A DNA stretch of 64,000 nt, taken from the NCBI RefSeq assembly GCF_023701525.1, contig NZ_JAMQAW010000042.1:1-64000 (forward strand), read 5' to 3'. This document shows, piece after piece, positions 1 to 64,000 of the stretch. The stretch's first letter is position 1; each line of letters begins with the position of its first letter. Source of the DNA: Streptomyces albipurpureus (GTDB taxonomy: Bacteria > Actinomycetota > Actinomycetes > Streptomycetales > Streptomycetaceae). The position numbers and the translations under genes were made by a program. The notes under the pieces were generated by a model that saw only the letters and a program-made list of their open reading frames with translations, ran no database searches and was not told the DNA's origin.

Positions 1-48
1 CCGCATCCTCACTCATCGGCATCTTCAATGCCGCTTCCGTCGGCATTT

Positions 49-900
49 TCAGCGTCGCCCAACAAGGCGAGCGCCCCGGGCCCGGTTGGAAGACCCGGTC
101 AGCAGCGCGCCCCGAGAGAGGTAGGTGCCGTGGGCGGCGCTGATGACACGGCCGGTGAGCGGGTCGGGCTCGTACGTCCCGGCGACGGTCCACCCGGCGT
201 AGGCGTCCAGCGCGAGGGCGGCGTCCCGGTTGACGGTGACGGCGGTCAGGGCGGAGTCCTCGGCGTTCTTGGGCCGCACCTTCCAGCTGATTCGGAAGCC
301 CTCGTTGACCCGGTCCTCCAGGTCGAGGGCGAGGATCGTGCCGGGGCGCAGCTTTTCGTGCCCGAAGTAGCTGTTGAGCAGGAGGTAGATCAGGGCCCGG
401 TCGCGCAGTGCGTCGCGGCCGGTCAGACGGTCGGCGGCGTCCATCATCCATCTCGGGCCGTCGCCCCTCAAGCCGGTGCGCTTGGGGTCGGCCGGCACGG
501 GGGCCCCGGCGAGGCGGGCCCGGGTGAGTTCGGTGTCGACCCCGTCGGCGACGGCCAGTGCGAGCAGGTGCTGGTAGAAGCTTGTGACGGCGGAGACCAT
601 TACGGCCCGGGTGGCGAGGGCGGCGCTCTCGTGCTCGTCAGAGATCCACACCCCGATCTTGGCCCGTGCGCAGGCGTAGGGGTCGAGTCCGTCGCCGAGG
701 TCGCACCAGTTGAGCCACGCGGTGGTGTAGGCGCGGTAGTGGCGGCGGGCCTCGGCGGAGAAACCGCCGGAGGCCAGCTTGTACGGGGACCCCTCGGCGG
801 TCCAGGCGGCGAGCTGCCGGTAGGCGTCGTGGGCATCGTCGCACGGGGCCAGGCGACCAGGTCCGCAGTAGGTCGAGTGGCGGTGCGGGGCATTCGTCAC
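49..900 (-). CDS. Tyrosine recombinase-like protein, lacks the C-terminal catalytic half
   Basis: Resembles the front of a phage-integrase-type site-specific recombinase. Residues about 45-120 are helical, like a SAM-like core-binding domain. Residues about 160-240 match the start of the catalytic domain (DRALIYLLLNSYFG, then LRPGTILALDLED). The usual Arg-x-x-Glu context is altered, and no HxxR box or nucleophilic Tyr follows before the stop, so it is short of a working integrase (families usually 300-400 aa). Reading the last bases one frame over gives an acidic tail ending near position 9, so a 3' frameshift is possible. The GTG start has no Shine-Dalgarno but a TAGTGT hexamer 6 bases upstream, which suggests a leaderless message. 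Domain assignment is inference from pattern. Confidence 0.5.
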   Translation of the reverse strand: MTNAPHRHSTYCGPGRLAPCDDAHDAYRQLAAWTAEGSPYKLASGGFSAEARRHYRAYTTAWLNWCDLGDGLDPYACARAKIGVWISDEHESAALATRAVMVSAVTSFYQHLLALAVADGVDTELTRARLAGAPVPADPKRTGLRGDGPRWMMDAADRLTGRDALRDRALIYLLLNSYFGHEKLRPGTILALDLEDRVNEGFRISWKVRPKNAEDSALTAVTVNRDAALALDAYAGWTVAGTYEPDPLTGRVISAAHGTYLSRGALLTGSSNRARGARLVGRR

Positions 901-926
901 CCCAGAACACTATCGATCCTAAGTGT
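901..926 (-). promoter_or_regulatory. Candidate leaderless promoter with inverted repeat
   Basis: On the minus strand TAGTGT (907-912) ends 6 bases before the GTG of the integrase-like ORF, as a -10 box of a leaderless gene would. ACACT (907-911) and AGTGT (922-926) form an inverted repeat around it, which could be an autoregulatory operator. TAGGAT (916-921) is an alternative -10. No convincing -35 is seen. Confidence 0.3.
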
Positions 927-1015
927 GGTAACGGACGTGCCTGCATGGGCTGAACGACAACTCCGGTCGTCCCCATCGCATCCTCATGCTGCCGCTGCCG
1001 CTGTCGTGAAAGGCT

Positions 1016-1046
1016 GCAGCGGGCCCCGGGGTCCGGAACCCGCTGC
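1016..1046. terminator. Hairpin terminator downstream of the topoisomerase gene
   Basis: GCAGCGGG (1016-1023) pairs perfectly with CCCGCTGC (1039-1046). It lies just past the stop codon of the minus-strand topoisomerase gene. There is no clear T-run, as is common in high-GC actinomycetes. Confidence 0.5.
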
Positions 1047-1069
1047 CGCTCGTCAGTGCCCGCCCGGCA

Positions 1070-3445
1070 TCAACCGAACGTCGGGACGATTCTCTTCTTG
1101 CCGCCCTCTGTCTTCCAGGAGATGCGGGCGTCGAAGGTCTTGCCCTGGGCTGAGACGAAGCCCGCGCCCTGGATGGTCTTGCCCGCCGCCAGGTCCTTGC
1201 GCTGAGCGTCGGTAAAAGTCACCTGACACCAGGACTGCGGCGGCTCGGCGGCGGAGCCGAAATCGGGGACAAGCTTCTTCGCCTTTGCGTCCCAGCTGAC
1301 CCTGCAGCCGAACGTCTTGCCCGTCCGCGCGCTGACGAAGTCGTCGATCTCCAGCGACTGGCCTGCCAGAAGTGCTGTGATCTCCGCCGGCGTGAACGTC
1401 CGGCAAGACCACTTCGTAGGTCTGTCCGGCACCTTCAGCTGGAACCCGACGAACTTGCGGCCCTTGTAGTCGCCGACGCCGAGCGCACCGGTGGCCGTGA
1501 AGGGTCTGCCCTCCGTCGACCTCGCCTCGAACGAGATCGTCTCGCCCGCGAGCAGCTTCGCCACCTCGCCATCGCTGAACGTGTGGTCCGACCAGACCTT
1601 CTTGAAGGCGACCTTCTTCGGGCCACCCGGAGCGGCCTGCCACACGCCCTCGGCGCGGGCGGCGCCGACCCGCTCCTTCAGGCCCAGCTCAGCGCGCATG
1701 GATGCGGCGTTCCTCGCCATCGTGCCGATGTCCTCGCGCACCCAGTCGGCCACGACGGCCAGGCGCTCCTCGGCGGTCGCCATCCCGGCGGCGATGTCGC
1801 GCATGTCGGCGTAGACCTTCTCGGTGAGCCTGAGATCGCCGATGTGCGTGCCGGGCAGGAGCCTCCAGCTCATCTCGCCGGCCTGCGCCAGCCTGAGCTT
1901 CCGACCCTTCTCGGTCAGCAGCGGATACTTCGCCCTGTCGTTGGTGACTTCCGAGTACGTCGAAGTGCGGGTCGCGCCCGTGCCTACGTCACGCTTCTCC
2001 AGCTGCTTCATGAGCCACTTCATCGTCGGGTGTTCGGGGCGCTTGTTCGCGCCCTCGAAGATAAACGGCTCAGCGGTCCGGCCCAGGCCCTTGCCGGACT
2101 CGTTCCCGTCGTCCTCGGCAGGGCCGTCGCCGGCTTCCGGATCGAACACGGCTCGCCAGCCCGGGGACTTGGGCACGTTGGCGATGCCGACGAAGTTCGG
2201 GTACTTCTCCACGTGGCCCTTCTGCTGCTCGTAGAGGTAGTCCTCGGCGAGCATGGCCAGGTAGCTCTTCGCGAGCATCTCGTAGATGAGCCGCCCGGCC
2301 TTGCCGTACTTGCGCTCGACTTCGTCCAGCGACGAGGGCACCTTGGGTCCCGGACGGTTCGCGCCGTGAGCGCCCTGGGGCTTCACATGTGTGGAACGAG
2401 GTCGGCGGTGCGTCAGAAGCCCGACGTCGACGCCGACCACCGCGGCGATCTTGTCGACCAGCGGCGTGAGGTCCTTGAACTGCTCAGGGGTGATCGTCTT
2501 GTCCTCGGTGCGCGGGTACGAGACAACCTGGTCCTCGTACATCTTCTGGTAGGTCGAGAGCGTCAGGTTCGCCTTAACTCCCGTGCCGACGAGCATCGCA
2601 GACAGGGAGGCAAGGTCGAGCAGCTTCGGCGGCGCGGTCTTCTTGTCCGCCTTGCTGTCCAGGACGACAGCGGAAGGGCCGTACTGCTGCGGCACCTGAC
2701 CCTTCAGGTCGAACCGCGACTCGTCCGGATTCGTGTACATGACGTCGTTCTCGTCGCGGAAGCGGTTCTGGAAGAACGGCTTCTTGACGTACGCGTCGTA
2801 GGCCTTCTGCTGGTCGCCGACGAGAGAGACCATCGCCGACTTCAGCCGACCCTGGCGCAGCACGAGGTCCTGGCCCGACTGGCGGCCCATCGCCGTGGCG
2901 ATACGAGTGAACTGCATCGAGAGGTAGTCCCACTGCGAGCGGTACATCGCCTTGCGGTAATCGCCCTCGTCCCGCATGGACTTCACCGGCCGGCGCTGCT
3001 CGAAGGCCTTCTGGATCGAAGCCTTCGACTCATCGGTGAACTCCATACGGCTGAACCGCGCGCCATGGCAGCCGAGTTCGTCGATCGCCTCCCAGAAGAG
3101 TAGGTCGCCCTCGCCGGAAGGATCCAGGTCCGTGGCGATGACGATTTCGTCGCCGCGGCCGAGCGCGCTGCGCAGCGTCTTGATGACGTCCGCGACGTTC
3201 TTCTGCGGCACGCGCTTCCACGTCAAATCATCGGGATCCCAGGGCAGATTGCCCAGATCCCACTTCTGATAGGCGTCCGCGAGCGAGGAGTCCACCATCG
3301 CGTGCGGCTGGGCGAACTCATAGAGATGACCCCGCAGGCTCGCCACCTCATAGGCCGTGCCCTTGAAGCTGCCCTTCGCCCCGCCGAGGGCGCTGGCCAT
3401 GTTCCTCGCTGCGCTCGGCTTCTCCGCCACCACGATCGCGACCAT
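1070..3445 (-). CDS. Type IA DNA topoisomerase (TopA/TopB family)
   Basis: Cuts and rejoins one DNA strand to relax or decatenate DNA. The Toprim domain covers about residues 1-150, with Glu8 in VAEKPSAARNMA and the acidic motif TDLDPSGEGD (D106, D108). The nucleophile is Tyr310 in VVSYPRTED, the family signature. After the core, residues about 620-790 hold three similar repeats of the form F(S/T)xxE(V/I)xxLLAG followed by an aromatic-rich strand, in place of classical zinc fingers. At 791 aa it is of normal length. AAGGAG lies 6-7 bases before the ATG. The DLDPSGEGD variant instead of DPDREGE differs from chromosomal TopA and fits a plasmid or phage-borne enzyme. It may decatenate replication or transfer intermediates. 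Confidence 0.93.
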   Translation of the reverse strand: MVAIVVAEKPSAARNMASALGGAKGSFKGTAYEVASLRGHLYEFAQPHAMVDSSLADAYQKWDLGNLPWDPDDLTWKRVPQKNVADVIKTLRSALGRGDEIVIATDLDPSGEGDLLFWEAIDELGCHGARFSRMEFTDESKASIQKAFEQRRPVKSMRDEGDYRKAMYRSQWDYLSMQFTRIATAMGRQSGQDLVLRQGRLKSAMVSLVGDQQKAYDAYVKKPFFQNRFRDENDVMYTNPDESRFDLKGQVPQQYGPSAVVLDSKADKKTAPPKLLDLASLSAMLVGTGVKANLTLSTYQKMYEDQVVSYPRTEDKTITPEQFKDLTPLVDKIAAVVGVDVGLLTHRRPRSTHVKPQGAHGANRPGPKVPSSLDEVERKYGKAGRLIYEMLAKSYLAMLAEDYLYEQQKGHVEKYPNFVGIANVPKSPGWRAVFDPEAGDGPAEDDGNESGKGLGRTAEPFIFEGANKRPEHPTMKWLMKQLEKRDVGTGATRTSTYSEVTNDRAKYPLLTEKGRKLRLAQAGEMSWRLLPGTHIGDLRLTEKVYADMRDIAAGMATAEERLAVVADWVREDIGTMARNAASMRAELGLKERVGAARAEGVWQAAPGGPKKVAFKKVWSDHTFSDGEVAKLLAGETISFEARSTEGRPFTATGALGVGDYKGRKFVGFQLKVPDRPTKWSCRTFTPAEITALLAGQSLEIDDFVSARTGKTFGCRVSWDAKAKKLVPDFGSAAEPPQSWCQVTFTDAQRKDLAAGKTIQGAGFVSAQGKTFDARISWKTEGGKKRIVPTFG

Positions 3446-3540
3446 GCCTGACTCCTTATCGTCATCGACTCATAGGCGAGTTTGATCCTACTCGAAAGAG
3501 GCGGTCAAATGAGACTTGAATGACTATTCAGTGAGGTCCT
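3446..3540 (-). promoter_or_regulatory. Leader/promoter region of the topoisomerase gene
   Basis: Less GC-rich than its surroundings. In the minus direction it holds TTTCGAGTAGGATCAAACT, whose TAGGAT is a plausible -10 and whose CGAGT...ACTCG forms an inverted repeat. Further upstream lies TGAATAG (3527-3533), also present ahead of the 5706 gene. No clear -35 at 17-18 bp, so this is tentative. Confidence 0.25.
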
Positions 3541-3620
3541 TGGGTGGTGCTACGGGTGTGTAGAGAAAGCACGGTACGGGCGGGCTCTTCGGGCAATCAC
3601 CGCTCGTCGGAGAAGGAGGG

Positions 3621-3650
3621 GACCCCTGAGAAGAGCCTTCTCGGGGGGTC
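3621..3650. terminator. Hairpin terminator of the 5706-3669 operon
   Basis: GACCCCTGAGAAG and CTTCTCGGGGGGTC form a 13-bp stem with a 3-base loop just past the stop of the zinc-ribbon/HTH gene on the minus strand. Strong enough to end the three-gene operon. Confidence 0.6.
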
Positions 3651-3668
3651 TTCGTCTGCCGAGCGCTA

Positions 3669-4223
3669 CTACCGAGTCGGCATCGCCACACCGAGCCGGA
3701 CGCGGTACACCCGCAGGACCTTGCCGAGCGTCTCGAGCCCCTCAGGGTGCTTCAGGCCTTCCTCCAGCTCCTTCAGCCGGATGGGCCGCACTCCAGCCAC
3801 CTCGGCGACCTGCTTGCGCGTCGCCTGCCCCCTGAGCTTGATCAGCAGATCCGGCAGGTCTGCTGCGAGGTCCTCGAACATCCGGAACTTCTCCCGCTCG
3901 CCCATGCGCGTGTGGCCGAGGTGAATCGCGCCACAACTCTCCTCGCACCAGTACCAACTCGTCGACGCATCTCCCCGGAGCCTCGCAGGGATCTCCTGCT
4001 CGCTCCGGTAGCGGCGCTTGAAGGCCCATGTCCCTTCACGCTGCGTCCGGCATCCGCGCGGCGCGTCCTCGGGCTGCGAGGCCGGCGAGGCCATGCCCGC
4101 ACACCGCGGAGTGCAGTACAGGCCGAGGTACACCGGGTCCTGGGCACGGAGGCCCAGACCCTTACCGCACGTCTTGCAGCGCTGCCGGACGGGGAAGAGC
4201 TTCACCTTGCCCGACGCGGTCAT
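3669..4223 (-). CDS. Zinc-ribbon protein with C-terminal HTH
   Basis: 184 aa, last gene of a coupled three-gene operon (its ATG overlaps the previous stop as ATGA). Cys16, Cys19, Cys37 and Cys41 form a CxxC-x17-CxxxC cluster. A second set, Cys93, Cys97, His101 and His104 (YWCEESCGAIHLGH), could bind another metal. Residues about 130-184 read like an XRE-type helix-turn-helix (TRKQVAEVAGVRPIRLKELE). It is probably a DNA-binding regulator or structural partner of the RHH protein two genes upstream. No named family was recognised, and the HTH call is inference from pattern. Confidence 0.65.
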   Translation of the reverse strand: MTASGKVKLFPVRQRCKTCGKGLGLRAQDPVYLGLYCTPRCAGMASPASQPEDAPRGCRTQREGTWAFKRRYRSEQEIPARLRGDASTSWYWCEESCGAIHLGHTRMGEREKFRMFEDLAADLPDLLIKLRGQATRKQVAEVAGVRPIRLKELEEGLKHPEGLETLGKVLRVYRVRLGVAMPTR

Positions 4224-5314
4224 CGGATTGGCCGTCCTTCCCGCTCGCGTTCAAGCTTCGACTGCCTCCTGGTCGCCTCCCGGGCCATGTCCCTGAGATG
4301 GATCGCCTCCTTGTGCGTAATCGGCGCGTCGTGGAGATTGTGCGAGCCGCGCAGGAAGTTCTCCGTACGATCGGCGATGGAGTACGCCAGCGCCTGCTCG
4401 ACCACCGCGGTGGTCAGGCGCACCTCGCCCACCTCCTCGCGCAGCTTGCGCAGCAACCCGTCCCGCTCGCGTTCAGCGGCCTCGATGTTCGCCAAGCGTG
4501 CCACCACGCTGCCCAGCAGCGGGTCGCGGGAGCGGAACAGCTCGACCGCGCGCTCGGTGGCAGGATCGACATCAAGGTGCAGGTCGAGCTGCGCTAGCAG
4601 GAACGCCGTCACCAGCGTGCCCTGGCTCAACCGCCGGCTGAACTCCCGAGCAGCACTGTCGCTCACCCCCAGCTCGCGAACCGCGGCTGCTCGCACCTGC
4701 TCCCGCAGCGCGTTCATGATGCTCTCGGGCAGCGCCTTGATGTGCGGCTGGCTCTGCACGCCGACGAGCCGGAAGCCGGACTGGGGGAGCGTGGCGGCCT
4801 CGGCAGTACTGCCCGAACCTCCCTTCGAGGCCGCGCTCTGCGCGGCGTCCTGATGGTCGGTGAACTGCAGCGATCCGGACGTTGCACGCTCGGGTTCATC
4901 CGGTGCGGAGACGACGTCATGAGCAGCCATTTCGACGGCAGCGGCATCCTTGAGGTCCGGCTGTGCCCCGGGAGCCGGAACGGCATCAGCCGCAAGGCCC
5001 GTCGGCGCACCTCCCGGGGACACCCTGTCCGCGGGGTTCTGTCCTCCGCCGACACCACCGCGCTGAATGGATCCGCCGGCCCGCTCGGAGTCGCCGGCGC
5101 CGGGCTCGTGGTCCGGTTCCAGGTTCGGACGATCCGCTGCGGCTTCGACGTCGAGATCCGCCTGCGCAGCCCTGGGCTGTGCCGCCTGGGCCTGGACACG
5201 CTTGAGCTCCTCGCTCCCACCGCGCCTGTAGGCGTCGAGGAAAGACGTGTCCACCTCCATCACCTCGTTGGTAGGAGTGGTCGCCTCCAGCATCTCTGCG
5301 AAATCCCGACTCAT
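4220..5314 (-). CDS. Unknown protein with long disordered N-half and helical C-half
   Basis: 364 aa. Residues about 40-190 are Ala/Pro/Gly/Asp-rich and look disordered. Residues about 190-364 are strongly helical and charged (LREQVRAAAVRELG, AAERERDGLLRKLREEVGEV) and probably form a coiled coil. It overlaps both neighbours by ATGA, so the three proteins are likely made in fixed proportion and may work as a complex, for example on DNA bound by the upstream RHH protein. No catalytic motif seen and no family recognised. Confidence 0.7.
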   Translation of the reverse strand: MSRDFAEMLEATTPTNEVMEVDTSFLDAYRRGGSEELKRVQAQAAQPRAAQADLDVEAAADRPNLEPDHEPGAGDSERAGGSIQRGGVGGGQNPADRVSPGGAPTGLAADAVPAPGAQPDLKDAAAVEMAAHDVVSAPDEPERATSGSLQFTDHQDAAQSAASKGGSGSTAEAATLPQSGFRLVGVQSQPHIKALPESIMNALREQVRAAAVRELGVSDSAAREFSRRLSQGTLVTAFLLAQLDLHLDVDPATERAVELFRSRDPLLGSVVARLANIEAAERERDGLLRKLREEVGEVRLTTAVVEQALAYSIADRTENFLRGSHNLHDAPITHKEAIHLRDMAREATRRQSKLEREREGRPIR

Positions 5315-5706
5315 GCGAGCTCACCGTCCTCGTCGTCCAGGAGGTAGTTGTCGCCGCGGGTGAGCCCGATCAGCGAGTCGAAGCCCGTGGTGACGACGCG
5401 TTCGAGGTTCGCCGAGTTCGTCGCCAGTGCCGCAATCTGGTCGACGAGCTCGTTGAGCCGCGCGATCTCCAGGGTCGGCAGGTCGTAGTCGAGGTTCTCG
5501 CGCCGGATCTTCTCGACCACCGCCTCGGCCACGTACTCGTTCAACGAGGAGAACCCGCGCTTGTCAGCCCAGTACTCTGCCCGCTGCTTGTCGTCCGGGT
5601 CCAGCCGGATGAACATGCCCTGGCGGCCACTGCTGCTTTGCGTTGAGCCCTTCTTCGTGTCGCGCACGGACTGCGTCCTCTTCTTCAACTCCTGTCGGGC
5701 GGTCAT
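5311..5706 (-). CDS. Ribbon-helix-helix, MobC-like DNA-binding protein
   Basis: 131 aa, first gene of the 5706-3669 operon, with GGAGAAG ahead of its ATG. A basic N-terminal tail precedes a segment (MFIRLDPDDKQRAEYWADKR, then GFSSLNEYVAEAVVEKIRR) typical of ribbon-helix-helix proteins. The following helix (LNELVDQIAALATNSANLER) recalls the C-terminal part of MobC-type relaxosome accessory proteins. It could be a mobilisation accessory factor that nicks or loads at an oriT, or a repressor of its own operon. No relaxase is present in the window, so the MobC reading stays tentative. Confidence 0.55.
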   Translation of the reverse strand: MTARQELKKRTQSVRDTKKGSTQSSSGRQGMFIRLDPDDKQRAEYWADKRGFSSLNEYVAEAVVEKIRRENLDYDLPTLEIARLNELVDQIAALATNSANLERVVTTGFDSLIGLTRGDNYLLDDEDGELA

Positions 5707-6048
5707 GCGCGACTTCTCCTTGCCATGGTCGACTCATCCAATCGGGCGCTTTGGTAAAGCTATTCAATAAATCATCCGTGTTTTTGTATTGGCATTCGAA
5801 TGTCCGTGGAGTCGCTGGCGTGCCCAGTCGGCCCTCCCTGGCAGGGCAGTACCGCAGCAGGCGACCCTGTCGGAGGGGGAAGGGGTTGGGTGGGGTCACC
5901 TGCTGTAAGCCGCACCCGATTTCGCTTCACTCGGCGCCGCCTCGGCGCTGGGACTTTCGCCTGCCGGACGGAGTCCTGTTCAGGAGCCTGGCGTGGAACT
6001 CGGCATCGTCGTCGTGCAGCCGACGAGTCCGCGGGTGACCCTCGGCGG
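5707..6048. other. Non-coding stretch upstream of the RHH operon
   Basis: No convincing gene. An AT-richer patch around 5745-5790 contains TTGAATAG and the palindrome CATTCGAATG (minus strand) and probably carries the promoter of the 5706 operon. ORFs across the rest lack ribosome binding sites and have biased low-complexity translations. Confidence 0.5.
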
Positions 6049-6264
6049 CTAGATCGCCCTGCCCTTGGCGCTGGGTGGGTGTCCGGCAAGCGCCCCGGCG
6101 TCGATGGCCTTGGTGGTGCTCGCAGTCAGGCCCGGCGTAGAAGGCGACCGTGGCGCTTGGGTTGCGCTGTCGTCGCCACTGGAGCATCCGGCCAGCAGGC
6201 TGCCCGCGACCACGGTGAGTGCCGCAGCCGCGAGCGCGGCGCTCCTCGTTCTCCAGGTCTTCAT
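6049..6264 (-). CDS. Small lipoprotein
   Basis: 71 aa. It has a classical lipoprotein signal peptide: basic start MKTWRTRS, hydrophobic AALAAAALTVVAG, lipobox LLAGC with Cys26. The mature part is only about 45 aa, Ser/Thr/Pro-rich and without a fold. GAGGTGAG lies 5 bases before the ATG. The mature part is shorter than most actinobacterial lipoproteins, so it may be a truncated gene or a genuine small surface lipopeptide, for example an entry-exclusion-type protein on a mobile element (inference). Confidence 0.6.
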   Translation of the reverse strand: MKTWRTRSAALAAAALTVVAGSLLAGCSSGDDSATQAPRSPSTPGLTASTTKAIDAGALAGHPPSAKGRAI

Positions 6265-6573
6265 CGCTTCTCACCTCGCCCGCCCTGTCGCCTTCTAGTC
6301 GGATTGAATCGACTGGCCTTTGAGGGTACCTTACTCGAATGCCTATCAAGTGCCAGTCGGCGGCGAGTTGGAAAGGCTGTGAGGTGAGGAGGTACAGAGG
6401 GCGTGCCCGAGCCCCATCCGGCGCACAGGGTGCGTGCGGGCTGGTTTGGCTGACGGGGATCAACGGAGTTGATCCGGGCGCTCTGTGGCGCGTCGTGCGC
6501 GTGCCGACTGCGAACGGCCCCCTGCCGGGTGGCTGTTCATGGGCTCTTCATCTCCTCCCGCGAAGGGCTGACT
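6265..6573. promoter_or_regulatory. Divergent intergenic region between the lipoprotein and HNH-repeat genes
   Basis: No gene. Toward the lipoprotein the minus strand has CATTCGAGTAAGGTACCCT, where TAAGGT is a plausible -10. Toward the plus-strand gene it contains the short hairpin annotated at 6458-6474. Confidence 0.4.
6458..6474 (+). repeat. Mini-hairpin repeat, copy 1 (loop GGA)
   Basis: GATCAAC-GGA-GTTGATC, followed by CGGGCGCT. Perfect 7-bp stem with a 3-base loop, 99 bases before the ATG at 6574. One of about nine dispersed copies in the same orientation. Compared with the GATCAGC form, both arms have changed together. Confidence 0.75.
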
Positions 6574-7017
6574 ATGCATGCTGCGCACGTCCCCGCACCT
6601 ATGAAGTCAGGTCCGGTCGTCTACACCGACCGGGAGCTCCTGCGCGTGCTCATCCGCCTGGCGCAGGGGGAGGGCACTCTCGGACGTCGCACGTTCGAAC
6701 AGCGCCGCAGGGGCGCCGGCCCGTCGGCTCCGCTCTACGAGCGCCGCTTCGGCAGCTGGAACCGCGCGCTGGAGCTCGCGGGCCTCGACGCGGTTGCACA
6801 GCCCGAGCAGCTGCAGAATGCGACGACGAAGTGGACCCAGGAGCAGCTCATCGCCGCGATCCGCTGGTGTCTGCTGGTAACGGGGTCCACGACGCTGGCG
6901 GCCTACGAGGCTTGGCGCACGGATCCGGCGAATCCGAAATCCGATGTTCCGCCGGCCACCACCATCCGCTTCCGGATGGGCAGTTGGTCACGAGCCACCA
7001 AGCTGGCTTGCAACTGA
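6574..7017 (+). CDS. Protein with two homing-endonuclease-associated repeats
   Basis: 147 aa from the ATG after GAAGGG. Two copies of the small three-helix unit often found beside HNH homing endonucleases: residues about 17-71 (YTDRELLRVLIRLAQG ... RRFGSWNRALELAGL) and 86-146 (KWTQEQLIAAIRW ... RMGSWSRATKLAC). The shared F/MGSW-x-R-A core is the family mark. No HNH nuclease residues are present, so it is probably a DNA-binding protein alone, perhaps a regulator. It stands alone behind a mini-hairpin leader. Confidence 0.7.
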   Translation: MHAAHVPAPMKSGPVVYTDRELLRVLIRLAQGEGTLGRRTFEQRRRGAGPSAPLYERRFGSWNRALELAGLDAVAQPEQLQNATTKWTQEQLIAAIRWCLLVTGSTTLAAYEAWRTDPANPKSDVPPATTIRFRMGSWSRATKLACN

Positions 7018-7097
7018 AGTCCACCGGCATCTGCGATGCCGCTCACGCCGCACTGTGGGCAGGCCAGAGTCGGCAGAACTTCCCGGGAAGGACATTC

Positions 7098-7607
7098 ATG
7101 GCGGACGTAGTCACTGTCTGCATTCTGGAGCCCTGCTGCGACAAGTCGGAGCCGGGCTACACGCCGAGACCGAAGCCCCGCTACATGCGCACCCCGGGCC
7201 GGTCGGACTCGTGCAACCACCTCCATAGCGAGCGGCGGAAAGCGATGATCACGGAGTACGGGTCGTGTGGGGAGGCCGAAGCCGAGTACCAGGGCAAGGC
7301 GTGCGGATGGGGGGCGACGGATGGGTGGCTGTACGAGGGCGAGATGCCGCCGGAGGGGGAGCGATTCCGGATCATGCCGATCAAGGGCACCCTGACCACA
7401 CACTTCTGCCACCGGGAGCCGGTCGAGATTCCGTTCCCGACCATCGATCTGGCCCGCGAGTACGCCGAGGAGTACCACGAGTATCCCGACGGCGGGCGCC
7501 ACAAGCAGATCCTCTACAACATCGTCGGTGACCAGGACACGGTGGTGCGCTGGTCGTCCTACACGGTCAAGGTCGGAACCGAGCTGACCGCGGGCGACTG
7601 GGCGTAG
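7098..7607 (+). CDS. Unknown protein, 169 aa
   Basis: GGGAAGG precedes the ATG. Mixed alpha/beta composition with scattered Cys (LEPCCDKSE, YGSCGEAE, KACGWGATDG, THFCHREP) that could bind a metal. The C-terminal part (TIDLAREYAEEYHEYPDGG) is acidic. Soluble, no signal peptide or membrane segment. No family recognised. Confidence 0.6.
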   Translation: MADVVTVCILEPCCDKSEPGYTPRPKPRYMRTPGRSDSCNHLHSERRKAMITEYGSCGEAEAEYQGKACGWGATDGWLYEGEMPPEGERFRIMPIKGTLTTHFCHREPVEIPFPTIDLAREYAEEYHEYPDGGRHKQILYNIVGDQDTVVRWSSYTVKVGTELTAGDWA

Positions 7608-7768
7608 CACGTACTGAGCTAGCGAGGGAGCTTAGATCCGCTGTCCCCCCAGGATCTTGCAGTTCCAGCGAAAGAGGCCGTACGCCGGCTTCCGCTCCCT
7701 CATTTCGCTCCACCCAGCCGGGCTGTACACGGCCCGCTTCCCGGACTATTCAGAGAAGGAGAACAGAC

Positions 7769-8107
7769 GTGCGCGTCTACGCGGCTTTCGATCTTGGCTT
7801 CGAGCGCGACGGGGTCGATCTCACAGCCGAGTTCGCTTGGGAGACGGGGGAGCTCCCCGTTCCCCGGCGAGGAGACCGGATCGCCTTCGGTGAATTGATC
7901 ACGGTCGTCGACAGAGTCCAGTACTCGTGTATGGACGCCGGATACATCGCCACACGCGACCACGAGGAATCTCCCGTGAAGCTCGATCTCTGGTTGCGGC
8001 TGACCAAGGCCACGCGCAAGGGGAAGTACGAGCCGCAGGAGTTCCACTCGATCCTGTCCGAGCTGCCCAGTGTCACCGACCTGTGCGTGGCTGGCCTCTG
8101 GGAGTAG
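7769..8107 (+). CDS. Unknown protein, 112 aa
   Basis: Starts at GTG after AGAAGGAG. The central part (PRRGDRIAFGELITVVDRVQY) reads as beta strands, like small OB or SH3-like folds of mobile-element proteins. Expressed alone. No catalytic motif, no family recognised. Confidence 0.65.
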   Translation: MRVYAAFDLGFERDGVDLTAEFAWETGELPVPRRGDRIAFGELITVVDRVQYSCMDAGYIATRDHEESPVKLDLWLRLTKATRKGKYEPQEFHSILSELPSVTDLCVAGLWE

Positions 8108-8262
8108 TCCCCACCCGCTGACATCCGCGCCCGACCTTCGGAAGCAGCTCAGTGCGACATGTCTGAACAGCAATGCTGCCTCCGCGCTCGGCCTCTGCCA
8201 CCCACGCTGTCTGTCCACCCGGCGTGTCTCGTCCGCCTGTACTCACCATGACAAGGAACGCC

Positions 8263-8703
8263 GTGTTCAAAACTCCCTTGGCTGTGCCCCCGCGCGACGC
8301 GGCCCCCACCAATGTCGCCGAAGCCCTCACCCGGCTCACCGATGCCCAGGAGCTCCCTTTCCACGGGTGGGACCGTGCGTACTGCGCGCGTATCCAGAAC
8401 CTGGCCGGATGGCTGCACTGCGCCGTGATGTGGCGGGGTCAAGACCTCACCGAAGCGGCCGACATCCCCGAAGGGGGCGGCCAGGTCGTGCTCCACGCTC
8501 TGATCGACGCGCATGCGGCCATGCTGGCCCGCCACGAAGCCGAGCTCGCGCCGTACAAGGACGCCGACGGAGCGCTGCTCGGCGAGGAATACGACGAACA
8601 CGACAAGGTCGCCGACCGGCACATCGAGGAGGTCGTGGAGATGCTCGGCCTCGTCATGGCCGTCCTGGTCGGCGAGTTCGGACGGCCGACGAGCACCCCG
8701 TAA
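8263..8703 (+). CDS. Unknown helical protein, about 146 aa
   Basis: GTG start chosen because CAAGGA lies 5 bases upstream, as in the next three genes. An ATG at 8248 in frame has no ribosome site. The sequence is helical and acidic (HEAELAPYKDADGALLGEEYDEHDKVADRHIEEVVEMLGL is cut here into its recognisable parts: an HEAELAPYKD helix and a DRHIEEVVEM helix). No family recognised. First of four similarly arranged short genes each preceded by an (A)AGGA(G) site. Confidence 0.6.
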   Translation: MFKTPLAVPPRDAAPTNVAEALTRLTDAQELPFHGWDRAYCARIQNLAGWLHCAVMWRGQDLTEAADIPEGGGQVVLHALIDAHAAMLARHEAELAPYKDADGALLGEEYDEHDKVADRHIEEVVEMLGLVMAVLVGEFGRPTSTP

Positions 8704-8788
8704 CCGCATCTTCCACGCAGACCGGACCGGAGCGGCAACAGGCTGCCCGGCCCTGCCGTCCCCTCACCTCAAGGAGAACCTCACCCCG

Positions 8789-8983
8789 ATGTCCACTCTC
8801 GACCTTGTGTGGCAGGCCCACAAGACCGCCGACGACCTGAGCAACAGCCTCGCCTTCTTCTACGAGGACGGCTATCCGGCTGGCCGCACCGGTCTCACCG
8901 AATCCCAGCGGCAGACCCTCGCCGACCAGCTTGGCGCGCTTCAGCGGGATCTCGCCAAGGTGGGCGTTGTGCCGACCTCTTGA
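8789..8983 (+). CDS. Unknown small helical protein, 64 aa
   Basis: ATG preceded by AAGGAG. A single helical domain (LDLVWQAHKTADDLSNSLAF, then SQRQTLADQLGALQRDLAKV). Looks like a small dimer-forming helical hairpin. Function unknown. Confidence 0.6.
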   Translation: MSTLDLVWQAHKTADDLSNSLAFFYEDGYPAGRTGLTESQRQTLADQLGALQRDLAKVGVVPTS

Positions 8984-9066
8984 GGCGTCGGCATCCGTCC
9001 ATCCTGTGCTCTTTCCCGTCCCGGCCGCGCGGCTTCCGCCTCTTTCCGCGACGACAAGGACTCTCC

Positions 9067-9456
9067 ATGAGCAGGCCACACTCCAACGCCAACGCCGACT
9101 CCGCTGTGAGTGAACTCGCTGCCTCGCGCCACCTGTACGGACGCTTCACCGACGGATACACCGAGGAGGGCATCAACAGCGTCTTCTCGGACCTTTCCGA
9201 GGCCACTGGCCTTGACCTGGTGTGTCTGTGGCAATTCCACGACGCGATCTGCTGCGGCGGCGAGTCTCAGTGGTACGCCGAAGATGATCACGGGCGGCTG
9301 TGGGAGCTGAACGGCGACCTCTACGCCTGGCTCAGCGGCCACCAGCAGCAGCCGGGCCCGGTCGCCGACTGGGTCGGGGTCACCAGCGACTATCGCGCCG
9401 AGTCGCTGCCGTGGTCGGACGGCGAGCACAACTACGCCAAACAGCAGCGCACGTAG
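9067..9456 (+). CDS. Unknown acidic protein, 129 aa
   Basis: AAGGA precedes the ATG. Trp- and Asp/Glu-rich (CGGESQWYAEDDHGRLWEL), single domain, no membrane segment. Similar acidic, Trp-rich small proteins recur in this array (for example 21198 and 23129), but no shared family could be established by eye. Confidence 0.6.
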   Translation: MSRPHSNANADSAVSELAASRHLYGRFTDGYTEEGINSVFSDLSEATGLDLVCLWQFHDAICCGGESQWYAEDDHGRLWELNGDLYAWLSGHQQQPGPVADWVGVTSDYRAESLPWSDGEHNYAKQQRT

Positions 9457-9538
9457 CACAAACAGCGACGGCGCTGCCCCATCAGACCCTCACCGGCCGC
9501 GCGTCAGCTCGGCAGACAACGACCGCAAGGAGTGCCTC

Positions 9539-9943
9539 ATGTCCCCTGCCGGGTCCAGCAGTCGCAATGCGATCCAGACCACTCCCACCCCGGTGTCGGG
9601 CGACGCCGTGCAGGACGTAGCGTCCCTCGTCAGCCTGGCCCGACAACGGGGACTGACTGAGACGGACCTAGATGAGCTGGTAACCGAGGCACTCAACGCC
9701 AGCGCTTCGCGTGCTGTAAACGGTGGTGTCCGGCCCGAGCTCAGTCTTCTTGACGCCTTCGACGCCGAGCACGACCGAGCGGACGAGGCTGCCACCCGGA
9801 TCAACAACCAGGGCCTGAAAGCTCAGATCGAAGCCCTGGCATCTGAGCTTGGCATCGCCGCGGCCGGAGACCTTCTGCGCGACACCTCCCTGAAACACGC
9901 CGCCGCCCAGCCGGACATCGACGGCGTGCCCGGCCACCCATGA
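9539..9943 (+). CDS. Unknown helical protein, 134 aa
   Basis: AAGGAG lies 6 bases before the ATG. N-terminal 25 residues look disordered, then helices (DVASLVSLARQRGLTETDLD, AATRINNQGLKAQIEALASE). Followed by the strong hairpin at 10020-10052, so probably the last gene of its transcript. Function unknown. Confidence 0.6.
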   Translation: MSPAGSSSRNAIQTTPTPVSGDAVQDVASLVSLARQRGLTETDLDELVTEALNASASRAVNGGVRPELSLLDAFDAEHDRADEAATRINNQGLKAQIEALASELGIAAAGDLLRDTSLKHAAAQPDIDGVPGHP

Positions 9944-10019
9944 CGCCCGGGACGGGATCCAGCGCTGACACCGCCACCCCCACTCGCAGCAACCAGCACT
10001 GGCTGTCGAACGAATCCGT

Positions 10020-10052
10020 CCGGCGTACGGCGCCTGAGGTGCCGTACGCCGG
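10020..10052. terminator. Strong hairpin terminator
   Basis: CCGGCGTACGGC (10020-10031) and GCCGTACGCCGG (10041-10052) form a perfect 12-bp stem with a 9-base loop, 80 bases past the preceding stop codon. Confidence 0.7.
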
Positions 10053-10170
10053 GATTCGGATTCCCGGTACGGCACTCATCTGTCGGTGCGATCAAAAGGG
10101 GCTTGAAAGGGGGATGCCTGCGCAGCGTCCTATCTCGCATTAGCTGGCACATTTCTTTGGGAGGTATCTC

Positions 10171-10881
10171 ATGGCTTTTGGTAAGCGGACGGATCTGGTG
10201 CCGGGGGTTGTATTCATTATCCGGCTGCCGTTCTCGGAGGTCTGCACCCATATGCAGGTTGCCGGCAAGGTGATGGGTGCGGAGATTGTCGAGGACGGCC
10301 GGGCGGTTCAGCTCTACGACGGCAACGGCAACCGGTTCTCCGTGCCGATCACGACAAATGAGGCCGGGATCGGCACGAGCCTCGGCACGGGCGAGATGTG
10401 GTCTGACTCCGTGTTCGCCACTCACGTCTTCCACTCGTGGACGGCGGCCCGGGGCAAGTTCTACGTCTACGTGGACGGGCGGCGGCTCTCCGGCACGGTG
10501 ACCAGTCGGTACGAGGAAGCGCTCGATGAGGCGAAGTATCACCGTGAGCGAGGACGGCAGACCGATGTGCGGTACGTCCGCGTGAAGGAGTGCTACCAGA
10601 TGGAGCGCGGCGGCACGGGCTGGTTCCAGGCTGCACCGATCGAAGACGAGCCGAAGATCTCCACGCTGTTCAAGGCCCGGGGCGCGAACGCCCCACTGGA
10701 TGAGCAGTGGACGGTCGAGCGGCCTTTCCAGTCGTACGGAACCGAGCAGAGAACGCTCGCGGCCGGGCGGACCCTGGCACACCACTACGGCTACGGGTGG
10801 GCGGTTCGCGACACCTACATGATCCCGAAGTTCGACGACGTCCAGATCTTCGCTGGCCGCTACATGATCGGAGAATTCTGA
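10171..10881 (+). CDS. Unknown protein, 236 aa, first of a coupled trio
   Basis: GGGAGG precedes the ATG. Beta-rich and soluble (VPGVVFIIRLPFSEV, FYVYVDGRRLSG, DDVQIFAGRYMIGEF). Its stop overlaps the next start (TGATG), and that gene overlaps a third, so three unknown proteins are made together. No catalytic motif or family recognised. Confidence 0.65.
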   Translation: MAFGKRTDLVPGVVFIIRLPFSEVCTHMQVAGKVMGAEIVEDGRAVQLYDGNGNRFSVPITTNEAGIGTSLGTGEMWSDSVFATHVFHSWTAARGKFYVYVDGRRLSGTVTSRYEEALDEAKYHRERGRQTDVRYVRVKECYQMERGGTGWFQAAPIEDEPKISTLFKARGANAPLDEQWTVERPFQSYGTEQRTLAAGRTLAHHYGYGWAVRDTYMIPKFDDVQIFAGRYMIGEF

Positions 10882-11387
10882 TGATGACGCTGGAGCTGGC
10901 GACGGAGCTGCTCGCGGGGCTCACGGTCGGGGACCGGATCGCGGTGAAGGACCCCCGCGCGACGAACTACCGGGGCCGGTGGACGAATTACTGGGTGGTC
11001 GAGGACCCGGCGATCAACCTCCCCGCCTACCGTCGGTGCCAGCACGGGCACGCGTCGGTAAGCCTGCGGGTCTGGCAGCACACGGGGTACGTGGACCAGC
11101 TCGCGGCCTGCCACCTGATCGACCCGAGCCATTGGGCGCGCAAGGAGGCCAGGCTCTGGCAGCCGGTCGAGGGCGCACAGCACATCGTCTCAGCGACGCG
11201 CTTCGAGGACAGGGACACGGGACAGACGTTGCAGTCCACGGTGTGCGGCGAACTGCTGGAGACCACGGGCGACCGGAACTGGAGCGCGGGGCACTTGACC
11301 TACCCGGCGTACGGCCGGCACAGCGACCAGTTCACCTGCCCCGGCTGCCGGCTGAGCAACGGGCTCGACCTAGAGGTGCAGGCGTGA
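10881..11387 (+). CDS. Unknown protein with Cys/His clusters, 168 aa
   Basis: Starts by overlapping the upstream stop. Contains YRRCQHGHAS and, near the C-terminus, FTCPGCRLSNG, so a zinc site built from CxH and CxxC is likely. A helical N-terminus (LELATELLAGLTVGD) precedes a beta-rich middle. Second gene of the trio. Confidence 0.65.
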   Translation: MMTLELATELLAGLTVGDRIAVKDPRATNYRGRWTNYWVVEDPAINLPAYRRCQHGHASVSLRVWQHTGYVDQLAACHLIDPSHWARKEARLWQPVEGAQHIVSATRFEDRDTGQTLQSTVCGELLETTGDRNWSAGHLTYPAYGRHSDQFTCPGCRLSNGLDLEVQA

Positions 11388-11632
11388 GCAAGGGCGCCGC
11401 CATGACGGCCGGGAGCTGGGTTCTCAGCGCGGGCTCGCGGACGAAGCACCGGAGCCCCTGCGGTTGCTGGTCCAGCGGTGAGCGGCCCTGCTGGGTCGAC
11501 GAGTGGGCCGCAGAGCGTGTCGGTCCTGCGACATCGGAGGCGTGGACGTTCGTCGTCGAGCTGGACGGCGGCCAGTGGCGCGCGCGGCGGAAGCCGGACG
11601 GGTCGCTGGAGTACACGCACACGGGCTTCTAG
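11384..11632 (+). CDS. Unknown small protein, 82 aa
   Basis: GTG overlaps the upstream stop (GTGA) with GAGGTG 5 bases before. Cys-containing segment SPCGCWSSGERPCW. Last of the trio. Function unknown. Confidence 0.6.
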   Translation: MSKGAAMTAGSWVLSAGSRTKHRSPCGCWSSGERPCWVDEWAAERVGPATSEAWTFVVELDGGQWRARRKPDGSLEYTHTGF

Positions 11633-11641
11633 GGGGGATCC

Positions 11642-12166
11642 ATGGGATATCTGCTCACCGGGCGTTACGCCGACAACGGCCGGATCACCTTGACCGGTGG
11701 TGAACCGGCCCCAGATGACTACGAATGGGATGACGACGAGGAGTTCCCCGAAGACTTCTTTGGGATGCACTACTCGACCACGGATGACCATGAGGAAGCC
11801 GTTGGGCTGGTCTATCAGGACAAGGTCGAAGGAATGCGGGATATGCCGGGGATCTCGGATGAGATGCACGGCACGGAAATCGACAACGAGGAGTTCGAGA
11901 TGGCGCAGAACTGGACGCTCGGCGGCGAGATCGATATCGAGGACTGCGACGTGCTGAGGCTCGACCTGGCGACTGCAGACATGCACGACGACGAGATCAA
12001 GCAGTACGTCGAGGACCAGCCGGGACACCGGTCCTGGTGCGACACCGTCGAGGCCGCGACGCTCAGCAACGCGATCAAGATGATCTTCGAGACCTACGGG
12101 GACTTCGCCAGGGTCGTCACGCCCGGGGGCAAGGTCTTCGACCGGGCGGGACCGGTTTCGGCCTGA
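11642..12166 (+). CDS. Unknown highly acidic protein, 174 aa
   Basis: AGGGGGG before the ATG. Very acidic N-half (DDYEWDDDEEFPEDFF). The overall charge resembles DNA-mimic proteins of mobile elements, but that is only a charge-based suggestion. No family recognised. Confidence 0.6.
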   Translation: MGYLLTGRYADNGRITLTGGEPAPDDYEWDDDEEFPEDFFGMHYSTTDDHEEAVGLVYQDKVEGMRDMPGISDEMHGTEIDNEEFEMAQNWTLGGEIDIEDCDVLRLDLATADMHDDEIKQYVEDQPGHRSWCDTVEAATLSNAIKMIFETYGDFARVVTPGGKVFDRAGPVSA

Positions 12167-12243
12167 ACAGCCACGCGTGCGGGCGCGAGTTCGATTCCCG
12201 CGCCGGACGCGCAGCAGTCCATCGCTGTTTCGGAAGGAGAAGG

Positions 12244-13056
12244 TTGAACGGGTACGGAAGCATTCGCACGGTGCGCAACGCCATCGTGGAGAAGCTGATG
12301 GCGGAGGGGCGCGAGCCGAGCGCGTACAACATCACCGGGATCGCGCGGGACGCCTTCACGGCGCGGAGCGACGGCGGATACGGAGCAGCCCTGGAAGCCG
12401 AGACATGGCGGATCGCCGTCGACAAGCACCGGCGCCAACACGGAATCGGCGACCTGGTGCGCGTCACGGTCACCACGAAGAGCGGGCATGTGGAACTGCA
12501 CTACGGCAAGATCTCCCAGTTCCGGAAGGCCAACGGAGGTGTCTACCGCGGCCGGCCCGTCAAGCCGCACTCCGTGTACGTCGAGCTGGACCACCACACC
12601 AGCGGGTGGCTGGGTCCGCTCACGGAAACCACCCCCGCGCTCGACGACTTCAAGATCGTCAGGGAGTGGGGGGCGATCCATCGCGGCGCCAACAACGGGG
12701 ACGGCTACTACTGGTGCCTGCGCTGTGGGTTGCACTCGTACAAGGGCGCCAAGGTCATGATCGTGCACAAGATCAGCGGCCTGCGCGCCCGCCTGTGCGA
12801 GGAGTGCTTCACCGACGACGAGCTCGGGCAGCTCGGGCACCAGGTCATGTTCTACGAGCGCACCAGCAGGCAGACCATCGCCGAGCTGACCGAGAACTCG
12901 GAGGCGATCACCGAACCGGGGAGTGGCTCCTCCTACGAGAAGTCCGACGGCGAGATGTACCGGGAGTGGGCGGACGCCTTCCCGTGGATGGTCCCGACCA
13001 AGGCCGCCGAGCTGTACGCCGCCTGGAAGGAGCAGACGGCGCCCGTTGCGGGGTGA
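12244..13056 (+). CDS. Unknown protein with zinc motif, intact paralogue of the 40.1 kb pseudogene
   Basis: 270 aa from TTG after GGAAGGAGAAGG. The N-terminal 40 residues are helical (RTVRNAIVEKLMAEG). A small beta barrel follows (GDLVRVTVTTKSGHVELHYG, then GVYRGRPVKPHSVYVELD). Next comes a zinc ribbon: YWCLRCG and, about 30 residues on, LCEECF. A decayed second copy at 40142-40719 preserves all three parts, which shows this is a real, duplicated protein family. A nucleic-acid-binding role is plausible from the barrel plus ribbon (inference). Confidence 0.7.
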   Translation: MNGYGSIRTVRNAIVEKLMAEGREPSAYNITGIARDAFTARSDGGYGAALEAETWRIAVDKHRRQHGIGDLVRVTVTTKSGHVELHYGKISQFRKANGGVYRGRPVKPHSVYVELDHHTSGWLGPLTETTPALDDFKIVREWGAIHRGANNGDGYYWCLRCGLHSYKGAKVMIVHKISGLRARLCEECFTDDELGQLGHQVMFYERTSRQTIAELTENSEAITEPGSGSSYEKSDGEMYREWADAFPWMVPTKAAELYAAWKEQTAPVAG

Positions 13057-13079
13057 GGTTGGAACAGCAGCAGTCCAGT

Positions 13080-13107
13080 GGCCCGGCGACTTCGCCAGGG
13101 CCTTTCT
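13080..13107 (+). terminator. Intrinsic-type terminator between two genes
   Basis: GGCCCGGCG and CGCCAGGGCC pair (one bulged A) around an ACTT loop, followed by TTTCTCGTTT. It sits just upstream of the ribosome site of the next gene, so it may act as an attenuator as well as a terminator. Confidence 0.55.
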
Positions 13108-13127
13108 CGTTTCCGAAGGAGGTTGTG

Positions 13128-13592
13128 ATGTACCGCATCGTGGTCGCCGAGCAGGACCCCGCGACGTTCCACGGGTACCGGCTGGAAGATCTGGACGACA
13201 AGGACGCCGCCGCAGTCCGCGAGGGCCGCATGGTGCTGGCCGCCATCGGGCTGGAGAGGCGGCGCGACGACGGTGTCTGGGTTCGAAAGGCCGAAAAGAT
13301 CAACTTCACGGTCCCCCCGGATGTCGTGGGCGAGTACCCGCACTTCGAGGAGATCGCTGACGAGGAGACCCGGTTCTGGGCCTCCGACATGTGGGGCGCC
13401 ACGCTCGAAGCGCCGGCCGGGGCGAAAGCCGTCTGGGGCCGGCTCATGACCCTCTGCACCGTGGTCGAGACCGAGACAGAACCCTACGAACTCAGCCTCA
13501 AGCACACCGGCTACGTCCTCATCCGCGACATGCGCGGCGAGCGCCGCCGGGTCTCCGCGGAACTGGTCTCGGTCGAGACCGACGAGGCGTGA
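13128..13592 (+). CDS. Unknown protein, 154 aa
   Basis: AAGGAGG precedes the ATG. Alternating beta and charged helix segments (RIVVAEQDPATFHGYRLEDL, VWVRKAEKINFTVPPDVV). Soluble, no motif recognised. Sits between two hairpins and so is probably a single-gene unit. Confidence 0.6.
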   Translation: MYRIVVAEQDPATFHGYRLEDLDDKDAAAVREGRMVLAAIGLERRRDDGVWVRKAEKINFTVPPDVVGEYPHFEEIADEETRFWASDMWGATLEAPAGAKAVWGRLMTLCTVVETETEPYELSLKHTGYVLIRDMRGERRRVSAELVSVETDEA

Positions 13593-13610
13593 ACCACCCC
13601 TTGACTAGCA

Positions 13611-13637
13611 GCGCCTCCGCGCAGAGCGCGGGGGCGC
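13611..13637. terminator. Hairpin between 13592 and 13656
   Basis: GCGCCTCCGCGC and GCGCGGGGGCGC form a 12-bp stem (one T-G pair) with an AGA loop, in the 63-base gap between two genes. Terminator or attenuator. Confidence 0.5.
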
Positions 13638-13655
13638 CATCGCGATTGGAACCGA

Positions 13656-14186
13656 ATGCAGACCGACAACACCTACACCTACGCCGGGCGCGACATCGTG
13701 CACCGGACCCCGATGCCCGACGGCCGGATGCTGATCCTCGCTTACGGCGGAACCCAGAGCCCCTGGGCGACCGGGTTCCTCGGCGAGGACAACGGCAGCT
13801 ACTTCGGCACCCGCAGGGCCGGGTGGCAGAGCTACGCGAAGCGCATGGCCGAGGGCCTGGGCCTCATGGTCGCCCCGGAGGGCTCCGTGGTCCTCAGCGC
13901 CGAGCAGATCAACCGGGTACAGGCCGGGGCGGCGGACCTGGCGAAGTCACACGACGACTTCGAGAAGGCGCTCGGGACGGACAACTGCGAACCCCAGGTC
14001 CGCCTGCGAGCCGAGGACAACATCACCGAGGCGGCCATGGACATGGGGAACCTCCTGCGGGGCCTCCGGCTTTACACGCCCGCCAACACGCCGGACGAGG
14101 GCGGTGAGGGCGAGCCCGCGGTGGCTGAGACACCTCAGTACACGACCGAAACGTTCGTCGAGGCCGTCACCAACGGCGAGAACTAG
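13656..14186 (+). CDS. Unknown protein, 176 aa
   Basis: Only a weak TTGGA ribosome site 5 bases before the ATG. Beta-rich N-half (MLILAYGGTQSPWATGF), helical middle (INRVQAGAADLAKSHDDFEK), disordered acidic tail (TPDEGGEGEPAVAE). No family recognised. Confidence 0.6.
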   Translation: MQTDNTYTYAGRDIVHRTPMPDGRMLILAYGGTQSPWATGFLGEDNGSYFGTRRAGWQSYAKRMAEGLGLMVAPEGSVVLSAEQINRVQAGAADLAKSHDDFEKALGTDNCEPQVRLRAEDNITEAAMDMGNLLRGLRLYTPANTPDEGGEGEPAVAETPQYTTETFVEAVTNGEN

Positions 14187-14198
14187 AACAGGTGAGTC

Positions 14199-14630
14199 AT
14201 GCAGAACCGAGTGAAGCTCCCCTGCGGCCTGTCGACCGGGTCGGGCCCCCGATTCAACAGCCGCGGAACGCTCGTCACGTGCAGCGCCGCGTTCTGCGAC
14301 AACGAGGCGACACACGTCCTGGAGTTCATCCCGAGCGAGGGCAACCCGGAGCGGTGGGGCGCGTACTGCGAGAACTGCCCGGAGCGCCGCATCGCGCCCG
14401 CAGCAGAAGTCGACGCCGCCCGCAAGCGGGGCGAGAGCCTCCAGAGCCAGTCCTTCGACACCACCAGGCTGCCGCTCTCGGACGAGCACTGGCGATACCG
14501 CGAGTTCACCGACGAGGAGCGGATCGAGATCTACCTGATCAAGAACGGGGAGCTGGTGGAGACCTACGTCAGCCCCGGCGTCTTCGAGTGGCACAAGCCC
14601 AGCAACGAGAACGAGGAGAACATCCGCTAG
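14199..14630 (+). CDS. Zinc-ribbon-like small protein, 143 aa
   Basis: AGGTGA before the ATG. TCSAAFCDNEATH and YCENCPE suggest a CxxxxC...CxxC zinc ribbon at residues about 28-65, then a charged helical tail. Its stop overlaps the next GTG, so it is coupled to the two genes that follow. Function unknown. Confidence 0.6.
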   Translation: MQNRVKLPCGLSTGSGPRFNSRGTLVTCSAAFCDNEATHVLEFIPSEGNPERWGAYCENCPERRIAPAAEVDAARKRGESLQSQSFDTTRLPLSDEHWRYREFTDEERIEIYLIKNGELVETYVSPGVFEWHKPSNENEENIR

Positions 14631-15256
14631 TGACCGAGTCCTCCTTCGACTGGTTCGAGGACCTGACACCCGAGCGAAAGCTGGAGCGCCAGGTCCTGCT
14701 GCTTGCCCTGGCCCACCCCTGGACCGGCGTTGAGTCCGACCGCCTGCGCAAGATCCTCCACCGCGAGACCACGAACCCGATCGCCGAACTGGTCGACGTG
14801 ACGTGGATCCTCAAGCGCCGCGGCCTGCTGAACATCGTTCCTGAGCCCGACGACCCGGACGGCGGTCCGTGCACGTACGCGCTGACGCCGGCTGGCACGG
14901 TGCTGGCCGGGGAGATTCTGGAGCAGGCTCGCGCCTGCGGCAGGTACTGGCGACAGCGGCAGCCTGACCTGCCGCGGACCGAGGAGATCGACAACACCGA
15001 GGGCAAGGGCGAGCGCACGGTCGCGTGGCACTTCCATAACATGGTGACGGACTCGGGCAGCCTGTCCTTCGCCACGTGGACGCGCGGCGAGCACTTCGTG
15101 CGGCTGTGGTCGCCGGAGGCTGCGTTCTGCGATGTGCTGGCGTGGATGCCGCGCCGACTGATGTCCTCGGATTCGGTGCAGGAAATCGTCGGGGCCTGGG
15201 GGCCGGTCGGACGTCGTATCCGCCAGTACCGCGTCTTCCCCACCCCGGAAGCGTGA
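14630..15256 (+). CDS. Winged-helix-like protein, 208 aa
   Basis: GTG overlaps the upstream TAG. The first 100 residues read like a winged helix-turn-helix: LERQVLLLALAHPWTGVESD, then ELVDVTWILKRRGLLNIV and a beta wing ending TYALTPAGTVLAGEIL. The rest (FHNMVTDSGSLSFATWTRGE) is beta-rich. Possibly a DNA-binding regulator of this array (inference). Middle gene of a coupled trio. Confidence 0.5.
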   Translation: MTESSFDWFEDLTPERKLERQVLLLALAHPWTGVESDRLRKILHRETTNPIAELVDVTWILKRRGLLNIVPEPDDPDGGPCTYALTPAGTVLAGEILEQARACGRYWRQRQPDLPRTEEIDNTEGKGERTVAWHFHNMVTDSGSLSFATWTRGEHFVRLWSPEAAFCDVLAWMPRRLMSSDSVQEIVGAWGPVGRRIRQYRVFPTPEA

Positions 15257-15582
15257 GAGTGCTGTCCGGACTCGCCAAGCACGTCAACCTCCTGTCCACG
15301 CACAACGACTACATCAACGGCTTCCTCGTCGTCTCCGGGCTCGGCGACGACACGGTCCACGGCTACGTGTGGGAGCACACCCTTCCGGACGGCACCACAA
15401 CGCGGGCCGCCCAGCCCAGCGCGGCCAACGACGCCTCGCACATCCCCGGATTCCAGCCCAAACAGTGGGCCGCGGCGGGCTTCCTCTACGAGCACGAGTG
15501 GCCGACGTTCATCCTCAGCGAGGACGCGGCGGCTGAAGTCCTCCACGGACGCCCCGAGGCCGAGCGCCCCTCGGCCCCGTGA
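15253..15582 (+). CDS. Unknown protein, 109 aa
   Basis: GTG overlaps the upstream TGA (GTGA) with GGAAG 2 bases ahead. A second in-frame GTG lies two codons on. Beta-rich, soluble (YINGFLVVSGLGDDTVHGYV). Last gene of the trio, followed by the tRNA-like fold at 15616. Function unknown. Confidence 0.6.
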   Translation: MRVLSGLAKHVNLLSTHNDYINGFLVVSGLGDDTVHGYVWEHTLPDGTTTRAAQPSAANDASHIPGFQPKQWAAAGFLYEHEWPTFILSEDAAAEVLHGRPEAERPSAP

Positions 15583-15615
15583 GCTGAGCACCTCAGCACC
15601 TCACCCGACCAGTTC

Positions 15616-15674
15616 GCCCCGTACGCACGAGGAACGTGGGTGCGGCTCCGGTTCGAACTCGGAACGGGGCGCCA
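15616..15674 (+). ncRNA. tRNA-like fold without D-arm, 59 nt, ending in CCA
   Basis: GCCCCGT (15616-15622) pairs perfectly with ACGGGGC (15664-15670), followed by G and CCA, as in a tRNA acceptor. A T-arm is present: TCCGG, loop TTCGAAC, TCGGA (15647-15663). In between, CGCAC and GTGCG form a 5-bp stem (15624-15628 and 15640-15644) with an 11-base loop. There is no D-arm and no normal anticodon loop, so it is not a standard tRNA. It may be a degenerate tRNA gene, an attachment-site remnant or a structured leader of the TTG-start gene at 15712. Confidence 0.5.
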
Positions 15675-15711
15675 TGCGCGAGCGCCGCGCAGAAGATACA
15701 AGGGGGGTTCC

Positions 15712-16629
15712 TTGAAGTACGAGTACCGCCACCCCGACGCCGACGTGACGTTCTCCTGGGACGGGTGGATGCAGGTGATGATCCGCACCGGACTGAGCGT
15801 TCCGTGGGGCGCGTACAGCGACCGCTTCGACATCCGCGAGCCTGACCTGCGGATCAAGAACTTCTTCAACGACGGCGCGTACGACCCGTCGGTGCATTTC
15901 GTGCCCCGTACGCAGCAGGCGTTCGAGACCGTGTGCAACGACTTCTTCGAGGGTCGGCAGATCGGTGCCGGCCTGCGCGACTACACCCAGCACCCCTGGA
16001 CGAGCCGGTCCTGGGGCTGGTCGATGGGCGCGATGGAGTTCCGCTACACGGGCGGTACGCACATCGAGATGACCCCTGCCGAGCAGAACTCCTGGAAGCC
16101 GGTGATCGAACTCGCGGCGTCCGGTCGCATCGTCCCGCAGCTCACCACCAAGTGGCTGATGGGCCGCTGCAGTGGCTGGGAGCTGGCGGCCTTCGAGGCC
16201 CTCGGTGTGACCGGCGCGTCCAAGGACTTCGACCGCGCGCGCACTGACTGGGTGCAGAAGCACCGGCGGCCGTACGGCAAGGAGTGCATTGCCGGGAACT
16301 GGCAGGAGTGGATTTACGAGGCCATGCGCAGTGGCTGGCTGACCGGCCGCGTGAACGAATGGACGGACCTCGGCGGCTACGAGCGTCACGTCGGCAGCCA
16401 CCCCTGGCACGCGCAGCGCACCGACGTGGACGGCAAGCGGTGGAACTTCACCTGGAAAGGCGCGCCGCACGCCTACGTCTACAGGTCGGGTCTCGGCCAG
16501 CCCCTCCCGGAGAAGGACCACCTCTGGGTTCTCCGGCCCCAGACGCAGTCCGGAGACCAGGACGTGTTCGAGTGGCTTGATCAGCAGGCCGACGAATGGG
16601 TCAACATCCGGCCCACCCTCAAAAGCTAG
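15712..16629 (+). CDS. Unknown Trp-rich protein, 305 aa
   Basis: TTG start after AGGGGGG. Starting further upstream would translate through the tRNA-like fold. Trp-rich throughout (WTSRSWGWSMGAMEF, TWKGAPHAYVY), mixed alpha/beta, soluble. No recognised catalytic motif. One of the larger unknown proteins of the array. Confidence 0.65.
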   Translation: MKYEYRHPDADVTFSWDGWMQVMIRTGLSVPWGAYSDRFDIREPDLRIKNFFNDGAYDPSVHFVPRTQQAFETVCNDFFEGRQIGAGLRDYTQHPWTSRSWGWSMGAMEFRYTGGTHIEMTPAEQNSWKPVIELAASGRIVPQLTTKWLMGRCSGWELAAFEALGVTGASKDFDRARTDWVQKHRRPYGKECIAGNWQEWIYEAMRSGWLTGRVNEWTDLGGYERHVGSHPWHAQRTDVDGKRWNFTWKGAPHAYVYRSGLGQPLPEKDHLWVLRPQTQSGDQDVFEWLDQQADEWVNIRPTLKS

Positions 16630-16667
16630 TCGAGAACCGGCCAAAAATTCCTAGAGGAGAGTTCAAC

Positions 16668-17126
16668 ATGAGTCTGATTGGCACGCGGCGCGTCGAGGTG
16701 ACGTGGGTGTTCTACCCGGCGGTCAAGAATGGGCTGTCGTACGACGGGATGCCACGCGAGGTCGACGAGGTCGTTCTCGCCGATCACGCCTCGGAGTCGA
16801 TTACCTCGCTGAACAACCAGCAGGACATCGAACGCGTCCTCTACCGGCAGCGACGCCCCACGGGGATCGCGGGGCGCCCCATCGTGGAGAAGGTCGTCCC
16901 GCTATGCGACTGCACCATGTCCGCCGAAGTCTGCCGGTACGCAGCGGAGTTCAGCGGGCTTCGGTTCCGGCCGGCCGGCGGCGAGCGGATCGGGCACTCG
17001 CGGGAGTACGAGAACATCCTGGACGCGGCCAAGGGGTACCCCGGCCGCAGGCTCATCGGCGAGGTCAGGACCGAGTTCGCGGATGAGCTCCTGGCCCTGG
17101 TACGTGAGATGAAGGGGCACCGGTGA
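16668..17126 (+). CDS. Unknown protein, 152 aa
   Basis: AGAGGAGAG precedes the ATG. Beta-rich start (RRVEVTWVFYPAV), one CDCTMSAEVC segment that could bind metal, helical end. Overlaps the next gene by GTGA. Function unknown. Confidence 0.6.
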   Translation: MSLIGTRRVEVTWVFYPAVKNGLSYDGMPREVDEVVLADHASESITSLNNQQDIERVLYRQRRPTGIAGRPIVEKVVPLCDCTMSAEVCRYAAEFSGLRFRPAGGERIGHSREYENILDAAKGYPGRRLIGEVRTEFADELLALVREMKGHR

Positions 17127-17449
17127 ACGACGTACAGACGCACCTGGCGAAGATGCTGCGGATCGTCGGCATCGAGAAGATAGCCGCACGGAACACCGAG
17201 AAGGTGTGGGTCCGCATCCGGATGTGGGAGGCCGCCGTCCAGTGCTCCCGCTGGGACCCTGACGCCGATGCCGAGTTACTCACAACGGTCAAGGAGGTCC
17301 GCGAGAACGTCGGCGTGACCGCAGCCGACGGCACGAAGAAGCTGACGGACGCACAGTTCGGCAGACAGCTCGCACACAACGTTCGGGTCGCGGCCGAGAA
17401 GTCGTACGCGTCTCTCGCCGCGCTTCTGCTGAAACGGGAGCTCAGTTGA
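17123..17449 (+). CDS. Unknown helical protein, 108 aa
   Basis: GTG overlaps the upstream stop. Almost entirely helical (LAKMLRIVGIEKIAARNTEK, FGRQLAHNVRVAAEKSYASL), so a small helical bundle. Precedes the P-loop ATPase by 28 bases and may be a partner of it (inference). Confidence 0.6.
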   Translation: MNDVQTHLAKMLRIVGIEKIAARNTEKVWVRIRMWEAAVQCSRWDPDADAELLTTVKEVRENVGVTAADGTKKLTDAQFGRQLAHNVRVAAEKSYASLAALLLKRELS

Positions 17450-17477
17450 CTGGGCCGGCAACTATCGGAAGGACATG

Positions 17478-18974
17478 ATGTCTCGAACTCTCTCCGTCGC
17501 GGAGCACCGAACGCTGCTGCGCGACTCGCTGTCCACAACCCTGGCCACCAATACCGTTTCCCTCCCCGTCTCGATGATGTACACGCCGGGCACCCACCGG
17601 GCGGCCCTGTACGCGGACAGCACCGTGGTGCGCGGGAAGGCCGGGCAGGGCAAGTCCTTCTGGGCTCGTGCCCTGGCCGACCCGCAGCTGCGCGTGATCG
17701 CCGCCCGCGAGTACCGCATGCCCCGGCTGGAGCGGACCGAGACGGTCACCGCCTTCGGCGAGGGCCCGGACTCCTCCCAGCCGTCGGCCGGGGAACTGCG
17801 TGCCCTGGCCGGATGGGGCGTACAGCCGACCGCCCTGTGGAGCGCCGTTGTCCTGACCGCCCTCGGCGTCCCCGACCTCGCCGCTCTGCCCACCTGGACC
17901 GAGCGCGTCGACTGGCTGGTCCGCAATCCCGGGGCCACCGACCGCTGTCTGGCCGAGTTCGAGACGGCCGCGCGGTCCGCCGACACTACCCGCCTCGTCG
18001 TGTTCGACGCCCTCGACCAGCTCCACCCCGACCGCAGCCTGGCCGAACACCTTGCCTCCGGCATCCTCAACGTCGCCCTCGCACTGTCCCGGGGCACCAG
18101 CCGACTGCGCGCGAAGGTCTTCATCCGCCCGGACATGCTGGAGGGAGCCTTGATCGGCGTCTCGCGCGCCGAACGCGCCTTCCTGATCAGCAGTAATCGC
18201 TCCGCCGACCTGTCCTGGGGCCGGGCCGACTACCTCGGCCGTACCGGCCGGACCGAGTTGTACGGGCTACTCTTCCACCTCCTGGGCAACTACGACAGCA
18301 GCGAGGCGGCCGCCTTCCGCGCGGCCTGGCCCACCTGGAAGCAGGGCGAGAGCGGCCGGTTCCTCGCCCCCGACGAACTGAGCGGCGATGCGAACAGGCA
18401 GGAGGAAGTCTTCACCACCCTCGTCGGCCGGTACATGGGTATCAGCGCCCGCCAGGGATTCACCTACAACTACCTTGCCTGCTACCTCCAGGACGCCCTG
18501 GGCACCGTCACACCGCGCCCGTTCCTCACCGCCCTGGCCACCGCGTTGGAGAGCACCGACCGCGATCACCCAGGCCACGACCGCCCACTGCACCACAACA
18601 GCCTCCGCCACGGAGTCTGTTGTGGCGCTCGAGCCATCGAACTCCACCAGGCGCAGCCCTGGGTCCGGCTTGCCGTGGAGCCGCTGGCCGGACAGCAACT
18701 CCCGCTCTGGGAGGAGGATATCTTCGACCTGTGGCAGCGCGCCGCGCTGAGCGACCGGCTCCAGGAAATCACACAGCGGTCCGCCACGGACTCCGGTCGA
18801 GCCCGGACCGGGCCGCGTTACCCGGCCAATTACCCGCTCCTGCTGGAGGAACTGGTCGGCGCGGGCGTGCTGAGCCGACGCACCAGCGGCCAGGTCGACA
18901 TGCCCGACGTGTACCGCATCCCCTATGGCCTGGGTCGCCGTGGTGGCGTCCGGCGTACCCGTACTGCCGCATAG
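17478..18974 (+). CDS. P-loop ATPase, STAND/KAP-like
   Basis: About 498 aa. ATG at 17478 preferred over 17475 because of spacing to GGAAGG. Walker A is GKAGQGKS (about residues 54-61) after strand STVVR. Walker B is LVVFDALDQL (about 174-183). A later segment, RAKVFIRPDMLEGALIG then ADLSWGRADYLGRTGR with a following helix, is laid out like sensor and lid regions of large signalling-type P-loop ATPases. No nuclease or protease domain is attached. Possible roles are a DNA-linked motor, a regulator or a defence sensor, and none is demonstrated. Confidence 0.7.
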   Translation: MSRTLSVAEHRTLLRDSLSTTLATNTVSLPVSMMYTPGTHRAALYADSTVVRGKAGQGKSFWARALADPQLRVIAAREYRMPRLERTETVTAFGEGPDSSQPSAGELRALAGWGVQPTALWSAVVLTALGVPDLAALPTWTERVDWLVRNPGATDRCLAEFETAARSADTTRLVVFDALDQLHPDRSLAEHLASGILNVALALSRGTSRLRAKVFIRPDMLEGALIGVSRAERAFLISSNRSADLSWGRADYLGRTGRTELYGLLFHLLGNYDSSEAAAFRAAWPTWKQGESGRFLAPDELSGDANRQEEVFTTLVGRYMGISARQGFTYNYLACYLQDALGTVTPRPFLTALATALESTDRDHPGHDRPLHHNSLRHGVCCGARAIELHQAQPWVRLAVEPLAGQQLPLWEEDIFDLWQRAALSDRLQEITQRSATDSGRARTGPRYPANYPLLLEELVGAGVLSRRTSGQVDMPDVYRIPYGLGRRGGVRRTRTAA

Positions 18975-18989
18975 CCCGCCCACCCCGAG

Positions 18990-19109
18990 ATGCCGACCAT
19001 CACGTTCACCCAATCGGTCATTCCCCCGCCGGGAAAGAACCAAAGTCACCGGTATTGCGTCAAGGGAACGGGCGCGCTCTCACCTTCAAGAGGAAGTCCT
19101 GACCGATGA
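18990..19109 (+). CDS. Possible 39-aa ORF coupled to the next gene
   Basis: ATG 15 bases past the ATPase stop. The last codon overlaps the next start as ATGA. Sequence begins MPTITFTQSVIPPPGKN. Too short to judge by composition. Listed because of the coupling geometry. Confidence 0.3.
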   Translation: MPTITFTQSVIPPPGKNQSHRYCVKGTGALSPSRGSPDR

Positions 19110-19417
19110 AGATCGCCGTAGTCAGCTCGGCCGCGCTGCTCACCAGGCCGTGGAATAGCCTCCACCACATGCCGCTTCCCGCACCGAGCGACCTGGTCCA
19201 GGATCTCGTACGGTCCCACCGCCTGCTCAAACGACTGCAGCAGTCGTACCAGGCAGAAGGCACTACTGACGAGTGGCAGTCCGCAATGAGGATCGTCACG
19301 GACGCAGCCGCGGCCCGGGCCAGGACCAGCTCCAGCCACATCGTGAAGATCCGGCAGCTCGTTGCCGACAAGACATACCTGATCGGCAACGGGCTCTGTC
19401 ACGAAGACGAGCTGTAG
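19106..19417 (+). CDS. Unknown helical protein, 103 aa
   Basis: GAGGAAG lies upstream of the ATG. Helical (DLVQDLVRSHRLLKRLQQSY, DAAAARARTSSSHIVKIRQL). Ends just before a clear terminator. Function unknown. Confidence 0.6.
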   Translation: MKIAVVSSAALLTRPWNSLHHMPLPAPSDLVQDLVRSHRLLKRLQQSYQAEGTTDEWQSAMRIVTDAAAARARTSSSHIVKIRQLVADKTYLIGNGLCHEDEL

Positions 19418-19442
19418 AACCAAGGACACCGCAACAACGAGC

Positions 19443-19471
19443 CGGCTCACCAATTCTGGTGGGCCGCTTTT
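19443..19471 (+). terminator. Rho-independent terminator
   Basis: CGGCTCACCA, loop ATTC, TGGTGGGCCG, then CTTTTG. About 10-bp stem (with a T-G step) plus T-run. Ends the 17.1-19.4 kb unit and lies 23 bases ahead of the next start. Confidence 0.7.
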
Positions 19472-19493
19472 GTATCCCCAGGAGGAGTTCCAC

Positions 19494-19940
19494 ATGACCA
19501 TTCACATCGGTGAGACTGGCCAGACCATAGAGCCGGGCCAGACGTTCACCACCCCGAGCCTGAACTACACCCTCACGTACATGCGTACCGACGGCGACAA
19601 CCTGATCCTCCGCGACAGCACGGGCGAGTTCACGAGGCCGATCCGGCAGAAGTACCTGGCTGAATACGGGCACCGCCTGTCGAACACCGGCGAGAGTGTC
19701 GGCGACAATCCGGACTTCAAGACGTTCTCGCCAAGCACGTTCACGTTCACGTGTGCCGACTGCGGGAAGACCGCGCCGGTAGCCGCATTCCGCGAGATCA
19801 ACTGCAAGCCCGACGCCACAAACCTGGCGCTGCTGATCGCCACCCAGTCCGGGGAGACGGGGCAGCCCGGCTCGTGGGACGACCACGGCGTGGCGATGGC
19901 GCTAGCCGAGCTGGTCCTCAAGGAGAAGGGCCTCAAGTAG
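19494..19940 (+). CDS. Unknown protein with CxxC motif, 148 aa
   Basis: GGAGGAG precedes the ATG. First half is beta-rich (LNYTLTYMRTDGDNLILRDS), then FTCADCGK gives a CxxC that could be half a zinc site, followed by a helical C-terminus (MALAELVLKEKGL). Function unknown. Confidence 0.6.
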   Translation: MTIHIGETGQTIEPGQTFTTPSLNYTLTYMRTDGDNLILRDSTGEFTRPIRQKYLAEYGHRLSNTGESVGDNPDFKTFSPSTFTFTCADCGKTAPVAAFREINCKPDATNLALLIATQSGETGQPGSWDDHGVAMALAELVLKEKGLK

Positions 19941-20057
19941 GCCGGCTGAGGGACGTCAGAGGGCATCAGTTGCCTCGCCTTCTCTTGGCGTAGCGATTCG
20001 CTGGCCGATGGCTCCTGCGCGGAGCTGCCGGCCCCTCTCATTTCCGAGGAGAAGCTT

Positions 20058-20675
20058 GTGGAAGAGATGAAGTGCGCGACGCCCGGCTGTGGCCCCGCGG
20101 TCGAGATCTGCATTCGCGCGGTACTCGGCGTAGCTGACGACGGCAGCGTCAGCATCTCCCATTTCCGGCTGCCCGAGAGCACCGGGACCGAGTGCGGGCA
20201 GCGCGGGAACCAGCCGATCGATCCCAGGGACTACACCGACCAGATCCGTCGCATCGCCCCGGTGGAGGTCGGCGGCCCGAAGGTGCTGCCGAAGATCGAG
20301 GCCAGGACGCGGACCGACGTGATCACCTATGTCGACAGCGACGGCAACCCGCAGACCGAGTACTTCATCAACGGTCAGGAGATCTCCGCCCCGATCACCC
20401 AGAACATCCACGAACACGTCATCGACCCCGGCCGCTCAGGTGGCAGCCACACCTGGGCCTGCTCGATGTACGACTCCGCGTCGAACTTGGGAATCCCCGC
20501 CGCGGTCCGCACCAGGTTCGCCGACGCCATCGAGACCAGCGGCCACAACTGCCACAAGGAGCAGTGCACCTCCTGCGAGAACTGCGTCACGGAGCCCTGC
20601 CCGCTGATCACCGACACCGCGCGGGAGCACACGGACGCCCGCGCCGCCGAGGAGGCGGAGGAGGCGGAGGAGTGA
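20058..20675 (+). CDS. Cys-rich protein, 205 aa
   Basis: GTG after GAGGAG. Cysteines cluster at both ends: KCATPGCGPAVEIC at the start and HNCHKEQCTSCENCVTEPC near the C-terminus. The latter is dense enough for a zinc or iron-sulphur site. Central beta-rich region, acidic tail. Function unknown, redox or structural metal binding is a guess from the spacing. Confidence 0.6.
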   Translation: MEEMKCATPGCGPAVEICIRAVLGVADDGSVSISHFRLPESTGTECGQRGNQPIDPRDYTDQIRRIAPVEVGGPKVLPKIEARTRTDVITYVDSDGNPQTEYFINGQEISAPITQNIHEHVIDPGRSGGSHTWACSMYDSASNLGIPAAVRTRFADAIETSGHNCHKEQCTSCENCVTEPCPLITDTAREHTDARAAEEAEEAEE

Positions 20676-20790
20676 GCATGCCCAAGGTCCACCCCCGCTC
20701 TCTTCCCCCGGCGACGCAACTGCCCCGCCGCGACTACGGCGGCCCCATCACCCATCACATTTCGGCCCGACTTCCGACGAGGAGGCCCTC

Positions 20791-21099
20791 ATGGCCGTCC
20801 AGACCACCCCGGCCGACACCTTCACCGCGCTCGACAGCTGTTTCACCACGGAGCTCGCGGTCCTCATCGGCAGCGAACCGCCGCGCGGGCTCACTCCGAA
20901 CCGGTTCATCTACCTGGTCGAAGAAGTCCGCGATGTCCTCGCCGGCTCCAGCCTCGGCAACTTCCAGGACGCCAGCGACCACCTGGACTCCGCCGCCGTC
21001 TACCTCACCGACGCTCTGACCGAGCCCGCCACCGATCAGGCCGCGCTTCTGGCCCAAGCGCGCATCCACCTGCGCGGCGCGATCGAGACGGCCAGCTGA
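20791..21099 (+). CDS. Unknown helical protein, 102 aa
   Basis: GAGGAGG before the ATG. Helical throughout (FIYLVEEVRDVLAGSSLGNF, QAALLAQARIHLRGAIE). Single-gene unit. Function unknown. Confidence 0.6.
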   Translation: MAVQTTPADTFTALDSCFTTELAVLIGSEPPRGLTPNRFIYLVEEVRDVLAGSSLGNFQDASDHLDSAAVYLTDALTEPATDQAALLAQARIHLRGAIETAS

Positions 21100-21197
21100 A
21101 CCCCGCCTGAGTTGAGCGCGCTCTGTGCCGCGCCCGACCTGCACTCATCGGGGTCGGAACGGTCGCAGTGACCCCTCAACCCAGAAGGGAGACGGAC

Positions 21198-21500
21198 GTG
21201 CCGCTGCCCTACTTCGAGGTGAATGTCCCGATGCGCAGCACCGCGCAGACCGGCGTGCACGGTCTGCACGTTTTCACCGGCCGGGCCGACAGCCGCAGCT
21301 CCGCCCTACGGATCGCGCACGAGGTCTACGACGCGGTACGCGCCGCGACGGAGGTCGGAAGGGAGGTCCCCCACGGGCGGCCGGACGGCTGGGGCGCCTG
21401 CGGATTCCGGCCTGGCTGGGAGCTCGACTGGACCGCCGCGACTGCGGGCCGCTGGGCGAACCTCTGCCGCTCAACCGAGCCAAGCAACCTCGAGTTGTAG
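21198..21500 (+). CDS. Unknown protein, 100 aa
   Basis: GTG chosen because AAGGGAG lies 6 bases ahead. An ATG 30 bases upstream has none. Beta-alpha layout (YFEVNVPMRSTAQTGVHGLH, SALRIAHEVYDAVRAA), then a Trp-rich end. Function unknown. Confidence 0.6.
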   Translation: MPLPYFEVNVPMRSTAQTGVHGLHVFTGRADSRSSALRIAHEVYDAVRAATEVGREVPHGRPDGWGACGFRPGWELDWTAATAGRWANLCRSTEPSNLEL

Positions 21501-21589
21501 CTCTGCCCCGGGACAGCCGCTCTGCTTGACCGGCTTCGACGGCTGTCCCGGACCACCCATCCCGTACGAGACGAGAGGGAAACCTCAGT

Positions 21590-22306
21590 ATGCACTTCGT
21601 CCTGCGCACCAGGGGCCACTTCGGCCCGCGCACCCTCCTGATAGCCACCGCAGCCGTGCCGCTGACCGGCTGGGTGGTGCACGCCGTCGCGCTGCACATG
21701 AAGCTCGCCGCAGCGAAGAAGGATCCGCTGACCGGCCTTCTGCGCCGTGACGCCTATACCGCCCGCGCCTGCCGGCTCCTGGCCCGCCACGGCGACGACA
21801 CGACCGCAGTCATGGTCGACGCGGACAGGTTCAAGCGGATCAACGACGGCCTCGGACACGCGGCGGGCGACACCGTCCTCGCAACATTCGGCGCCCGGCT
21901 CACCGCCTGGGCGGGCCCACGTGCCGCCGTCGGCCGTCTCGGAGGTGATGAGTTCGCCGTGGTCCTGGAGCTGACCGCGGGCAACCTCGAGCAGCGCCTG
22001 GAGCAGCTGGTGCGGATGCTGCACACCCCGGTCACGCTGGACGACGGGAGCACCGTCGACGTGGCCGCGTCGGTCGGCGCCGCGACCCCGACTTCGGTCG
22101 GTTCCCGCGACCTGACCGTGCTGCAGAGGGCCGCGGACGCCGCTCTCTACGACGGCAAGCAGTCGGGTCGCGCGGTCCTCGCGACGGAGCAGCACCGCAC
22201 GGTGCCGTCCGTCAACGGCCGCCGGGCCGGACGTCCGGGCACCAGCGTGTGGGGTGAGCGGTGCCCCGTGATCACCGCCCCCAACACCGGGGAGAACTTC
22301 AAGTGA
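21590..22306 (+). CDS. Membrane-anchored diguanylate cyclase (GGDEF)
   Basis: 238 aa. One N-terminal membrane segment (TLLIATAAVPLTGWVVHAVAL, residues about 15-36 when trimmed) leads straight into a GGDEF domain: DPLTGL (45-50), metal Asp77 in VMVDADRFKRIND, active-site GGDEF (118-122) in GRLGGDEFAVV. All catalytic residues are present, so it should make cyclic di-GMP from two GTP. The inhibitory RxxD site five residues ahead of GGDEF is absent, so product feedback is unlikely. GAGAGGGA precedes the ATG. Coupled to the next gene by GTGA. In streptomycetes this messenger controls development through BldD (established), so a mobile copy could alter host sporulation timing (inference). Confidence 0.9.
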   Translation: MHFVLRTRGHFGPRTLLIATAAVPLTGWVVHAVALHMKLAAAKKDPLTGLLRRDAYTARACRLLARHGDDTTAVMVDADRFKRINDGLGHAAGDTVLATFGARLTAWAGPRAAVGRLGGDEFAVVLELTAGNLEQRLEQLVRMLHTPVTLDDGSTVDVAASVGAATPTSVGSRDLTVLQRAADAALYDGKQSGRAVLATEQHRTVPSVNGRRAGRPGTSVWGERCPVITAPNTGENFK

Positions 22307-23048
22307 ACGACCCCCGGATCCCCGTTGCCGACATCCGTGCCGCGCAGAACAAGTGCCTGGAACTGCTGGGTCTCGACCCGGTGTCCGAGACGGAGTACGA
22401 GAACATGCACCACCACTCCGGCGACGACTTCATGACCGAGTACCGCTACAACCGCCGGGGCACGGCCGACAGGGTCGTGGGCACCGTAACCGAGTGGGTA
22501 AGCGTCGGCGAGTCCGTGGAAGCGACGAAGCGCGAGGTCCGCATCGGCGGCGCGCACCCGCGCACCTACATCGTCATGGAAATGCCGAAGGGCACCTACG
22601 ACGGGCCGGACTACCGCATCACGCAGGGCGGCAAGTACATCGCCCACGCCGCAACGCTCCCGCGTGCGCTCTACCTGATCCAGCGGCACTTCGTCTACAG
22701 CACTGTCGAGCACCACGAAATCATGAGCCGGCCGATGTTCATGGAGCACATGGGCGACGGCCTCGACATCGTGGTGACCGAGGGACCGGACTTCGACATC
22801 CGCAAGTACCCCGACAGCGGCTCGTTCATGTTCACGTACACCAACGACGACGACCCGTGCTGCGGCGAGTACTCCTACCTCGTCAACGACAACGAGGCCA
22901 TGTTCACCGCGAACTGGGCCTTCATCGACGACACGAGGAAGACCCGGCCGAGTGGCGGATCAAGTCCATCGACTACCACCCCGGCGAGCCGGCCGTCACC
23001 TACTGCTTCAACGACGCGCGCGTGCCCATCGACAAGGACGGCACCTGA
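22303..23048 (+). pseudogene. Unknown protein with internal frameshift
   Basis: GTG overlaps the GGDEF stop. About 213 aa read well (RTYIVMEMPKGTYDGPDY, FMFTYTNDDDPCCGEYSYL) up to about 22945, where the frame turns into low-complexity Ser/Thr/Pro. Shifting back one base restores a natural end, EWRIKSIDYHPGEPAVTYC and then a stop at 23046-23048. A one-base indel or assembly error, or less likely a programmed shift (no slippery heptamer seen). About 248 aa if corrected. Family not recognised. Confidence 0.6.
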
Positions 23049-23071
23049 ACGTCCAGTCAGCTTCCGTCCGC

Positions 23072-23086
23072 CCCTTCGGCGGTGTG
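23072..23086. terminator. Short hairpin after the frameshifted gene
   Basis: CCGCC, loop CCTTC, GGCGG, in the gap before the next gene. Weak terminator or attenuator. Confidence 0.3.
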
Positions 23087-23128
23087 GCGGTGGCCGCCCT
23101 GCCAGCACGTACCGATGAGAGGACATCC

Positions 23129-23629
23129 GTGACCAGCAAGACCCAGGCCCCCACGCTCGACGGCGTGAACTGGCGCAAGCGCGACTCCGAGCTGCCCAGC
23201 CGCTACAACTACACCGTTGGGATGCTCAAGCCCGAGGAGACCACCAGCGGGCTCGGCTACATGGTCGACTGCAACCAGAGCGAGACGAAATGGGCCGCGT
23301 ACTGCTTCACCGCAGACAACTCCCAGTGGTGGGCTGCGCACGGCGACGGCAACCCGCAGGATGTCCTCGCCCGCCTGGAAGTCGCCGACGGCAAGGACTA
23401 CGCCGCCGTACAGCAGATCGGCGACGGCGCCGCCTTCGAGCAGCTCGCCACGATTGACTGGGACAACGTTCCCGTCGCGGCCGGCGACCACCACGCCTCC
23501 TTCCTGCTCGCCGGAAAGGTTCGCGACCACAAGGACTACTGCCAGCCCGAGCACACGCACCTGCGCTCGACCGTCGAGGGCTGGCTCAGCCGCTACTCCG
23601 CCGTCCACGCCCACCGATCCGAGAACTGA
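23129..23629 (+). CDS. Unknown acidic protein, 166 aa
   Basis: GTG start with GAGAGGA ahead. Mixed alpha/beta, Trp-rich (SETKWAAYCFTADNSQWWAA), His-rich end. Single soluble domain. Function unknown. Confidence 0.6.
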   Translation: MTSKTQAPTLDGVNWRKRDSELPSRYNYTVGMLKPEETTSGLGYMVDCNQSETKWAAYCFTADNSQWWAAHGDGNPQDVLARLEVADGKDYAAVQQIGDGAAFEQLATIDWDNVPVAAGDHHASFLLAGKVRDHKDYCQPEHTHLRSTVEGWLSRYSAVHAHRSEN

Positions 23630-23730
23630 CCGCGGCCCGACAGCTCTGGACCGCGCCCACCCCGGTGCCGGTGAGGCTTTCTGGAGCTGGTTCCCATCCA
23701 GATCCCAGCCGACACCACCAAGGAGTGATC

Positions 23731-24039
23731 ATGTCGCGCTACACCCTTGTCGAGCACGAGATGCTCCCAAACTTCGTCGTCGCCACCCGTGTCACCCCGA
23801 AGCTGGAGACCAAGGCCAAGCAGCACATGGGTGTGATCTTCGACGACTACGCGAAGGTCGACGCCGCCGCGGACGAGATCAACGACTGGGCCTTTGTTCG
23901 GGCAAACGACGCCGAGCCGATCTACCCGAACCGCATCGTGCACCTGACCGGATTCTCCTCCAAGTGTTCGGTCGACGGCCGCCGCCTCTACATCCCGCTC
24001 ACCACCCCCGACACCGCCACCGAGGAGAGCCGAACATGA
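23731..24039 (+). CDS. Unknown protein, 102 aa
   Basis: AAGGAG before the ATG. Beta start (YTLVEHEMLPNFVVATRV), helical middle (KVDAAADEINDWAFVRAND). First of three genes joined by ATGA/GTGA overlaps. Function unknown. Confidence 0.6.
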   Translation: MSRYTLVEHEMLPNFVVATRVTPKLETKAKQHMGVIFDDYAKVDAAADEINDWAFVRANDAEPIYPNRIVHLTGFSSKCSVDGRRLYIPLTTPDTATEESRT

Positions 24040-24410
24040 ACATTCCCGTCTTCCGCAGCCGCTACGGTGGCTCGATCCAGTGGCATGACGGCAAGCGGCA
24101 CCTCGCGGACACGGCCGTCAACCACGGCTACCACCACATCGTCGCCTGGCACATCCTGCTGGGCTCGAACGCCTACTACATCATCGACCGCTGCACCGAG
24201 GCGAAGGCCGCCGGCGCTCCGAATGACGTCTTCTCTTTCGACACCATCGACCGCTTCAAGCCGACCGAGCACAAGAGCTGGAAGCACTGGAGCACGTTCG
24301 GCGGCACCGGCCAGGTCCGCGAGATTGTCGAGTACATCGTCGCGGAGCTGGACCGACACACCAGGGCTCTCGCTGCGCACCGCGCCGCCATGAAGAGAGC
24401 CGGCCGGTGA
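24036..24410 (+). CDS. Unknown protein, 124 aa
   Basis: ATG overlaps the upstream stop. Helix-rich with aromatic and basic residues (YHHIVAWHILLGSNAYYIID, KSWKHWSTFGGTGQVREIV). Middle gene of the trio. Function unknown. Confidence 0.6.
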   Translation: MNIPVFRSRYGGSIQWHDGKRHLADTAVNHGYHHIVAWHILLGSNAYYIIDRCTEAKAAGAPNDVFSFDTIDRFKPTEHKSWKHWSTFGGTGQVREIVEYIVAELDRHTRALAAHRAAMKRAGR

Positions 24411-24598
24411 GTCCAATCGAGCCGCGCACACTGATCCATACCGCGCTGAGCAAGAAGGCCGGCAGACAGTACGGCGACGGGGTCAGCGTTGAGCAGATCC
24501 AGCCTGTGCCCGGCGAGCCGGTGCGCCTGCGGGTGCAGGCACCGGACCCGATGGGCGCGGTCCGCACCCACCTGATCGAGATCCGCGAGGAGAGCTGA
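24407..24598 (+). CDS. Unknown small protein, 63 aa
   Basis: GTG overlaps the upstream stop (GTGA). Beta-rich second half (EPVRLRVQAPDPMGAVRTHL). End of the coupled trio. Function unknown. Confidence 0.55.
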   Translation: MSPIEPRTLIHTALSKKAGRQYGDGVSVEQIQPVPGEPVRLRVQAPDPMGAVRTHLIEIREES

Positions 24599-25198
24599 CG
24601 CAGCCTGCTCCCGTTACCCCGGCCCGGTGTCACTGTCGTGGACGTGGCAGCCTGAACCGTACGACGCAGCGGTTGAAGGACAAGCCGACTCGATCGACGC
24701 CTACGCCCACGCGACGGCAGTACTGTCCGACCGCGGCCGTCAGCACACCGACGATCGCCCGGACTAGCGAGCTGTATCGCGAGCGCGCGCCGACGGGTGA
24801 ATGAACTGGATCGACGCAGTCGATCCGGAAGCAGATCTGCAGGAACATCGGCACCGCACCTCCTCGACTGCGGGCGCGGTCACTTCGTGGACTCCGCAGC
24901 AGGTCAGGTCGAGACCGATCACCTCGCCGACGACTTCGCGACCAACGCCGAACGTACGGCGCGAAGTGCTCGCGCTTCCGTGCCGCCTGGACGGCATGAC
25001 CCGTCGGATCTCACGCAAGCGGTGGCCCCACCCGGTCAACAGCGAGGCTGTGAATCCGTCCTGGTGGTGAATGGCCACCGCCGCGAACCGCAAGGTCCCG
25101 GGATCAGTCGAGGGCCTCAAGCACGACACGAGCGAAGAGGCCGCCGCTGGCTCTTCGCTCGCAGTAAACAACAACACGACGGACGGAGACGCCACGTG
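24599..25198. other. 600-bp stretch without a convincing gene
   Basis: ORFs here lack ribosome sites and read as low-complexity Arg/Ser/Pro. It contains mini-hairpin copy 2 (24809-24825), 374 bases ahead of the next gene. A gene remnant cannot be excluded, but no reading frame makes sense by eye. Confidence 0.5.
24809..24825 (+). repeat. Mini-hairpin repeat, copy 2 (loop GCA)
   Basis: GATCGAC-GCA-GTCGATC, followed by CGG. Perfect 7-bp stem, with arms differing from other copies but still complementary. Confidence 0.7.
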
Positions 25199-25798
25199 AT
25201 GCTCGCGATCGGCGCGCTGCTCGGCTGCGCCACCACTCTGCTCGCCCTCGCCATCCGGCGCAACCTGCCCCGCACGCCGCACTGCGGGTGGTGCGCGACC
25301 GCCTCGAACTGGCCAACCTCCCGGCACGACGCCCTGCTCTGCCGCGGCTACGTCCAGGACCGTCGCCGCGAACGGCTGCGCGACATCAGGTACGGCCGCC
25401 CCGTCGAGGAGCCGAACCCGTGGGGCGAGTCGTACCTGCTCGACGGAGAGATCGCCCGGCGAACCGAAGCCGATGCAATGAACACCAAGGCCACGACAGT
25501 CGTTGGTGACTTCGCCCAGGCGCTCGCCGAGCTGGCCGATGGATATCCGACCGATCCGGAGGGCACCGTGCCCGTGATCGTCACGGTCATCGCTCCGACG
25601 GTCGGCGAGCAGCACCAGGTCCCGATCGAGCCCGGCCAGGTCGACTGGCTGACTGCCCTGGTACGGGGCGAGCTGGATACCTGCCGCGCCGCGCACTCCG
25701 ACGGCACCGGCCACTGCCGGGGCACCGGCTTTGCGGGTGGAAGCGGAGGTGCCGCCCTGCTTGCTGAGCTGCCCGCCGACGACGAGAGCCAACCGTGA
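25199..25798 (+). CDS. Small membrane-anchored protein, 199 aa
   Basis: ATG after GACGGAGA (a GTG one codon earlier is possible). One N-terminal membrane segment (MLAIGALLGCATTLLALAI) followed by PHCGWCATAS and LCRGY, a likely zinc site, then a basic stretch (RRRERLRDIRYGR). The rest is acidic, ending in a Gly-rich tail. Type of membrane insertion unclear. Function unknown. Confidence 0.55.
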   Translation: MLAIGALLGCATTLLALAIRRNLPRTPHCGWCATASNWPTSRHDALLCRGYVQDRRRERLRDIRYGRPVEEPNPWGESYLLDGEIARRTEADAMNTKATTVVGDFAQALAELADGYPTDPEGTVPVIVTVIAPTVGEQHQVPIEPGQVDWLTALVRGELDTCRAAHSDGTGHCRGTGFAGGSGGAALLAELPADDESQP

Positions 25799-25993
25799 CG
25801 GCTGTCACTCTGCGGTCAAGACACCGACCTTGCTGCCCGGCTGCGCGCTGTTCTTCCGAGGCCAACCGCCACCAGCCTGCGATTCCTGTCCTACGGCACG
25901 TGTTTCAGGCCCACGGACCATGTCAATGCGAAGGCATCAACTGCCGCACCCGTCGGCGTTCACAACGCACATCATGAGAAAGGCGAGACCGCC

Positions 25994-26311
25994 ATGGTTG
26001 AGTCCACGACCACCGTAAGGCACGACGTCACCGTCGACTTCGGCTGCATCGAGCTCACGGGAGCACTCGTGCACGACAACGAGAACCGTCTGCTGGAACT
26101 CGAAAATGCCGAGGGCCCCGCAGAGCCCATCTCGATCAGCCTGCAGGTCTACGGTCTCACGCCCGAGCCCGGGAACGTCTTCATCAAGGACTGGTCCGAG
26201 CACTGTGGCCTGACGGCTCGCCTGGCGCAGGCGGGTCTGGTGGCGCCCGTGCAGACGCTCACTGTTGGGCCGTATCTCTCGACGGCCTACGAAGTGCAGG
26301 TGACGCTGTGA
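25994..26311 (+). CDS. Unknown protein, 105 aa
   Basis: GAAAGGCGAG precedes the ATG. Beta-rich (VRHDVTVDFGCIELTGALV, VQTLTVGPYLSTAYEVQV). Single soluble domain. In the same frame just past its stop lies a short hydrophobic sequence (VGALIAPAVVLVLWLST) without a good start codon, ending at 26463. Function unknown. Confidence 0.6.
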   Translation: MVESTTTVRHDVTVDFGCIELTGALVHDNENRLLELENAEGPAEPISISLQVYGLTPEPGNVFIKDWSEHCGLTARLAQAGLVAPVQTLTVGPYLSTAYEVQVTL

Positions 26312-26537
26312 GGAATTCCGCCCTCTGAGCTCCATGTAGGCGCGCTCATCGCCCCTGCAGTGGTTCTGGTGTTGTGGCTCTCCACAGCAACAATCCACCA
26401 GGCCGAGATCGCAAATCTCGAACACTTCCACCAACTCGCTCGCGCGGTCGGCGACACCGCCTGAGCACGGCAGGCAGAAACCGCGCCGCGGAACATTCGA
26501 ACATCACGTGGGGATCTGGTCGGAAAAGCGGCCGGTA

Positions 26538-26554
26538 AATCGGCGAAGCCGATT
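26538..26554 (+). repeat. Mini-hairpin repeat, copy 3 (loop GAA)
   Basis: AATCGGC-GAA-GCCGATT followed by CGG. Perfect 7-bp stem. First of three tandem copies before ssb. Confidence 0.7.
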
Positions 26555-26579
26555 CGGGACTCGGAATGACGAAGCATTC

Positions 26580-26596
26580 GATCAGCGCAGCTGATT
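26580..26596 (+). repeat. Mini-hairpin repeat, copy 4 (loop GCA)
   Basis: GATCAGC-GCA-GCTGATT followed by CGG. Six Watson-Crick pairs plus an outer G-T. Confidence 0.7.
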
Positions 26597-26626
26597 CGGA
26601 TGGAGCATTGAAAGAGAACATCATCT

Positions 26627-26643
26627 GATCGGCGAAGCTGATC
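26627..26643 (+). repeat. Mini-hairpin repeat, copy 5 (loop GAA)
   Basis: GATCGGC-GAA-GCTGATC followed by CGG. One G-T pair inside the stem, the rest Watson-Crick. 111 bases before the ssb ATG. Confidence 0.7.
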
Positions 26644-26754
26644 CGGATGGTGGCATGGCAGATAACTGAATATCTCAGCGACCCAATTCCACCCCATTGC
26701 GCGCGGCCGGCGACATCGATCCGGGCGCTTTGCTGTACTCAAGGAGAATCCACC

Positions 26755-27243
26755 ATGTCGAATCCGAACAGCACCGCATCCGTCGTCGGTCGCCTGGCGA
26801 ACGACCCGAAGGTCTTCGAGAACAAGGACGGCTCCAAGAAGGTCATGCTCACCGCCTTCGTCGACCGTGGCTACACCGACGCCCAGGGCAACCGCATCTC
26901 CGATGCCCTGCCGTTCGAGGCCTTCGTCCGCGCCCAGACCAAGGGTATCGGCCCCTTCGCGCATGTGCACAAGGGCGACCTGGTGGCCCTCGGTTACGAG
27001 CCGCGCATGAACCGCTACACCAAGAACGGTGTGGAGGAATTCAAGCTCAAGCTGGAGATCCAGAGCGTCTCCTTCCTGGAGTCGCGCACGACCACCCGGG
27101 CCCGTCTGGCGGAGCGCGTCACCGACGCCGAGGCCCGGAACCAGGCCCTGCAGGCCCAGGCTCCCACCTCGGTCGTGGCTGTCGCTCCGGCCGTCGCGTA
27201 CGCCAGCGCCGTGGACGAGCAGCTGCCCTTCCCGACCCGCTGA
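26755..27243 (+). CDS. ssb: Single-stranded DNA-binding protein
   Basis: 162 aa, OB fold over residues about 1-115. The layout SVVGRLANDPKVFENKDGSK, then VMLTAFVDRGYTD, LPFEAFVRAQ, KGDLVALGYEPRMN and FKLKLEIQSVSFLE is that of bacterial/phage SSB. The C-terminus (DEQLPFPTR) keeps an acidic-aromatic tip but not the classic DDIPF. AAGGAG precedes the ATG. It coats ssDNA during replication or transfer. It lies alone behind three mini-hairpins, and three sites before a ssDNA-binding gene suggest special regulation. Confidence 0.88.
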   Translation: MSNPNSTASVVGRLANDPKVFENKDGSKKVMLTAFVDRGYTDAQGNRISDALPFEAFVRAQTKGIGPFAHVHKGDLVALGYEPRMNRYTKNGVEEFKLKLEIQSVSFLESRTTTRARLAERVTDAEARNQALQAQAPTSVVAVAPAVAYASAVDEQLPFPTR

Positions 27244-27330
27244 CCATCTGTCGAGCCTCACCCCTCCAGGCGGTCCTGGTTGAGCTCGCAGAGCGGGCCC
27301 CATCATCTCCACAGCGCGAAGGAGCAGCAC

Positions 27331-27664
27331 ATGGCCAGGTCCCGGGTCCGTATCAACCTCACTGGCAAGACCGCCAAGCTGCAGGACGAGACCGCGGTCC
27401 CGCGTCCGGATCAAGCTCACCGGCGAGCAGGAAGAGACCACCGCCACCCTCTACATCGGTGCCTTCGAATCCCGCTGCGGCCACTGCGGCAGGCCCACTC
27501 TCACGGACGCGCTCCCTCACACCGACGTCTCGGGCTTGACGCCCAAGCCCGGGGCGGGGTGCGGGGCGCGCTTCGTGAACATCGCCAGCGACTCCCACCG
27601 CAACACCCCCGACGACCTGCGCCGCGTCCGGCCCGACCTTCCCCTGCGCGATCCCATTGCGTGA
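27331..27664 (+). pseudogene. CxxC protein disrupted by a 58-bp internal duplication
   Basis: GAAGGAG precedes ATG 27331. The start reads MARSRVRINLTGK. 58 bases later the same motif recurs in another frame as SRVRIKLTGEQEETTATLYI, and that frame continues sensibly through SRCGHCGRPTL to TGA at 27662-27664 without any start codon of its own. So a near-duplication of 58 bases (not a multiple of 3) appears to have broken the gene, or the first copy is a decayed start. CGHCG plus a later GCGAR suggests a zinc ribbon. Confidence 0.55.
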
Positions 27665-27816
27665 CGCCGATGCACCCCGGCCGGCGACCTCGTTACCACC
27701 CTTCTGCCCCCGCACATCAGTACAGCTGCCCCGGACGGTCGACGACCGATCGGGGGCCGCCCCGGGTCCCGTTCCCCCGCCACCGCCCACCCAACTCGCC
27801 GAGATAGGAGTACGCG

Positions 27817-28119
27817 TTGAGCGCTTCCACCCCAACCATTTCTGCCCGACGCCCCCATCAGCGGACCGCAAGCGCCGAGATCACCGCCCTGGACCTGGGC
27901 AGCGTCGAAGGTGTCCGCGAGGCCATCGCCCTCTTCGCCCGCCGGATGCTGGAGGCCGCCGCGATCGGGCACGACCGCGATCAGCGCACCCACGCCGCGA
28001 CCGTCCAGGCCCTCAACGTGCTGCTGCTGGACATGCTCAGCACCCGCTGTCCCGACTGCCGGGGCAGGGGAACGCTCGACCACGACGCGTGCCCCAACAT
28101 GGCCGCCCACCGCTCGTAA
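27817..28119 (+). CDS. Small zinc-binding protein, 100 aa
   Basis: TTG start after GAGATAGGAG. Helical body (DLGSVEGVREAIALFARRML, then ATVQALNVLLLDMLS) and a DnaJ-like Cys motif at the end: CPDCRGRGTLDHDAC. The spacing fits a single zinc site. Function unknown. Confidence 0.6.
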   Translation: MSASTPTISARRPHQRTASAEITALDLGSVEGVREAIALFARRMLEAAAIGHDRDQRTHAATVQALNVLLLDMLSTRCPDCRGRGTLDHDACPNMAAHRS

Positions 28120-28217
28120 TGCCGCCCCTCCGGGGGCGCCCGCTGGCGCGGCCTGCTCTTCGACGTCCTCAACCGGGTCTGACCCCGCTGCCGGCCAGAC
28201 CTCAACTGCTCCCGAGC

Positions 28218-28234
28218 GATCAGCACAGCTGATG
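28218..28234 (+). repeat. Mini-hairpin repeat, copy 6 (loop ACA)
   Basis: GATCAGC-ACA-GCTGATG followed by CCGG. Six pairs, outermost G-G mismatch. The most divergent copy. Confidence 0.55.
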
Positions 28235-28263
28235 CCGGCGATCGACGACAGACATACGCGCCT

Positions 28264-28336
28264 TCTGCACGGAGCGGTTCGAATCCGCAGTGCGCCGACT
28301 GATCCTCGGCGTGCGCCAGTAGGCGCACCGTGCAGA
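28264..28336. ncRNA. Cloverleaf-like fold, 73 nt
   Basis: TCTGCACGG (28264-28272) pairs perfectly with CCGTGCAGA (28328-28336). Inside, three hairpins close almost without linkers: GCGG-TTCGAAT-CCGC (28274-28288, T-loop-like), CGCCGA-CTGATCC-TCGGCG (28293-28311) and TGCGCC-AGTA-GGCGCA (28312-28327). The total length equals a tRNA, but the arm order and the 9-bp outer stem do not match one on either strand. Could be a structured RNA or a DNA cruciform site. Confidence 0.5.
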
Positions 28337-28422
28337 CCGGCCGCGGAACGGGTTCACTTCCTGAGCGTTGCAGCTGATCCCCGCAGCGCGTCCCTGGAGA
28401 TCTCCGCGGATCCCACTTTCCC

Positions 28423-28472
28423 AGCACCCCGGTGCGCGCTCTGTCTTCGGGCAGCTGCGGCGCCGGGGTGCT
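28423..28472. terminator. Inverted repeat with long loop
   Basis: AGCACCCCGG (28423-28432) and CCGGGGTGCT (28463-28472), perfect 10-bp arms with about 30 bases between. Followed by GTGTTCTCTGTC. Possible terminator. Confidence 0.35.
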
Positions 28473-28528
28473 GTGTTCTCTGTCTTCGTGGCTCGCCTCA
28501 CTCGCCCTGTGAAGGCGCGGGCACAAGG

Positions 28529-28545
28529 GATCAGCGGAGCTGATC
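28529..28545 (+). repeat. Mini-hairpin repeat, copy 7 (loop GGA)
   Basis: GATCAGC-GGA-GCTGATC followed by CGG. Perfect stem, 46 bases before the small zinc-ribbon gene. Confidence 0.75.
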
Positions 28546-28591
28546 CGGATCTGGCGCTGAAGGACATCCTCGTCGCGTCAGGAGTCGAGCC

Positions 28592-28711
28592 ATGAACTGC
28601 CCGAACTGCACCATCGACATGGAATCGAACGCCCACGGTGTCGGCATCGCCCAGAAGGCCGAGGAGGTCACGCACACGTGCTCCGAGTGCGGTTACAGCG
28701 AAACACGTTGA
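28592..28711 (+). CDS. 39-aa zinc-ribbon peptide
   Basis: AGGAG lies 8 bases before the ATG. The whole protein is a minimal zinc ribbon: MNCPNC at the start and TCSECGYSE near the end, a CxxC-x23-CxxC spacing. Likely a metal-binding micro-protein that touches nucleic acid or a larger partner. Preceded by mini-hairpin copy 7. Confidence 0.6.
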   Translation: MNCPNCTIDMESNAHGVGIAQKAEEVTHTCSECGYSETR

Positions 28712-28906
28712 GCGGCTCCTCCTTCCCTGCGACTGCGACTGCGATCTCGAAAGAGACCACGCTCTTCGGCTGGCCGCCGCCACCGCGCCTCTCCTCGCCG
28801 TGTGGTCGCTCAGCCACGGCGGTGGTGTCACCGCGGCATGGGTCATCGCACCCGCTGCACCTGTTCTCTCTCGCCATACGTCGCCAACCAGACGAAGGAC
28901 GATCGC

Positions 28907-29464
28907 ATGGCCCACGGCATCCAACCCGAACCACCGTTCACTCTCAGCGGTGTCGAGCTGACTCGGCACCCGGAGCGCAGCATCCGCGTCAGCCGTATCG
29001 CGACCGCATTCGGCGTCCTTGGCATCACCGCCCTGCTCGGGGCGCTGGGAGCCATGGTCACCAGTGCCATCTACCTGTCGGTGACCAAGTCTCGCGACTG
29101 GCATGACATGTTGGACTGGTGGGACGTGAGGATGACGCTCATGGCCCTGCTCCCCGCGGCCTTCTACGCCTGGCGCTGGAACCGCATCAAGGCCGCGTGG
29201 ACCTTCCGCGGGTATCACCTGGACGCCGAGGAACTGTACATCCGCACCGGCCTGTTGAACCGCAGCCTCACCGTCCTGGCCTACGCCCGGATACAGGAGG
29301 TGAATGTCTCCTCCGGCCCCATCCAGCGCCGCTACCGCCTTGCCACCGTCACTATCAGCAGTGCGGCCGGCCGAGAGGCCATCGAAGACGTTGATCCGCA
29401 GACGGCGCATGACCTGCGCGACCGGCTCACCGAGCTCGCCCGTGAGCGGAGGCTGCCCGTATGA
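28907..29464 (+). CDS. YdbS-like bPH2 membrane protein
   Basis: 185 aa. Two membrane segments (residues about 28-52 and 70-90, for example TAFGVLGITALLGALGAMV), then a bacterial PH-like domain: YHLDAEELYIRTGLLNRSLT, ARIQEVNVSSGPIQRRYRLA, TVTISSAAG. This RIQ-x-V...GP-x-QR core is the mark of the YdbS/YdbT family. The next gene overlaps by ATGA and encodes the large YdbT-like partner. In Bacillus subtilis the ydbST pair contributes to resistance to sublancin (established). Here a role in resisting a bacteriocin is inference. Confidence 0.8.
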   Translation: MAHGIQPEPPFTLSGVELTRHPERSIRVSRIATAFGVLGITALLGALGAMVTSAIYLSVTKSRDWHDMLDWWDVRMTLMALLPAAFYAWRWNRIKAAWTFRGYHLDAEELYIRTGLLNRSLTVLAYARIQEVNVSSGPIQRRYRLATVTISSAAGREAIEDVDPQTAHDLRDRLTELARERRLPV

Positions 29465-30750
29465 CCGATCCGCTCCAAGGCCGACTTCACCCGGTCACAC
29501 CGCTGAGACGGAGTTGGGCCGTCTTTGTCGCGATGGCAAGCCTGGCCTACAGCCAGCGCGACCTGTTCAGTGTGGGAACCTCCGGCACCAAAGGAGCGAT
29601 CGACATCTCCGTGTGGGCAGCCTGTGCCATCGTGGCAGCATTCATCGGAGGGGTCGTCAGCCTGTTCGTTGCTGCCTGGTGGCACAGCCACTACAGCCTC
29701 GAAGGCGACACCCTCGGATACCGCAGCGGTCTGCTGTTCAAGGTCCGACGTCATTGCGACCTCGACCACGTACAGAGCGTCGACATCGTCCGGCCCTTTC
29801 TCGGCCGGCTCATCGGCGTCTGCACCCTCCGCGTCGTGATGTCCGGCACGACGATGACTCTGTCCTACCTCACCCTCAACCAGGCACGCACGCTCAAGGC
29901 CCGCATCCTCGCCGAGGACACCGGCGAGGAGAAGCTCTACAGGGTGAAGGCGAAGGACCTGGTGCTCGCTCTCCTTCTCGACATCCGCACCAACATCTGG
30001 TCCCTCACCCTCGTCGCGTGCGGTGTCCTCCCGTATGTCCTTTCCGGTGAACTGCTCACGCTCTCCACTCTGATCGCCTTCGCTCCCAAGGTCTGGCGGC
30101 TGAGCGGCAAACGGCTCTTCGTCTACACCGGATGGTCCGTCACCCGCACCGCCGAGGGCAGCTACCGCACCGACTACGGCATGTTCGACACGCAGCAGTA
30201 CACCTACCGGGATTCCCGCGTCGCCTCCATCGAGATCCATCAGCCGCTCCTGTGGCGGAGGCTCGACTGGGTCAAGGTCAAGGTCGCCGTCGCTGGTGCC
30301 GCTGCCCCCGGCCTCCTGGTACCCGTCTGCCCCCGCGCTGTCGCCGAGAAGCTGGTCATCCACATCCTCGGCCCCGGCGCCGTACCCCACCCGAACGAAC
30401 CAATCCCTGTACCCCTCGAAGCACGCAAGGTCACGCCCTTCCACAAAGCGCTCGGCTACCGCCTCGACAACGGATACTTCACCGCCTGGCGCGGCTTCTT
30501 CCTCCGCAACGTCACGACGGTGGCCCCCGTCAGCCGAATCCAGTCCGTCTCCGTCGAGCAAGGCCCGTTGCAGCGCCGGTTCGCCCTCGCCAGCGTCCAC
30601 GCGCACATGGCCGGCGGCAACAGCGTGCCGGCCGACCACCGGGCCAAGGCCGAATCGGCCGACCTGGCATCCCACCTCTACGAGCACTCGATGTACTGCG
30701 CCGTAGCCAAGCCGGGTCATCGGACGGGGCTGGCGGACCCCGGCCGATAG
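29461..30750 (+). CDS. YdbT-like bPH2 membrane protein
   Basis: 429 aa with several membrane segments (about 22-70 and 175-215) and repeated bPH2 units: LGYRSGLLFKVRRHCDLDHV with QSVDIVRPFLGRLIGV, a second near QYTYRDSRVASIEIHQPLLW, and a third near FFLRNVTTVAPVSRIQSVSV with EQGPLQRRFALASV. Coupled to the YdbS-like gene by a 4-base overlap and followed by a strong terminator, so the pair is a two-gene unit. Probably a membrane complex that alters envelope sensitivity (inference). Confidence 0.8.
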   Translation: MTDPLQGRLHPVTPLRRSWAVFVAMASLAYSQRDLFSVGTSGTKGAIDISVWAACAIVAAFIGGVVSLFVAAWWHSHYSLEGDTLGYRSGLLFKVRRHCDLDHVQSVDIVRPFLGRLIGVCTLRVVMSGTTMTLSYLTLNQARTLKARILAEDTGEEKLYRVKAKDLVLALLLDIRTNIWSLTLVACGVLPYVLSGELLTLSTLIAFAPKVWRLSGKRLFVYTGWSVTRTAEGSYRTDYGMFDTQQYTYRDSRVASIEIHQPLLWRRLDWVKVKVAVAGAAAPGLLVPVCPRAVAEKLVIHILGPGAVPHPNEPIPVPLEARKVTPFHKALGYRLDNGYFTAWRGFFLRNVTTVAPVSRIQSVSVEQGPLQRRFALASVHAHMAGGNSVPADHRAKAESADLASHLYEHSMYCAVAKPGHRTGLADPGR

Positions 30751-31051
30751 ACGACGTCACTGAGCCACTGCTACCTCACGCGGGGACCGCCCACACGGCG
30801 GTCCCCAACCACTGGGTTTCGCCGGCTGCGGCCTGGACCCTGTGCTGGTGCGCCCGCTCCGGGCCCAGCACGTGCCCGGCTGCAATCGAAGACCTTCGAG
30901 CTCGTCTGCCCTGAGCTCCACGAGCTCCACCGGACCCACTTCACCGCCCGGGCCAGCTTCTTCGCCAGATGACTGCGCGTGCTCAGCAACGTCGGCATCA
31001 CCCCGTCGCGCCCCAGAATGAGAGAGGCCCAGCGCCACGCACAACACCCCC
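30751..31051. other. Intergenic region after the bPH2 pair
   Basis: 301 bases. The first part holds the terminator at 30782-30806. No gene seen in the rest. Confidence 0.55.
30782..30806 (+). terminator. Strong hairpin terminator after the bPH2 pair
   Basis: GGGGACCGCC, loop CACAC, GGCGGTCCCC. Perfect 10-bp stem 32 bases past the stop. Confidence 0.7.
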
Positions 31052-31984
31052 TTGCGCCAACGCCTGCGTAACTCGGCGATCGCCGTCGCCGCTGTCGCGA
31101 TCCTGGCCACGGGCCTGGCTCTGTGGAGCAACCACACCGGAGAACAGCGGGACCAGGAACGCGCCGAGATGGCCAACACGAAGATCGTCTACGTCCCGGA
31201 TCTGCAGAAGCTCCTCAAGCGCATTGACGGCTCCTACTACAAGGCAACTCCGTACACCGGCACCTATGACTACACAACCATCAATGACCACAACGTCGTC
31301 GTGCGCAGAAGCGTATCGACGAAGGAGCGCACAGCTCAGCCGTCGTTCCTGTGGTACCGCTCGACGATCAACAACGACATCACGGTCCGAGTCATCCAGC
31401 CACACGCAGCTGACCAGACGCCGCGCGTCGAGCGGTTGCGCTGCACGGTCGAGCCCGTCGATGCGTCGAAGCCGAGCTACACCGGCGACCCGCACGACAG
31501 AAGTCGGCTGCAGATCGGATCCGACGAGGAAGGCACCGGCGCAGGAAGCCTGAGCAGCCTCTTCTCGAACGACGGCCGGCAACTGTGCCGGGACCAGATC
31601 ACCATCCTCGTGCCGGACGGCGGCATCCAGCCGCAGCACGCAGCGGTGGGGCCGGAGACGCTCCCACCCTCTGCCCCTCCTGGACGTGTGGCTGAGCCCC
31701 GCTGGCCGGTGGGCCCACGCGGCGCCCTCACCGCCTCCGACCCGGGCCCGCATCCCTGTCTCCTGGCCCTGCGGGCAACGAGAGCCGGAGGCACCGGCTC
31801 CCCGACGTGGCCCCGCCCGGCAAGGGGAGAGGCACGGTTCCACCCCGCCGTCACCAACCCGCTGAGGAGACCTGATCATGGCCACCCCGCACCTGCGCAC
31901 CATCCGCCCCGAGCGGCACTACGGCGGCTCTCTGGGCGTCACCATCTGGACCTACTCCCGCTCCCTCAACGGCCGCCGCGTTGA
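31052..31984 (+). CDS. Membrane-anchored or secreted unknown protein, 3' end doubtful
   Basis: TTG start without a good ribosome site. Signal-anchor RLRNSAIAVAAVAILATGLA (residues about 4-23), then an extracytoplasmic domain (KIVYVPDLQKLLKRIDGSYY, FLWYRSTINNDITVRVI). After residue about 200 the sequence becomes Pro/Arg-rich and runs 107 bases into the next gene, so the original stop was probably lost by a frameshift near 31630. The credible part is about 190 aa. Function unknown. Confidence 0.5.
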   Translation: MRQRLRNSAIAVAAVAILATGLALWSNHTGEQRDQERAEMANTKIVYVPDLQKLLKRIDGSYYKATPYTGTYDYTTINDHNVVVRRSVSTKERTAQPSFLWYRSTINNDITVRVIQPHAADQTPRVERLRCTVEPVDASKPSYTGDPHDRSRLQIGSDEEGTGAGSLSSLFSNDGRQLCRDQITILVPDGGIQPQHAAVGPETLPPSAPPGRVAEPRWPVGPRGALTASDPGPHPCLLALRATRAGGTGSPTWPRPARGEARFHPAVTNPLRRPDHGHPAPAHHPPRAALRRLSGRHHLDLLPLPQRPPR

Positions 31985-32129
31985 AGTCGACATCACCCAC
32001 GACGCCGCCACCCGGACCACCGTCCTACGGGTCTACCCCGAGGGTGGCGCCACCCTTGCCCGCGAGGTCACTGTTCACGGACTGACCTGCAAGGACATCG
32101 GCCGTCTCGTCTATCTCCGGTCGCGTTGA
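31878..32129 (+). CDS. Unknown beta-rich protein, 83 aa
   Basis: GAGGAGA before the ATG. Short beta sheet (GVTIWTYSRSLNGRRVEVDI, TTVLRVYPEGGATLAREVTV). Followed by two hairpin terminators. Function unknown. Confidence 0.6.
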   Translation: MATPHLRTIRPERHYGGSLGVTIWTYSRSLNGRRVEVDITHDAATRTTVLRVYPEGGATLAREVTVHGLTCKDIGRLVYLRSR

Positions 32130-32154
32130 CCCGGCCACTCCACCTGAATGCCCC

Positions 32155-32193
32155 GGCCCCGAACCTCCGGCGTCCCGACCCGGGTTCGGGGCC
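32155..32193 (+). terminator. Hairpin terminator
   Basis: GGCCCCGAACC (32155-32165) pairs perfectly with GGTTCGGGGCC (32183-32193) around a 17-base loop, 26 bases past the preceding stop. Confidence 0.55.
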
Positions 32194-32271
32194 GCCACGC
32201 GCCCGCTCCCGCCCGCCCCGGTGGTTGCCCGGCTTGGTGCCGCCGGCCTGGCACTTCTCCCCGCGGCTCAG

Positions 32272-32306
32272 CCCCGCCGGTCCGCCGGGCGGGGTTCTCT
32301 CTCTTT
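32272..32306 (+). terminator. Rho-independent terminator with T-rich tail
   Basis: CCCCGCC and GGCGGGG arms with TTCTCTCTCTTT directly after. Good intrinsic terminator, 7 bases ahead of mini-hairpin copy 8, so transcription of the next gene must start after it. Confidence 0.7.
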
Positions 32307-32312
32307 GAGCAT

Positions 32313-32329
32313 GATCAGCGGAGCTGATC
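32313..32329 (+). repeat. Mini-hairpin repeat, copy 8 (loop GGA)
   Basis: GATCAGC-GGA-GCTGATC followed by CGG. Identical to copy 7 in the 17-base core. Sits directly behind an intrinsic terminator, where a promoter would be expected. Confidence 0.75.
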
Positions 32330-32600
32330 CGGTTTGGTCTTCGAAAGATTCTTCCGCGCCAGGAGCACAGCCCTGAGCCAGACTCCCCGGGCCGCTGAAC
32401 CCTGACAGGCGGAATACATGCGCCACGACTGCGTTCCGACACCTTCACCACGCCCGGGCCGGACGTCTTCATCAACGGCTCCGGATCCCGTGGCCACGCC
32501 GATCCCGGACCGGTCCAGACGGCTGAACAAACGCGCACGGAGACCATCGATGGCGCCGCAGCGCCGCGCCCACACACGGACCTTAGGAGAACTCACCATC

Positions 32601-33038
32601 ATGAGCTTCCTCAGCAGCATCGGCTTCATCGAGACCGAGGAGCAGGAGCGCGCCCGGCTGGCCCAAGCCCCCGAAGGCTCACTGAACCACTACCTGTCCA
32701 CCCTACCCTTGACCATCAATGAGTGGCCCAAGGACCTGCTCGTCGAACTGCCCTGGCAGCAGCCGCGCACTGACCGAGCCTACCGCGTCGTCGTGGTGCC
32801 GATCGAGTTCCGCAAGGACACTCTGCCCGAGGGGGTCGAGGAGGAGCCGCTGCCGCGCAAGCGCCACTCCGGCTCCTGGATGTGTGCCGTTGTGTTCTCC
32901 GACCACCCGAGCTACCCGGTCGGTGGCTTCCGCATCGACCTTCCGGCCGCCGAGATCGCCCGAGGTCGAAAGGTTGACCTCTCTGGGGCTCTGAGCCCGT
33001 CGTCATCCATAACGTCCATCACCGTGCCCCACGGGTAA
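32601..33038 (+). CDS. Unknown protein, 145 aa
   Basis: TAGGAG upstream of the ATG. Alternating beta strands and loops (RAYRVVVVPIEFRKDT, SWMCAVVFSDHPSYPVGGFR), Ser-rich tail. Soluble. Function unknown. Lies behind mini-hairpin copy 8. Confidence 0.6.
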   Translation: MSFLSSIGFIETEEQERARLAQAPEGSLNHYLSTLPLTINEWPKDLLVELPWQQPRTDRAYRVVVVPIEFRKDTLPEGVEEEPLPRKRHSGSWMCAVVFSDHPSYPVGGFRIDLPAAEIARGRKVDLSGALSPSSSITSITVPHG

Positions 33039-33197
33039 GACGAGGCAGCACAACGCTGCGTGGCAGCCCGTTCCTATGGCCTGACCTACCCCGTCACCGA
33101 CGCTCTGCTGCGGTCGCTGCCGGAGCGGCTGCCGCGGTGTGCGAAGCCGGCCACCGCGTCACCGACATTCACCCACGCCTGAAGAGACGAGATCGCG

Positions 33198-33383
33198 ATG
33201 GCTAAGAGCGCCAGCTACAACACCTACATGCGCGCTGCGGACGCCGAGGCTGCGCACGCAACCACCTGCAAGAGCTGCGTGGGCAGCCGGCGTTGTACGA
33301 ACGGCCAGCGGTTGTGGAACGCGTTCGAGGCGGCGCAGGACGCGTACATGGCCACCCCCTGGCCCCAGCCCGGCCGCCGCTGA
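33198..33383 (+). CDS. Small Cys-containing protein, 61 aa
   Basis: GAGACGAGA upstream of the ATG. Basic helical start then ATTCKSCVGSRRCTNGQRLW, a CxxC-x5-C cluster. Looks like a tiny zinc-binding protein. Function unknown. Confidence 0.55.
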   Translation: MAKSASYNTYMRAADAEAAHATTCKSCVGSRRCTNGQRLWNAFEAAQDAYMATPWPQPGRR

Positions 33384-33611
33384 CCGCAGCGCTCGTTCCG
33401 TGGATGGGGCGGGCACACCAAAAGGTCGACCCGGTATCCGGCGCGCAACGCTCGATATCGGACTGGAGATCACCTGTCACTGCCCGTTCCCCCTGCTCCG
33501 TTGTGATGAGGGCCGCCGACGGCACCTCAAGTCGGGCCGGTCGTACTCAGCACGGACCCCGCTCCCTCACATGCGAGAGGTCGTCCCGACATAGGCCAGC
33601 AAACCGCCCCC

Positions 33612-33823
33612 GTGATCGCTCCCGCCTCCGAAATCCTCGCTCACCTGGACCGCACCGCAGCCGAACGGCACGTGACTGGCCCCGGCTTGTCCCATGCCGA
33701 GCACAACGCAGCCGCCGGGTTATCGCCGACCACTACACCGACGGCGGCACCCGCAAGACCGTGATCGGCAGCGACCGCGACGAACTCTTCTGGCGTAGCG
33801 GCGCGGCTCCACCAGCGACCTGA
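33612..33823 (+). pseudogene. Frameshifted remnant of a small gene, about 70 aa
   Basis: From GTG 33612 one frame reads VIAPASEILAHLDRTAAERH and on to AEHNAAA, then loses sense near 33720. The frame one base back continues as RVIADHYTDGGTRKTVIGSD and DELFWRSG to a stop at 33821-33823. Together they make one plausible small protein. One-base indel or sequence error. The 228 bases ahead of it contain no clear gene. Confidence 0.45.
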
Positions 33824-33953
33824 TCCCCGCCTAGCGCACCGTGCGTGGCCTGATCGGCACCAAGGCGCCTGACACTCCCCCCTCTACGGTGCCTTGCGCC
33901 TGGGTGGGGTGCCTACATCCACGGACCCCGGACCAATTCGAGGAGTACCCCAC

Positions 33954-34709
33954 ATGTCCCTGTTCACCGTGCGCCCCAGCCTAACCAAAACGCGCCCCCC
34001 GAACGACGGCCACACCGGTGCAATGCTCCGTGACGCACTCGAAGCACTGGGGATCGTGCACCACGTGGACAAGCCGTGGCGGACGCTGTCTTCGGAGTAC
34101 CTGGTGTGCAGTGTGCCGGGGCGGGCACGTGTGCGGATCCACTGTGCGGCCGACCCGTCCGCCCGCACCTCGGAGGGCCGCCTCTTCGCCGATCACTACG
34201 ACCTGCCGGTGGCTACGCTGTGGTACGTGGGCGCCGTGGTCACCGACGACAAATCAACCCGGTTGGTTTTTCACGGGTTCGGAGACGGCCGCAATCCCAC
34301 GGCGAGCGCGGGCATGCAGGCCGGGCAGTGCGCTGCCGCCGTGGCCGGTCACTTCGGGCTGACGGCGCCGGAGCCTGAGTACACCTGTCTGCACTGCACG
34401 CGCGTGATTGAGTGGATCGAGGCCGACGGACAGGGCGCTTGGTACGACTCGTCCAACTGGATCGGGTGCGTGGACGGCGAGAGCCTGCACGTCCCGGAGC
34501 CGCTGTGCGGATGGTGCGAGGATTATGGGCTGATAGAGGTCCTCGACGACTCCACCGACGCCCTGAAGGGGCACGCCACGTGCGACAACGCGCCGTGTGT
34601 CGCCCGGCGCATCATGCGCAGAGATCAGGCCGAGCGCGAGCGCCAGGCCGCGCAGGCGCAGGCCGCCGCGCACGAGTGCACCGGTGCCCTGTGCTGCCCC
34701 CCGTTCTAG
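33954..34709 (+). CDS. Cys-rich unknown protein, 251 aa
   Basis: GAGGAG before the ATG. First half alpha/beta (GAMLRDALEALGIVHHVDKP, RARVRIHCAADPSA). Second half carries CLHC, PLCGWCEDYG, CDNAPC and, at the tail, CTGALCCPPF, consistent with one or two zinc sites. Long basic-acidic helix (RRDQAERERQAAQAQAAA) before the tail. Function unknown. Confidence 0.6.
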   Translation: MSLFTVRPSLTKTRPPNDGHTGAMLRDALEALGIVHHVDKPWRTLSSEYLVCSVPGRARVRIHCAADPSARTSEGRLFADHYDLPVATLWYVGAVVTDDKSTRLVFHGFGDGRNPTASAGMQAGQCAAAVAGHFGLTAPEPEYTCLHCTRVIEWIEADGQGAWYDSSNWIGCVDGESLHVPEPLCGWCEDYGLIEVLDDSTDALKGHATCDNAPCVARRIMRRDQAERERQAAQAQAAAHECTGALCCPPF

Positions 34710-34998
34710 CCCTCATGACGCCCCCGATCCTGCGACCGCGGGCGAGTACGAATCGCAAGGTCACCCGGTAGCGGGTTCGCACCACAACGATCAACGTTCC
34801 GGCGGCCGAGGCGGGTTGCACGACCGTCCGAAAACGCCGGAGGCAACCACTCTCTCGTAAGGCATCAGGGGCCAGGAGCCCACAGGAGTCCTTCCGGTGC
34901 CCATACAACCACCCCGCCACCCACCCACGACGCAAAGCCCCGCAACTCCCGCCCGGGCTGATCTGGAACCGCCTCCTCACCAATTGGGAGAACACAGC

Positions 34999-36129
34999 AT
35001 GACCAGGCAGGCCCGCAGCATCGTCCGGGAGACCATCAAGCCCGAGTACAGCCGGTACACGCCGACCAACGGAGAGAAGCCCGACGGCGCCGGCTTCGGC
35101 GTTGACGGCTGGCTGTTCGCGCTGCCCGGCGAGACACTTAGCGGAATCCGGTTCCCGCAGGCCACGTACGCCGCCTTCCAGGTGAGCGAGCGCGGCGCGC
35201 TGTTCTGGAGGGTGCGAGAGGTGGGGGGCGAGCGCAGGCAGTTCGGTTCCGACAGCACGACCCGTAAGGGCGCGGTCGCGCTCGCGGTCGCGCACGTGGC
35301 CACCCAGCGCGAGAAGACCGCGCCAGCAACTCGTGACCCGGGCGCCCGTGCGCGCGGTGCCGCGTGGCGCCTGGTCGCCGAGGGTGGCGAGTGTTCCCAG
35401 GTGTCGGCCACCATGACCGAACGGCTAGAGCGGATGCGTGCGGGCCAACTCGCCGCCCTGCCGACCGTCGCGGAAATCCGGATGGCGTACCCGCTCGCCG
35501 GTGGGGGCGCCACGCTGCGGCTCATGACCGCCGAGGGCAGCACGACCGAACGCCACACGATCCCGCTCACGGAGCGGGGCGCGGCCGGTCGGGAGAACGA
35601 CCCCGCCGGTATCTACCTGGACGCCATCACCGACGGCGCGAACACGGAAGGACTGTTGATCGCGGCCGGATGGCACCTGATGCGGCTTGGATTCAACTAC
35701 GCGCGCGGCGCGGCCTGGGCGCCGTACACCGGAAGGGCCATCAGCGAGGCGCAGTGGAAGGACTGGACGCCGATGCTGCCCGAGTGGCACCGGTGGCCGC
35801 ACACAGTACGCGTTGCCATCACAGCCACGACTGAACATCTCGCCTACATAGACCGCGCGTACGGTCCAGTCCCGGAACTTCGGGACCTTCCGACCGGCGT
35901 GAGCGCGCACCCGTCCGGACCGCGTTCCTGGCAGATCTGCTACGCCAACCGCCGGTTCTGGCAGCTCTCCTACCAGCCCCGGATGGGCGGCGACGTGTGG
36001 ACCCTGTACGCCGACCCGGCCCGTGCCAAGTCCCTCGCCCGGGCTGCGAGCGCCGGTGAACTCCTCGCCACCATCCCTGCCCGTGACGCGGAAGCGCGGG
36101 CCCGCGTGGCGGCGCGCAAGGGCCACTGA
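34999..36129 (+). CDS. Unknown protein, 376 aa
   Basis: GGGAGA before the ATG. Three regions: beta-rich 25-100 (GIRFPQATYAAFQVSERGAL), middle 140-250 (IRMAYPLAGGGATLRLMTAE), helical-aromatic end (WHLMRLGFNYARGAAWAPY, SWQICYANRRFWQLSYQPRM). Soluble. No catalytic motif recognised. The long opposite-strand reading frame is a shadow of this gene. Confidence 0.65.
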   Translation: MTRQARSIVRETIKPEYSRYTPTNGEKPDGAGFGVDGWLFALPGETLSGIRFPQATYAAFQVSERGALFWRVREVGGERRQFGSDSTTRKGAVALAVAHVATQREKTAPATRDPGARARGAAWRLVAEGGECSQVSATMTERLERMRAGQLAALPTVAEIRMAYPLAGGGATLRLMTAEGSTTERHTIPLTERGAAGRENDPAGIYLDAITDGANTEGLLIAAGWHLMRLGFNYARGAAWAPYTGRAISEAQWKDWTPMLPEWHRWPHTVRVAITATTEHLAYIDRAYGPVPELRDLPTGVSAHPSGPRSWQICYANRRFWQLSYQPRMGGDVWTLYADPARAKSLARAASAGELLATIPARDAEARARVAARKGH

Positions 36130-36130
36130 G

Positions 36131-36325
36131 ATGGGATCCGACGCGGCGACGGTCGCGATCATCGTGGCGCGCGGCCGGTTGGTCCGGCACCGCACGGCCA
36201 GCATGTGTCCTCGGGGAATGGGCGAGTTCTTCGGCGCCGTCGACACCCTGGTCACCGCACCCGGCGGTCCGACGACCAGACCAGCAGAGAGATGTGAGGA
36301 ACACGAACATGCTTGCAACTCCTGA
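36131..36325 (+). CDS. Possible small protein, 64 aa
   Basis: ATG one base past the upstream stop, no clear ribosome site. MGSDAATVAIIVARGRLVRH, later RCEEHEHACNS with Cys/His. Overlaps the next gene by 17 bases. Plausible by coupling only. Confidence 0.35.
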   Translation: MGSDAATVAIIVARGRLVRHRTASMCPRGMGEFFGAVDTLVTAPGGPTTRPAERCEEHEHACNS

Positions 36326-36551
36326 GCGAGTCCGAGGTGACGGCGGCCAGAACGAGATCCTTGTCTGGCACAGGCCCGTCGGTCGTATCGTCAATGAGTT
36401 CCAGCCCATCACCTGCTCCGACGGTGACGGCATTGTCTTCCCGGCACCGAAGCAGGATGTCCCGCTGGACCTCGACCGGCCCGGCGAACGGTGGTGCACC
36501 GACTGCAGCACCCTCACTGCTGACCCACGGAAGCGCAGGAGCAACCGATGA
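36309..36551 (+). CDS. Unknown small protein, 80 aa
   Basis: ATG chosen with GAGGA 8 bases upstream (GTG at 36294 also in frame). Beta-rich with a CTDC motif near the end (WCTDCSTLTADPRKRR). Coupled to the next gene by ATGA. Function unknown. Confidence 0.55.
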   Translation: MLATPERVRGDGGQNEILVWHRPVGRIVNEFQPITCSDGDGIVFPAPKQDVPLDLDRPGERWCTDCSTLTADPRKRRSNR

Positions 36552-37045
36552 CCGCCACCTGGCCGTTCGGTACGGACGCTGACGAACGCGATCCGCTGAC
36601 GAAACTCCGCATCCCTGTCGTCACCAGCTTCAACCCCGGCTGGAAGTACATCGCCGCCTACATCGGCGTCGACACCAGCCGCTACAGCTGGGGCAGCCGG
36701 GAACGGCCCACCGACGCCGAAGCCGCCATGCTCGCCTCCTACATCGACGAATACATCGACTACTTCCTCGGCGACCGCGAACGGCAGCGCATGCTGAAAC
36801 GCCCGCTCGATGTCGAAGGCCGCGTCGTCACCCGCGTCTTCATCAAGTACGGGCCCGCCGACTGGGGATATCGCGTCGTCACCTGGCAGCACGGTCCGCT
36901 GTTCGTGCCCGGCCCGCCCGGATCCGAATCCCGCCAGACCATAGGCCCGCTGTCTCTGGAGCAGGCCATGGACCGCGACCACGACATCTACCCGAAGCGG
37001 TGGCTGGACTGGAAGGCCGAGCACCCGGAGGTATTCCCGACGTGA
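36548..37045 (+). CDS. Unknown protein, 165 aa
   Basis: ATG overlaps the upstream stop. Helical centre (DAEAAMLASYIDEYIDYFLG), beta end (RVVTRVFIKYGPADWGYRVV). Middle gene of a coupled trio. Function unknown. Confidence 0.6.
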   Translation: MTATWPFGTDADERDPLTKLRIPVVTSFNPGWKYIAAYIGVDTSRYSWGSRERPTDAEAAMLASYIDEYIDYFLGDRERQRMLKRPLDVEGRVVTRVFIKYGPADWGYRVVTWQHGPLFVPGPPGSESRQTIGPLSLEQAMDRDHDIYPKRWLDWKAEHPEVFPT

Positions 37046-37209
37046 GCGCCCCCGACCCCGTCGACTTCATGGCCGCCCAGCCCGCCGGTGAGCTGCGCCC
37101 TAACGGCCAGCCCCGCCCGGAGTGCTCCGAGAGCGACCCATGCGAGCCCTGCTGGCAGGACCAGCAGGAGGAGGGCGACGCGATCGAGTCCAGCATGAGC
37201 CTGCGCTGA
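37042..37209 (+). CDS. Small Cys-containing protein, 55 aa
   Basis: GTG overlaps the upstream stop. Pro-rich start, then ECSESDPCEPCWQDQQ, a possible metal site. Last gene of the trio. Function unknown. Confidence 0.5.
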   Translation: MSAPDPVDFMAAQPAGELRPNGQPRPECSESDPCEPCWQDQQEEGDAIESSMSLR

Positions 37210-37484
37210 ACCCCGCCCCCAGGGCCTGCGCCTACCGGCGCGGGCGGTTGGCCTGCTTCCGCAGGACGGGCTCGGTGCGCCCCGGAGCAGGCTGACCCGA
37301 ACGACCAGCCGGCCGCCCGGTTCCTTGACCTCCGTAGAGATACTGCGTCGCAGGCGATCCCGAATGGACTGACAGGGGATCTAGTTGCGGTGGGCGGAAT
37401 CGGATAAGGCACGGGCAGCGCGCTGCAAGGCAGCGCCGGGGGCCTCACTGCCGAATCCAATACATCGTCCCCGGGGGGAACGCC
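37210..37484. promoter_or_regulatory. Leader of the PcfJ-like gene
   Basis: 275 bases without a gene. GC-rich inverted repeats after the stop (GCCTGCG...) could terminate. GGATAAGGC near 37400 offers a -10-like TAAGGC, without a convincing -35. The ribosome site GGGGGGAA lies just ahead of the next ATG. Confidence 0.3.
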
Positions 37485-39146
37485 ATGCCCGAGCGCACCG
37501 AGCACACCCTGCTCTACATCAAGTATGCCGACGACGCTCTCGCCGAGCAGGGTGCCGCCACAGTCGAAGGCGCGATCTCCGGGATGAGTCTGAGGATCCT
37601 GGCGCGGGCTCTACCTGACGGTCGGACGTCCGTCGCCGTCTCGCTCTACAGACGCGTGCACCGCATGCGCGCCTCGGGCAAGGCATTCCACTACTGGACC
37701 TCCGAGAAGCTCACGTCGATGGCCCGCACGAAAAAGGACCTCGTGGTCCTGCGCGAGATCGACCGTCGCACCGGCAAATCCACCACCCGCCATGTCTTCT
37801 CCGAGACCGTGGTCGAGTCCTGGATCCACGGACTTTCCGGGACGCTGCAGTGGTGGATGCGCAGCAACCCGCAGGCCCGCAGGCTCGAAGGACTGGAACC
37901 TGAGGGAGTCGACAACACCGTGGACCAGGCAATCGCCTTGATCCGCGAACACATCGGCGAGCTGCCGAACTGGAACGACCGCTTCCCGCTGCTCAAGGAC
38001 GACCGGCAGGATCGTCCGGCCTTCACCTACCTGCCCTATCTCGATGCCCACGACCATGCGCAGGTCGCGAAGAACCTCTTCGGCGTGCGCGCCTACCGTC
38101 GGCCGCTGACCCGCGAGATGGAGCGTTTGGACATCAGCACCCTGAACTGGTTCGCCCTGTTCCGCGGGCTGGTGCCCGTGGACTGGCTCATCGACGCCAT
38201 GCGCGCCACGAAAACAGCCGGCGGCCGCGACCTCACATCCCTGCAGCAGCGAGGCATCCGCTCGATCCTGCGCCGGACTCCGCAGCCCGTGCTGCGACGA
38301 ATCCTCAAGGAACCCGTCCACCAGGCGCGGCGCACGCTGGCCGATGCAGCCAACTGCACCGCTCACCGTCTGGCCGTCACCCGTGATCTCGACCTCCTTC
38401 CGGAGATCATCGCTGCCCGCGGGCAGCGCCGGGTTCGCGGCTCCCGTGACCTTGAGCGCCTGGTTCGGGACCTGCCCGCAATCGAACGATGGCACGACCC
38501 CCGGGGCCACACGGCCCGGCGCGTCATCGTTGAGGAGATCTGTGCCCTTCGTCAGATGGAGGACTACAACCGCGAGATCCGGCTGCTTCCCGAAGGCACG
38601 GCTCAGGTCGCTGACTGGTACCTCTGGAAAGACGAAGCGTTCCGCGTACGGGCGTTGGGTCTGATCGAGAACCGTCGGCGCGAGCTGATGGCTGCCTTCG
38701 ATCGTGAGCGCCACGAACGCGAGGAGGACCGCCGCCTCGAGCGGATAGCGAGGCAAGCCCAGCGCCACACATGGGCGCTGCAGACGGCCGCGCTGCTGGA
38801 TGGCCGGGAAGCAGCCCCAGGTCTGAACCTTGTCGTCGCCCGTGATGCCGAGACGCTCTCGCGCTGGGGCGCGATGCTCAACAACTGCATCGGCGGGTAC
38901 GCCGGCGAGCTGGAGCTGGATGTGTTTGCTGCTGTCTGCGATGCGGACGGCCGCGTGCTTCTGAACCTTCAGATCACGCAGTCGCACGGTGTAGAGCAGA
39001 TCCTCGGCAAGTACAACCGCGACGCCGTGCGTGAGCTCGGCGAAGCGGCCCAGCAGGTCGTCGACGGGCTGGGCGCCATGGAAGTCGGCTTCCACTCGGA
39101 TGCTCTGGGCATGGACGGGCTCCGGCTGCCCCAGAGAACTCACTGA
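37485..39146 (+). CDS. PcfJ-like protein
   Basis: 553 aa. The C-terminal 130 residues match the PcfJ domain layout: LNLVVARDAETLSRWGAMLN, NCIGGYAGELELDVFAAVCD, ADGRVLLNLQI, then QILGKYNRDAV. PcfJ is named from the Enterococcus conjugative plasmid pCF10, and similar proteins are common on plasmids and phages (established), but the biochemical role is unknown. The N-terminal 400 residues are helical and basic. Followed by a strong terminator, so a single-gene unit. Confidence 0.8.
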   Translation: MPERTEHTLLYIKYADDALAEQGAATVEGAISGMSLRILARALPDGRTSVAVSLYRRVHRMRASGKAFHYWTSEKLTSMARTKKDLVVLREIDRRTGKSTTRHVFSETVVESWIHGLSGTLQWWMRSNPQARRLEGLEPEGVDNTVDQAIALIREHIGELPNWNDRFPLLKDDRQDRPAFTYLPYLDAHDHAQVAKNLFGVRAYRRPLTREMERLDISTLNWFALFRGLVPVDWLIDAMRATKTAGGRDLTSLQQRGIRSILRRTPQPVLRRILKEPVHQARRTLADAANCTAHRLAVTRDLDLLPEIIAARGQRRVRGSRDLERLVRDLPAIERWHDPRGHTARRVIVEEICALRQMEDYNREIRLLPEGTAQVADWYLWKDEAFRVRALGLIENRRRELMAAFDRERHEREEDRRLERIARQAQRHTWALQTAALLDGREAAPGLNLVVARDAETLSRWGAMLNNCIGGYAGELELDVFAAVCDADGRVLLNLQITQSHGVEQILGKYNRDAVRELGEAAQQVVDGLGAMEVGFHSDALGMDGLRLPQRTH

Positions 39147-39161
39147 CACAAATTTCTACAC

Positions 39162-39199
39162 GGACCTCGACCTGATGTTCCGGCATCAGGTCGGGGTCC
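39162..39199 (+). terminator. Strong terminator after the PcfJ-like gene
   Basis: GGACCTCGACCTGATG and CATCAGGTCGGGGTCC form a 16-bp stem with one T-G pair, followed by TTCTCTT. Confidence 0.75.
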
Positions 39200-39407
39200 T
39201 TCTCTTGCCCTGCGAAATACCGCAGGAGCACGTCGAATTGGCATACGTCGGAGCGAATGGCTGTCAATGAGATGGTCTACCGGGCTATCCGGCGGCGGCG
39301 GCGCTGCCTGGAGCAGGTCGCCGACAACTCTGCTCCTGCGGTCGGGCGGTGAGTCCTATGCGCTTGTCCCTGCAATCACCACTGAACCACCCATAGGAGG
39401 CTCCGTC

Positions 39408-39932
39408 ATGCCCGATGTATCCGAATACACGCCCCGCAGTGTTTACATGCTGGAGCCACATGCGGCTCACGCGATCGCCGAAAGCGGATACATCCCGATC
39501 GAAGCCATCGTCGAGCGCGTCTACGGTAAGCCGTACAGCTCGCTGCGCGGATGCCAGCGGGACGACGAACACATTGGCAATGACAGTGTGAAGCTGTACG
39601 AACTCGCCTCCGACGAGGACTACCTGGAGGCACTCGGAGACCTCGACGACGCCGAGATGTATCTGGGCCGGGACTCCCGCACCGGCGAGGGCGTGCTCAA
39701 GACCGGCATGACTGAGCTGTACTACTGGCTGAGCATCCGCGTCGCTGACGAGAACACACCAGCCACTGTCGAGGCCAACCCACCGCCGACCCAAGACCTT
39801 GAGAACGCCGTGTTCGAGGACCGGTTCTTCGCCGATCGCGCCTTCTCTCCGTCGCTGAGACTGGTTCTCGGCGACCTCATCCGCCGCGGCGAGCTGCCGC
39901 GCGGCGACTACCTGTTCCGGCACTGGTGGTGA
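39408..39932 (+). CDS. Unknown acidic protein, 174 aa
   Basis: TAGGAGG before the ATG. Helical, acidic (DEDYLEALGDLDDAEMYLGR), C-terminal region FSPSLRLVLGDLIRRGELP. Soluble. Function unknown. Confidence 0.6.
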   Translation: MPDVSEYTPRSVYMLEPHAAHAIAESGYIPIEAIVERVYGKPYSSLRGCQRDDEHIGNDSVKLYELASDEDYLEALGDLDDAEMYLGRDSRTGEGVLKTGMTELYYWLSIRVADENTPATVEANPPPTQDLENAVFEDRFFADRAFSPSLRLVLGDLIRRGELPRGDYLFRHWW

Positions 39933-40141
39933 CCGAGAGGAAAGAGGTGTCCGAGTAATTTGGCAGCAATAGCGGCGCTGTTCGAAATCATGCAGGACGG
40001 CTTTTTGGGACTCTTGCCAAGTATGAAACAAAATGCGGAAAGCGTGTGACGCGGAACACCCGAACCAGTTCGATGTACTCGCATCGACCACCCTGAAGTT
40101 ACTCGTATGTGGATACGAGTTGATGTGGGAGAGAGCTACCT

Positions 40142-40719
40142 CTGAGCAGATACGGAAGCAGGCGTACCGTGCGTGAGGCGATCATCGCGGAACTGGAAAT
40201 GGAGGGACGCAACCCGAACTCCTACAATGTCCCCGGGATCTTGCGGGACGCCTTCGACGACCTCGGCCCCGGATACCGGTACGGGTAGGGAGCCGAAAGC
40301 GAGGAGAAATGACTCCGGGCCGTGGAAGTGCGCCGGCGCCCGTTCCAAGCGGGCGACATGGTGCGCGTCGTCGTCAGGACGAAAGGCGAGACCGCCGAGC
40401 ATCACTATGGCAGGATCACGCAGTCGCGGAAGGCCAACGGTGGCCTCTACCGAGGGCCACCGGTCAAGCCGCACTTCGACTACGTCGAACTGGAGCACTG
40501 CCACAGGAGCGGGTGGCTGGGTCCTTTCATGAAGTCATGATCGTCCACAAGGGCAGCGGCCAGCGGGTACGGCTGTGTGCGGCGTGCTTCGACGACGGCG
40601 AAGTGGCAGCCCATGGGCGCAACAGTCAGCAGACCATCACCGGGCCGGCCAGCCGCGAGGCCGCCCCGAAACGCCAGCGCCGGGAAACGGCCCCGAGATC
40701 CCCCCGCACCTGTTGCTGA
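40142..40719 (+). pseudogene. Decayed paralogue of the 12244-13056 gene
   Basis: CTG stands where the intact copy has its TTG start, behind GGGAGAG. The reading continues RYGSRRTVREAIIAELEMEG, then hits TAG and TGA within 12 codons, then resumes in the same frame as GDMVRVVVRTKG, SRKANGGLYRGPPVKPHFDY and LEHCHRSGWLGPFMKS. The middle zinc-ribbon start is deleted, and MIVHKGSGQRVRLCAACFDD follows in another frame. The TGA aligns with a Trp of the intact protein. Clear duplication and decay. Confidence 0.8.
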
Positions 40720-40734
40720 TGAAAGGCGGGCCCC

Positions 40735-41508
40735 GTGCCCCAAAATCCCACACCTGCTGCTGCGGGTGACACGAAGGCTTCCGATCACTTCCAGAGCGAC
40801 TTCGCTGAGGCGACGCTGAAGGCAGTGCGCGAGGACGGGCTTTACCGGCACGTCGAGTTCGCGGCCCCGAAGTCGATGAGCCACCTGATCTTGGTGACGT
40901 GGCCATACAACTTGCTGGTTGCCGGGTCGCACGGGTCGTTCCACTTCGAGCGGTTCGGTCCCGACACTGAGGACATGTTCGCTTGGCTGCGCGGTATCCG
41001 CGTCGAGCCGGACCGCTGGGCGTCCAAGCTGGTCAACGGCCGGTCGTCGGTCGCGGAGTACGACCGCAGCCGGATGATCACCACCATCAAGGAGCGGGTC
41101 GCCGAAGCGATCGAGAACGACTGGGCCCCGGAGGGCCTGGAGCACGCAGTCCGCCAGGAGATCCTTGGTAGCCACCGGCTGGATATGAAGGACACCGCGT
41201 TCCAGCTCCTCAGCGGCTTCGAGCACGGCGGGAAATACGAGGCGAAGTGCGAGTGCGGCAAGCAGGTGGAGCGCGACTCCTATGGCGCGGCACTGACGTG
41301 GCGGTCCCTCGGCCACGACCTGAACGGCCTGGGTGGCGGCCACGACGTGGAGATCCGGCAGACGGCTGGGTTCGACTTCGATGACCTCTCGGAGTGGGAC
41401 GTCGACAAGCTGTCCTACCCGTTCGTCTACCAGTGCCACGCGGCTTCGTGGGCTATCGGTCAGTACGACGCGGCGTCGAAGCCGGTGGCGGCACGAGCGC
41501 CCCGATGA
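40735..41508 (+). CDS. Unknown protein, 257 aa
   Basis: GTG after AAAGGCGGG. Beta-alpha layout (YRHVEFAAPKSMSHLILVTW, MITTIKERVAEAIENDW), with KCECGKQV in the C-half, a possible half zinc site. Resembles phage-borne proteins of unknown role in size and composition only. Coupled to the next ORF by ATGA. Confidence 0.6.
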   Translation: MPQNPTPAAAGDTKASDHFQSDFAEATLKAVREDGLYRHVEFAAPKSMSHLILVTWPYNLLVAGSHGSFHFERFGPDTEDMFAWLRGIRVEPDRWASKLVNGRSSVAEYDRSRMITTIKERVAEAIENDWAPEGLEHAVRQEILGSHRLDMKDTAFQLLSGFEHGGKYEAKCECGKQVERDSYGAALTWRSLGHDLNGLGGGHDVEIRQTAGFDFDDLSEWDVDKLSYPFVYQCHAASWAIGQYDAASKPVAARAPR

Positions 41509-41591
41509 CGCGGGAGCAGCGGACAAAGCGTCTCGCTGATCTCCGAGCCCGAATGGCTGCCCACAAGGTGGTTTCTTCAGCGGCCCGCTGA
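41505..41591 (+). CDS. 28-aa coupled micro-ORF
   Basis: ATG overlaps the upstream stop (ATGA), and its own TGA overlaps the next ATG (TGATG). Basic helix: MTREQRTKRLADLRARMAAH. Double coupling suggests real translation. Confidence 0.45.
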   Translation: MTREQRTKRLADLRARMAAHKVVSSAAR

Positions 41592-42216
41592 TGAGCCTGC
41601 CGCTGAACCGCCCGATCGTGTTCGCGATCTCGGAACCAGGCGCGATTACCCCGCGTGGCGATGACCACCGGGAGCCGGTCCGCGTGTGGCAGGCCTGCGC
41701 GATCGAGTTAGTACTGCCGAACGTCGCCGAGCTGGAGGCGCAGGCCGAGAAGATCGCCGCTTTCTGCGCACAGCGCGCGGAGTACGTCAGCAACCTGCGG
41801 TCGTTCGCTGAGGGTGGCGGGCACGACTACTACCGGTGGATGGGTCACGCGGAGGCGCGGCGTCAACTGTCGCAGTCGCTGGGTCTGCCAGTGGCGTGGC
41901 CCGCCGAGGACCAGACCGCCCCTGCCGTGGGCGACGATTCCTACGAGGCAGCGGTTTCCCGTGACCTGTCGGTCCCGTATACGGACGACGGCCCCCGTCC
42001 GAGCTTTAGCCCGGAGCTGCTCGCCATGGTCGCGGCCGGGTCGCGTACCCCGGGTGCCGACCTGAGGACGACCCGGAGGCCGAGCAGCTCGTCACCCGCA
42101 CCCGCAGCAAGGCCAAAGTCCTCGGTGGCCACACCGTCGTCGTATGGGTCGACGGGCACAGTGCGGCCATCAATCTCACGCACGTCGACCCGCGCCTGGC
42201 CGAGGTGACGTCGTGA
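41591..42216 (+). pseudogene. Unknown protein with late frameshift
   Basis: ATG overlaps the micro-ORF stop. Good coding sense for about 155 aa (VWQACAIELVLPNVAELEAQ, YYRWMGHAEARRQLSQSLGL). Near 42060 the frame becomes Ser/Pro-rich. The other frame continues as EDDPEAEQLVTRTRSKAKVL and VVVWVDGHSAAINLTHVD to TGA 42214-42216, which overlaps the next GTG. One-base indel likely. Function unknown. Confidence 0.55.
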
Positions 42217-42540
42217 CTGCCGCCGACATGGAGCGCTTCGACGTCTCGCTCGACGTGCTGGTCGCCCGCGCTGACGCGTACACCGTCGCAAACGCTGCCA
42301 AGCGCCGGGCTGAGGCCACGGCGGAGAACCGGTGCCTGTTCTGCGAATCCGACTCGATCGACACCGCTTTCGCGTCCTACGGACCTGGTCAAGAAGATCA
42401 GGGAGCAGCGAATGCAAAGCAGGGAAGCGGCCCCTGTGCGCCGCCTCGCACTCAAGGAGCCCCCTGCGATGATCCAAGTCGGACAGAACTCACGACGCCG
42501 CATCCTCACCGGGGCCGTATGCATCAGGGCGCTGGGGTAG
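42213..42540 (+). pseudogene. Unknown small protein with frameshift
   Basis: GTG overlaps the corrected upstream stop. Reads RFDVSLDVLVARADAYTVAN and NRCLFCESDSIDTAF, with a CxxC. Near 42382 the sense moves to another frame (DLVKKIREQRMQSREAAPV) that ends at TAG 42538-42540. Meets the next gene tail to tail. Confidence 0.5.
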
Positions 42541-42800
42541 GAGCGATCCGATCTCACCCTGCGACGCGCTGCCTCAGCCGTCTCCTGCTCTGCGAGCATT
42601 GCGAACACCGTCGCGCTGGCGTCGATGGCGGCGGCCAGGTCGAGCCGGTACACCCCGTACCGCTCATCCACCGACGTGCGCAGCGCGTGTCACCTCTCGG
42701 CGGTGGCATCGGTGAGGTTCGCGGAGACCACCGACAGAGCTTCGTCAGCCGCCGGCGTGATCGGCTTCTCGACGCCGTTGACGTTGTAAGTACGCGTCAC
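42540..42800 (-). pseudogene. Minus-strand gene with internal TGA
   Basis: GTG start 9 bases after GAGG, next to the end of the 44052 gene. Reads VTRTYNVNGVEKPITPAADE, stops at TGA (42690-42692) in AER-stop-HALRT, and continues in the same frame as DERYGVYRLDLAAAIDASAT and FAMLAEQETAEAARRRV. Probably a TGG-to-TGA nonsense change. The exact 3' end is uncertain. Function unknown. Confidence 0.45.
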
Positions 42801-42825
42801 CCGCCGGTCGCCTCGGCCCGCGCCC

Positions 42826-44052
42826 TCATCCGGGCGCGCCGAGGTGGCCCCGGGACGGTGACAGGTGCGGCCGGGTCGCGGTGCAGCAACCGGCCCATGC
42901 GCCAGGCTCGGCGGCAGTTACCGTGCGGTCGGCGTCTGCGAGGCCGGGGCCGAACGGCTCCGGCTCCTGCGCGCCCTGCCCGGCGCAGCCGCCGTCGGTG
43001 GCGGCCGGCCGGTCCTCGCCGGTCTCCTCAGGCGTAGCGGCGGCGACGGACGGCGTCCACTCGGGAAGCGTCTCGCCGCACTCCATGGCGTCAGCGTGAT
43101 CGCGGACGATGTCCCGGACGCTGCCCGCGTACGGCGCGTCATTGGTCACCGAACAGACGCCGATGCGCGTGCCGTCCGGCGCGATGACCAGCCAGAGCCC
43201 GTCTTCGCCGCCCTCCTTCGACACCATGTAGACAGCACCGCGGACCACCGCGTTCCAGCTGCTGGGGCTGACCTGCTTCACCGTCACGCGACGCTTGCCC
43301 TGACCCATGACGATCTCCTGCGGGCCGTGCTGTGACATGACGAGACCGTCATCGCGGCGGTCATCCACCACCACCTGCCGCTCCTCGGCCTCCTGCTCGC
43401 TCCGCGCCCACTCGGCCGCCCGCGCCTGCTCGGCCTGCGCTTCCCACTCCGCCTGCTCCGCCGCAAGCCGCTCCCGCGTGGCCTCCATCTCCTTGGCCCA
43501 CTGCTCGACCTGCCGCATCTGCGCGGCGCGACGGCGCTTCTCCTCCACCCCGTTCGGCAGCGGAGTAAGGCGCCTGGCCTGGTCCCGTGCCGTCTGCTTG
43601 CTGGTCCGGCCGGTGTGGTGGACACGCACCCGCGCCCAGTAGGCGGTCCGACAGTCCGCGTGCAGCAGATCGGGGGCGGCGGTGCACCAACGGTGTGCGG
43701 TGACGCCGTCGGGGGTGACCGTGACAGGCCCGCGCCGACCGGCGCGGGGCACCGCGATGTAGCCGCCGGACGCCAGTAGCCCGACCAGGGCGGCCCGCAC
43801 CCGGCGCCCCTGGCCTTCACGGCGGCGAACGATCCCGGACGTGTCCGTGTGCAGGTCTCCCGCGTACGTGGCAGCCAGGACGTCGGCCAGCCCTGCGCAC
43901 CAGCCCATCCGGGGCAGTTCGGTTCGAGCGTTGCTCTCATCGAGCCATTGCTCCGCGCTTTTGCTCTCCACCTCTGCACCGGCGGTTGCGGCGAGCATGG
44001 TGACAGCCTTTCGAGCGGTGCCGCTGGTCCGCGCAGCACCTGGCGTGGCCAC
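42826..44052 (-). CDS. Unknown protein with winged-helix-like N-half and coiled coil, 408 aa
   Basis: GTG start abuts the upstream TAG. Residues about 45-130 resemble a winged helix (MGWCAGLADVLAATYAGDLH, RVRAALVGLLASGGYIAVPR). Residues about 175-235 are a charged coiled coil (RQVEQWAKEMEATRERLAAE). A beta region follows (KRRVTVKQVSPSSWNAVVRG). The last 25 residues may be frame-shifted: another frame yields a neat end overlapping the next GTG. Late gene of the partition operon. Function unknown. Confidence 0.6.
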   Translation of the reverse strand: MATPGAARTSGTARKAVTMLAATAGAEVESKSAEQWLDESNARTELPRMGWCAGLADVLAATYAGDLHTDTSGIVRRREGQGRRVRAALVGLLASGGYIAVPRAGRRGPVTVTPDGVTAHRWCTAAPDLLHADCRTAYWARVRVHHTGRTSKQTARDQARRLTPLPNGVEEKRRRAAQMRQVEQWAKEMEATRERLAAEQAEWEAQAEQARAAEWARSEQEAEERQVVVDDRRDDGLVMSQHGPQEIVMGQGKRRVTVKQVSPSSWNAVVRGAVYMVSKEGGEDGLWLVIAPDGTRIGVCSVTNDAPYAGSVRDIVRDHADAMECGETLPEWTPSVAAATPEETGEDRPAATDGGCAGQGAQEPEPFGPGLADADRTVTAAEPGAWAGCCTATRPHLSPSRGHLGAPG

Positions 44053-45974
44053 TACCGGAGCACACCCTCATGCCGGTTCTCCTCCGCCTGTGCGGCATCG
44101 GTGAACGCGCACCCGTACATGTTCAGCGTCTCTTCACGGCCGGACTCGGCACGGGCGGCGGCATCCTCCATACGCGCGCACTCGGCCACGTAGTCAGTCA
44201 GGGCACCCGCCGCGCGGTAGATCTCTGCCGACTCCTCGTAGTGAGCGGCATCCCGCTTCGCACGGTGTACGTCGTCGTACGCCTCTTCGCAGCGGCGGAC
44301 GGCCGACCACACGTCCTCAGCGAGCGCGTCGCCCTCGCGGACCCGCTCTCCGCACGCCCGCGCCCGCTCCAGGTCGCCAGCGGCGAGTACCACCGCCGCG
44401 TAGACACCGGCGCGGGCTGCCGTCAGCCGCTCCAACGCTGCCTCCCACGCGGCCGCCGTTCGGCCGGAGGCCGCGCGCTCGGCCCGGGCCTCGTCGCGTC
44501 CTGCCAGCCCGGCACGATCGGCTTCCGCCCGCGCCTCCGCACACTCGCCGGCGTTGTGTGCGTCCCAGTACAGGTCCCGAACGCCGTGGTACGCGGCCTG
44601 GGCGGTCTTGATCGCGGCCCACTCGACGGGGGCGTGCTCGGCAAGGAGGGTCGGCTCCCCGTAGCTGTTGTGCGGGTATTTGGACCAGTCGGCCAGGTGC
44701 TTGCGGTCGTTGCTGGTGCCGAACCCCTGGGGGTTCCTGCGGACGGCGGCCTCCGCCTTCCGCAGAGCCTCGGCGCCGCGCCCCTCGATCTGGTCGGCCA
44801 CGGCCAGCGTGAACGCCACGGCGGCGGCGTCGACACGATCACCGGCGATCAGCGAGGCTGAGGTGTACCGCGACGGGTAGTACACCGACCGGCTGGAGCG
44901 CTTGGACTTCCTCCAAGCGTCGTACTGCGCCACGAACGACCGCGACGGGTCCCCCTGCCCGGCGTGCATGACACCGTCGTAGTCGGTGTGGCCGTCGAAC
45001 CACGCACACCAGGCGCGCGAGGAGTCCTCGAACATCACGATCAGCCCGGCGTACCCGCGCGCCGACGGTTCGCGGCCTGCGTCGGCCAGCTGCTTGCGCC
45101 ACTGAGCTTCCTGGGCGACCAGCCGCTCCTGTGCCTCCTCGATGATCGGCGCGGCGAGCGCCTCCCGCTCCGCGCGCGCCGCAGCGTCCGCGATCGCCTC
45201 CCCGGCTTCCTTGACGTGCTGCCCGGCCAGCACGATCGCACGACGCCACGACGCACACCCCCGCGCATCCTCGCCGTTCGTCTCGGCCAGCCACGCCCGC
45301 GCCGCCTTCACAGCGTCGGTGGCCGACCGCTCCGCCGTCTTGGCCTCCGCGTAGGCGGCGGAGCCCAGCTCCACCGCCCGCGCGCCCGAAGGCGTGGAAC
45401 CGTCGAGGGCGTTGAACGCGTCCCGAGCGTCACTCAGGGCAGCACTCACCTTCGCCACGGCGTCGTCCATCTGCCGGACCCACTCCGCGGCATCCCGGCC
45501 CCACACCGTCCGGCCCGTGGCTTCCTGCTCCCTGGAGGCGACGCGTACGGTCTTGATCGCCTCGCGTACCGCCTTGAAACCGCCGGTCGAGGCGGACGCC
45601 ACGAACTTGCCCGTCGCTTCGTTCCACGCGCACACGTGCTCTGTCTCCTCCACCCCGGCGCGCACCATCACCAGCCCGGAGAACACCACGGCGCGTACCC
45701 ACAGACGGCCGGTCCAACGCCGCTCCGCACGGACGTCCCAGCCCAGCTCCGCTGCCTCGTGGACCAGAACGCCCGCGTTCTTGGGCATGCCTTCCAGCGC
45801 GGAGGCCGCCGCGTCGGCACCGATGGCTGCTGCGCATCCGCCGCAACGTCCCGCGCGTACTTCCTCGCGCTGGCACGCCGGGCACGACTCGGCTGCCGAC
45901 TCCCTCCCGCGCCATGCCGAAGTGTCGTCGCTCTCGGCGTCAGGAGGATCGGTTTGTCCTTGCGTGATCGTCAT
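44052..45974 (-). CDS. Long alanine-rich unknown protein, 640 aa
   Basis: ATG overlaps the methylase stop (ATGA). N-terminal zinc ribbon (SCPACQREEVRAGRCGGCAA), then a small domain to about residue 130, then long Ala/Glu/Arg helices (RAWLAETNGED, AIADAAARAEREALAAPIIE) broken by a beta segment near 310-350 (YAGLIVMFEDSSRAWCAWFD). Probably an extended coiled-coil protein. Sharing an operon with ParM/ParR, it could be structural. No family recognised. Confidence 0.6.
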   Translation of the reverse strand: MTITQGQTDPPDAESDDTSAWRGRESAAESCPACQREEVRAGRCGGCAAAIGADAAASALEGMPKNAGVLVHEAAELGWDVRAERRWTGRLWVRAVVFSGLVMVRAGVEETEHVCAWNEATGKFVASASTGGFKAVREAIKTVRVASREQEATGRTVWGRDAAEWVRQMDDAVAKVSAALSDARDAFNALDGSTPSGARAVELGSAAYAEAKTAERSATDAVKAARAWLAETNGEDARGCASWRRAIVLAGQHVKEAGEAIADAAARAEREALAAPIIEEAQERLVAQEAQWRKQLADAGREPSARGYAGLIVMFEDSSRAWCAWFDGHTDYDGVMHAGQGDPSRSFVAQYDAWRKSKRSSRSVYYPSRYTSASLIAGDRVDAAAVAFTLAVADQIEGRGAEALRKAEAAVRRNPQGFGTSNDRKHLADWSKYPHNSYGEPTLLAEHAPVEWAAIKTAQAAYHGVRDLYWDAHNAGECAEARAEADRAGLAGRDEARAERAASGRTAAAWEAALERLTAARAGVYAAVVLAAGDLERARACGERVREGDALAEDVWSAVRRCEEAYDDVHRAKRDAAHYEESAEIYRAAGALTDYVAECARMEDAAARAESGREETLNMYGCAFTDAAQAEENRHEGVLR

Positions 45975-46729
45975 CGCTTCATCTCCAAAGCGTCAGCGGG
46001 TATTCCGGTGGTCTCCTGATGCGACGCGATGATCAGTCGACGTGATCCGTTGACTGCCCGGGCTACCCTGCGCTTCTGGCTCCAATGGCCCAGGACATGA
46101 GCGAGGGTGGGCCATGTCTCGAAGGTCTCCAGCGTCAGGACATCGCAACGGCGCACGACCGCGGGTATGTGCAGCAGCGTGAGGTGGACGTAGACCATGT
46201 GCATGGCCTGCGGCGCTATGTCCTCCGCCGTCACGTGCAACTGCGTCTGCGGGTTGAGGTCGTGCTCGAGCATGACCTCCGACAGGGCGATCATGAACGA
46301 GCCCGCGCCGCAGGCGGGCTCGTAGACATCAGCGAAACCGCTGCGCTCGACTTGCTCGACCACCGTGCGGATCTCCATCCGAGCCGTCAAACGGGCGACG
46401 TCGTAGGGCGTGTAGAACTGGCCCAGCCGCTCGTTGCCGAGCTCCAGCTCCATGTAGAGACGTCCAAGTACGTCATGGGGATTGCGATCCAACTCCATGG
46501 TCACCAACGCCAGCGCATGCGCGAAGCGGTCCAAGTCTGTTCTGCTGTAGCCGCCGGCGATCTGGAGGTACTGCCTTTCGCGCGCTTCCCAGGACTCGCT
46601 CCCGCGGACGTCCACGGCGTTGCGCAGAGCCAGCGCCGCCATCTCGACGAAGTTGTCGAAGACTTGGCTCATCCGCTTCGCGCCGGTGTTCGTCGCCAGC
46701 AGTGTCACGACTTCGCGGTAGCAGCTCAT
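45971..46729 (-). CDS. N6-adenine methylase-fold protein lacking the NPPY motif
   Basis: 252 aa from the ATG that overlaps the micro-ORF stop. It has the type I/IIG-style entry GQFYTPYDVA (103-112) and SAM-binding motif I, YEPACGAGSF (136-145), then AED (169-171) as the acidic motif II. The catalytic (N/D)PP(Y/F) that should follow the fourth strand is missing: the sequence there reads RRCDVLTLETFETWP. So it may bind SAM and DNA without methylating, or use an unusual site. Intact neighbours argue against decay. Coupled to both sides in the partition operon. Confidence 0.7.
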   Translation of the reverse strand: MSCYREVVTLLATNTGAKRMSQVFDNFVEMAALALRNAVDVRGSESWEARERQYLQIAGGYSRTDLDRFAHALALVTMELDRNPHDVLGRLYMELELGNERLGQFYTPYDVARLTARMEIRTVVEQVERSGFADVYEPACGAGSFMIALSEVMLEHDLNPQTQLHVTAEDIAPQAMHMVYVHLTLLHIPAVVRRCDVLTLETFETWPTLAHVLGHWSQKRRVARAVNGSRRLIIASHQETTGIPADALEMKR

Positions 46730-46797
46730 GCCACCGGCTCGATGGTGCTGATCTCGGCGGTTGCGGCCTTCGAGAAGGCACCCAGTGCCTCGCTCAT
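46726..46797 (-). CDS. 23-aa micro-ORF between ParM and the methylase
   Basis: Its ATG overlaps the ParM stop (TGATG) and its TGA overlaps the methylase ATG (ATGA). Sequence MSEALGAFSKAATAEISTIE then PVA. Such double coupling implies that ribosomes translate through it. It may serve only for re-initiation, or be a real peptide. Confidence 0.45.
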   Translation of the reverse strand: MSEALGAFSKAATAEISTIEPVA

Positions 46798-48095
46798 CAC
46801 GCCACCTCCCTGCTGCGCTTGCCCCCGGTCTTCGCGGCGAGGGCCTGCTGCTCAACGTGACGGGCCGCGATGTACAGGCCCTCGCGGTTCAGGTGCCGCG
46901 AATAGCTCGAGTCGAGGTAGAGCACGGGCACGTCGCCCGCGGCCTTCAGTAGGGCCGGGTGCAGCAGGTGCTTGATCGGACCCGAGCCACCGCCGTAGAC
47001 GTAGACAACCTCAGTCGTCGCGCCGGCCTGCGAGAGAACATCGCCGAAGGAGGAGACGATCTCGTCGACCAGGTAGCTGGCCTCGTCCTCGACGAAGCCC
47101 GCGGCCCGCCGGTGACGGTTCCTCACCAGCACGGACGGCTCCGCGTGGAGGAAGTCCGCCAGCTGCTTGCGTGAGGAGAACTGCAGCGCGGCGTCCGACT
47201 CGCTCATGCGCTCCATGGCGTTCATCAGCGCGGTGCCGTAGCCCTCGGCGAGCGTGGCGGCCGCCTCTGCGTTGAACCGCCCGTCGGTGAAGACCGGGAA
47301 GTTCACGGTGCCTTCGCCGACGTCGACGCCGATGGTGTGCTGGACCGCCACCAGGTCGGAAGCCGAGACGCCCTCGACGATGGACGCGTCACGGGTGCGC
47401 AGATCATCGAGAAGAGCCTGGGCGAGCGGCTCGCCCTTGTCGGTGATGGCGAACTGCGCGGAGGCACCCTCGGCCATCACCTGGACGTCGACGAACTGCA
47501 GGCGCACCGAGACAGGGGTGCTGAAGTTCTTGATCGTCACCAGGTGCACCGCGGGGTCGGAGCTGCCCAGCAGGCCGATGAACTCGGCGGCGTAGGCGTG
47601 GCGGCGCGCGACGAACTCGGAGATCGGCAGCGCCAGGCCGGCACGCACGTGCACGCGCAGCTCGTGATCGGGCAGCGCGCCGTTCTCGCTGACGTAGTCG
47701 CGCAGGGCCTTCGCGGCGAAGACACCCAGGACCAGGACCTTGCTCAGCTCCTGATCGGCCTTGGAGTGCTTACCCAGCACCTCGAACTCGGTGAACTTCG
47801 AGCCGCGTACGCTCAGCGCCGCCCGGCCGAAGATTCGGCGGTCCGACGCCGCCACCAGGGGAGTGGTGAGCGAGCAGTCGATCTGGTTGTAGAAGTCGCC
47901 GGCCATCACGGTGGCCGCATCCGCGTCGGGGAGCGGCACCTTCGGCGAGGTGCGGGAAGTCGAGACGACCGCGCTGGGCAGATCGATCTCGTCGAAAGTG
48001 CTCTGCTTCGTGTTCTGGATAACGCCCTTGACGTAGCCGTTGCCGACGTCGATGCCGCCGGTGAGGGTGATGATGTCGGTGGTGTTCGTGCTCAT
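46797..48095 (-). CDS. ParM-like actin-fold segregation ATPase
   Basis: 432 aa. Actin-fold landmarks are visible: phosphate-1 loop GGIDVGNGYVKG (about 13-24), phosphate-2 loop TIGVDVGEGTVNF (about 250-262) and adenosine motif VYVYGGGSGPIKHLL (about 370-384). This family (ParM, AlfA, Alp7A) forms filaments that push plasmid copies apart (established). GAGGGG lies ahead of the ATG. It follows the ParR-like gene by 58 bases, the reverse of the classic parM-parR order. A phage tubulin/actin-like role is an alternative. Confidence 0.85.
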   Translation of the reverse strand: MSTNTTDIITLTGGIDVGNGYVKGVIQNTKQSTFDEIDLPSAVVSTSRTSPKVPLPDADAATVMAGDFYNQIDCSLTTPLVAASDRRIFGRAALSVRGSKFTEFEVLGKHSKADQELSKVLVLGVFAAKALRDYVSENGALPDHELRVHVRAGLALPISEFVARRHAYAAEFIGLLGSSDPAVHLVTIKNFSTPVSVRLQFVDVQVMAEGASAQFAITDKGEPLAQALLDDLRTRDASIVEGVSASDLVAVQHTIGVDVGEGTVNFPVFTDGRFNAEAAATLAEGYGTALMNAMERMSESDAALQFSSRKQLADFLHAEPSVLVRNRHRRAAGFVEDEASYLVDEIVSSFGDVLSQAGATTEVVYVYGGGSGPIKHLLHPALLKAAGDVPVLYLDSSYSRHLNREGLYIAARHVEQQALAAKTGGKRSREVA

Positions 48096-48153
48096 GAATT
48101 CGGCCCCTCGGTGTCTGCGTTGCCTGTCTGGAAGGTGAGCGCCACCGCGTCAC

Positions 48154-48615
48154 TCAGCGCCGAGTGCTCGCCATGATTTCGTCGATGGACGCCTGCTTCG
48201 GCGGCTCCGGCGGCGGGATGGGGGTGGAAGCCTCGGCCGTCTCGACCGGTGCGGGAGCCGACTCGGGCCGGGGCACCGGCGCTGGGGCTGTCTGCTCGAC
48301 GACGACGTCGGTCTGGTCGGTGACTACGGGTTGCTGCTGCGGCTGGACCGGCCGGGCGGCCGGCCGGGGCTCGGCTGTTGCTTCGTCGTCCTCGCGCTGC
48401 TCGATAGTCTCCAGCGGTGGTCGGCCACGCCGCGGCAGCTGATCGACGGGCTTGTAGAAGACGTCGATGTACCCGTCGCGCTGAATGGACTCCCGGATGA
48501 GCTGTCGCAGCGACTGCGAGATGTTCTCCTGCTGATCGAGCCACTCGATCACCGAGGTATCGGCAGCGGGCACGGTCCAGCGAACCTTGCGAGGTTCACC
48601 CGACTGGTTCGCCAT
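48154..48615 (-). CDS. ParR-like ribbon-helix-helix adaptor
   Basis: 153 aa from the ATG behind GAGGTGA. Residues about 8-55 read as a ribbon-helix-helix DNA-binding fold (VRWTVPAADTSVIEWLDQQE, ISQSLRQLIRESIQRDGYID). The rest is a disordered Pro/Glu/Gln tail ending in a short helix (PPKQASIDEIMASTRR), the place where ParR-type proteins contact ParM filaments. Together with the next gene this makes a type II-style partition pair. A centromere should lie nearby, probably upstream. Confidence 0.7.
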   Translation of the reverse strand: MANQSGEPRKVRWTVPAADTSVIEWLDQQENISQSLRQLIRESIQRDGYIDVFYKPVDQLPRRGRPPLETIEQREDDEATAEPRPAARPVQPQQQPVVTDQTDVVVEQTAPAPVPRPESAPAPVETAEASTPIPPPEPPKQASIDEIMASTRR

Positions 48616-48740
48616 CGCACTCACCTCGCCCGGCCACTTGCTCATGCACTTCATCCAGTCGCTTACCGGATGTCTCGCGCTCTGCCATAGGGACTCACCG
48701 CCTTCCGCGTTTCTGCTCGAATGCGAATCGCTGCAACGCC

Positions 48741-48770
48741 ACTCTAGTGGCTCTATCGAGTCCTTTTCAA
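48741..48770 (-). promoter_or_regulatory. Promoter of the parR-parM operon
   Basis: On the minus strand TTGAAA (48765-48770) and TAGAGT (48741-48746) are 18 bp apart, close to a sigma-70-type consensus. About 125 bases upstream of the ParR-like ATG, leaving a leader that could hold an operator or centromere. Confidence 0.6.
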
Positions 48771-49463
48771 GCCCCATTCGAGACGCGAGTAAGGTGTCAT
48801 TGGCGTCCCTGTTGAGTGCCGGCGGGTACACCAGCGAGACGCCGCAGTGCCCCACCTGGGACGACCGCATGAAAGCCGCCGACCCGCTGCACCTATGAGC
48901 TCCACGTGCGACGCAACGAGGGCTCCCACGGGACATCCGCGAGACATCTGGGGTCACGGCACCGTCCCGGGGGAACCGCATTCGAGTACACATGGCGTCC
49001 CGTCGGCGTCCTGGCTGTGTCTCCTGAAGGACGTCACTGGTCCCCCCTGCGCAGGAGCGCCCTCCGAGGGCGCTGCGTGCGACACCAGTGCGGCACAGTT
49101 GGAGCGCGCACGAAACATCGTGGGGACGCGCGCGGGACTCAGAGAGGCCCATTGGCAGTAGTCGGCGTCTTGTAGGTGTTCCAGTCGCGTCCCCTGTGTG
49201 TCCCGTTTGAGTCACCCCGAAGACGCGATAGAGACGCTGATTCACGGGGCCGCGAAGCCTGGATGCGCCCCTAGCTGAAGCCCTCCGGCGGGTACGTTGA
49301 GACAGCCACGGCCTGCTGGTGGAGCGTGGCCAGTACAGCCGTCGGCGAGACTCCGACACAGCGCTGGTGAGACGGTCGGGACAGAGGCGTCATCGAGCCG
49401 TCGTGGTCGCGCAGGGGAGAGTAAACGGAAGGCCCCCGCACGCAGTGAGCCTGCGAGGAACGA

Positions 49464-49528
49464 CTTGCTTCCGCAGCAAGGGCCCAATGAGGTAGAGGAA
49501 GAGCAGAGGGCTTTGCTGCGGAAGCAAG
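49464..49528. repeat. Perfect 16-bp inverted repeat
   Basis: CTTGCTTCCGCAGCAA (49464-49479) and TTGCTGCGGAAGCAAG (49513-49528), with 33 bases between. Could form a long-loop hairpin or be a dimer-binding site. Confidence 0.6.
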
Positions 49529-49986
49529 CCCTGGAGGAAGACGACAACGGCCCGATGGCGCTGGAGCTGTTCGTCGTGCTTGATGGGGTAGCTGGTCGCA
49601 GCAGTCGGGGCTCTCTTCTTCTGATGCGTCCACGAGAGACCGCCCCGGGCTCGCCGCGCAAGCGCGAAACGGAACACAGCCCGGGGCCGGATCGTGCGTC
49701 GACAAGGCAGTGCCGAACGCCCGCCTCGGACGCGGTGCGTGAAGTCCTGGCGCCCTGCCGCGGCAGCACCCGGAGCAAGGACCGGAGACGGTGGAGTCAC
49801 GTCGATGCAGCCAGCACAACGCGATGGTGCGAGGTCGGCTACGCCGTCCGCAGCGAACGACGGAGCAGAGCGCTATTCAGAGCCGAAGCGGCAGCGTCGC
49901 GAGAGACCGGATCCACTGCGCGGCGAGGGCTGTATCGCCTGCGACAGCAGGGCGATGAACCGGGGCTGCGCCCCGTCGGGAGCAGA

Positions 49987-50158
49987 CCCGTACCCCCACC
50001 TCGCTCGTGCCTCACGAGGACGGATGAACATGGGGTACGGCCGTATCACGGAGGGCAAAACAGCAGTACAGCTCCAAGGCGCAATGACCAGGGGAAACAG
50101 CCCGTCCCGTACCTCCGCTGCGCGGAAAGGGGGAGGGGTACGGGGCAAGAGGGTACGG
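49987..50158. repeat. Cluster of GGGTACGG repeats
   Basis: Five copies within 172 bases: CCCGTACCCC (49987), GGGGTACGG (50032), CCCGTACC (50106), GGGGTACGGGG (50135) and GGGTACGG (50151), in both orientations. Iteron- or operator-like. Confidence 0.5.
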
Positions 50159-50528
50159 ACCGTTTCCCCTGGTGTTCCAGGCTTCCGCTGACGCTCCAGC
50201 CGTGAAACAGCGACGACGACGACAAGGAAGCAAAAGGGCATAAGGGAACCTGATAACACGTGTCCTGGGGACCCTCGCTCGGCTCGGCCGCTCTGCTGCG
50301 CTCCGAGGACGTGTCAATCGGCACTGTCGACGGGTTCCACCGTTCGCTTCGCTCACCGGTCCGTCGGTCGTCGGCGCTCCCTCCGGCTGTGCCCAGCGCT
50401 GTGCTTGAGACAGGAAGCCCGCCTGGCGCCGCGCGCCCGGCTTGAGTGAGAAGTGACGAGCCGTGCGACGGCCCGCTATGCGATCCATCCGGGAGTAGAT
50501 CACGCCATCAAGATCTTCCGGATCGTCA

Positions 50529-50543
50529 GCCAGCGGAGCTGGC
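50529..50543 (+). repeat. Mini-hairpin repeat, copy 9 (loop GGA)
   Basis: GCCAGC-GGA-GCTGGC followed by CCGGGCGCT. Six-bp stem in which both arms differ from the consensus in step. 94 bases before the next start. Confidence 0.65.
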
Positions 50544-50637
50544 CCGGGCGCTGGGCCGACCGCGAGATCACACGGCCCCCACCGGGGTCCGCACTCGACG
50601 GTCGCCACCCGTACCCGAGCCCACGAAGAGGCCCACC

Positions 50638-50943
50638 ATGGCGCAGTCCCAGACCGAGCCATCGCCCTACGACACCGGAGCCCGGTGCGAGCCGAAGCTG
50701 TGGCAACCGAACGGTGAAGCCGTCACCGAAGTGATGCGCTCCGGCGAAGCCGAGGACATCGGCAACGTCGACTTCACCAACGACGGGGGATGCACGATCG
50801 TCACCGTGCACGTCTCCCGCAGCGATGACGGAATGCACACCGTCCACCTCATGCCGATGTGGAGCGACGATCAAGTCCGGGTCGAGCTTCACCGGGAGAT
50901 GGACTTGGCGGTCATCGAGCCCTGCAGAAGCCGGTCGGTATGA
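50638..50943 (+). CDS. Unknown protein, 101 aa
   Basis: GAAGAGG upstream of the ATG. Beta-rich middle (GGCTIVTVHVSRSDDGMHTV) and a charged helix. Soluble. Function unknown. Behind mini-hairpin copy 9. Confidence 0.55.
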   Translation: MAQSQTEPSPYDTGARCEPKLWQPNGEAVTEVMRSGEAEDIGNVDFTNDGGCTIVTVHVSRSDDGMHTVHLMPMWSDDQVRVELHREMDLAVIEPCRSRSV

Positions 50944-51038
50944 GCCCACGACAGGCCGCCACGCCTACCCGGACATCATGGCCGCAGCTCTGGACTTCAG
51001 CTGTGGAGACCACCGAGCCACGGGGAGAGGAGACTCGA

Positions 51039-51542
51039 ATGATTGCTGAAATGATTCAGGAATCGTTCTCGCACGTCGTCCTCGTCACCGGTTCCCGCAG
51101 CTGGAACGACGAGAAGAGCATGTGTGAGACGTTCAACGACGCCTGGCGCGAATGGGGTCCCGAGAACGTCACCCGACCGGTGCTCCTCTCGGGGCACTCC
51201 CCCAAGGGTGCCGACTCCATAGCCGAGCTGCTGTGGGAGGACGCAGGCTTCGAAATCATCCCCTTCCCCGCCGACTGGTCGACCTGCGGGAGAACAGCCG
51301 GCTTCCAGCGCAACCAGGAGATGGTCGACGCCGCCCAGGTTTTTCGCGAGGCCAGGGCTCAGGTGCTGTGCACGGCCTTTCTCGACCTCTGCCGGAGGCC
51401 CGGATGCCCGCAGCGAGGCCAGGAGCAGCTCATGCCGCATACGCCGGGGCACTTCTCGCACGGCACCATTCACTGCAGGTCTCGGGCTCGAGCCGCAGGG
51501 ATCAAGACGACCAGCGTGCTCCATCCGTCGCCGCCGTTCTGA
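51039..51542 (+). CDS. SLOG-family (YpsA/DUF2493-like) nucleotide-binding protein
   Basis: 167 aa, GAGAGGAG before the ATG. Rossmann-like start SHVVLVTGSRSWND, then VLLSGHSPKGADSIAELLWE and FEIIPFPADW with GRTAGFQRNQEMVDAA. The GxxPxGAD and the R-N pair are the marks of cpYpsA-type SLOG proteins, which bind nucleotide-derived ligands and are frequent on phages and plasmids (established). The C-terminal Cys/His stretch (CRRPGCPQRGQ) is unusual. Its role could be in stress or anti-phage signalling (inference). Confidence 0.75.
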   Translation: MIAEMIQESFSHVVLVTGSRSWNDEKSMCETFNDAWREWGPENVTRPVLLSGHSPKGADSIAELLWEDAGFEIIPFPADWSTCGRTAGFQRNQEMVDAAQVFREARAQVLCTAFLDLCRRPGCPQRGQEQLMPHTPGHFSHGTIHCRSRARAAGIKTTSVLHPSPPF

Positions 51543-51550
51543 GACACACG

Positions 51551-51580
51551 AAGGGCCCTGCAGCACACTGCAGGGCCCTT
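51551..51580. terminator. Bidirectional terminator
   Basis: AAGGGCCCTGCAG, loop CACA, CTGCAGGGCCCTT. Perfect 13-bp stem with A/T ends in both directions, between the convergent SLOG and lsr2 genes. Confidence 0.85.
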
Positions 51581-51638
51581 CAGGGGCGGATGGGGAATGA
51601 GAGAGGAGTCGGCCGCGAGGCGAACACCAGGCTCAGCG

Positions 51639-51974
51639 CTACTTGCTTCGGTCGATGCCGTGCGCCTCGTCATAGGCCTTCTGGAGCGTCTTCGGGATGC
51701 GTCCTCGTTCCGCGAACTCGTAACCCTTCTCCTTGCCCCAGGCGCGGATCCTGTCGCGCTCCTCAGGAGTCGTCTCGGGTACGACTCGCTTCTTGGATGC
51801 CGGCTTCCCGGCTTTCCGACTGACCTTCACGTACGACTTCAGCGCATCTTCGAGGCCCTTCTGCTCCTCAGGGGTGAGGTCGACTTCGTACCAGGTGTCA
51901 CCCAGGCCGAAGGTCACGGTAGCCGCATCCGGCTTACCACTCAGATCTGACTCGACAACGCTTCGAATGGCCAT
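51639..51974 (-). CDS. lsr2: Lsr2-family nucleoid protein
   Basis: 111 aa, the usual Lsr2 length. N-terminal dimerisation part (AATVTFGLGDTWYEVDLTPE then EDALKSYVKVSR), basic linker, and C-terminal DNA-binding part (RIRAWGKEKGYEFAERGRIP) with the RGR AT-hook-like core at residues 90-92. Lsr2 binds AT-rich DNA and silences acquired genes (established). A replicon-borne copy may help the element stay unnoticed or compact its own DNA. No ribosome site; a -10 box 7 bases from the ATG points to a leaderless message. Confidence 0.9.
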   Translation of the reverse strand: MAIRSVVESDLSGKPDAATVTFGLGDTWYEVDLTPEEQKGLEDALKSYVKVSRKAGKPASKKRVVPETTPEERDRIRAWGKEKGYEFAERGRIPKTLQKAYDEAHGIDRSK

Positions 51975-51981
51975 ACCAGCG

Positions 51982-52011
51982 ACAGTAGCCGATACGCAAG
52001 GACCTTGGAAA
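51982..52011 (-). promoter_or_regulatory. Candidate leaderless promoter of lsr2
   Basis: TACTGT (minus strand, 51982-51987) ends 7 bases before the ATG, and TTTCCA (52006-52011) lies 18 bp further. Matches leaderless-gene geometry. Confidence 0.45.
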
Positions 52012-52183
52012 GCCTGTCATGGCCATTCGGGATAAGTGCGTCATTCAGAGCCCGAGTGAGACCCGAGAATGCTGCTAAATGAGCAGGAATGATGAATGAT
52101 GCTGTTAAAATCGCAGCATAGTCAGGGTTGTCGCATGACCCGTTCGCCACCGACCAACAAGCCCGGATCGAGAGGTCCCCACC

Positions 52184-54037
52184 ATGCCGATGCTCCGCAC
52201 CATCGACGACCATTCGCTCACCGAGGAGGACACCGATCTCTTCGAGCTGCTCTGCCGGCGCAGGGGGTGGTCGAAGCAGTACCTGAAGGAGATCGAGTCC
52301 ACCGAGCACGACGAGCTCCTGGACCTGGCCGAGATGGTCGAGGCCCTTCATGACGCCCGGAGCGGGGGCAAGAAGGTCACCATCGCCCCCGACTTCGACA
52401 TGGACGGCATCTCCTCCGGGGTCCTCGGTTATGCCGGCCTTTCCGAGCTCGGGTTCGATGTCGAGCTGCACCTGCCGGACTATCGCCGCGGCCACGAGCT
52501 CGCGCCCGAGGACATCGTCGAGATCCAGGCGAAGTGGCCCGGCACGCGGGTCCTGCTCACCTGTGACGGGGGAGTGAACTCCCACCGAGGTATCGCCGCC
52601 GCGCGTGCCCTGGGCTGGACGACGCTGGTGACCGATCACCACGAGGAACTCGCGCCGGGCTCGACTGCGGACATCACCGTCGATCCGTGCCGGATCGACG
52701 AGACCTACGCCCACACCGGGATCTGCGGTGCCCACGTGCTTTACCAGGTGATCGAGGCCTACACCCGCGTGCACCGGCCCGAGAAGCTCTGGGAGATCCA
52801 CCTGCTGCGCCTCTTCGCCGGCCTGGGCACCGTCTCCGATGTCATGCCCGTACTGTACGAAAACCGCCAGTTGGTGCGGGACGCGATCTCGATTGCCCGT
52901 CTGCTGCGCGTTGCCGCGCCGAAGACGATTCCCAATTCCTGGGGTGGGTTCGACGCTGACCCCCACGCCATCGACGTCGAGCAGTCGATCCTGATGCAAC
53001 TGCTGCGCACCGAGCCGCATCACCCGGTCTTCCTGCGGGCCTTCGAGGGCTTCGCGATCGTACTCAAGGCCTTCGCCCAGGCCGGCAAGATCCGAGACAT
53101 AGGCGACCTCGACGAAGGCTTCTTCGGCTTCTACCTCGCCCCGGCGATGAACAGCCCCCGGCGCACGGGAGCCTCGCTTGAGCCGTGCTTCGCGGTGTTC
53201 ACGGCTGCCGGTGCTGACGTCAAGCTCACGGCCGCCCACCAGGTGATCGAGACCAACGAGCTGCGCAAACAGCTGGTCATCACACACATGAATGAACTCG
53301 TCACCGAGGAGCAGCCCTTGGCCCCGTGGGTGTACTTCTCGGACGCCTACCCGGGCATGTACGGCTTGCTGGCCAACCGGATGATGGAACTCAACGGCCA
53401 CCCGGTCGTCGTCGTCAACCGACCCGCCGGCCCCGACGACTTCGTCGGTGGCTCCGGTCGCGCGCCGGGATGGTTCGACATCATCACTCACCTGGAGCCG
53501 CACGACGGTATCAGCGCCATCGGACACCAGCAGGCCTGTGGTGTCCGCGTCGCGAAGGCCGAGAAGCTGGACGACCTCGCCGCCGTGCTGCGGGAGGCCA
53601 CCCAGGTCGCCCAGCTCGCCGTCAGCACCGCCGGATCGAACGCTGATCTCGTGCTCGGCCCGGATACCGACTGCGACGTTGGCCTCGAGGACCTGCAGCC
53701 GTTGTTCGAGCTGGTGCGCCGGACCGAGGGGCTCAAGCCCTTCGGGCACGGCTTCACCGCGCCGGTCGTCGAGATCGCGATCGAGCCCCTTGGCCTGCGC
53801 GTGGACCGGATCGGATCCGAATCGCAGCACCTGCGCCTGGTCACCCGGTCCGGCCTGTCCTGCCTGTGGTGGAACGTCGCCGAGGAGACGTTCGACGCGA
53901 TCCAGAGCTTCGTGCGGCGCGCCAGCCGCACCGAACTCGGCACCCTGCGCTTCACGGCGACGCTACAGCTGAACACCTTCCGAGGCGACACCCGCGTCCA
54001 GGCCGTCATCAACGAACAGATCAACACAGCTGCTTGA
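52184..54037 (+). CDS. DHH-family phosphoesterase, RecJ-like
   Basis: 617 aa. DHH motif I PDFDMDGISSG (D70, D72, D74), motif II CDGG (D128), motif III TDHHEEL (151-153), then DPCRIDETYAHTGICGAHV. The second half has a DHHA1-like region with GGSGRAPGWF and AIGHQQACGVRVA. RecJ relatives are 5'-3' ssDNA exonucleases acting in recombination and repair (established), and phage and plasmid versions accompany replication genes. Start ATG preceded by GAGAGGT. Next gene follows 21 bases later. Confidence 0.85.
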   Translation: MPMLRTIDDHSLTEEDTDLFELLCRRRGWSKQYLKEIESTEHDELLDLAEMVEALHDARSGGKKVTIAPDFDMDGISSGVLGYAGLSELGFDVELHLPDYRRGHELAPEDIVEIQAKWPGTRVLLTCDGGVNSHRGIAAARALGWTTLVTDHHEELAPGSTADITVDPCRIDETYAHTGICGAHVLYQVIEAYTRVHRPEKLWEIHLLRLFAGLGTVSDVMPVLYENRQLVRDAISIARLLRVAAPKTIPNSWGGFDADPHAIDVEQSILMQLLRTEPHHPVFLRAFEGFAIVLKAFAQAGKIRDIGDLDEGFFGFYLAPAMNSPRRTGASLEPCFAVFTAAGADVKLTAAHQVIETNELRKQLVITHMNELVTEEQPLAPWVYFSDAYPGMYGLLANRMMELNGHPVVVVNRPAGPDDFVGGSGRAPGWFDIITHLEPHDGISAIGHQQACGVRVAKAEKLDDLAAVLREATQVAQLAVSTAGSNADLVLGPDTDCDVGLEDLQPLFELVRRTEGLKPFGHGFTAPVVEIAIEPLGLRVDRIGSESQHLRLVTRSGLSCLWWNVAEETFDAIQSFVRRASRTELGTLRFTATLQLNTFRGDTRVQAVINEQINTAA

Positions 54038-54057
54038 ACCCCGTAGAGGAGGGGACC

Positions 54058-54843
54058 ATGACGTCGCGTCTGCTCGACATCGGGTGGTGCACCCTGGCAC
54101 CGTTCGCCGTCGTCGCGGTCTACCTCGGCCTCGGCACCTTTGCAGTCCTCCTCATCGGGGAGCCGATCGTCGCGACCTCCGTCCTGGGCATGCTCGTCGT
54201 CGTCCTGGTCGGCTGGGTGAGGATCCAGCGGCCGCGGTGGCTCGCGCATGCGCCGGCCCCGCGACCGGAGTTGGAGATCCCACGCTTCGGGTGGACCGTC
54301 CTCGGCTGCGCGGTCCTGGCTTTCCTCGCCGGTCAGTCACTGGCCTTGTGGATCCACGTCACGGCCGGGTCTGCCGGCTTCGACGCGTCGAACCAGACCA
54401 GGCACGCGGCGGGAGCCCTGGCGACCCTGCTGCTCACCCTGGTTGCGGCTCCTGCGGGTGAGGAGGCCCTGTTCCGGGGGCTGATCTACCCGTTACTGCG
54501 CAAGCGGGTGCACATTCTGGCCTCCACGCTGGTCACCGCCGTGGTGTTCGGCCTGCTGCACGGCAACGCCGTACAGTTCGCCGCGACTCTGCCGTTGGCC
54601 GTGCTCCTGTCCCTGGTGTACGAGCGCACGCGCGCGCTGTGGCCCTGCGTGGTCCTGCATCTGGGCTTCAACCTCGCTGCCGTCCTTGTACCGGCGCAGA
54701 TGCTCGGTGCTCTGGCGAACCCCGTCTCTGCGGTGCTGTGCCTGACCTTCGCCGGTTGTGCCGTGGGGCTCTACCGGCGGGTCGCCGCCGGGACTGAGCC
54801 AGGCGCAGTCCCGGGTGCGCGGGGCGAGTCCGCGATGCGGTGA
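54058..54843 (+). CDS. CPBP-family intramembrane metalloprotease
   Basis: 261 aa, about six to eight membrane segments. Catalytic motifs: EEALFRG (135-141), FGLLHGN (164-170) and HLGFN (201-205), the Glu-Glu and two His signature of CPBP/Rce1-type proteases. AGAGGAGGG before the ATG. Bacterial members process peptides or confer bacteriocin self-immunity (established for some). Its place beside a DHH protein gives no clear hint. Possible immunity or exclusion factor (inference). Confidence 0.88.
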   Translation: MTSRLLDIGWCTLAPFAVVAVYLGLGTFAVLLIGEPIVATSVLGMLVVVLVGWVRIQRPRWLAHAPAPRPELEIPRFGWTVLGCAVLAFLAGQSLALWIHVTAGSAGFDASNQTRHAAGALATLLLTLVAAPAGEEALFRGLIYPLLRKRVHILASTLVTAVVFGLLHGNAVQFAATLPLAVLLSLVYERTRALWPCVVLHLGFNLAAVLVPAQMLGALANPVSAVLCLTFAGCAVGLYRRVAAGTEPGAVPGARGESAMR

Positions 54844-55024
54844 GCGAGGTACCAAGCCTCTCCTGATGAACGATGGCGTCCTCCGCGCGGGCCCCGGCCG
54901 CCTTTCCGGCGCCGGTCCCTCGCGCGGAGGGCGTGCTCGTGGTGACCGGGGTGATCCGGTCACCGGAGGTGTGTCTGAAAGTAACTATTCAGGCATACTC
55001 GTCGGGAGAGGAGAGGATCTCACC

Positions 55025-55438
55025 ATGGCTATCGTCAGCACCTGCGCGTACGACTCACGAGGACGGCTCGTCCGTCCCGACACGCTCGACATAGGCCGTG
55101 CGAAGATCCGCCTGGACCTCGACACCGGTGAGAGGGCGACCTTCGACCGCGGTCACACGCACGTCTTCGTTGTCTCCGACATGGGTATCACGGCCGAACA
55201 GGCCAGTGAGCGCGTGAACACGAGGCTGCGCCGGTTCTTCGACCGCGCCGAGGCTGTTCGCGGTTTCCGCAGGATCGCGACGAAGAGGAGCCAGAGCAAG
55301 AACCGGCTCAACCTCAACACCACGATCTCCTTCGAGATCCTCTACGTCGTGGAGGCGGACGAGCGATCCCGTAGCCGCAGTCCCGAGTCCCCCAGTGCGG
55401 GATGCCGGCGACGCTGGAGCACGGTCACCCCCGGATGA
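55025..55438 (+). CDS. Unknown protein, 137 aa
   Basis: GAGAGGAGAGG before the ATG. N-terminal beta part (KIRLDLDTGERATFDRGHTH, VFVVSDMG), helical middle (ITAEQASERVNTRLRRFFDR), beta end (RLNLNTTISFEILYVVE). The last 25 residues are Arg/Ser-rich and may be read past a true end. Followed by a terminator. Function unknown. Confidence 0.6.
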   Translation: MAIVSTCAYDSRGRLVRPDTLDIGRAKIRLDLDTGERATFDRGHTHVFVVSDMGITAEQASERVNTRLRRFFDRAEAVRGFRRIATKRSQSKNRLNLNTTISFEILYVVEADERSRSRSPESPSAGCRRRWSTVTPG

Positions 55439-55477
55439 TTCCCGCCGTCCACGCCTCACCCTCATCAGCACATGCAA

Positions 55478-55530
55478 AGAGGCCGGAGAGCTCCCTTCCC
55501 ACGGGGATGCTCTCCGACCCCTCTGTTTTC
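55478..55530 (+). terminator. Intrinsic terminator
   Basis: AGAGG and CGGAGAGC pair with GCTCTCCG and CCTCT across a 17-base loop. GTTTTC follows. Isolates the repeat region from upstream transcription. Confidence 0.65.
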
Positions 55531-55793
55531 ACGTTCCAGTGCAACACCGATCCTCTGCCGCCAACGATAGCAGTGTCACGGATTGCCCACAATGGGCGGC
55601 GAGTGCCAGTCCAATGCCATCCAGCATCTATTGGCGCCTCGTGATCGACCGACTCGGACGGGATTCCGACTCGTGCCCGGCGGACGTGCCGGGGGCCTTC
55701 TGCGAGGCTCGGCCGAGCCGCCTGAGGGCCACATGGCGGCTTGGCGTGGCGGTCTGCCTCAAACCTGGCCGCCGGAAGGCCATCGCTGCCACC

Positions 55794-56222
55794 TGTACCA
55801 CGAGACGTGGTACACCCCCGAGAACCGCGTCTGACCTGGGCAAGCGCCTGTACTGCGAGACTCTTTCCCGCACCGGGTGTACCACGTGGAGGTGTCGGCA
55901 TGGTACGGCGTTTTGCCTGGTCAGCCAGCATTGCTCGCCCGCGTACCACGAGTACCACGTTCTTCTGGCCGTTTCCATAAGGGGTGCGTTCGGGAGCGGT
56001 CAGGCACTCCAGCCCCAGCTCGCCAGTTCGTTCGGCTGTCTTCCCGCGCGTGTATCTAGTCCCCTTTTCCTGGTACAAGTGGTACAGGGGGTATGTAAAC
56101 ACCGCCTGACCAGGCGTAACGCCTGTACCACGCAGAGGATGCCGCGTGGTACAGCCTGCCCTTGAACGCACGCAGCTACCGCTCTGAGCTGGAAAAACAG
56201 GTGTACCACGTCAAGTGGTACA
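55794..56222. repeat. Iteron-like array of TGTACCACG (about 12 copies)
   Basis: Copies of 5'-(T/C/A)GTACCACG in both orientations: 55794, 55806 (minus), 55878, 55901 (minus, partial), 55942, 55951, 56069 (minus), 56078 (minus), 56124, 56145 (minus), 56202, 56214 (minus). Two pairs are inverted with a 3-base gap (TGTACCACG-AGA-CGTGGTACA, and 56202/56214), others direct. Typical of sites for a replication initiator or partition protein. Located about 470-900 bases before the helicase start. Confidence 0.8.
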
Positions 56223-56572
56223 CGCTCAGATACTCATAGGGGGTATGTGGCTCTCGCGATCCCCCTGGAGGGCAGTCGATCGATGCCCTGATGGCAGTCG
56301 ACTCGGCCGGTCAGAAGAACTCCTCCGAACCCCGACCGCAGGCCGGGCGGCTCACGCCGCCCGCGGGTGCGTGGTCGAGCGTGAGGGTCAGTGCCTCCGG
56401 GTGCGCGCTCCACGGAGTCGCCGGCCTCTCACGTCCCATCCAGGGCTCGCGACGCGTGCGGCCGTAGCGGTTGCGCGCGCCCTCTGCAGTCCCTGCCGGT
56501 TACCCTTTAATTTGCCAGTCGAGAGCCGTCTAATGCCCCAATCGACTTACTTATGGACTGATGGATCAATCG

Positions 56573-56602
56573 TTGCGAAAGGTTGCCCGGGTGGCATAGT
56601 GT
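56573..56602 (+). promoter_or_regulatory. Promoter of the SF3 helicase gene
   Basis: TTGCGA (56573-56578) and TAGTGT (56597-56602) are 18 bp apart. About 88 bases upstream of the ATG. The downstream CCATTCGATTGCGAGTCAAG resembles a sequence beside the par promoter (48774) and may be an operator. Confidence 0.6.
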
Positions 56603-56689
56603 CGAGATCGCGTTCCATTCGATTGCGAGTCAAGTCGGCTTCCCACGCATCGCCGGCAGGAGCTCGGTCACGATCGAGAAAGCAGCAAC

Positions 56690-58552
56690 ATGACACCTCC
56701 TGATGCCCCCACATCTGTATCTACCACCGGTTCCAGTGCCGGACCGCGCACCAACCCCGTCGCTGACGTCCTGACCAGCGTCATGGGGTACTTCTCGCAG
56801 CGCGACGACATGGCTCCGCCGAACGAGATCGTCACCTACGTCACCGCGGCCTACCTCGACCAGATCGACCCGACCGATCCTCCGACGCCCCGCGTGCTGG
56901 AGAAGGAGCTGCTGGCGATCGTGGGCGGCGTCATCAAGTCCGAGAACGCCAAGGCGGCCACGGCCGCCGAGAAGTACCCCCTGCCGAGATATCTGACGCA
57001 CTGGCAGGTCGCGCAGATCCTCGTGCGTCTGCACCATGTCATCCGCATCGCACCCAACGTCAAGAACACTGACCGTGAGTACGACCTGCTGGCGATGTAT
57101 CAGCCCACGGGGGGCGCGCGTGGGACGTACACCACTAGTGAGAACGACATCCGCACGACGGCGCGCATGTACAACACCCAGCTGCGCCTCAAGGAGTTCG
57201 ACGAGGTTCTGGCCGTCCTGCGCGAGGACAGCCCGCGCAGGCACCAGAGCACGAACCGCGACTTCATCGCCGCGCGCAACGGCATCGTCTTCTACGGCGC
57301 TGAGCCAGTGGACGTCACGATCTTTGGCAAGAACTTCCACTTCGAGCCCAAGCAGGTCCACTCCTTCGACCCCGCCATCGTGCTGCTGACAAAGAACGAC
57401 GTCGACTACGTGGACAACGCCCCGCGGCAGGTCATCACGCACCCCGATGACGGAGACTGGGACGTCGTCACCTGGATCGAGGAGCTCTTCGACCAGCCCG
57501 GTGACGAAGGCCTGGCTGACCTGATCTGGGAGATCATCGGCGCGATCATCCGGCCGTATGTGCGTTGGCGCAAGACCGCCTGGTTCTACTCGACGGAGGG
57601 AAACAACGGTAAAGGCACGCTCTGCGCGCTCATGCGCAACCTCCTCGGAGGTGGCGCGCATGCCTCGATCCCGCTCTCGGACTTCGGCAAGGACTTCGCG
57701 CTCGAACCGTTGGTGCGCGCCAACGCGATCATCGTCGACGAGAACGACGTCGGCGCCTTCATCGACAAGGCGGCCAACCTGAAGGCGATCGTGACCGCCG
57801 ACGTCATCATGGTCAACCGCAAACACCGGATACCGATCGCCTTTCAGTTCTTCGGATTCATGATCCAGTGCCTGAACGAGTTCCCGGTCGCGAAGGACAA
57901 ATCCGGTTCTTTCTACCGCCGCCAGCTCTTTGTGCCCTTCACCAAGAGCTTCACCGGGGCAGAGAAGACGTACATCAGGGACGACTACCTCCAGCGGCGC
58001 GAGGTTCTGGAGTACGTCTTCTGGTACGTGATCAACCGTGCTGGCGCGTCCTCCCCGGGGAACTACTACGAGCTCTCCGAACCGGTGGCGACCAAGGCGG
58101 TCCTGGCCGAGTACAAGGAGGCCAACGACCCCGTGCGCGACTTCTGGGTTGAGTTCCGCGATCGGCTGGCCTGGGACCTGGCACCGTTCACGTTCCTTTA
58201 CGACCTGTACAAGGCCTGGTTCGCCGACGTCTCGCCGTCGGGTTCAGCCGTGAGCAACAAGCGGTTCATCACCGACCTCGTGGCGATCGTCAAGCTGGAT
58301 GTCCTGTGGCACTGCCCGGACAAGAACCGCAAGATCCGACCCGGCCAGATGATGCACACCCCCGAGGTACTCATCGCTGAGTACGAGCTGAAGAAGTGGA
58401 TGCACCCGAGCTACACCGGCAGCGACCCGAAGAAGAAGTCGCAGCCGGCGCTGCAGGCCAACTACCGAGGACTGCTCCGCCAGACGGGCGCACCCGCCCC
58501 GACCGACGACACCACTGAGGAACAGGAGCCACCTGGTCACGGCGATGGCTGA
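56690..58552 (+). CDS. SF3 replicative helicase (D5/P4-like)
   Basis: 620 aa. Superfamily 3 ATPase core: Walker A GNNGKGT (304-310) in WFYSTEGNNGKGTLCALMRN, Walker B AIIVDENDV (346-354), then FMIQCLNEFP (390-399, sensor Asn396) and GSFYRRQLFVPF (406-417) with arginine fingers. This is the plan of phage and plasmid primase-helicases of the D5/DUF5906 type. The N-terminal 290 residues lack a recognisable primase site, so priming may be cryptic or done by another protein. It likely opens the origin at the iteron array upstream and works with the PolB gene next door. Confidence 0.88.
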   Translation: MTPPDAPTSVSTTGSSAGPRTNPVADVLTSVMGYFSQRDDMAPPNEIVTYVTAAYLDQIDPTDPPTPRVLEKELLAIVGGVIKSENAKAATAAEKYPLPRYLTHWQVAQILVRLHHVIRIAPNVKNTDREYDLLAMYQPTGGARGTYTTSENDIRTTARMYNTQLRLKEFDEVLAVLREDSPRRHQSTNRDFIAARNGIVFYGAEPVDVTIFGKNFHFEPKQVHSFDPAIVLLTKNDVDYVDNAPRQVITHPDDGDWDVVTWIEELFDQPGDEGLADLIWEIIGAIIRPYVRWRKTAWFYSTEGNNGKGTLCALMRNLLGGGAHASIPLSDFGKDFALEPLVRANAIIVDENDVGAFIDKAANLKAIVTADVIMVNRKHRIPIAFQFFGFMIQCLNEFPVAKDKSGSFYRRQLFVPFTKSFTGAEKTYIRDDYLQRREVLEYVFWYVINRAGASSPGNYYELSEPVATKAVLAEYKEANDPVRDFWVEFRDRLAWDLAPFTFLYDLYKAWFADVSPSGSAVSNKRFITDLVAIVKLDVLWHCPDKNRKIRPGQMMHTPEVLIAEYELKKWMHPSYTGSDPKKKSQPALQANYRGLLRQTGAPAPTDDTTEEQEPPGHGDG

Positions 58553-58640
58553 CAACGGGCATGGGCGGCGGATCACCAACCTCGCCGTCCGCTCGCAGAT
58601 CATGGCAGACCCCTTGGAGAAGACCACGGCTCATGGGTGA
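58545..58640 (+). CDS. Possible 31-aa ORF overlapping the helicase end
   Basis: ATG overlaps the helicase stop by 8 bases, with AGGAG further upstream. MADNGHGRRITNLAVRSQIM then ADPLEKTTAHG. No independent support. Confidence 0.25.
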   Translation: MADNGHGRRITNLAVRSQIMADPLEKTTAHG

Positions 58641-58760
58641 GGCGTCCTGGCGCATGGATGCCCCGCGGCGGGGCACTTCTCGCGACTCCGTCTGAGGCAG
58701 CGCCTGCCTCCTCCCCAGACACCGGCCGTGATGGTCGGACCGACGAAAGGAGATCCCGCC

Positions 58761-61700
58761 ATGACCGCACAGCGAACACCCGTGACGGCCTCGAAGACAC
58801 GCTTCACCTTCTACGACATCGAGTCGTTGTCGGACGCCTTCACTCTGTGCGCCTATACCCCGCAGCCCGACAGGGCCGTCGACGACCTGGAGATCTTCTT
58901 CCTCTCGGACGTCCAGCAGCTCTCCGACGCCGTGGACCCGCAGGCGCTCTATGAGGCCGTGGTGCGCTCCAACCCGGGCCTGCCCGCGGTGAGCGTCCAG
59001 CTGTGGAACCTACGCGGCGAGCGGGGCAACCTCCGTCTCGCCGAGCTGATGGGCCTCTCGAACGCCGACCAGGTCAACGACCGCGGCGAGGTCTCATCCT
59101 ATCCGGCGAGCCTGCGCCCCGTCTGCGACACGGATCCCGAGTACGACCCGCTGAAGCACCCGTTCCTGGCCGGGTACAACTCGCTGAACTACGACATGAC
59201 CATGCTCGCGCTGTATCTGATGGAGGCCTTCCCGGCTCCGCACTCCGGTCGTCTCGTCCAGCCGACCACAGCGCGCGAGATGCGCGAGCACAACGACGCG
59301 CTGTTCAACGAGCACATCGAGTACATGCCCGGCTACCTCGGCTGGAACGGACCGGCCGCCAAGATCCGCCGCGCCATGATGCACTCGGGCCGGCACCTGG
59401 ACGTCGCCCGCCTCAACGAGCTGCAGACCAAGGTGAGCCTGAAGCGCCTGCTCGGGATGCTCGGCCGCCAGATCAAGGAGTCCGAAAAGCTCAGCCACGA
59501 CACCTCGATCACCACGATCGAGGACCTCTACGAGCTGCTGGCCTACAACGTCTCCGACTGCCTGGGACTGGCCCAACTCTTCCAGCACCCGGCCTACGCC
59601 AGCAACTTCGACCTCAAGGCCGGCCTGTTGGCACAGTACTTCGAAACCGTCTACGCCAAGAACGGCTCGGTGCGCCGGGACCGCCTGACCATCGACTCGT
59701 CCTCCGCGAAGTTCGTCGGCCGCATCCTCGCGCCGTACACCTCGCTGAACGACATCGAGACCGTGTCTTTCCTCTATCCGGCCAAGGAGGTCGCCGACGA
59801 GCGAGGCATCTCCCAGGTCAACGTGCTCGACGAGTGCGTGCGCTTCTTCGAGGAGAACGTCGCACCTGACCCCGCCAAGGACCCAGCCGCGACGCCGGTG
59901 CAGGCCATGGCACACCGTCAGTTCATACAGGTCGTCGACTACTACCGTTCGATCGAGGGGCAGAACTTCAACGACTCCGTGGATTACCGCGACCTGTTCG
60001 ACCTCCCGGCCAGGTCCTTGCGCGAGCTGCCGAAGACGCCGAACAACGTGCCCTACTTCCACCGCGACGCCTCCCCGTCGTCGTGTTTCGCGACGTTCAG
60101 CACAGGTGGCATCCACGGCGCTGAAGCGGACATGAAGGTCTTCGACTCCGACTCCTTCGAGCACCGGGAGCAGGCAGCCATGATCGGTCTCGCCAAGCTC
60201 CTCTACCCGGACGCCAAGGACTTCGTCGCCGAGGCCAAGCGCCAGCACAACCTACTCGCGCTGCCCGACGGCACGGCCGTCGACAAGCGGCTCGTGCTGC
60301 TGGGCTCGGACCCGAAGAAGGTGAAGTACCGCAAGTCGAAGAAGGACGACCCGGACCAGGCCGAACAGCTCGCGCGTGCGCAGGCCCAAGTGCCCGATCC
60401 GGCTCAGCTGCTGGCCACTCAGCGTCCGGACACCGAGGCGATGCACGTGCGCCTGGCCGACGGAACCGTGCTCGACGGCAAGGTCGTCCTGGCCGTCACC
60501 TCGGCGGTCAAGGCCGTCTACCGCGATGAGCCGGCGAGGAAGGCGCCCGAGCTGTTCACCACGAAAACCGACGGGTCCACCAAGCTGCACCCGAAGTTCG
60601 CACGGACCTCGGCAGGCCTCGTCATTCACGAGGACTTCACCAGCTACTACCCGAACCTGCTGCGCAACATGAGGGCGTTCTTCAATCCCGAGCTGGGCGA
60701 GGACCGCTACGCGACGATCTTCTTCGAGAAGGAACGTCTGGGCTTCGAGATGAAGCAGCCAGGGATCTCCGCCGAGGAGAAGACCCGGCTCGCGACCTTG
60801 CGCAACGGCACGAAGCTGATTCTTAACTCGGCCTCTGGAGCCGCTGACGCCGCACACCGGACCCCGATCAGGATGAACAACCGCACCATCTCGATGCGGA
60901 TCATCGGCCAGCTGTTCAGCTGGCGGATCGGACAGGCGCAGACGCTGGCCGGCGCGCGGATCATCTCGACGAACACCGACGGCCTCTACTCCGTCGTCGA
61001 CGGCGACAACGGCTTCGACGAGACCACCAACAACCAGGTACTCGCCGAGCAGCAGGCCGCCATCGGCATCGACATCGAACCCGAGCTGATGTTCCTCATC
61101 AGCAAGGACTCGAACAACCGGCTCGAGCTGGAGCCACCCAGTGAGGACCGCAGCGTCGCCGACAGCCCGATCATCACCGCCTCCGGCGGGACACTGGCCT
61201 GCCACGCAGGTACTACCCCGACGAAGTCGCTTGCCCACCCGGCCGTGATCGACTTCGGCCTGGCCCGCTACCTGCAGGCTGTCGCCAGCAGGGGAGAGGA
61301 AGCTCTTGCCGAGCCGTTCGACCCTGTGCTGGGCCGCAAGGTGATCGAGGAGGCAATCGACCCGGCCGATCCCGTACGGACACTGCTGCTGTTCCAGAAC
61401 GTCCTCGCCGCTTCGCGCGGATCGATCACCTACCCGTTCGCCGCCGACCCGGTCTGCGCCGGGCCCGACCGTGACGACGGCGAGGACGCCGATGGGCAGC
61501 TGGTGAACCCGCAGGCCCTGCAGATGGTCAACCGGGTCTTCATCGTCCGCGACGGCACCGATGGTGCCGTGAGCCTGCACAACGCCGGCGCATGGAAGGT
61601 GAACCCGGCCAGCCAGAGCAAGCGGCGCGAGTCCGGCAGCGCCGGTGTGCGACGTGATCCGGTCGCGCTGACGATCCTGCGCCACCACGGGTGGGCGAAG

Positions 61701-61934
61701 AACCGCAGCGAGGCCAGCACCTCCGACGGCCTCAGGCTGCTGCCCGATGACCAGGACGCCGTGATCCGCCGAATCAACGGCATCGATCCGTACTGGTCGG
61801 TCGTCGTCGTCAACGACGACCTCCGCGCGCTGCCGCCCACCCGGGTCGAGCAGCTCATCGAGGCGCTCGATCTCGGCATCTACACCCGGATGCTTGACGA
61901 GACGTTCACCAAGAACTGGAAGAACGTCGCCTGA
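58761..61934 (+). CDS. Family B DNA polymerase
   Basis: 1057 aa from the ATG behind AAAGGAG. Exonuclease motif I FYDIESLSDAF (D19, E21) starts the protein. Polymerase motif A is HEDFTSYYPNLLRNM (D625), motif B KLILNSASGAADA (K685, N689), motif C STNTDGLYS (D740). Motif C has NTD instead of DTD, a variant of phage-type enzymes. Other exonuclease motifs probably lie within residues 130-290 (YNSLNYDMTMLALYL, YNVSDCLGLAQLF). A large insert (about 510-600, Lys/Asp-rich) separates the halves. It would replicate the element together with the SF3 helicase. No terminal-protein region is obvious. Confidence 0.9.
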   Translation: MTAQRTPVTASKTRFTFYDIESLSDAFTLCAYTPQPDRAVDDLEIFFLSDVQQLSDAVDPQALYEAVVRSNPGLPAVSVQLWNLRGERGNLRLAELMGLSNADQVNDRGEVSSYPASLRPVCDTDPEYDPLKHPFLAGYNSLNYDMTMLALYLMEAFPAPHSGRLVQPTTAREMREHNDALFNEHIEYMPGYLGWNGPAAKIRRAMMHSGRHLDVARLNELQTKVSLKRLLGMLGRQIKESEKLSHDTSITTIEDLYELLAYNVSDCLGLAQLFQHPAYASNFDLKAGLLAQYFETVYAKNGSVRRDRLTIDSSSAKFVGRILAPYTSLNDIETVSFLYPAKEVADERGISQVNVLDECVRFFEENVAPDPAKDPAATPVQAMAHRQFIQVVDYYRSIEGQNFNDSVDYRDLFDLPARSLRELPKTPNNVPYFHRDASPSSCFATFSTGGIHGAEADMKVFDSDSFEHREQAAMIGLAKLLYPDAKDFVAEAKRQHNLLALPDGTAVDKRLVLLGSDPKKVKYRKSKKDDPDQAEQLARAQAQVPDPAQLLATQRPDTEAMHVRLADGTVLDGKVVLAVTSAVKAVYRDEPARKAPELFTTKTDGSTKLHPKFARTSAGLVIHEDFTSYYPNLLRNMRAFFNPELGEDRYATIFFEKERLGFEMKQPGISAEEKTRLATLRNGTKLILNSASGAADAAHRTPIRMNNRTISMRIIGQLFSWRIGQAQTLAGARIISTNTDGLYSVVDGDNGFDETTNNQVLAEQQAAIGIDIEPELMFLISKDSNNRLELEPPSEDRSVADSPIITASGGTLACHAGTTPTKSLAHPAVIDFGLARYLQAVASRGEEALAEPFDPVLGRKVIEEAIDPADPVRTLLLFQNVLAASRGSITYPFAADPVCAGPDRDDGEDADGQLVNPQALQMVNRVFIVRDGTDGAVSLHNAGAWKVNPASQSKRRESGSAGVRRDPVALTILRHHGWAKNRSEASTSDGLRLLPDDQDAVIRRINGIDPYWSVVVVNDDLRALPPTRVEQLIEALDLGIYTRMLDETFTKNWKNVA

Positions 61935-62003
61935 TCGGCATCTTGAGTCTCAATCGAGGTTGAGGGCCGGTTCGGCTTGGCGCAACAAATGAATCGAGGG
62001 GAA

Positions 62004-62198
62004 ATGAGTGCACATTCCGTTAAGAAGAAATGCAAATTCGAGCAATGTCAACAGTTCTTCGTGACGGGTAGTCGATGGGATAACCAGAGAGCCCAGAATC
62101 TGGGGTGGTTCTTGCAGCGGAACGGTGACGTGTGGTGCTCCGGCCATACCCCCGACTGGGTTGCCGATTGGCGATCTAAATGCAAGGAGAAACGATAA
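62004..62198 (+). CDS. Small Cys-rich protein, 64 aa, lower GC
   Basis: ATG after GAGGGGAA. KKCKFEQCQQFF at the start and VWCSGHTPDW later suggest a CxxxxC...CxxH zinc site. Codon use is visibly more A/T-rich (AAG AAG AAA TGC AAA) than in neighbours, a sign of recent acquisition. TAATG overlap with the next gene. Function unknown. Confidence 0.6.
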   Translation: MSAHSVKKKCKFEQCQQFFVTGSRWDNQRAQNLGWFLQRNGDVWCSGHTPDWVADWRSKCKEKR

Positions 62199-62527
62199 TG
62201 CATGAAGAAATCGCGTCAACCGACGCCTCCGCCCACGACGACGATACCCAGGCCCAGCGGGAGAAGAACACGACCTGCGAGGGCATCCTGGTCCGTCGGG
62301 GCCTGATCTGGCAGAACCTCGACACCCGGCAGAGCAACCGCCACGTCGTCATCGAGTCAGTTGCTGACGGGGAGGTCCTGGTCCGAGATCACTACGGCAC
62401 GAAGCGCTCCACCCTCAGCGTCTCCCGAATGCACACCCACTCCTCAGGCCTCCGGCTCGTCTCGCCCGGCGAGCTGAAGTACGGTGCGCCGAAGGCCCCT
62501 TCGGGTGAGACGTGTGAGAGCCGATGA
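62198..62527 (+). CDS. Unknown protein, 109 aa
   Basis: ATG overlaps the upstream TAA, AAGGAG before it. Acidic start, then a beta region (CEGILVRRGLIWQNLDTRQS, HVVIESVADGEVLVRDHY) that looks like a small SH3-like barrel. Coupled by ATGA to the nuclease gene, so probably a partner of it. Function unknown. Confidence 0.6.
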   Translation: MHEEIASTDASAHDDDTQAQREKNTTCEGILVRRGLIWQNLDTRQSNRHVVIESVADGEVLVRDHYGTKRSTLSVSRMHTHSSGLRLVSPGELKYGAPKAPSGETCESR

Positions 62528-62853
62528 CGTCCCCGCGTGAGCGGGACATCGAGGGCTACCTCCTTGCCCAGTGCCGGGCACACGGCTTTCTGTGTCTGAA
62601 GTTCGTCTCTCCGGCCCGCGGGGGAGTGCCCGACCGGATCGTCATCGCCCCCCGCGGCACCGTGTTCGTCGAGGTCAAACGCCCCGGCGGCCAGTTGAGG
62701 AAGCTGCAACACCTCACGCACGCCAAGTTGCGCCGGCACGGGGCCGAGGTCCACGTCGTCGACAACAAGCCGAGCGTCGACGCGTTCATCGCCCACCTCC
62801 TCGAGTCCCCATCCGACCAACAGAGAGCAGCACCATGCCCCACAGATACATAG
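62524..62853 (+). CDS. VRR-NUC nuclease
   Basis: 109 aa, a single VRR-NUC domain: RERDIEGYLLAQCRAHG, FVSPARGGVPDRIVIAPRG (D37), VFVEVKRPGGQL (E50, K52, Q57), then RHGAEVHVVDNKPSVDAFI. This PD-(D/E)XK fold is found in FAN1 and, as a stand-alone domain, in phages, where it cuts branched or Holliday-type DNA (established for relatives). Coupled to the upstream gene by ATGA. It likely resolves branched replication intermediates (inference). Confidence 0.9.
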   Translation: MTSPRERDIEGYLLAQCRAHGFLCLKFVSPARGGVPDRIVIAPRGTVFVEVKRPGGQLRKLQHLTHAKLRRHGAEVHVVDNKPSVDAFIAHLLESPSDQQRAAPCPTDT

Positions 62854-62860
62854 GTTTGTC

Positions 62861-63238
62861 GTGAGCGAGCCTCGCTACGCGTGCCGCCGGTGCGGCACGT
62901 GGAACTGCTCCGCCTGCGATGGACAGCGGGCGAACACGGACGTCCGATACGTCAACTACCCCTGCAAGCGCTGCCGGGGCCTGACCGGAACCCTCACCCC
63001 GACCATGCACACGGCCAAGATGTGGGGCACGCACAACGACGGCCCGCTGCCGATGGCGTTCCCCTACGGCGAGCGCCCTCCGGCCGGAGAGTGGGCCCTG
63101 GGTTTCGGCAGCCGGGATGTTCCGCAGCCGCACTACCGGGGGGTACCCATCCCCGCGGACATTCAGTTGAACCTGGAGTCGTTTGGGCGAGGGGTGGACG
63201 CGGCGCTGGAGCGTTACGGCATCGAGCGCGCGTTGTGA
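62861..63238 (+). CDS. Zinc-binding protein, 125 aa
   Basis: GTG 7 bases past the nuclease stop. Two CxxC pairs at each side of a loop: YACRRCGTWNCSACDG and YPCKRCRGLTG, a likely two-zinc or treble-clef module in the first 45 residues. The C-terminal half is Pro/Gly-rich with a final helix (LNLESFGRGVDAALERYG). Function unknown. Operon position suggests DNA metabolism. Confidence 0.65.
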   Translation: MSEPRYACRRCGTWNCSACDGQRANTDVRYVNYPCKRCRGLTGTLTPTMHTAKMWGTHNDGPLPMAFPYGERPPAGEWALGFGSRDVPQPHYRGVPIPADIQLNLESFGRGVDAALERYGIERAL

Positions 63239-63570
63239 GGTACAGCGGAAAGATCCGGGAGTCCGAAGCTGGCGGCGCTCCAGGCTGGTCGCCGTCTGCG
63301 AATGCGACTGGACGCACAGAGCCGCCCCGTCTGCTGGATGAACTGCTGGCCGACGGAGGGCCCCAGGGTACTGAGCAAGCTCCGGGGCCGTCTGGGCGAG
63401 CCAGGGCCGACATTCCGCATGCGCCAGTTTGCGCGGTTTCGGGATCGATGAGACGCACGCCATCGTCGCTCTGGTCATCGGTCGGCATTACGCCCTGGCC
63501 GAACCCGTCTCGTTCAGTTCCGCCCGGCCAGCACCGGCCACCTGTACACCGCCACCGAGGAGATCTGACC
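63239..63570. other. Intergenic stretch
   Basis: 332 bases. One 49-codon frame from ATG 63302 (MRLDAQSRPVCWMNCW) lacks a ribosome site. Nothing else seen. Confidence 0.4.
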
Positions 63571-64000
63571 GTGATCCGTGAAGAGCGCATCCCGCTCGCC
63601 ACCCTGACTGAGGACCAGCTCGAATCCCTATACGCCCACATCGACTCCCTCACCAACACCCCGGTGCTGCGCACGTGTCTGGTGCCCGGGTGTCTGCGCC
63701 AATTCGACGCCATGGCGACGATGGCCGGCTCACCTATGCGCCCCGAGTGGTCGGCGGCAGGCTGGTCCATGCTCGGCGCGGGCAGCATCTTCCCCACGGG
63801 AGGCCACATCTGCCCCGACCACAAGGACCTCGTCACCAGCCACTGGCCGCGGCGCCTCGAACTGCCCTCCGGCCGCTGGTCCGTGGCCTGCCCGTGTGGC
63901 TGGTCTCCGGTCCCGCAGCGCTGGCACCGTCTCGTCGCCGCACAGTGGGAGCAGCACCTTCTCACCGAAACCGGTGCGCTGCCGGCCGCCCCGCCCGTCA
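63571..64000 (+). CDS. Cys/His-containing unknown protein, runs off the window
   Basis: GTG after GAGGAGA. At least 143 aa, open to the window end. Helical start (LATLTEDQLESLYAHIDSLT), then CLVPGC, HICPDHKD and ACPCGW, enough for two zinc sites. C-terminal helix RWHRLVAAQWEQHLLTE. Typical of actinomycete mobile-element proteins of unknown role. Confidence 0.55.
   Translation, partial: MIREERIPLATLTEDQLESLYAHIDSLTNTPVLRTCLVPGCLRQFDAMATMAGSPMRPEWSAAGWSMLGAGSIFPTGGHICPDHKDLVTSHWPRRLELPSGRWSVACPCGWSPVPQRWHRLVAAQWEQHLLTETGALPAAPPV

Follow-up and report, generated by a model that had tools for sequence, protein, structure and literature searches.

What is the role of a cluster of short repeats that lies in a gene-free stretch just ahead of a helicase gene? 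This question is posed by a contig of Streptomyces albipurpureus (NZ_JAMQAW010000042.1, 156,206 bp, part of a 9.37-Mb genome and called C76 below), of which the first 64,000 bases were analyzed and are referred to as the window. A sequence-only reading of the window had taken the cluster, here named array A, for a candidate origin or partition site. Features of the window, related loci and the neighboring genes incline us towards the first of these, so array A may well be a DnaA-independent replication-initiation site for the SF3 (P4-family) helicase encoded downstream of it in a giant conjugative Streptomyces element.

A mirrored array of twelve sites

The limits of array A (~55785-56255) were set by its copy on a 45.6-kb plasmid, which shows no shared sequence outside them; around the copies that are linked to a helicase gene, the shared sequence extends further. 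Its features are as follows.

55785..56255, no strand: array A, ~460 bp, noncoding, with 12 sites of GTACC core in two mirrored six-site arms, centre at ~56013
55794..55814, no strand: outer left site pair, inverted with a 3-base gap, TGTACCACG AGA CGTGGTACA
55878-55886 (plus) and 55899-55907 (minus, two mismatches): left-arm sites
55942..55959, plus: left inner direct pair, period 9
56069..56086, minus: right inner direct pair, period 9, which mirrors the left inner pair and adjoins the lowest-GC bin of the array
56124-56132 (plus) and 56145-56153 (minus): right-arm sites, invariant in 13 of 13 copies
56202..56222, no strand: outer right site pair, inverted with a 3-base gap, its first site unchanged in all 13 copies
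55831..55840 (plus), also 55915-55924 (minus), 56106-56115 (plus) and 56184-56193 (plus): second motif, CTGACCTGGG

The description of a 9-bp sequence recurring about twelve times in 430 bases, as inverted pairs with 3-base gaps and as direct pairs, is borne out by these coordinates. Eleven matches to TGTACCACG with at most one mismatch (six exact, five with one mismatch) lie within 55794-56222, and a twelfth site, CGTACCATG at 55899-55907, has two mismatches, while dinucleotide shuffles of the array region (n = 500) gave a mean of 0.33 matches and a maximum of 4 at the one-mismatch threshold. The whole window holds 17 such matches against a shuffle mean of 9.8 and maximum of 16, a modest excess, so the signal lies in the clustering. 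A motif-blind 8-mer density scan ranked array A first in the 156-kb contig and also first in a complete 639-kb relative. The region has no second copy in its own genome, where the site-pair pattern is matched without mismatch by the two pairs of array A and with at least two mismatches at all other places. The stretch was also said to be gene-free, and gene calling placed no genes between 54843 and 56690; an annotated 393-bp hypothetical gene of the 639-kb relative would be equivalent to ~55.04-55.43 kb of the window, outside the array. Shuffles, density scan and lack of genes together rule out a chance or coding repeat.

The strands of the sites (+ -, + -, + + in the left arm; - -, + -, + - in the right) are mirrored about 56013, with mirror partners that sit 1 to 11 bases off the exact mirror position when worked out by hand. 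Comparison of the left arm with the reverse-complemented right arm gave a score of 31.5, against a maximum of 9.5 in 300 shuffles and 12.0 in the direct orientation. When the sites were masked, the residual symmetry gave no signal (2.0 versus a shuffle mean of 3.5), so the mirror symmetry of the array rests on its sites. The second motif, CTGACC(T/A)GG, has four occurrences in the window. Three of these each precede a member of the set of 12 sites, and the one at 55831 precedes TGTACTGCG, where four intact relatives (L060, L061, L064 and L006) have TGTACCGCG. This motif, the symmetry of the whole array, and a second array 5.5 kb upstream (array B, below) were absent from the sequence-only reading.

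GC content in 20-bp bins, taken over 13 copies, is lowest at the inner ends of both arms (bin 55950, 45%; bin 56050, spanning 56050-56069, 37%; bin 56090, 46%), and the centre of the array is GC-rich (67-74%). A lower-GC stretch had also been reported after the array and is present at 56480-56640 (53% GC versus 66.7% for the contig). Two other parts of that description were not recovered: a terminator scan found no terminator upstream of array A, and a scan for sigma-70-type promoters found none.

The single terminator-like hit of that scan is on the minus strand at 56201-56223, where the last site pair and a T-run form a hairpin; this does not exceed chance (1 versus a mean of 0.6). A structured RNA is disfavored: covariation was looked at in the 56202/56214 hairpin, whose innermost position, as judged by eye, sets G against A in 11 of the 13 copies, and array A has no match in Rfam at gathering thresholds.

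Conservation, the linked helicase gene and the element

Searches of 392 genomes of the genus, of plasmids, and of GTDB contigs by pattern scan yielded 13 intact copies of array A (the window, L006, L007, L056, L057, L058 and L060-L066) and a partial copy (L067); L055 and L063 are one record, counted once, and 11 of the 20 matching genomes in the genome search were dropped because their matches were of 47 bases or fewer. A viral home for the array was considered and rejected: a phage collection gave no match to the DNA of array A, and a pattern match in IMG/VR (L059) was discarded because inspection by eye identified it as a tandem-repeat coding sequence. In the open-licence literature, none of the papers listed for the site words in Streptomyces was relevant by title. 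The copies are 72.6-82.3% identical to that of the window and contain 11 to 13 sites each. Across the 13 copies, 90 of 108 columns in the sites are invariant, compared with 25 of 40 columns within the CTGACC motif and 92 of the 313 remaining ones. When the site mask was shifted circularly, only one of 460 shifts equaled the conservation of the sites, which are more conserved than the spacers between them.

The array is also linked to a particular set of genes, which in the window are placed as follows.

52184..54037, plus: RecJ-like DHH nuclease gene, the conserved upstream neighbor
56690..58552, plus: SF3 (P4-family) helicase gene, TIGR01613 above cut-off, DUF5906 at residues 299-411, Pox_D5 at 478-533
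58728..61934, plus: DNA polymerase gene (phrog_1252) in the direction of the helicase gene, family-B motifs seen by eye only
62524..62853, plus: VRR-NUC nuclease gene

The helicase gene comes next after array A in 12 of 13 intact loci, 0.40-0.45 kb downstream, and the last site ends ~470 bp before its start codon. When the 392 genomes were searched for this helicase (E <= 1e-30), it was found in 8, the same 8 that contain a full-length array A; one genome (G320) has a partial array and no SF3 gene. Both counts reflect in part the common descent of one element, so the eight genomes are not independent events. The RecJ-like gene precedes array A in 10 loci, and a gene for a DNA polymerase of ~1,060 amino acids follows the helicase gene in 11, the L057 locus ending before that position.

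The helicase scores 145.8 bits against TIGR01613 (P4-family primase C-terminus; cut-off 108.7). Its residues 440-620 can be aligned, at 20-27% identity, with the C-terminal parts of SaPI-like proteins encoded on IMG/VR contigs, and a profile of this C-terminal alignment matches residues 660-793 of 7ola, a match that is partly by construction because the SaPI-like rows within the profile carry it. On its own, the helicase matches 7ola over residues 212-526 only (E 2.7e-42). This structure was deposited as a DNA primase, and we take it to be the SaPI5 protein. The sequence-only reading had found no obvious DNA-binding domain to match the repeats and had named the helicase N-terminus as a possible binder; given the Pox_D5 match at 478-533, the C-terminus is probably the first candidate instead. 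Both structure models were poor (mean pLDDT 55.2 and 54.8).

Close relatives of the helicase are rare outside the genus, being found in 2 of 394 class-level genomes (E <= 1e-40), one of which is the genome studied here. Single-protein queries of IMG/VR revealed no relative of the helicase or the polymerase, an alignment query revealed 11 distant relatives of the helicase, and tblastn matched 407 phage records, all below 60% identity and mostly from Streptococcus phages.

Positions 1-132 kb of C76 are colinear, with gaps and some rearrangement, with the part of NZ_CP109461 that runs from 558 kb through 0 to 94 kb. This record is the complete 639-kb circular plasmid mentioned above (strain NBC_01454), in which array A lies at 5.4-5.9 kb and array B at 630.9-631.4 kb, and its annotation includes a topoisomerase, ParM/StbA, a MobL relaxase and a T4SS conjugative DNA transfer protein. 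The topoisomerase was found in 7 of 7 genomes tested and MobL in 6 of 7. Array A is on a contig of 7.9-12.3 Mb in five of these seven; all five contigs also contain the topoisomerase gene and four of them contain MobL, with 135-342 kb between the two genes by subtraction. The element is thus conjugative by the genes it contains and often resides within what is presumed to be the chromosome. No paper on Streptomyces elements with such a gene set was recognized by title in the open-licence literature.

Several other observations were made on the element. Its further products include a topoisomerase of type IA and SSB-like and Lsr2-like proteins (1070-3445, 26647-27243 and 51639-51974 of the window). 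In the 639-kb plasmid, TnsA/B/C-like genes (L006 193-3952) are inserted 31-82 bp outside the first site of array A, and a TnsA/TniQ-type cluster (623389-630030) is inserted ~0.45 kb from array B; two clusters of the same Tns genes adjoin array A in S. turgidiscabies Car8 (L056). Three loci (L083, L084 and L087, in G268, G249 and G320) are apparent remnants of the element, which keep the actin-like gene and array B, match the RecJ-like gene in pieces only, and belong to genomes in which the helicase was not found.

Candidate functions of arrays A and B

As an origin, array A would be used by the helicase itself. The helicase subunits would bind the 12 sites by way of their C-terminal domain, and each mirrored arm would nucleate one assembly, the two facing each other. 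The stretches of low GC along the inner arm edges (bins 55950, 56050 and 56090) may then melt, two hexamers could be loaded head to head without DnaA, and the neighboring DNA polymerase and VRR-NUC nuclease would join in synthesis and processing. An origin is favored by the linkage to the SF3 gene, by the two-arm layout and by the relatedness between the helicase and Rep of the SaPI5 type. In 13 of 14 loci, the 600 bp around array A contain no DnaA box (at most one mismatch), as expected of an initiator that loads itself; the window is the exception, with a box of one mismatch at -182.

Other observations count against an origin at array A. The GC-skew inflection that had been proposed as a check, and that would support an origin without strictly defining one, does not appear: the skew of the 639-kb plasmid has its extremes not at array A or B but at ~194 and 537 kb, two positions outside the part shared with C76, the former in a place rich in IS elements and introns, and the skew of C76, a draft contig, shows no turn at array A. 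In addition, the strict DnaA boxes of the 639-kb plasmid are at array B rather than array A, the centre of array A is GC-rich, and the array lies upstream of the helicase gene. The helicase of Gordonia plasmid pGKT2, a more distant one at 46% identity, has no such array upstream of its gene. Occurrence at several sites of the replicon away from replication genes had been named as a sign against an origin; array A is single in its own genome, but it is also found on an unrelated plasmid (L007) away from any helicase gene, so this sign is half present. If the origin reading is right, array A gives a family of very large conjugative elements of Streptomyces, equipped with their own helicase and polymerase, a candidate origin, and illustrates how such elements might replicate without DnaA.

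The DnaA boxes lead to array B, which lies with a partition gene pair and a third array on the other side of the RecJ-like gene.

49930..50360, no strand: array B, a second noncoding array, CCGTACCC / GGGTACGG, 5.5 kb upstream of array A
48780..49240, no strand: array C, a weak array of GRGACGC/GCGTCYC repeats that lies upstream of the adaptor gene and is a candidate for the segregation site
48154..48615, minus: short adaptor-like protein gene upstream of the actin-like gene, ribbon-helix-helix-like by eye only
46797..48095, minus: actin-like partition protein gene (phrog_691), annotated ParM/StbA in the 639-kb plasmid

Array B was first seen when the 45.6-kb plasmid was compared with C76 (window positions 49954-50347, noncoding, 78.6% identical); it ranks joint second in the density scan of C76, second in that plasmid and eighth in the 639-kb plasmid, and matches to it were found in 14 of 392 genomes, in one case over 58 bases only. 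Within 800 bp of array B, 10 of the 12 loci examined out of 15 have at least one DnaA box (at most one mismatch), the window and G046 having none, and the copy on the 45.6-kb plasmid also has no such box. In ten element loci (193 kb in total), all 11 exact occurrences of TTGTCCACA, described as the high-affinity DnaA box of S. coelicolor (PMC4285127), are within ~100 bp of array B. The 639-kb plasmid contains TTGTCCACA and TTATCCACA once each as its only two strict boxes; both flank array B and none is at array A. These flanking boxes make array B of the relatives a candidate DnaA-using origin, so array A is probably not the sole origin of the element. Array B also occurs in G046 and, in part, in G150, which have neither the actin-like gene nor the helicase (L085, G046:C227, 12677-13082; L086, G150:C452, 13098-13311); these contigs are partly related to the 45.6-kb plasmid.

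It is therefore conceivable, though we consider it unlikely, that array A is an operator array for the helicase-polymerase operon, bound by the helicase or another regulator, while replication starts at array B with the DnaA of the host. That array A precedes the operon in 12 of 13 loci, and that canonical boxes flank array B, fits this proposal. However, an operator needs less than 12 sites spread over a pair of mirrored arms that together span 430 bp and end ~470 bp ahead of the start codon, the 45.6-kb plasmid has kept the sites without such an operon beside them, and array B of the window itself has no DnaA box.

The 45.6-kb plasmid (L007; NZ_CP109058.1, strain NBC_01304) contains both arrays at 25469-26301, with array B inverted and array A 42 bp away. 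It has no helicase, polymerase or actin-like genes, encodes its own ParA as well as MobF and a coupling protein, and shares with C76 beyond the two arrays 302-bp and 61-bp DNA matches and three protein matches (one weak). The same genome (G283) has the full element on its 10.66-Mb contig (L065). Arrays A and B of the plasmid group with the resident copies in trees (local supports 0.92 and 0.999). Its array B is 93.5% identical to the resident copy versus 90.8% to the next, and the same stretch is missing in both; its array A is 85.7% identical to the resident copy versus 85.0-85.5% to several others, a slight gap, so the grouping rests on the tree and on array B. The plasmid and resident copies of array A differ at 4 of 108 site positions versus 54 of 312 others (p = 1.6e-4), so the sites have been kept.

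One proposal that would account for this, to which we give a low probability, is that arrays A and B together are portable control sites for both replication and maintenance of a two-origin element, array A being DnaA-independent and helicase-loaded and array B DnaA-boxed. The NBC_01304 plasmid, which has gathered both back to back without the matching genes, would then be a satellite that is copied or kept by proteins of the resident element; that it is a satellite at all is possible. A dependence of this plasmid on array A for its replication is weakened by two relatives (L115 and L116) that lack both arrays and by another noncoding stretch (31.7-32.5 kb) that it shares with three relatives, which suggest that it may have an origin of its own. 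No Rep family was found in 47 of its 52 proteins (five short ones excluded) among the best 25 of 42 Pfam and best 25 of 56 NCBIfam matches. A satellite of this type would be a plasmid counterpart of phage satellites. With the full element on its largest contig and bare sites on a plasmid, NBC_01304 would be a clean natural case that is suited to asking whether plasmids exploit the replication proteins of another element.

That array A is instead a partition (centromere-like) site, the second function named by the sequence-only reading, now seems improbable. Sites of this kind typically contain arrays of short repeats, pGKT2 has a dense intergenic CAGTAATACTGG-like array just before its ParA gene (NC_018580, ~182060-182420), and the element encodes an actin-like/adaptor pair, the adaptor-like protein having no family match. 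Yet this pair is ~8 kb from array A and has its own repeats, array C, directly upstream (7 in 800 bp versus 0.41 expected; 2 to 7 in the five relatives counted), placed where AlpA is described to bind the alpS repeats in prophage CGP3 (PMC4446434). The actin-like gene was found in 11 of 14 genomes tested, and three of these (G249, G268 and G320) keep it without an intact array A, which co-occurs with the helicase instead, although one deletion could remove array A and the adjacent helicase gene together.

The transfer genes point to a conjugation site (oriT or clt-like) for the transfer proteins, a function to which we assign only a slim chance: the element has genes for a MobL relaxase and for the coupling protein of a T4SS, clt sites with multiple repeats are described for Streptomyces (PMC3583192), and the 45.6-kb plasmid, with its MobF and coupling-protein genes, carries array A, yet mobL is placed ~64 kb from the array in C76, at a position that is itself a prediction, and the array adjoins replication genes and co-occurs with the helicase. 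The Tns clusters just upstream of array A in the 639-kb plasmid and at L056 could mark it as the end of a Tn7-like transposon with TnsB sites, which is very improbable, as the other 11 of 13 intact loci have no such clusters beside it, the plasmid insertion lies outside its first site and the array is single in the genome of the window.

Relation to known replication and partition systems

The arrangement of the partition genes is like that of AlpA/AlpC in prophage CGP3 and of pGKT2, with the adaptor gene upstream of the actin-like gene; in CGP3, alpS is described as 24 repeats at the alpAC promoter (PMC4446434). Plasmid pGKT2 also shares DHH, P4-family helicase and polymerase genes with the element, although its helicase is not accompanied by an array like A.

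Phage P4 has a two-locus layout for its alpha protein, ori1 and crr, and arrays A and B are similarly two cis loci kilobases apart. Unlike those of P4, arrays A and B differ in their repeat words, and array B has DnaA boxes in relatives. The repeats of P4 are described as bound by a C-terminal winged helix of alpha (PMC4234260).

Among Streptomyces theta plasmids, pWTY27, pFP11 and SCP2 are described as having a repeat-bearing or noncoding origin beside an initiator gene, as would be the case for array A (PMC3583192). The likeness to array A is one of layout. The pWTY27 origin is given as ~300 bp with 7- and 8-bp repeats (PMC3583192).

Like array A, the origins of SaPI and PICI elements (TIGR01613 or SaPI5-type Rep) have two sets of short repeats beside a P4-family helicase gene, and PICI origins are described with two iteron sets (PMC6092414). 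These origins are downstream of the helicase gene whereas array A is upstream; PICIs have an AT-rich region between the iteron sets whereas array A has a GC-rich centre and drops to low GC (37-46%) solely along the inner arm edges; and array A, unlike them, has 12 sites in both orientations. A further comparison is provided by Cch2 of SCCmec, which, like the helicase of the window, is related to SaPI5 Rep (PMC7581432). The putative origin described for Cch2 differs from array A in having three iterons, in lying downstream of the gene and in its host and element (PMC7581432). Its repeat region reads TACCACTTAAT in that account and resembles the GTACCACTT form of the array A sites, perhaps by chance, and Cch2 is described to bind its direct repeats by its C-terminal domain (PMC7581432), the same part of the protein that is probably the first candidate for binding array A.
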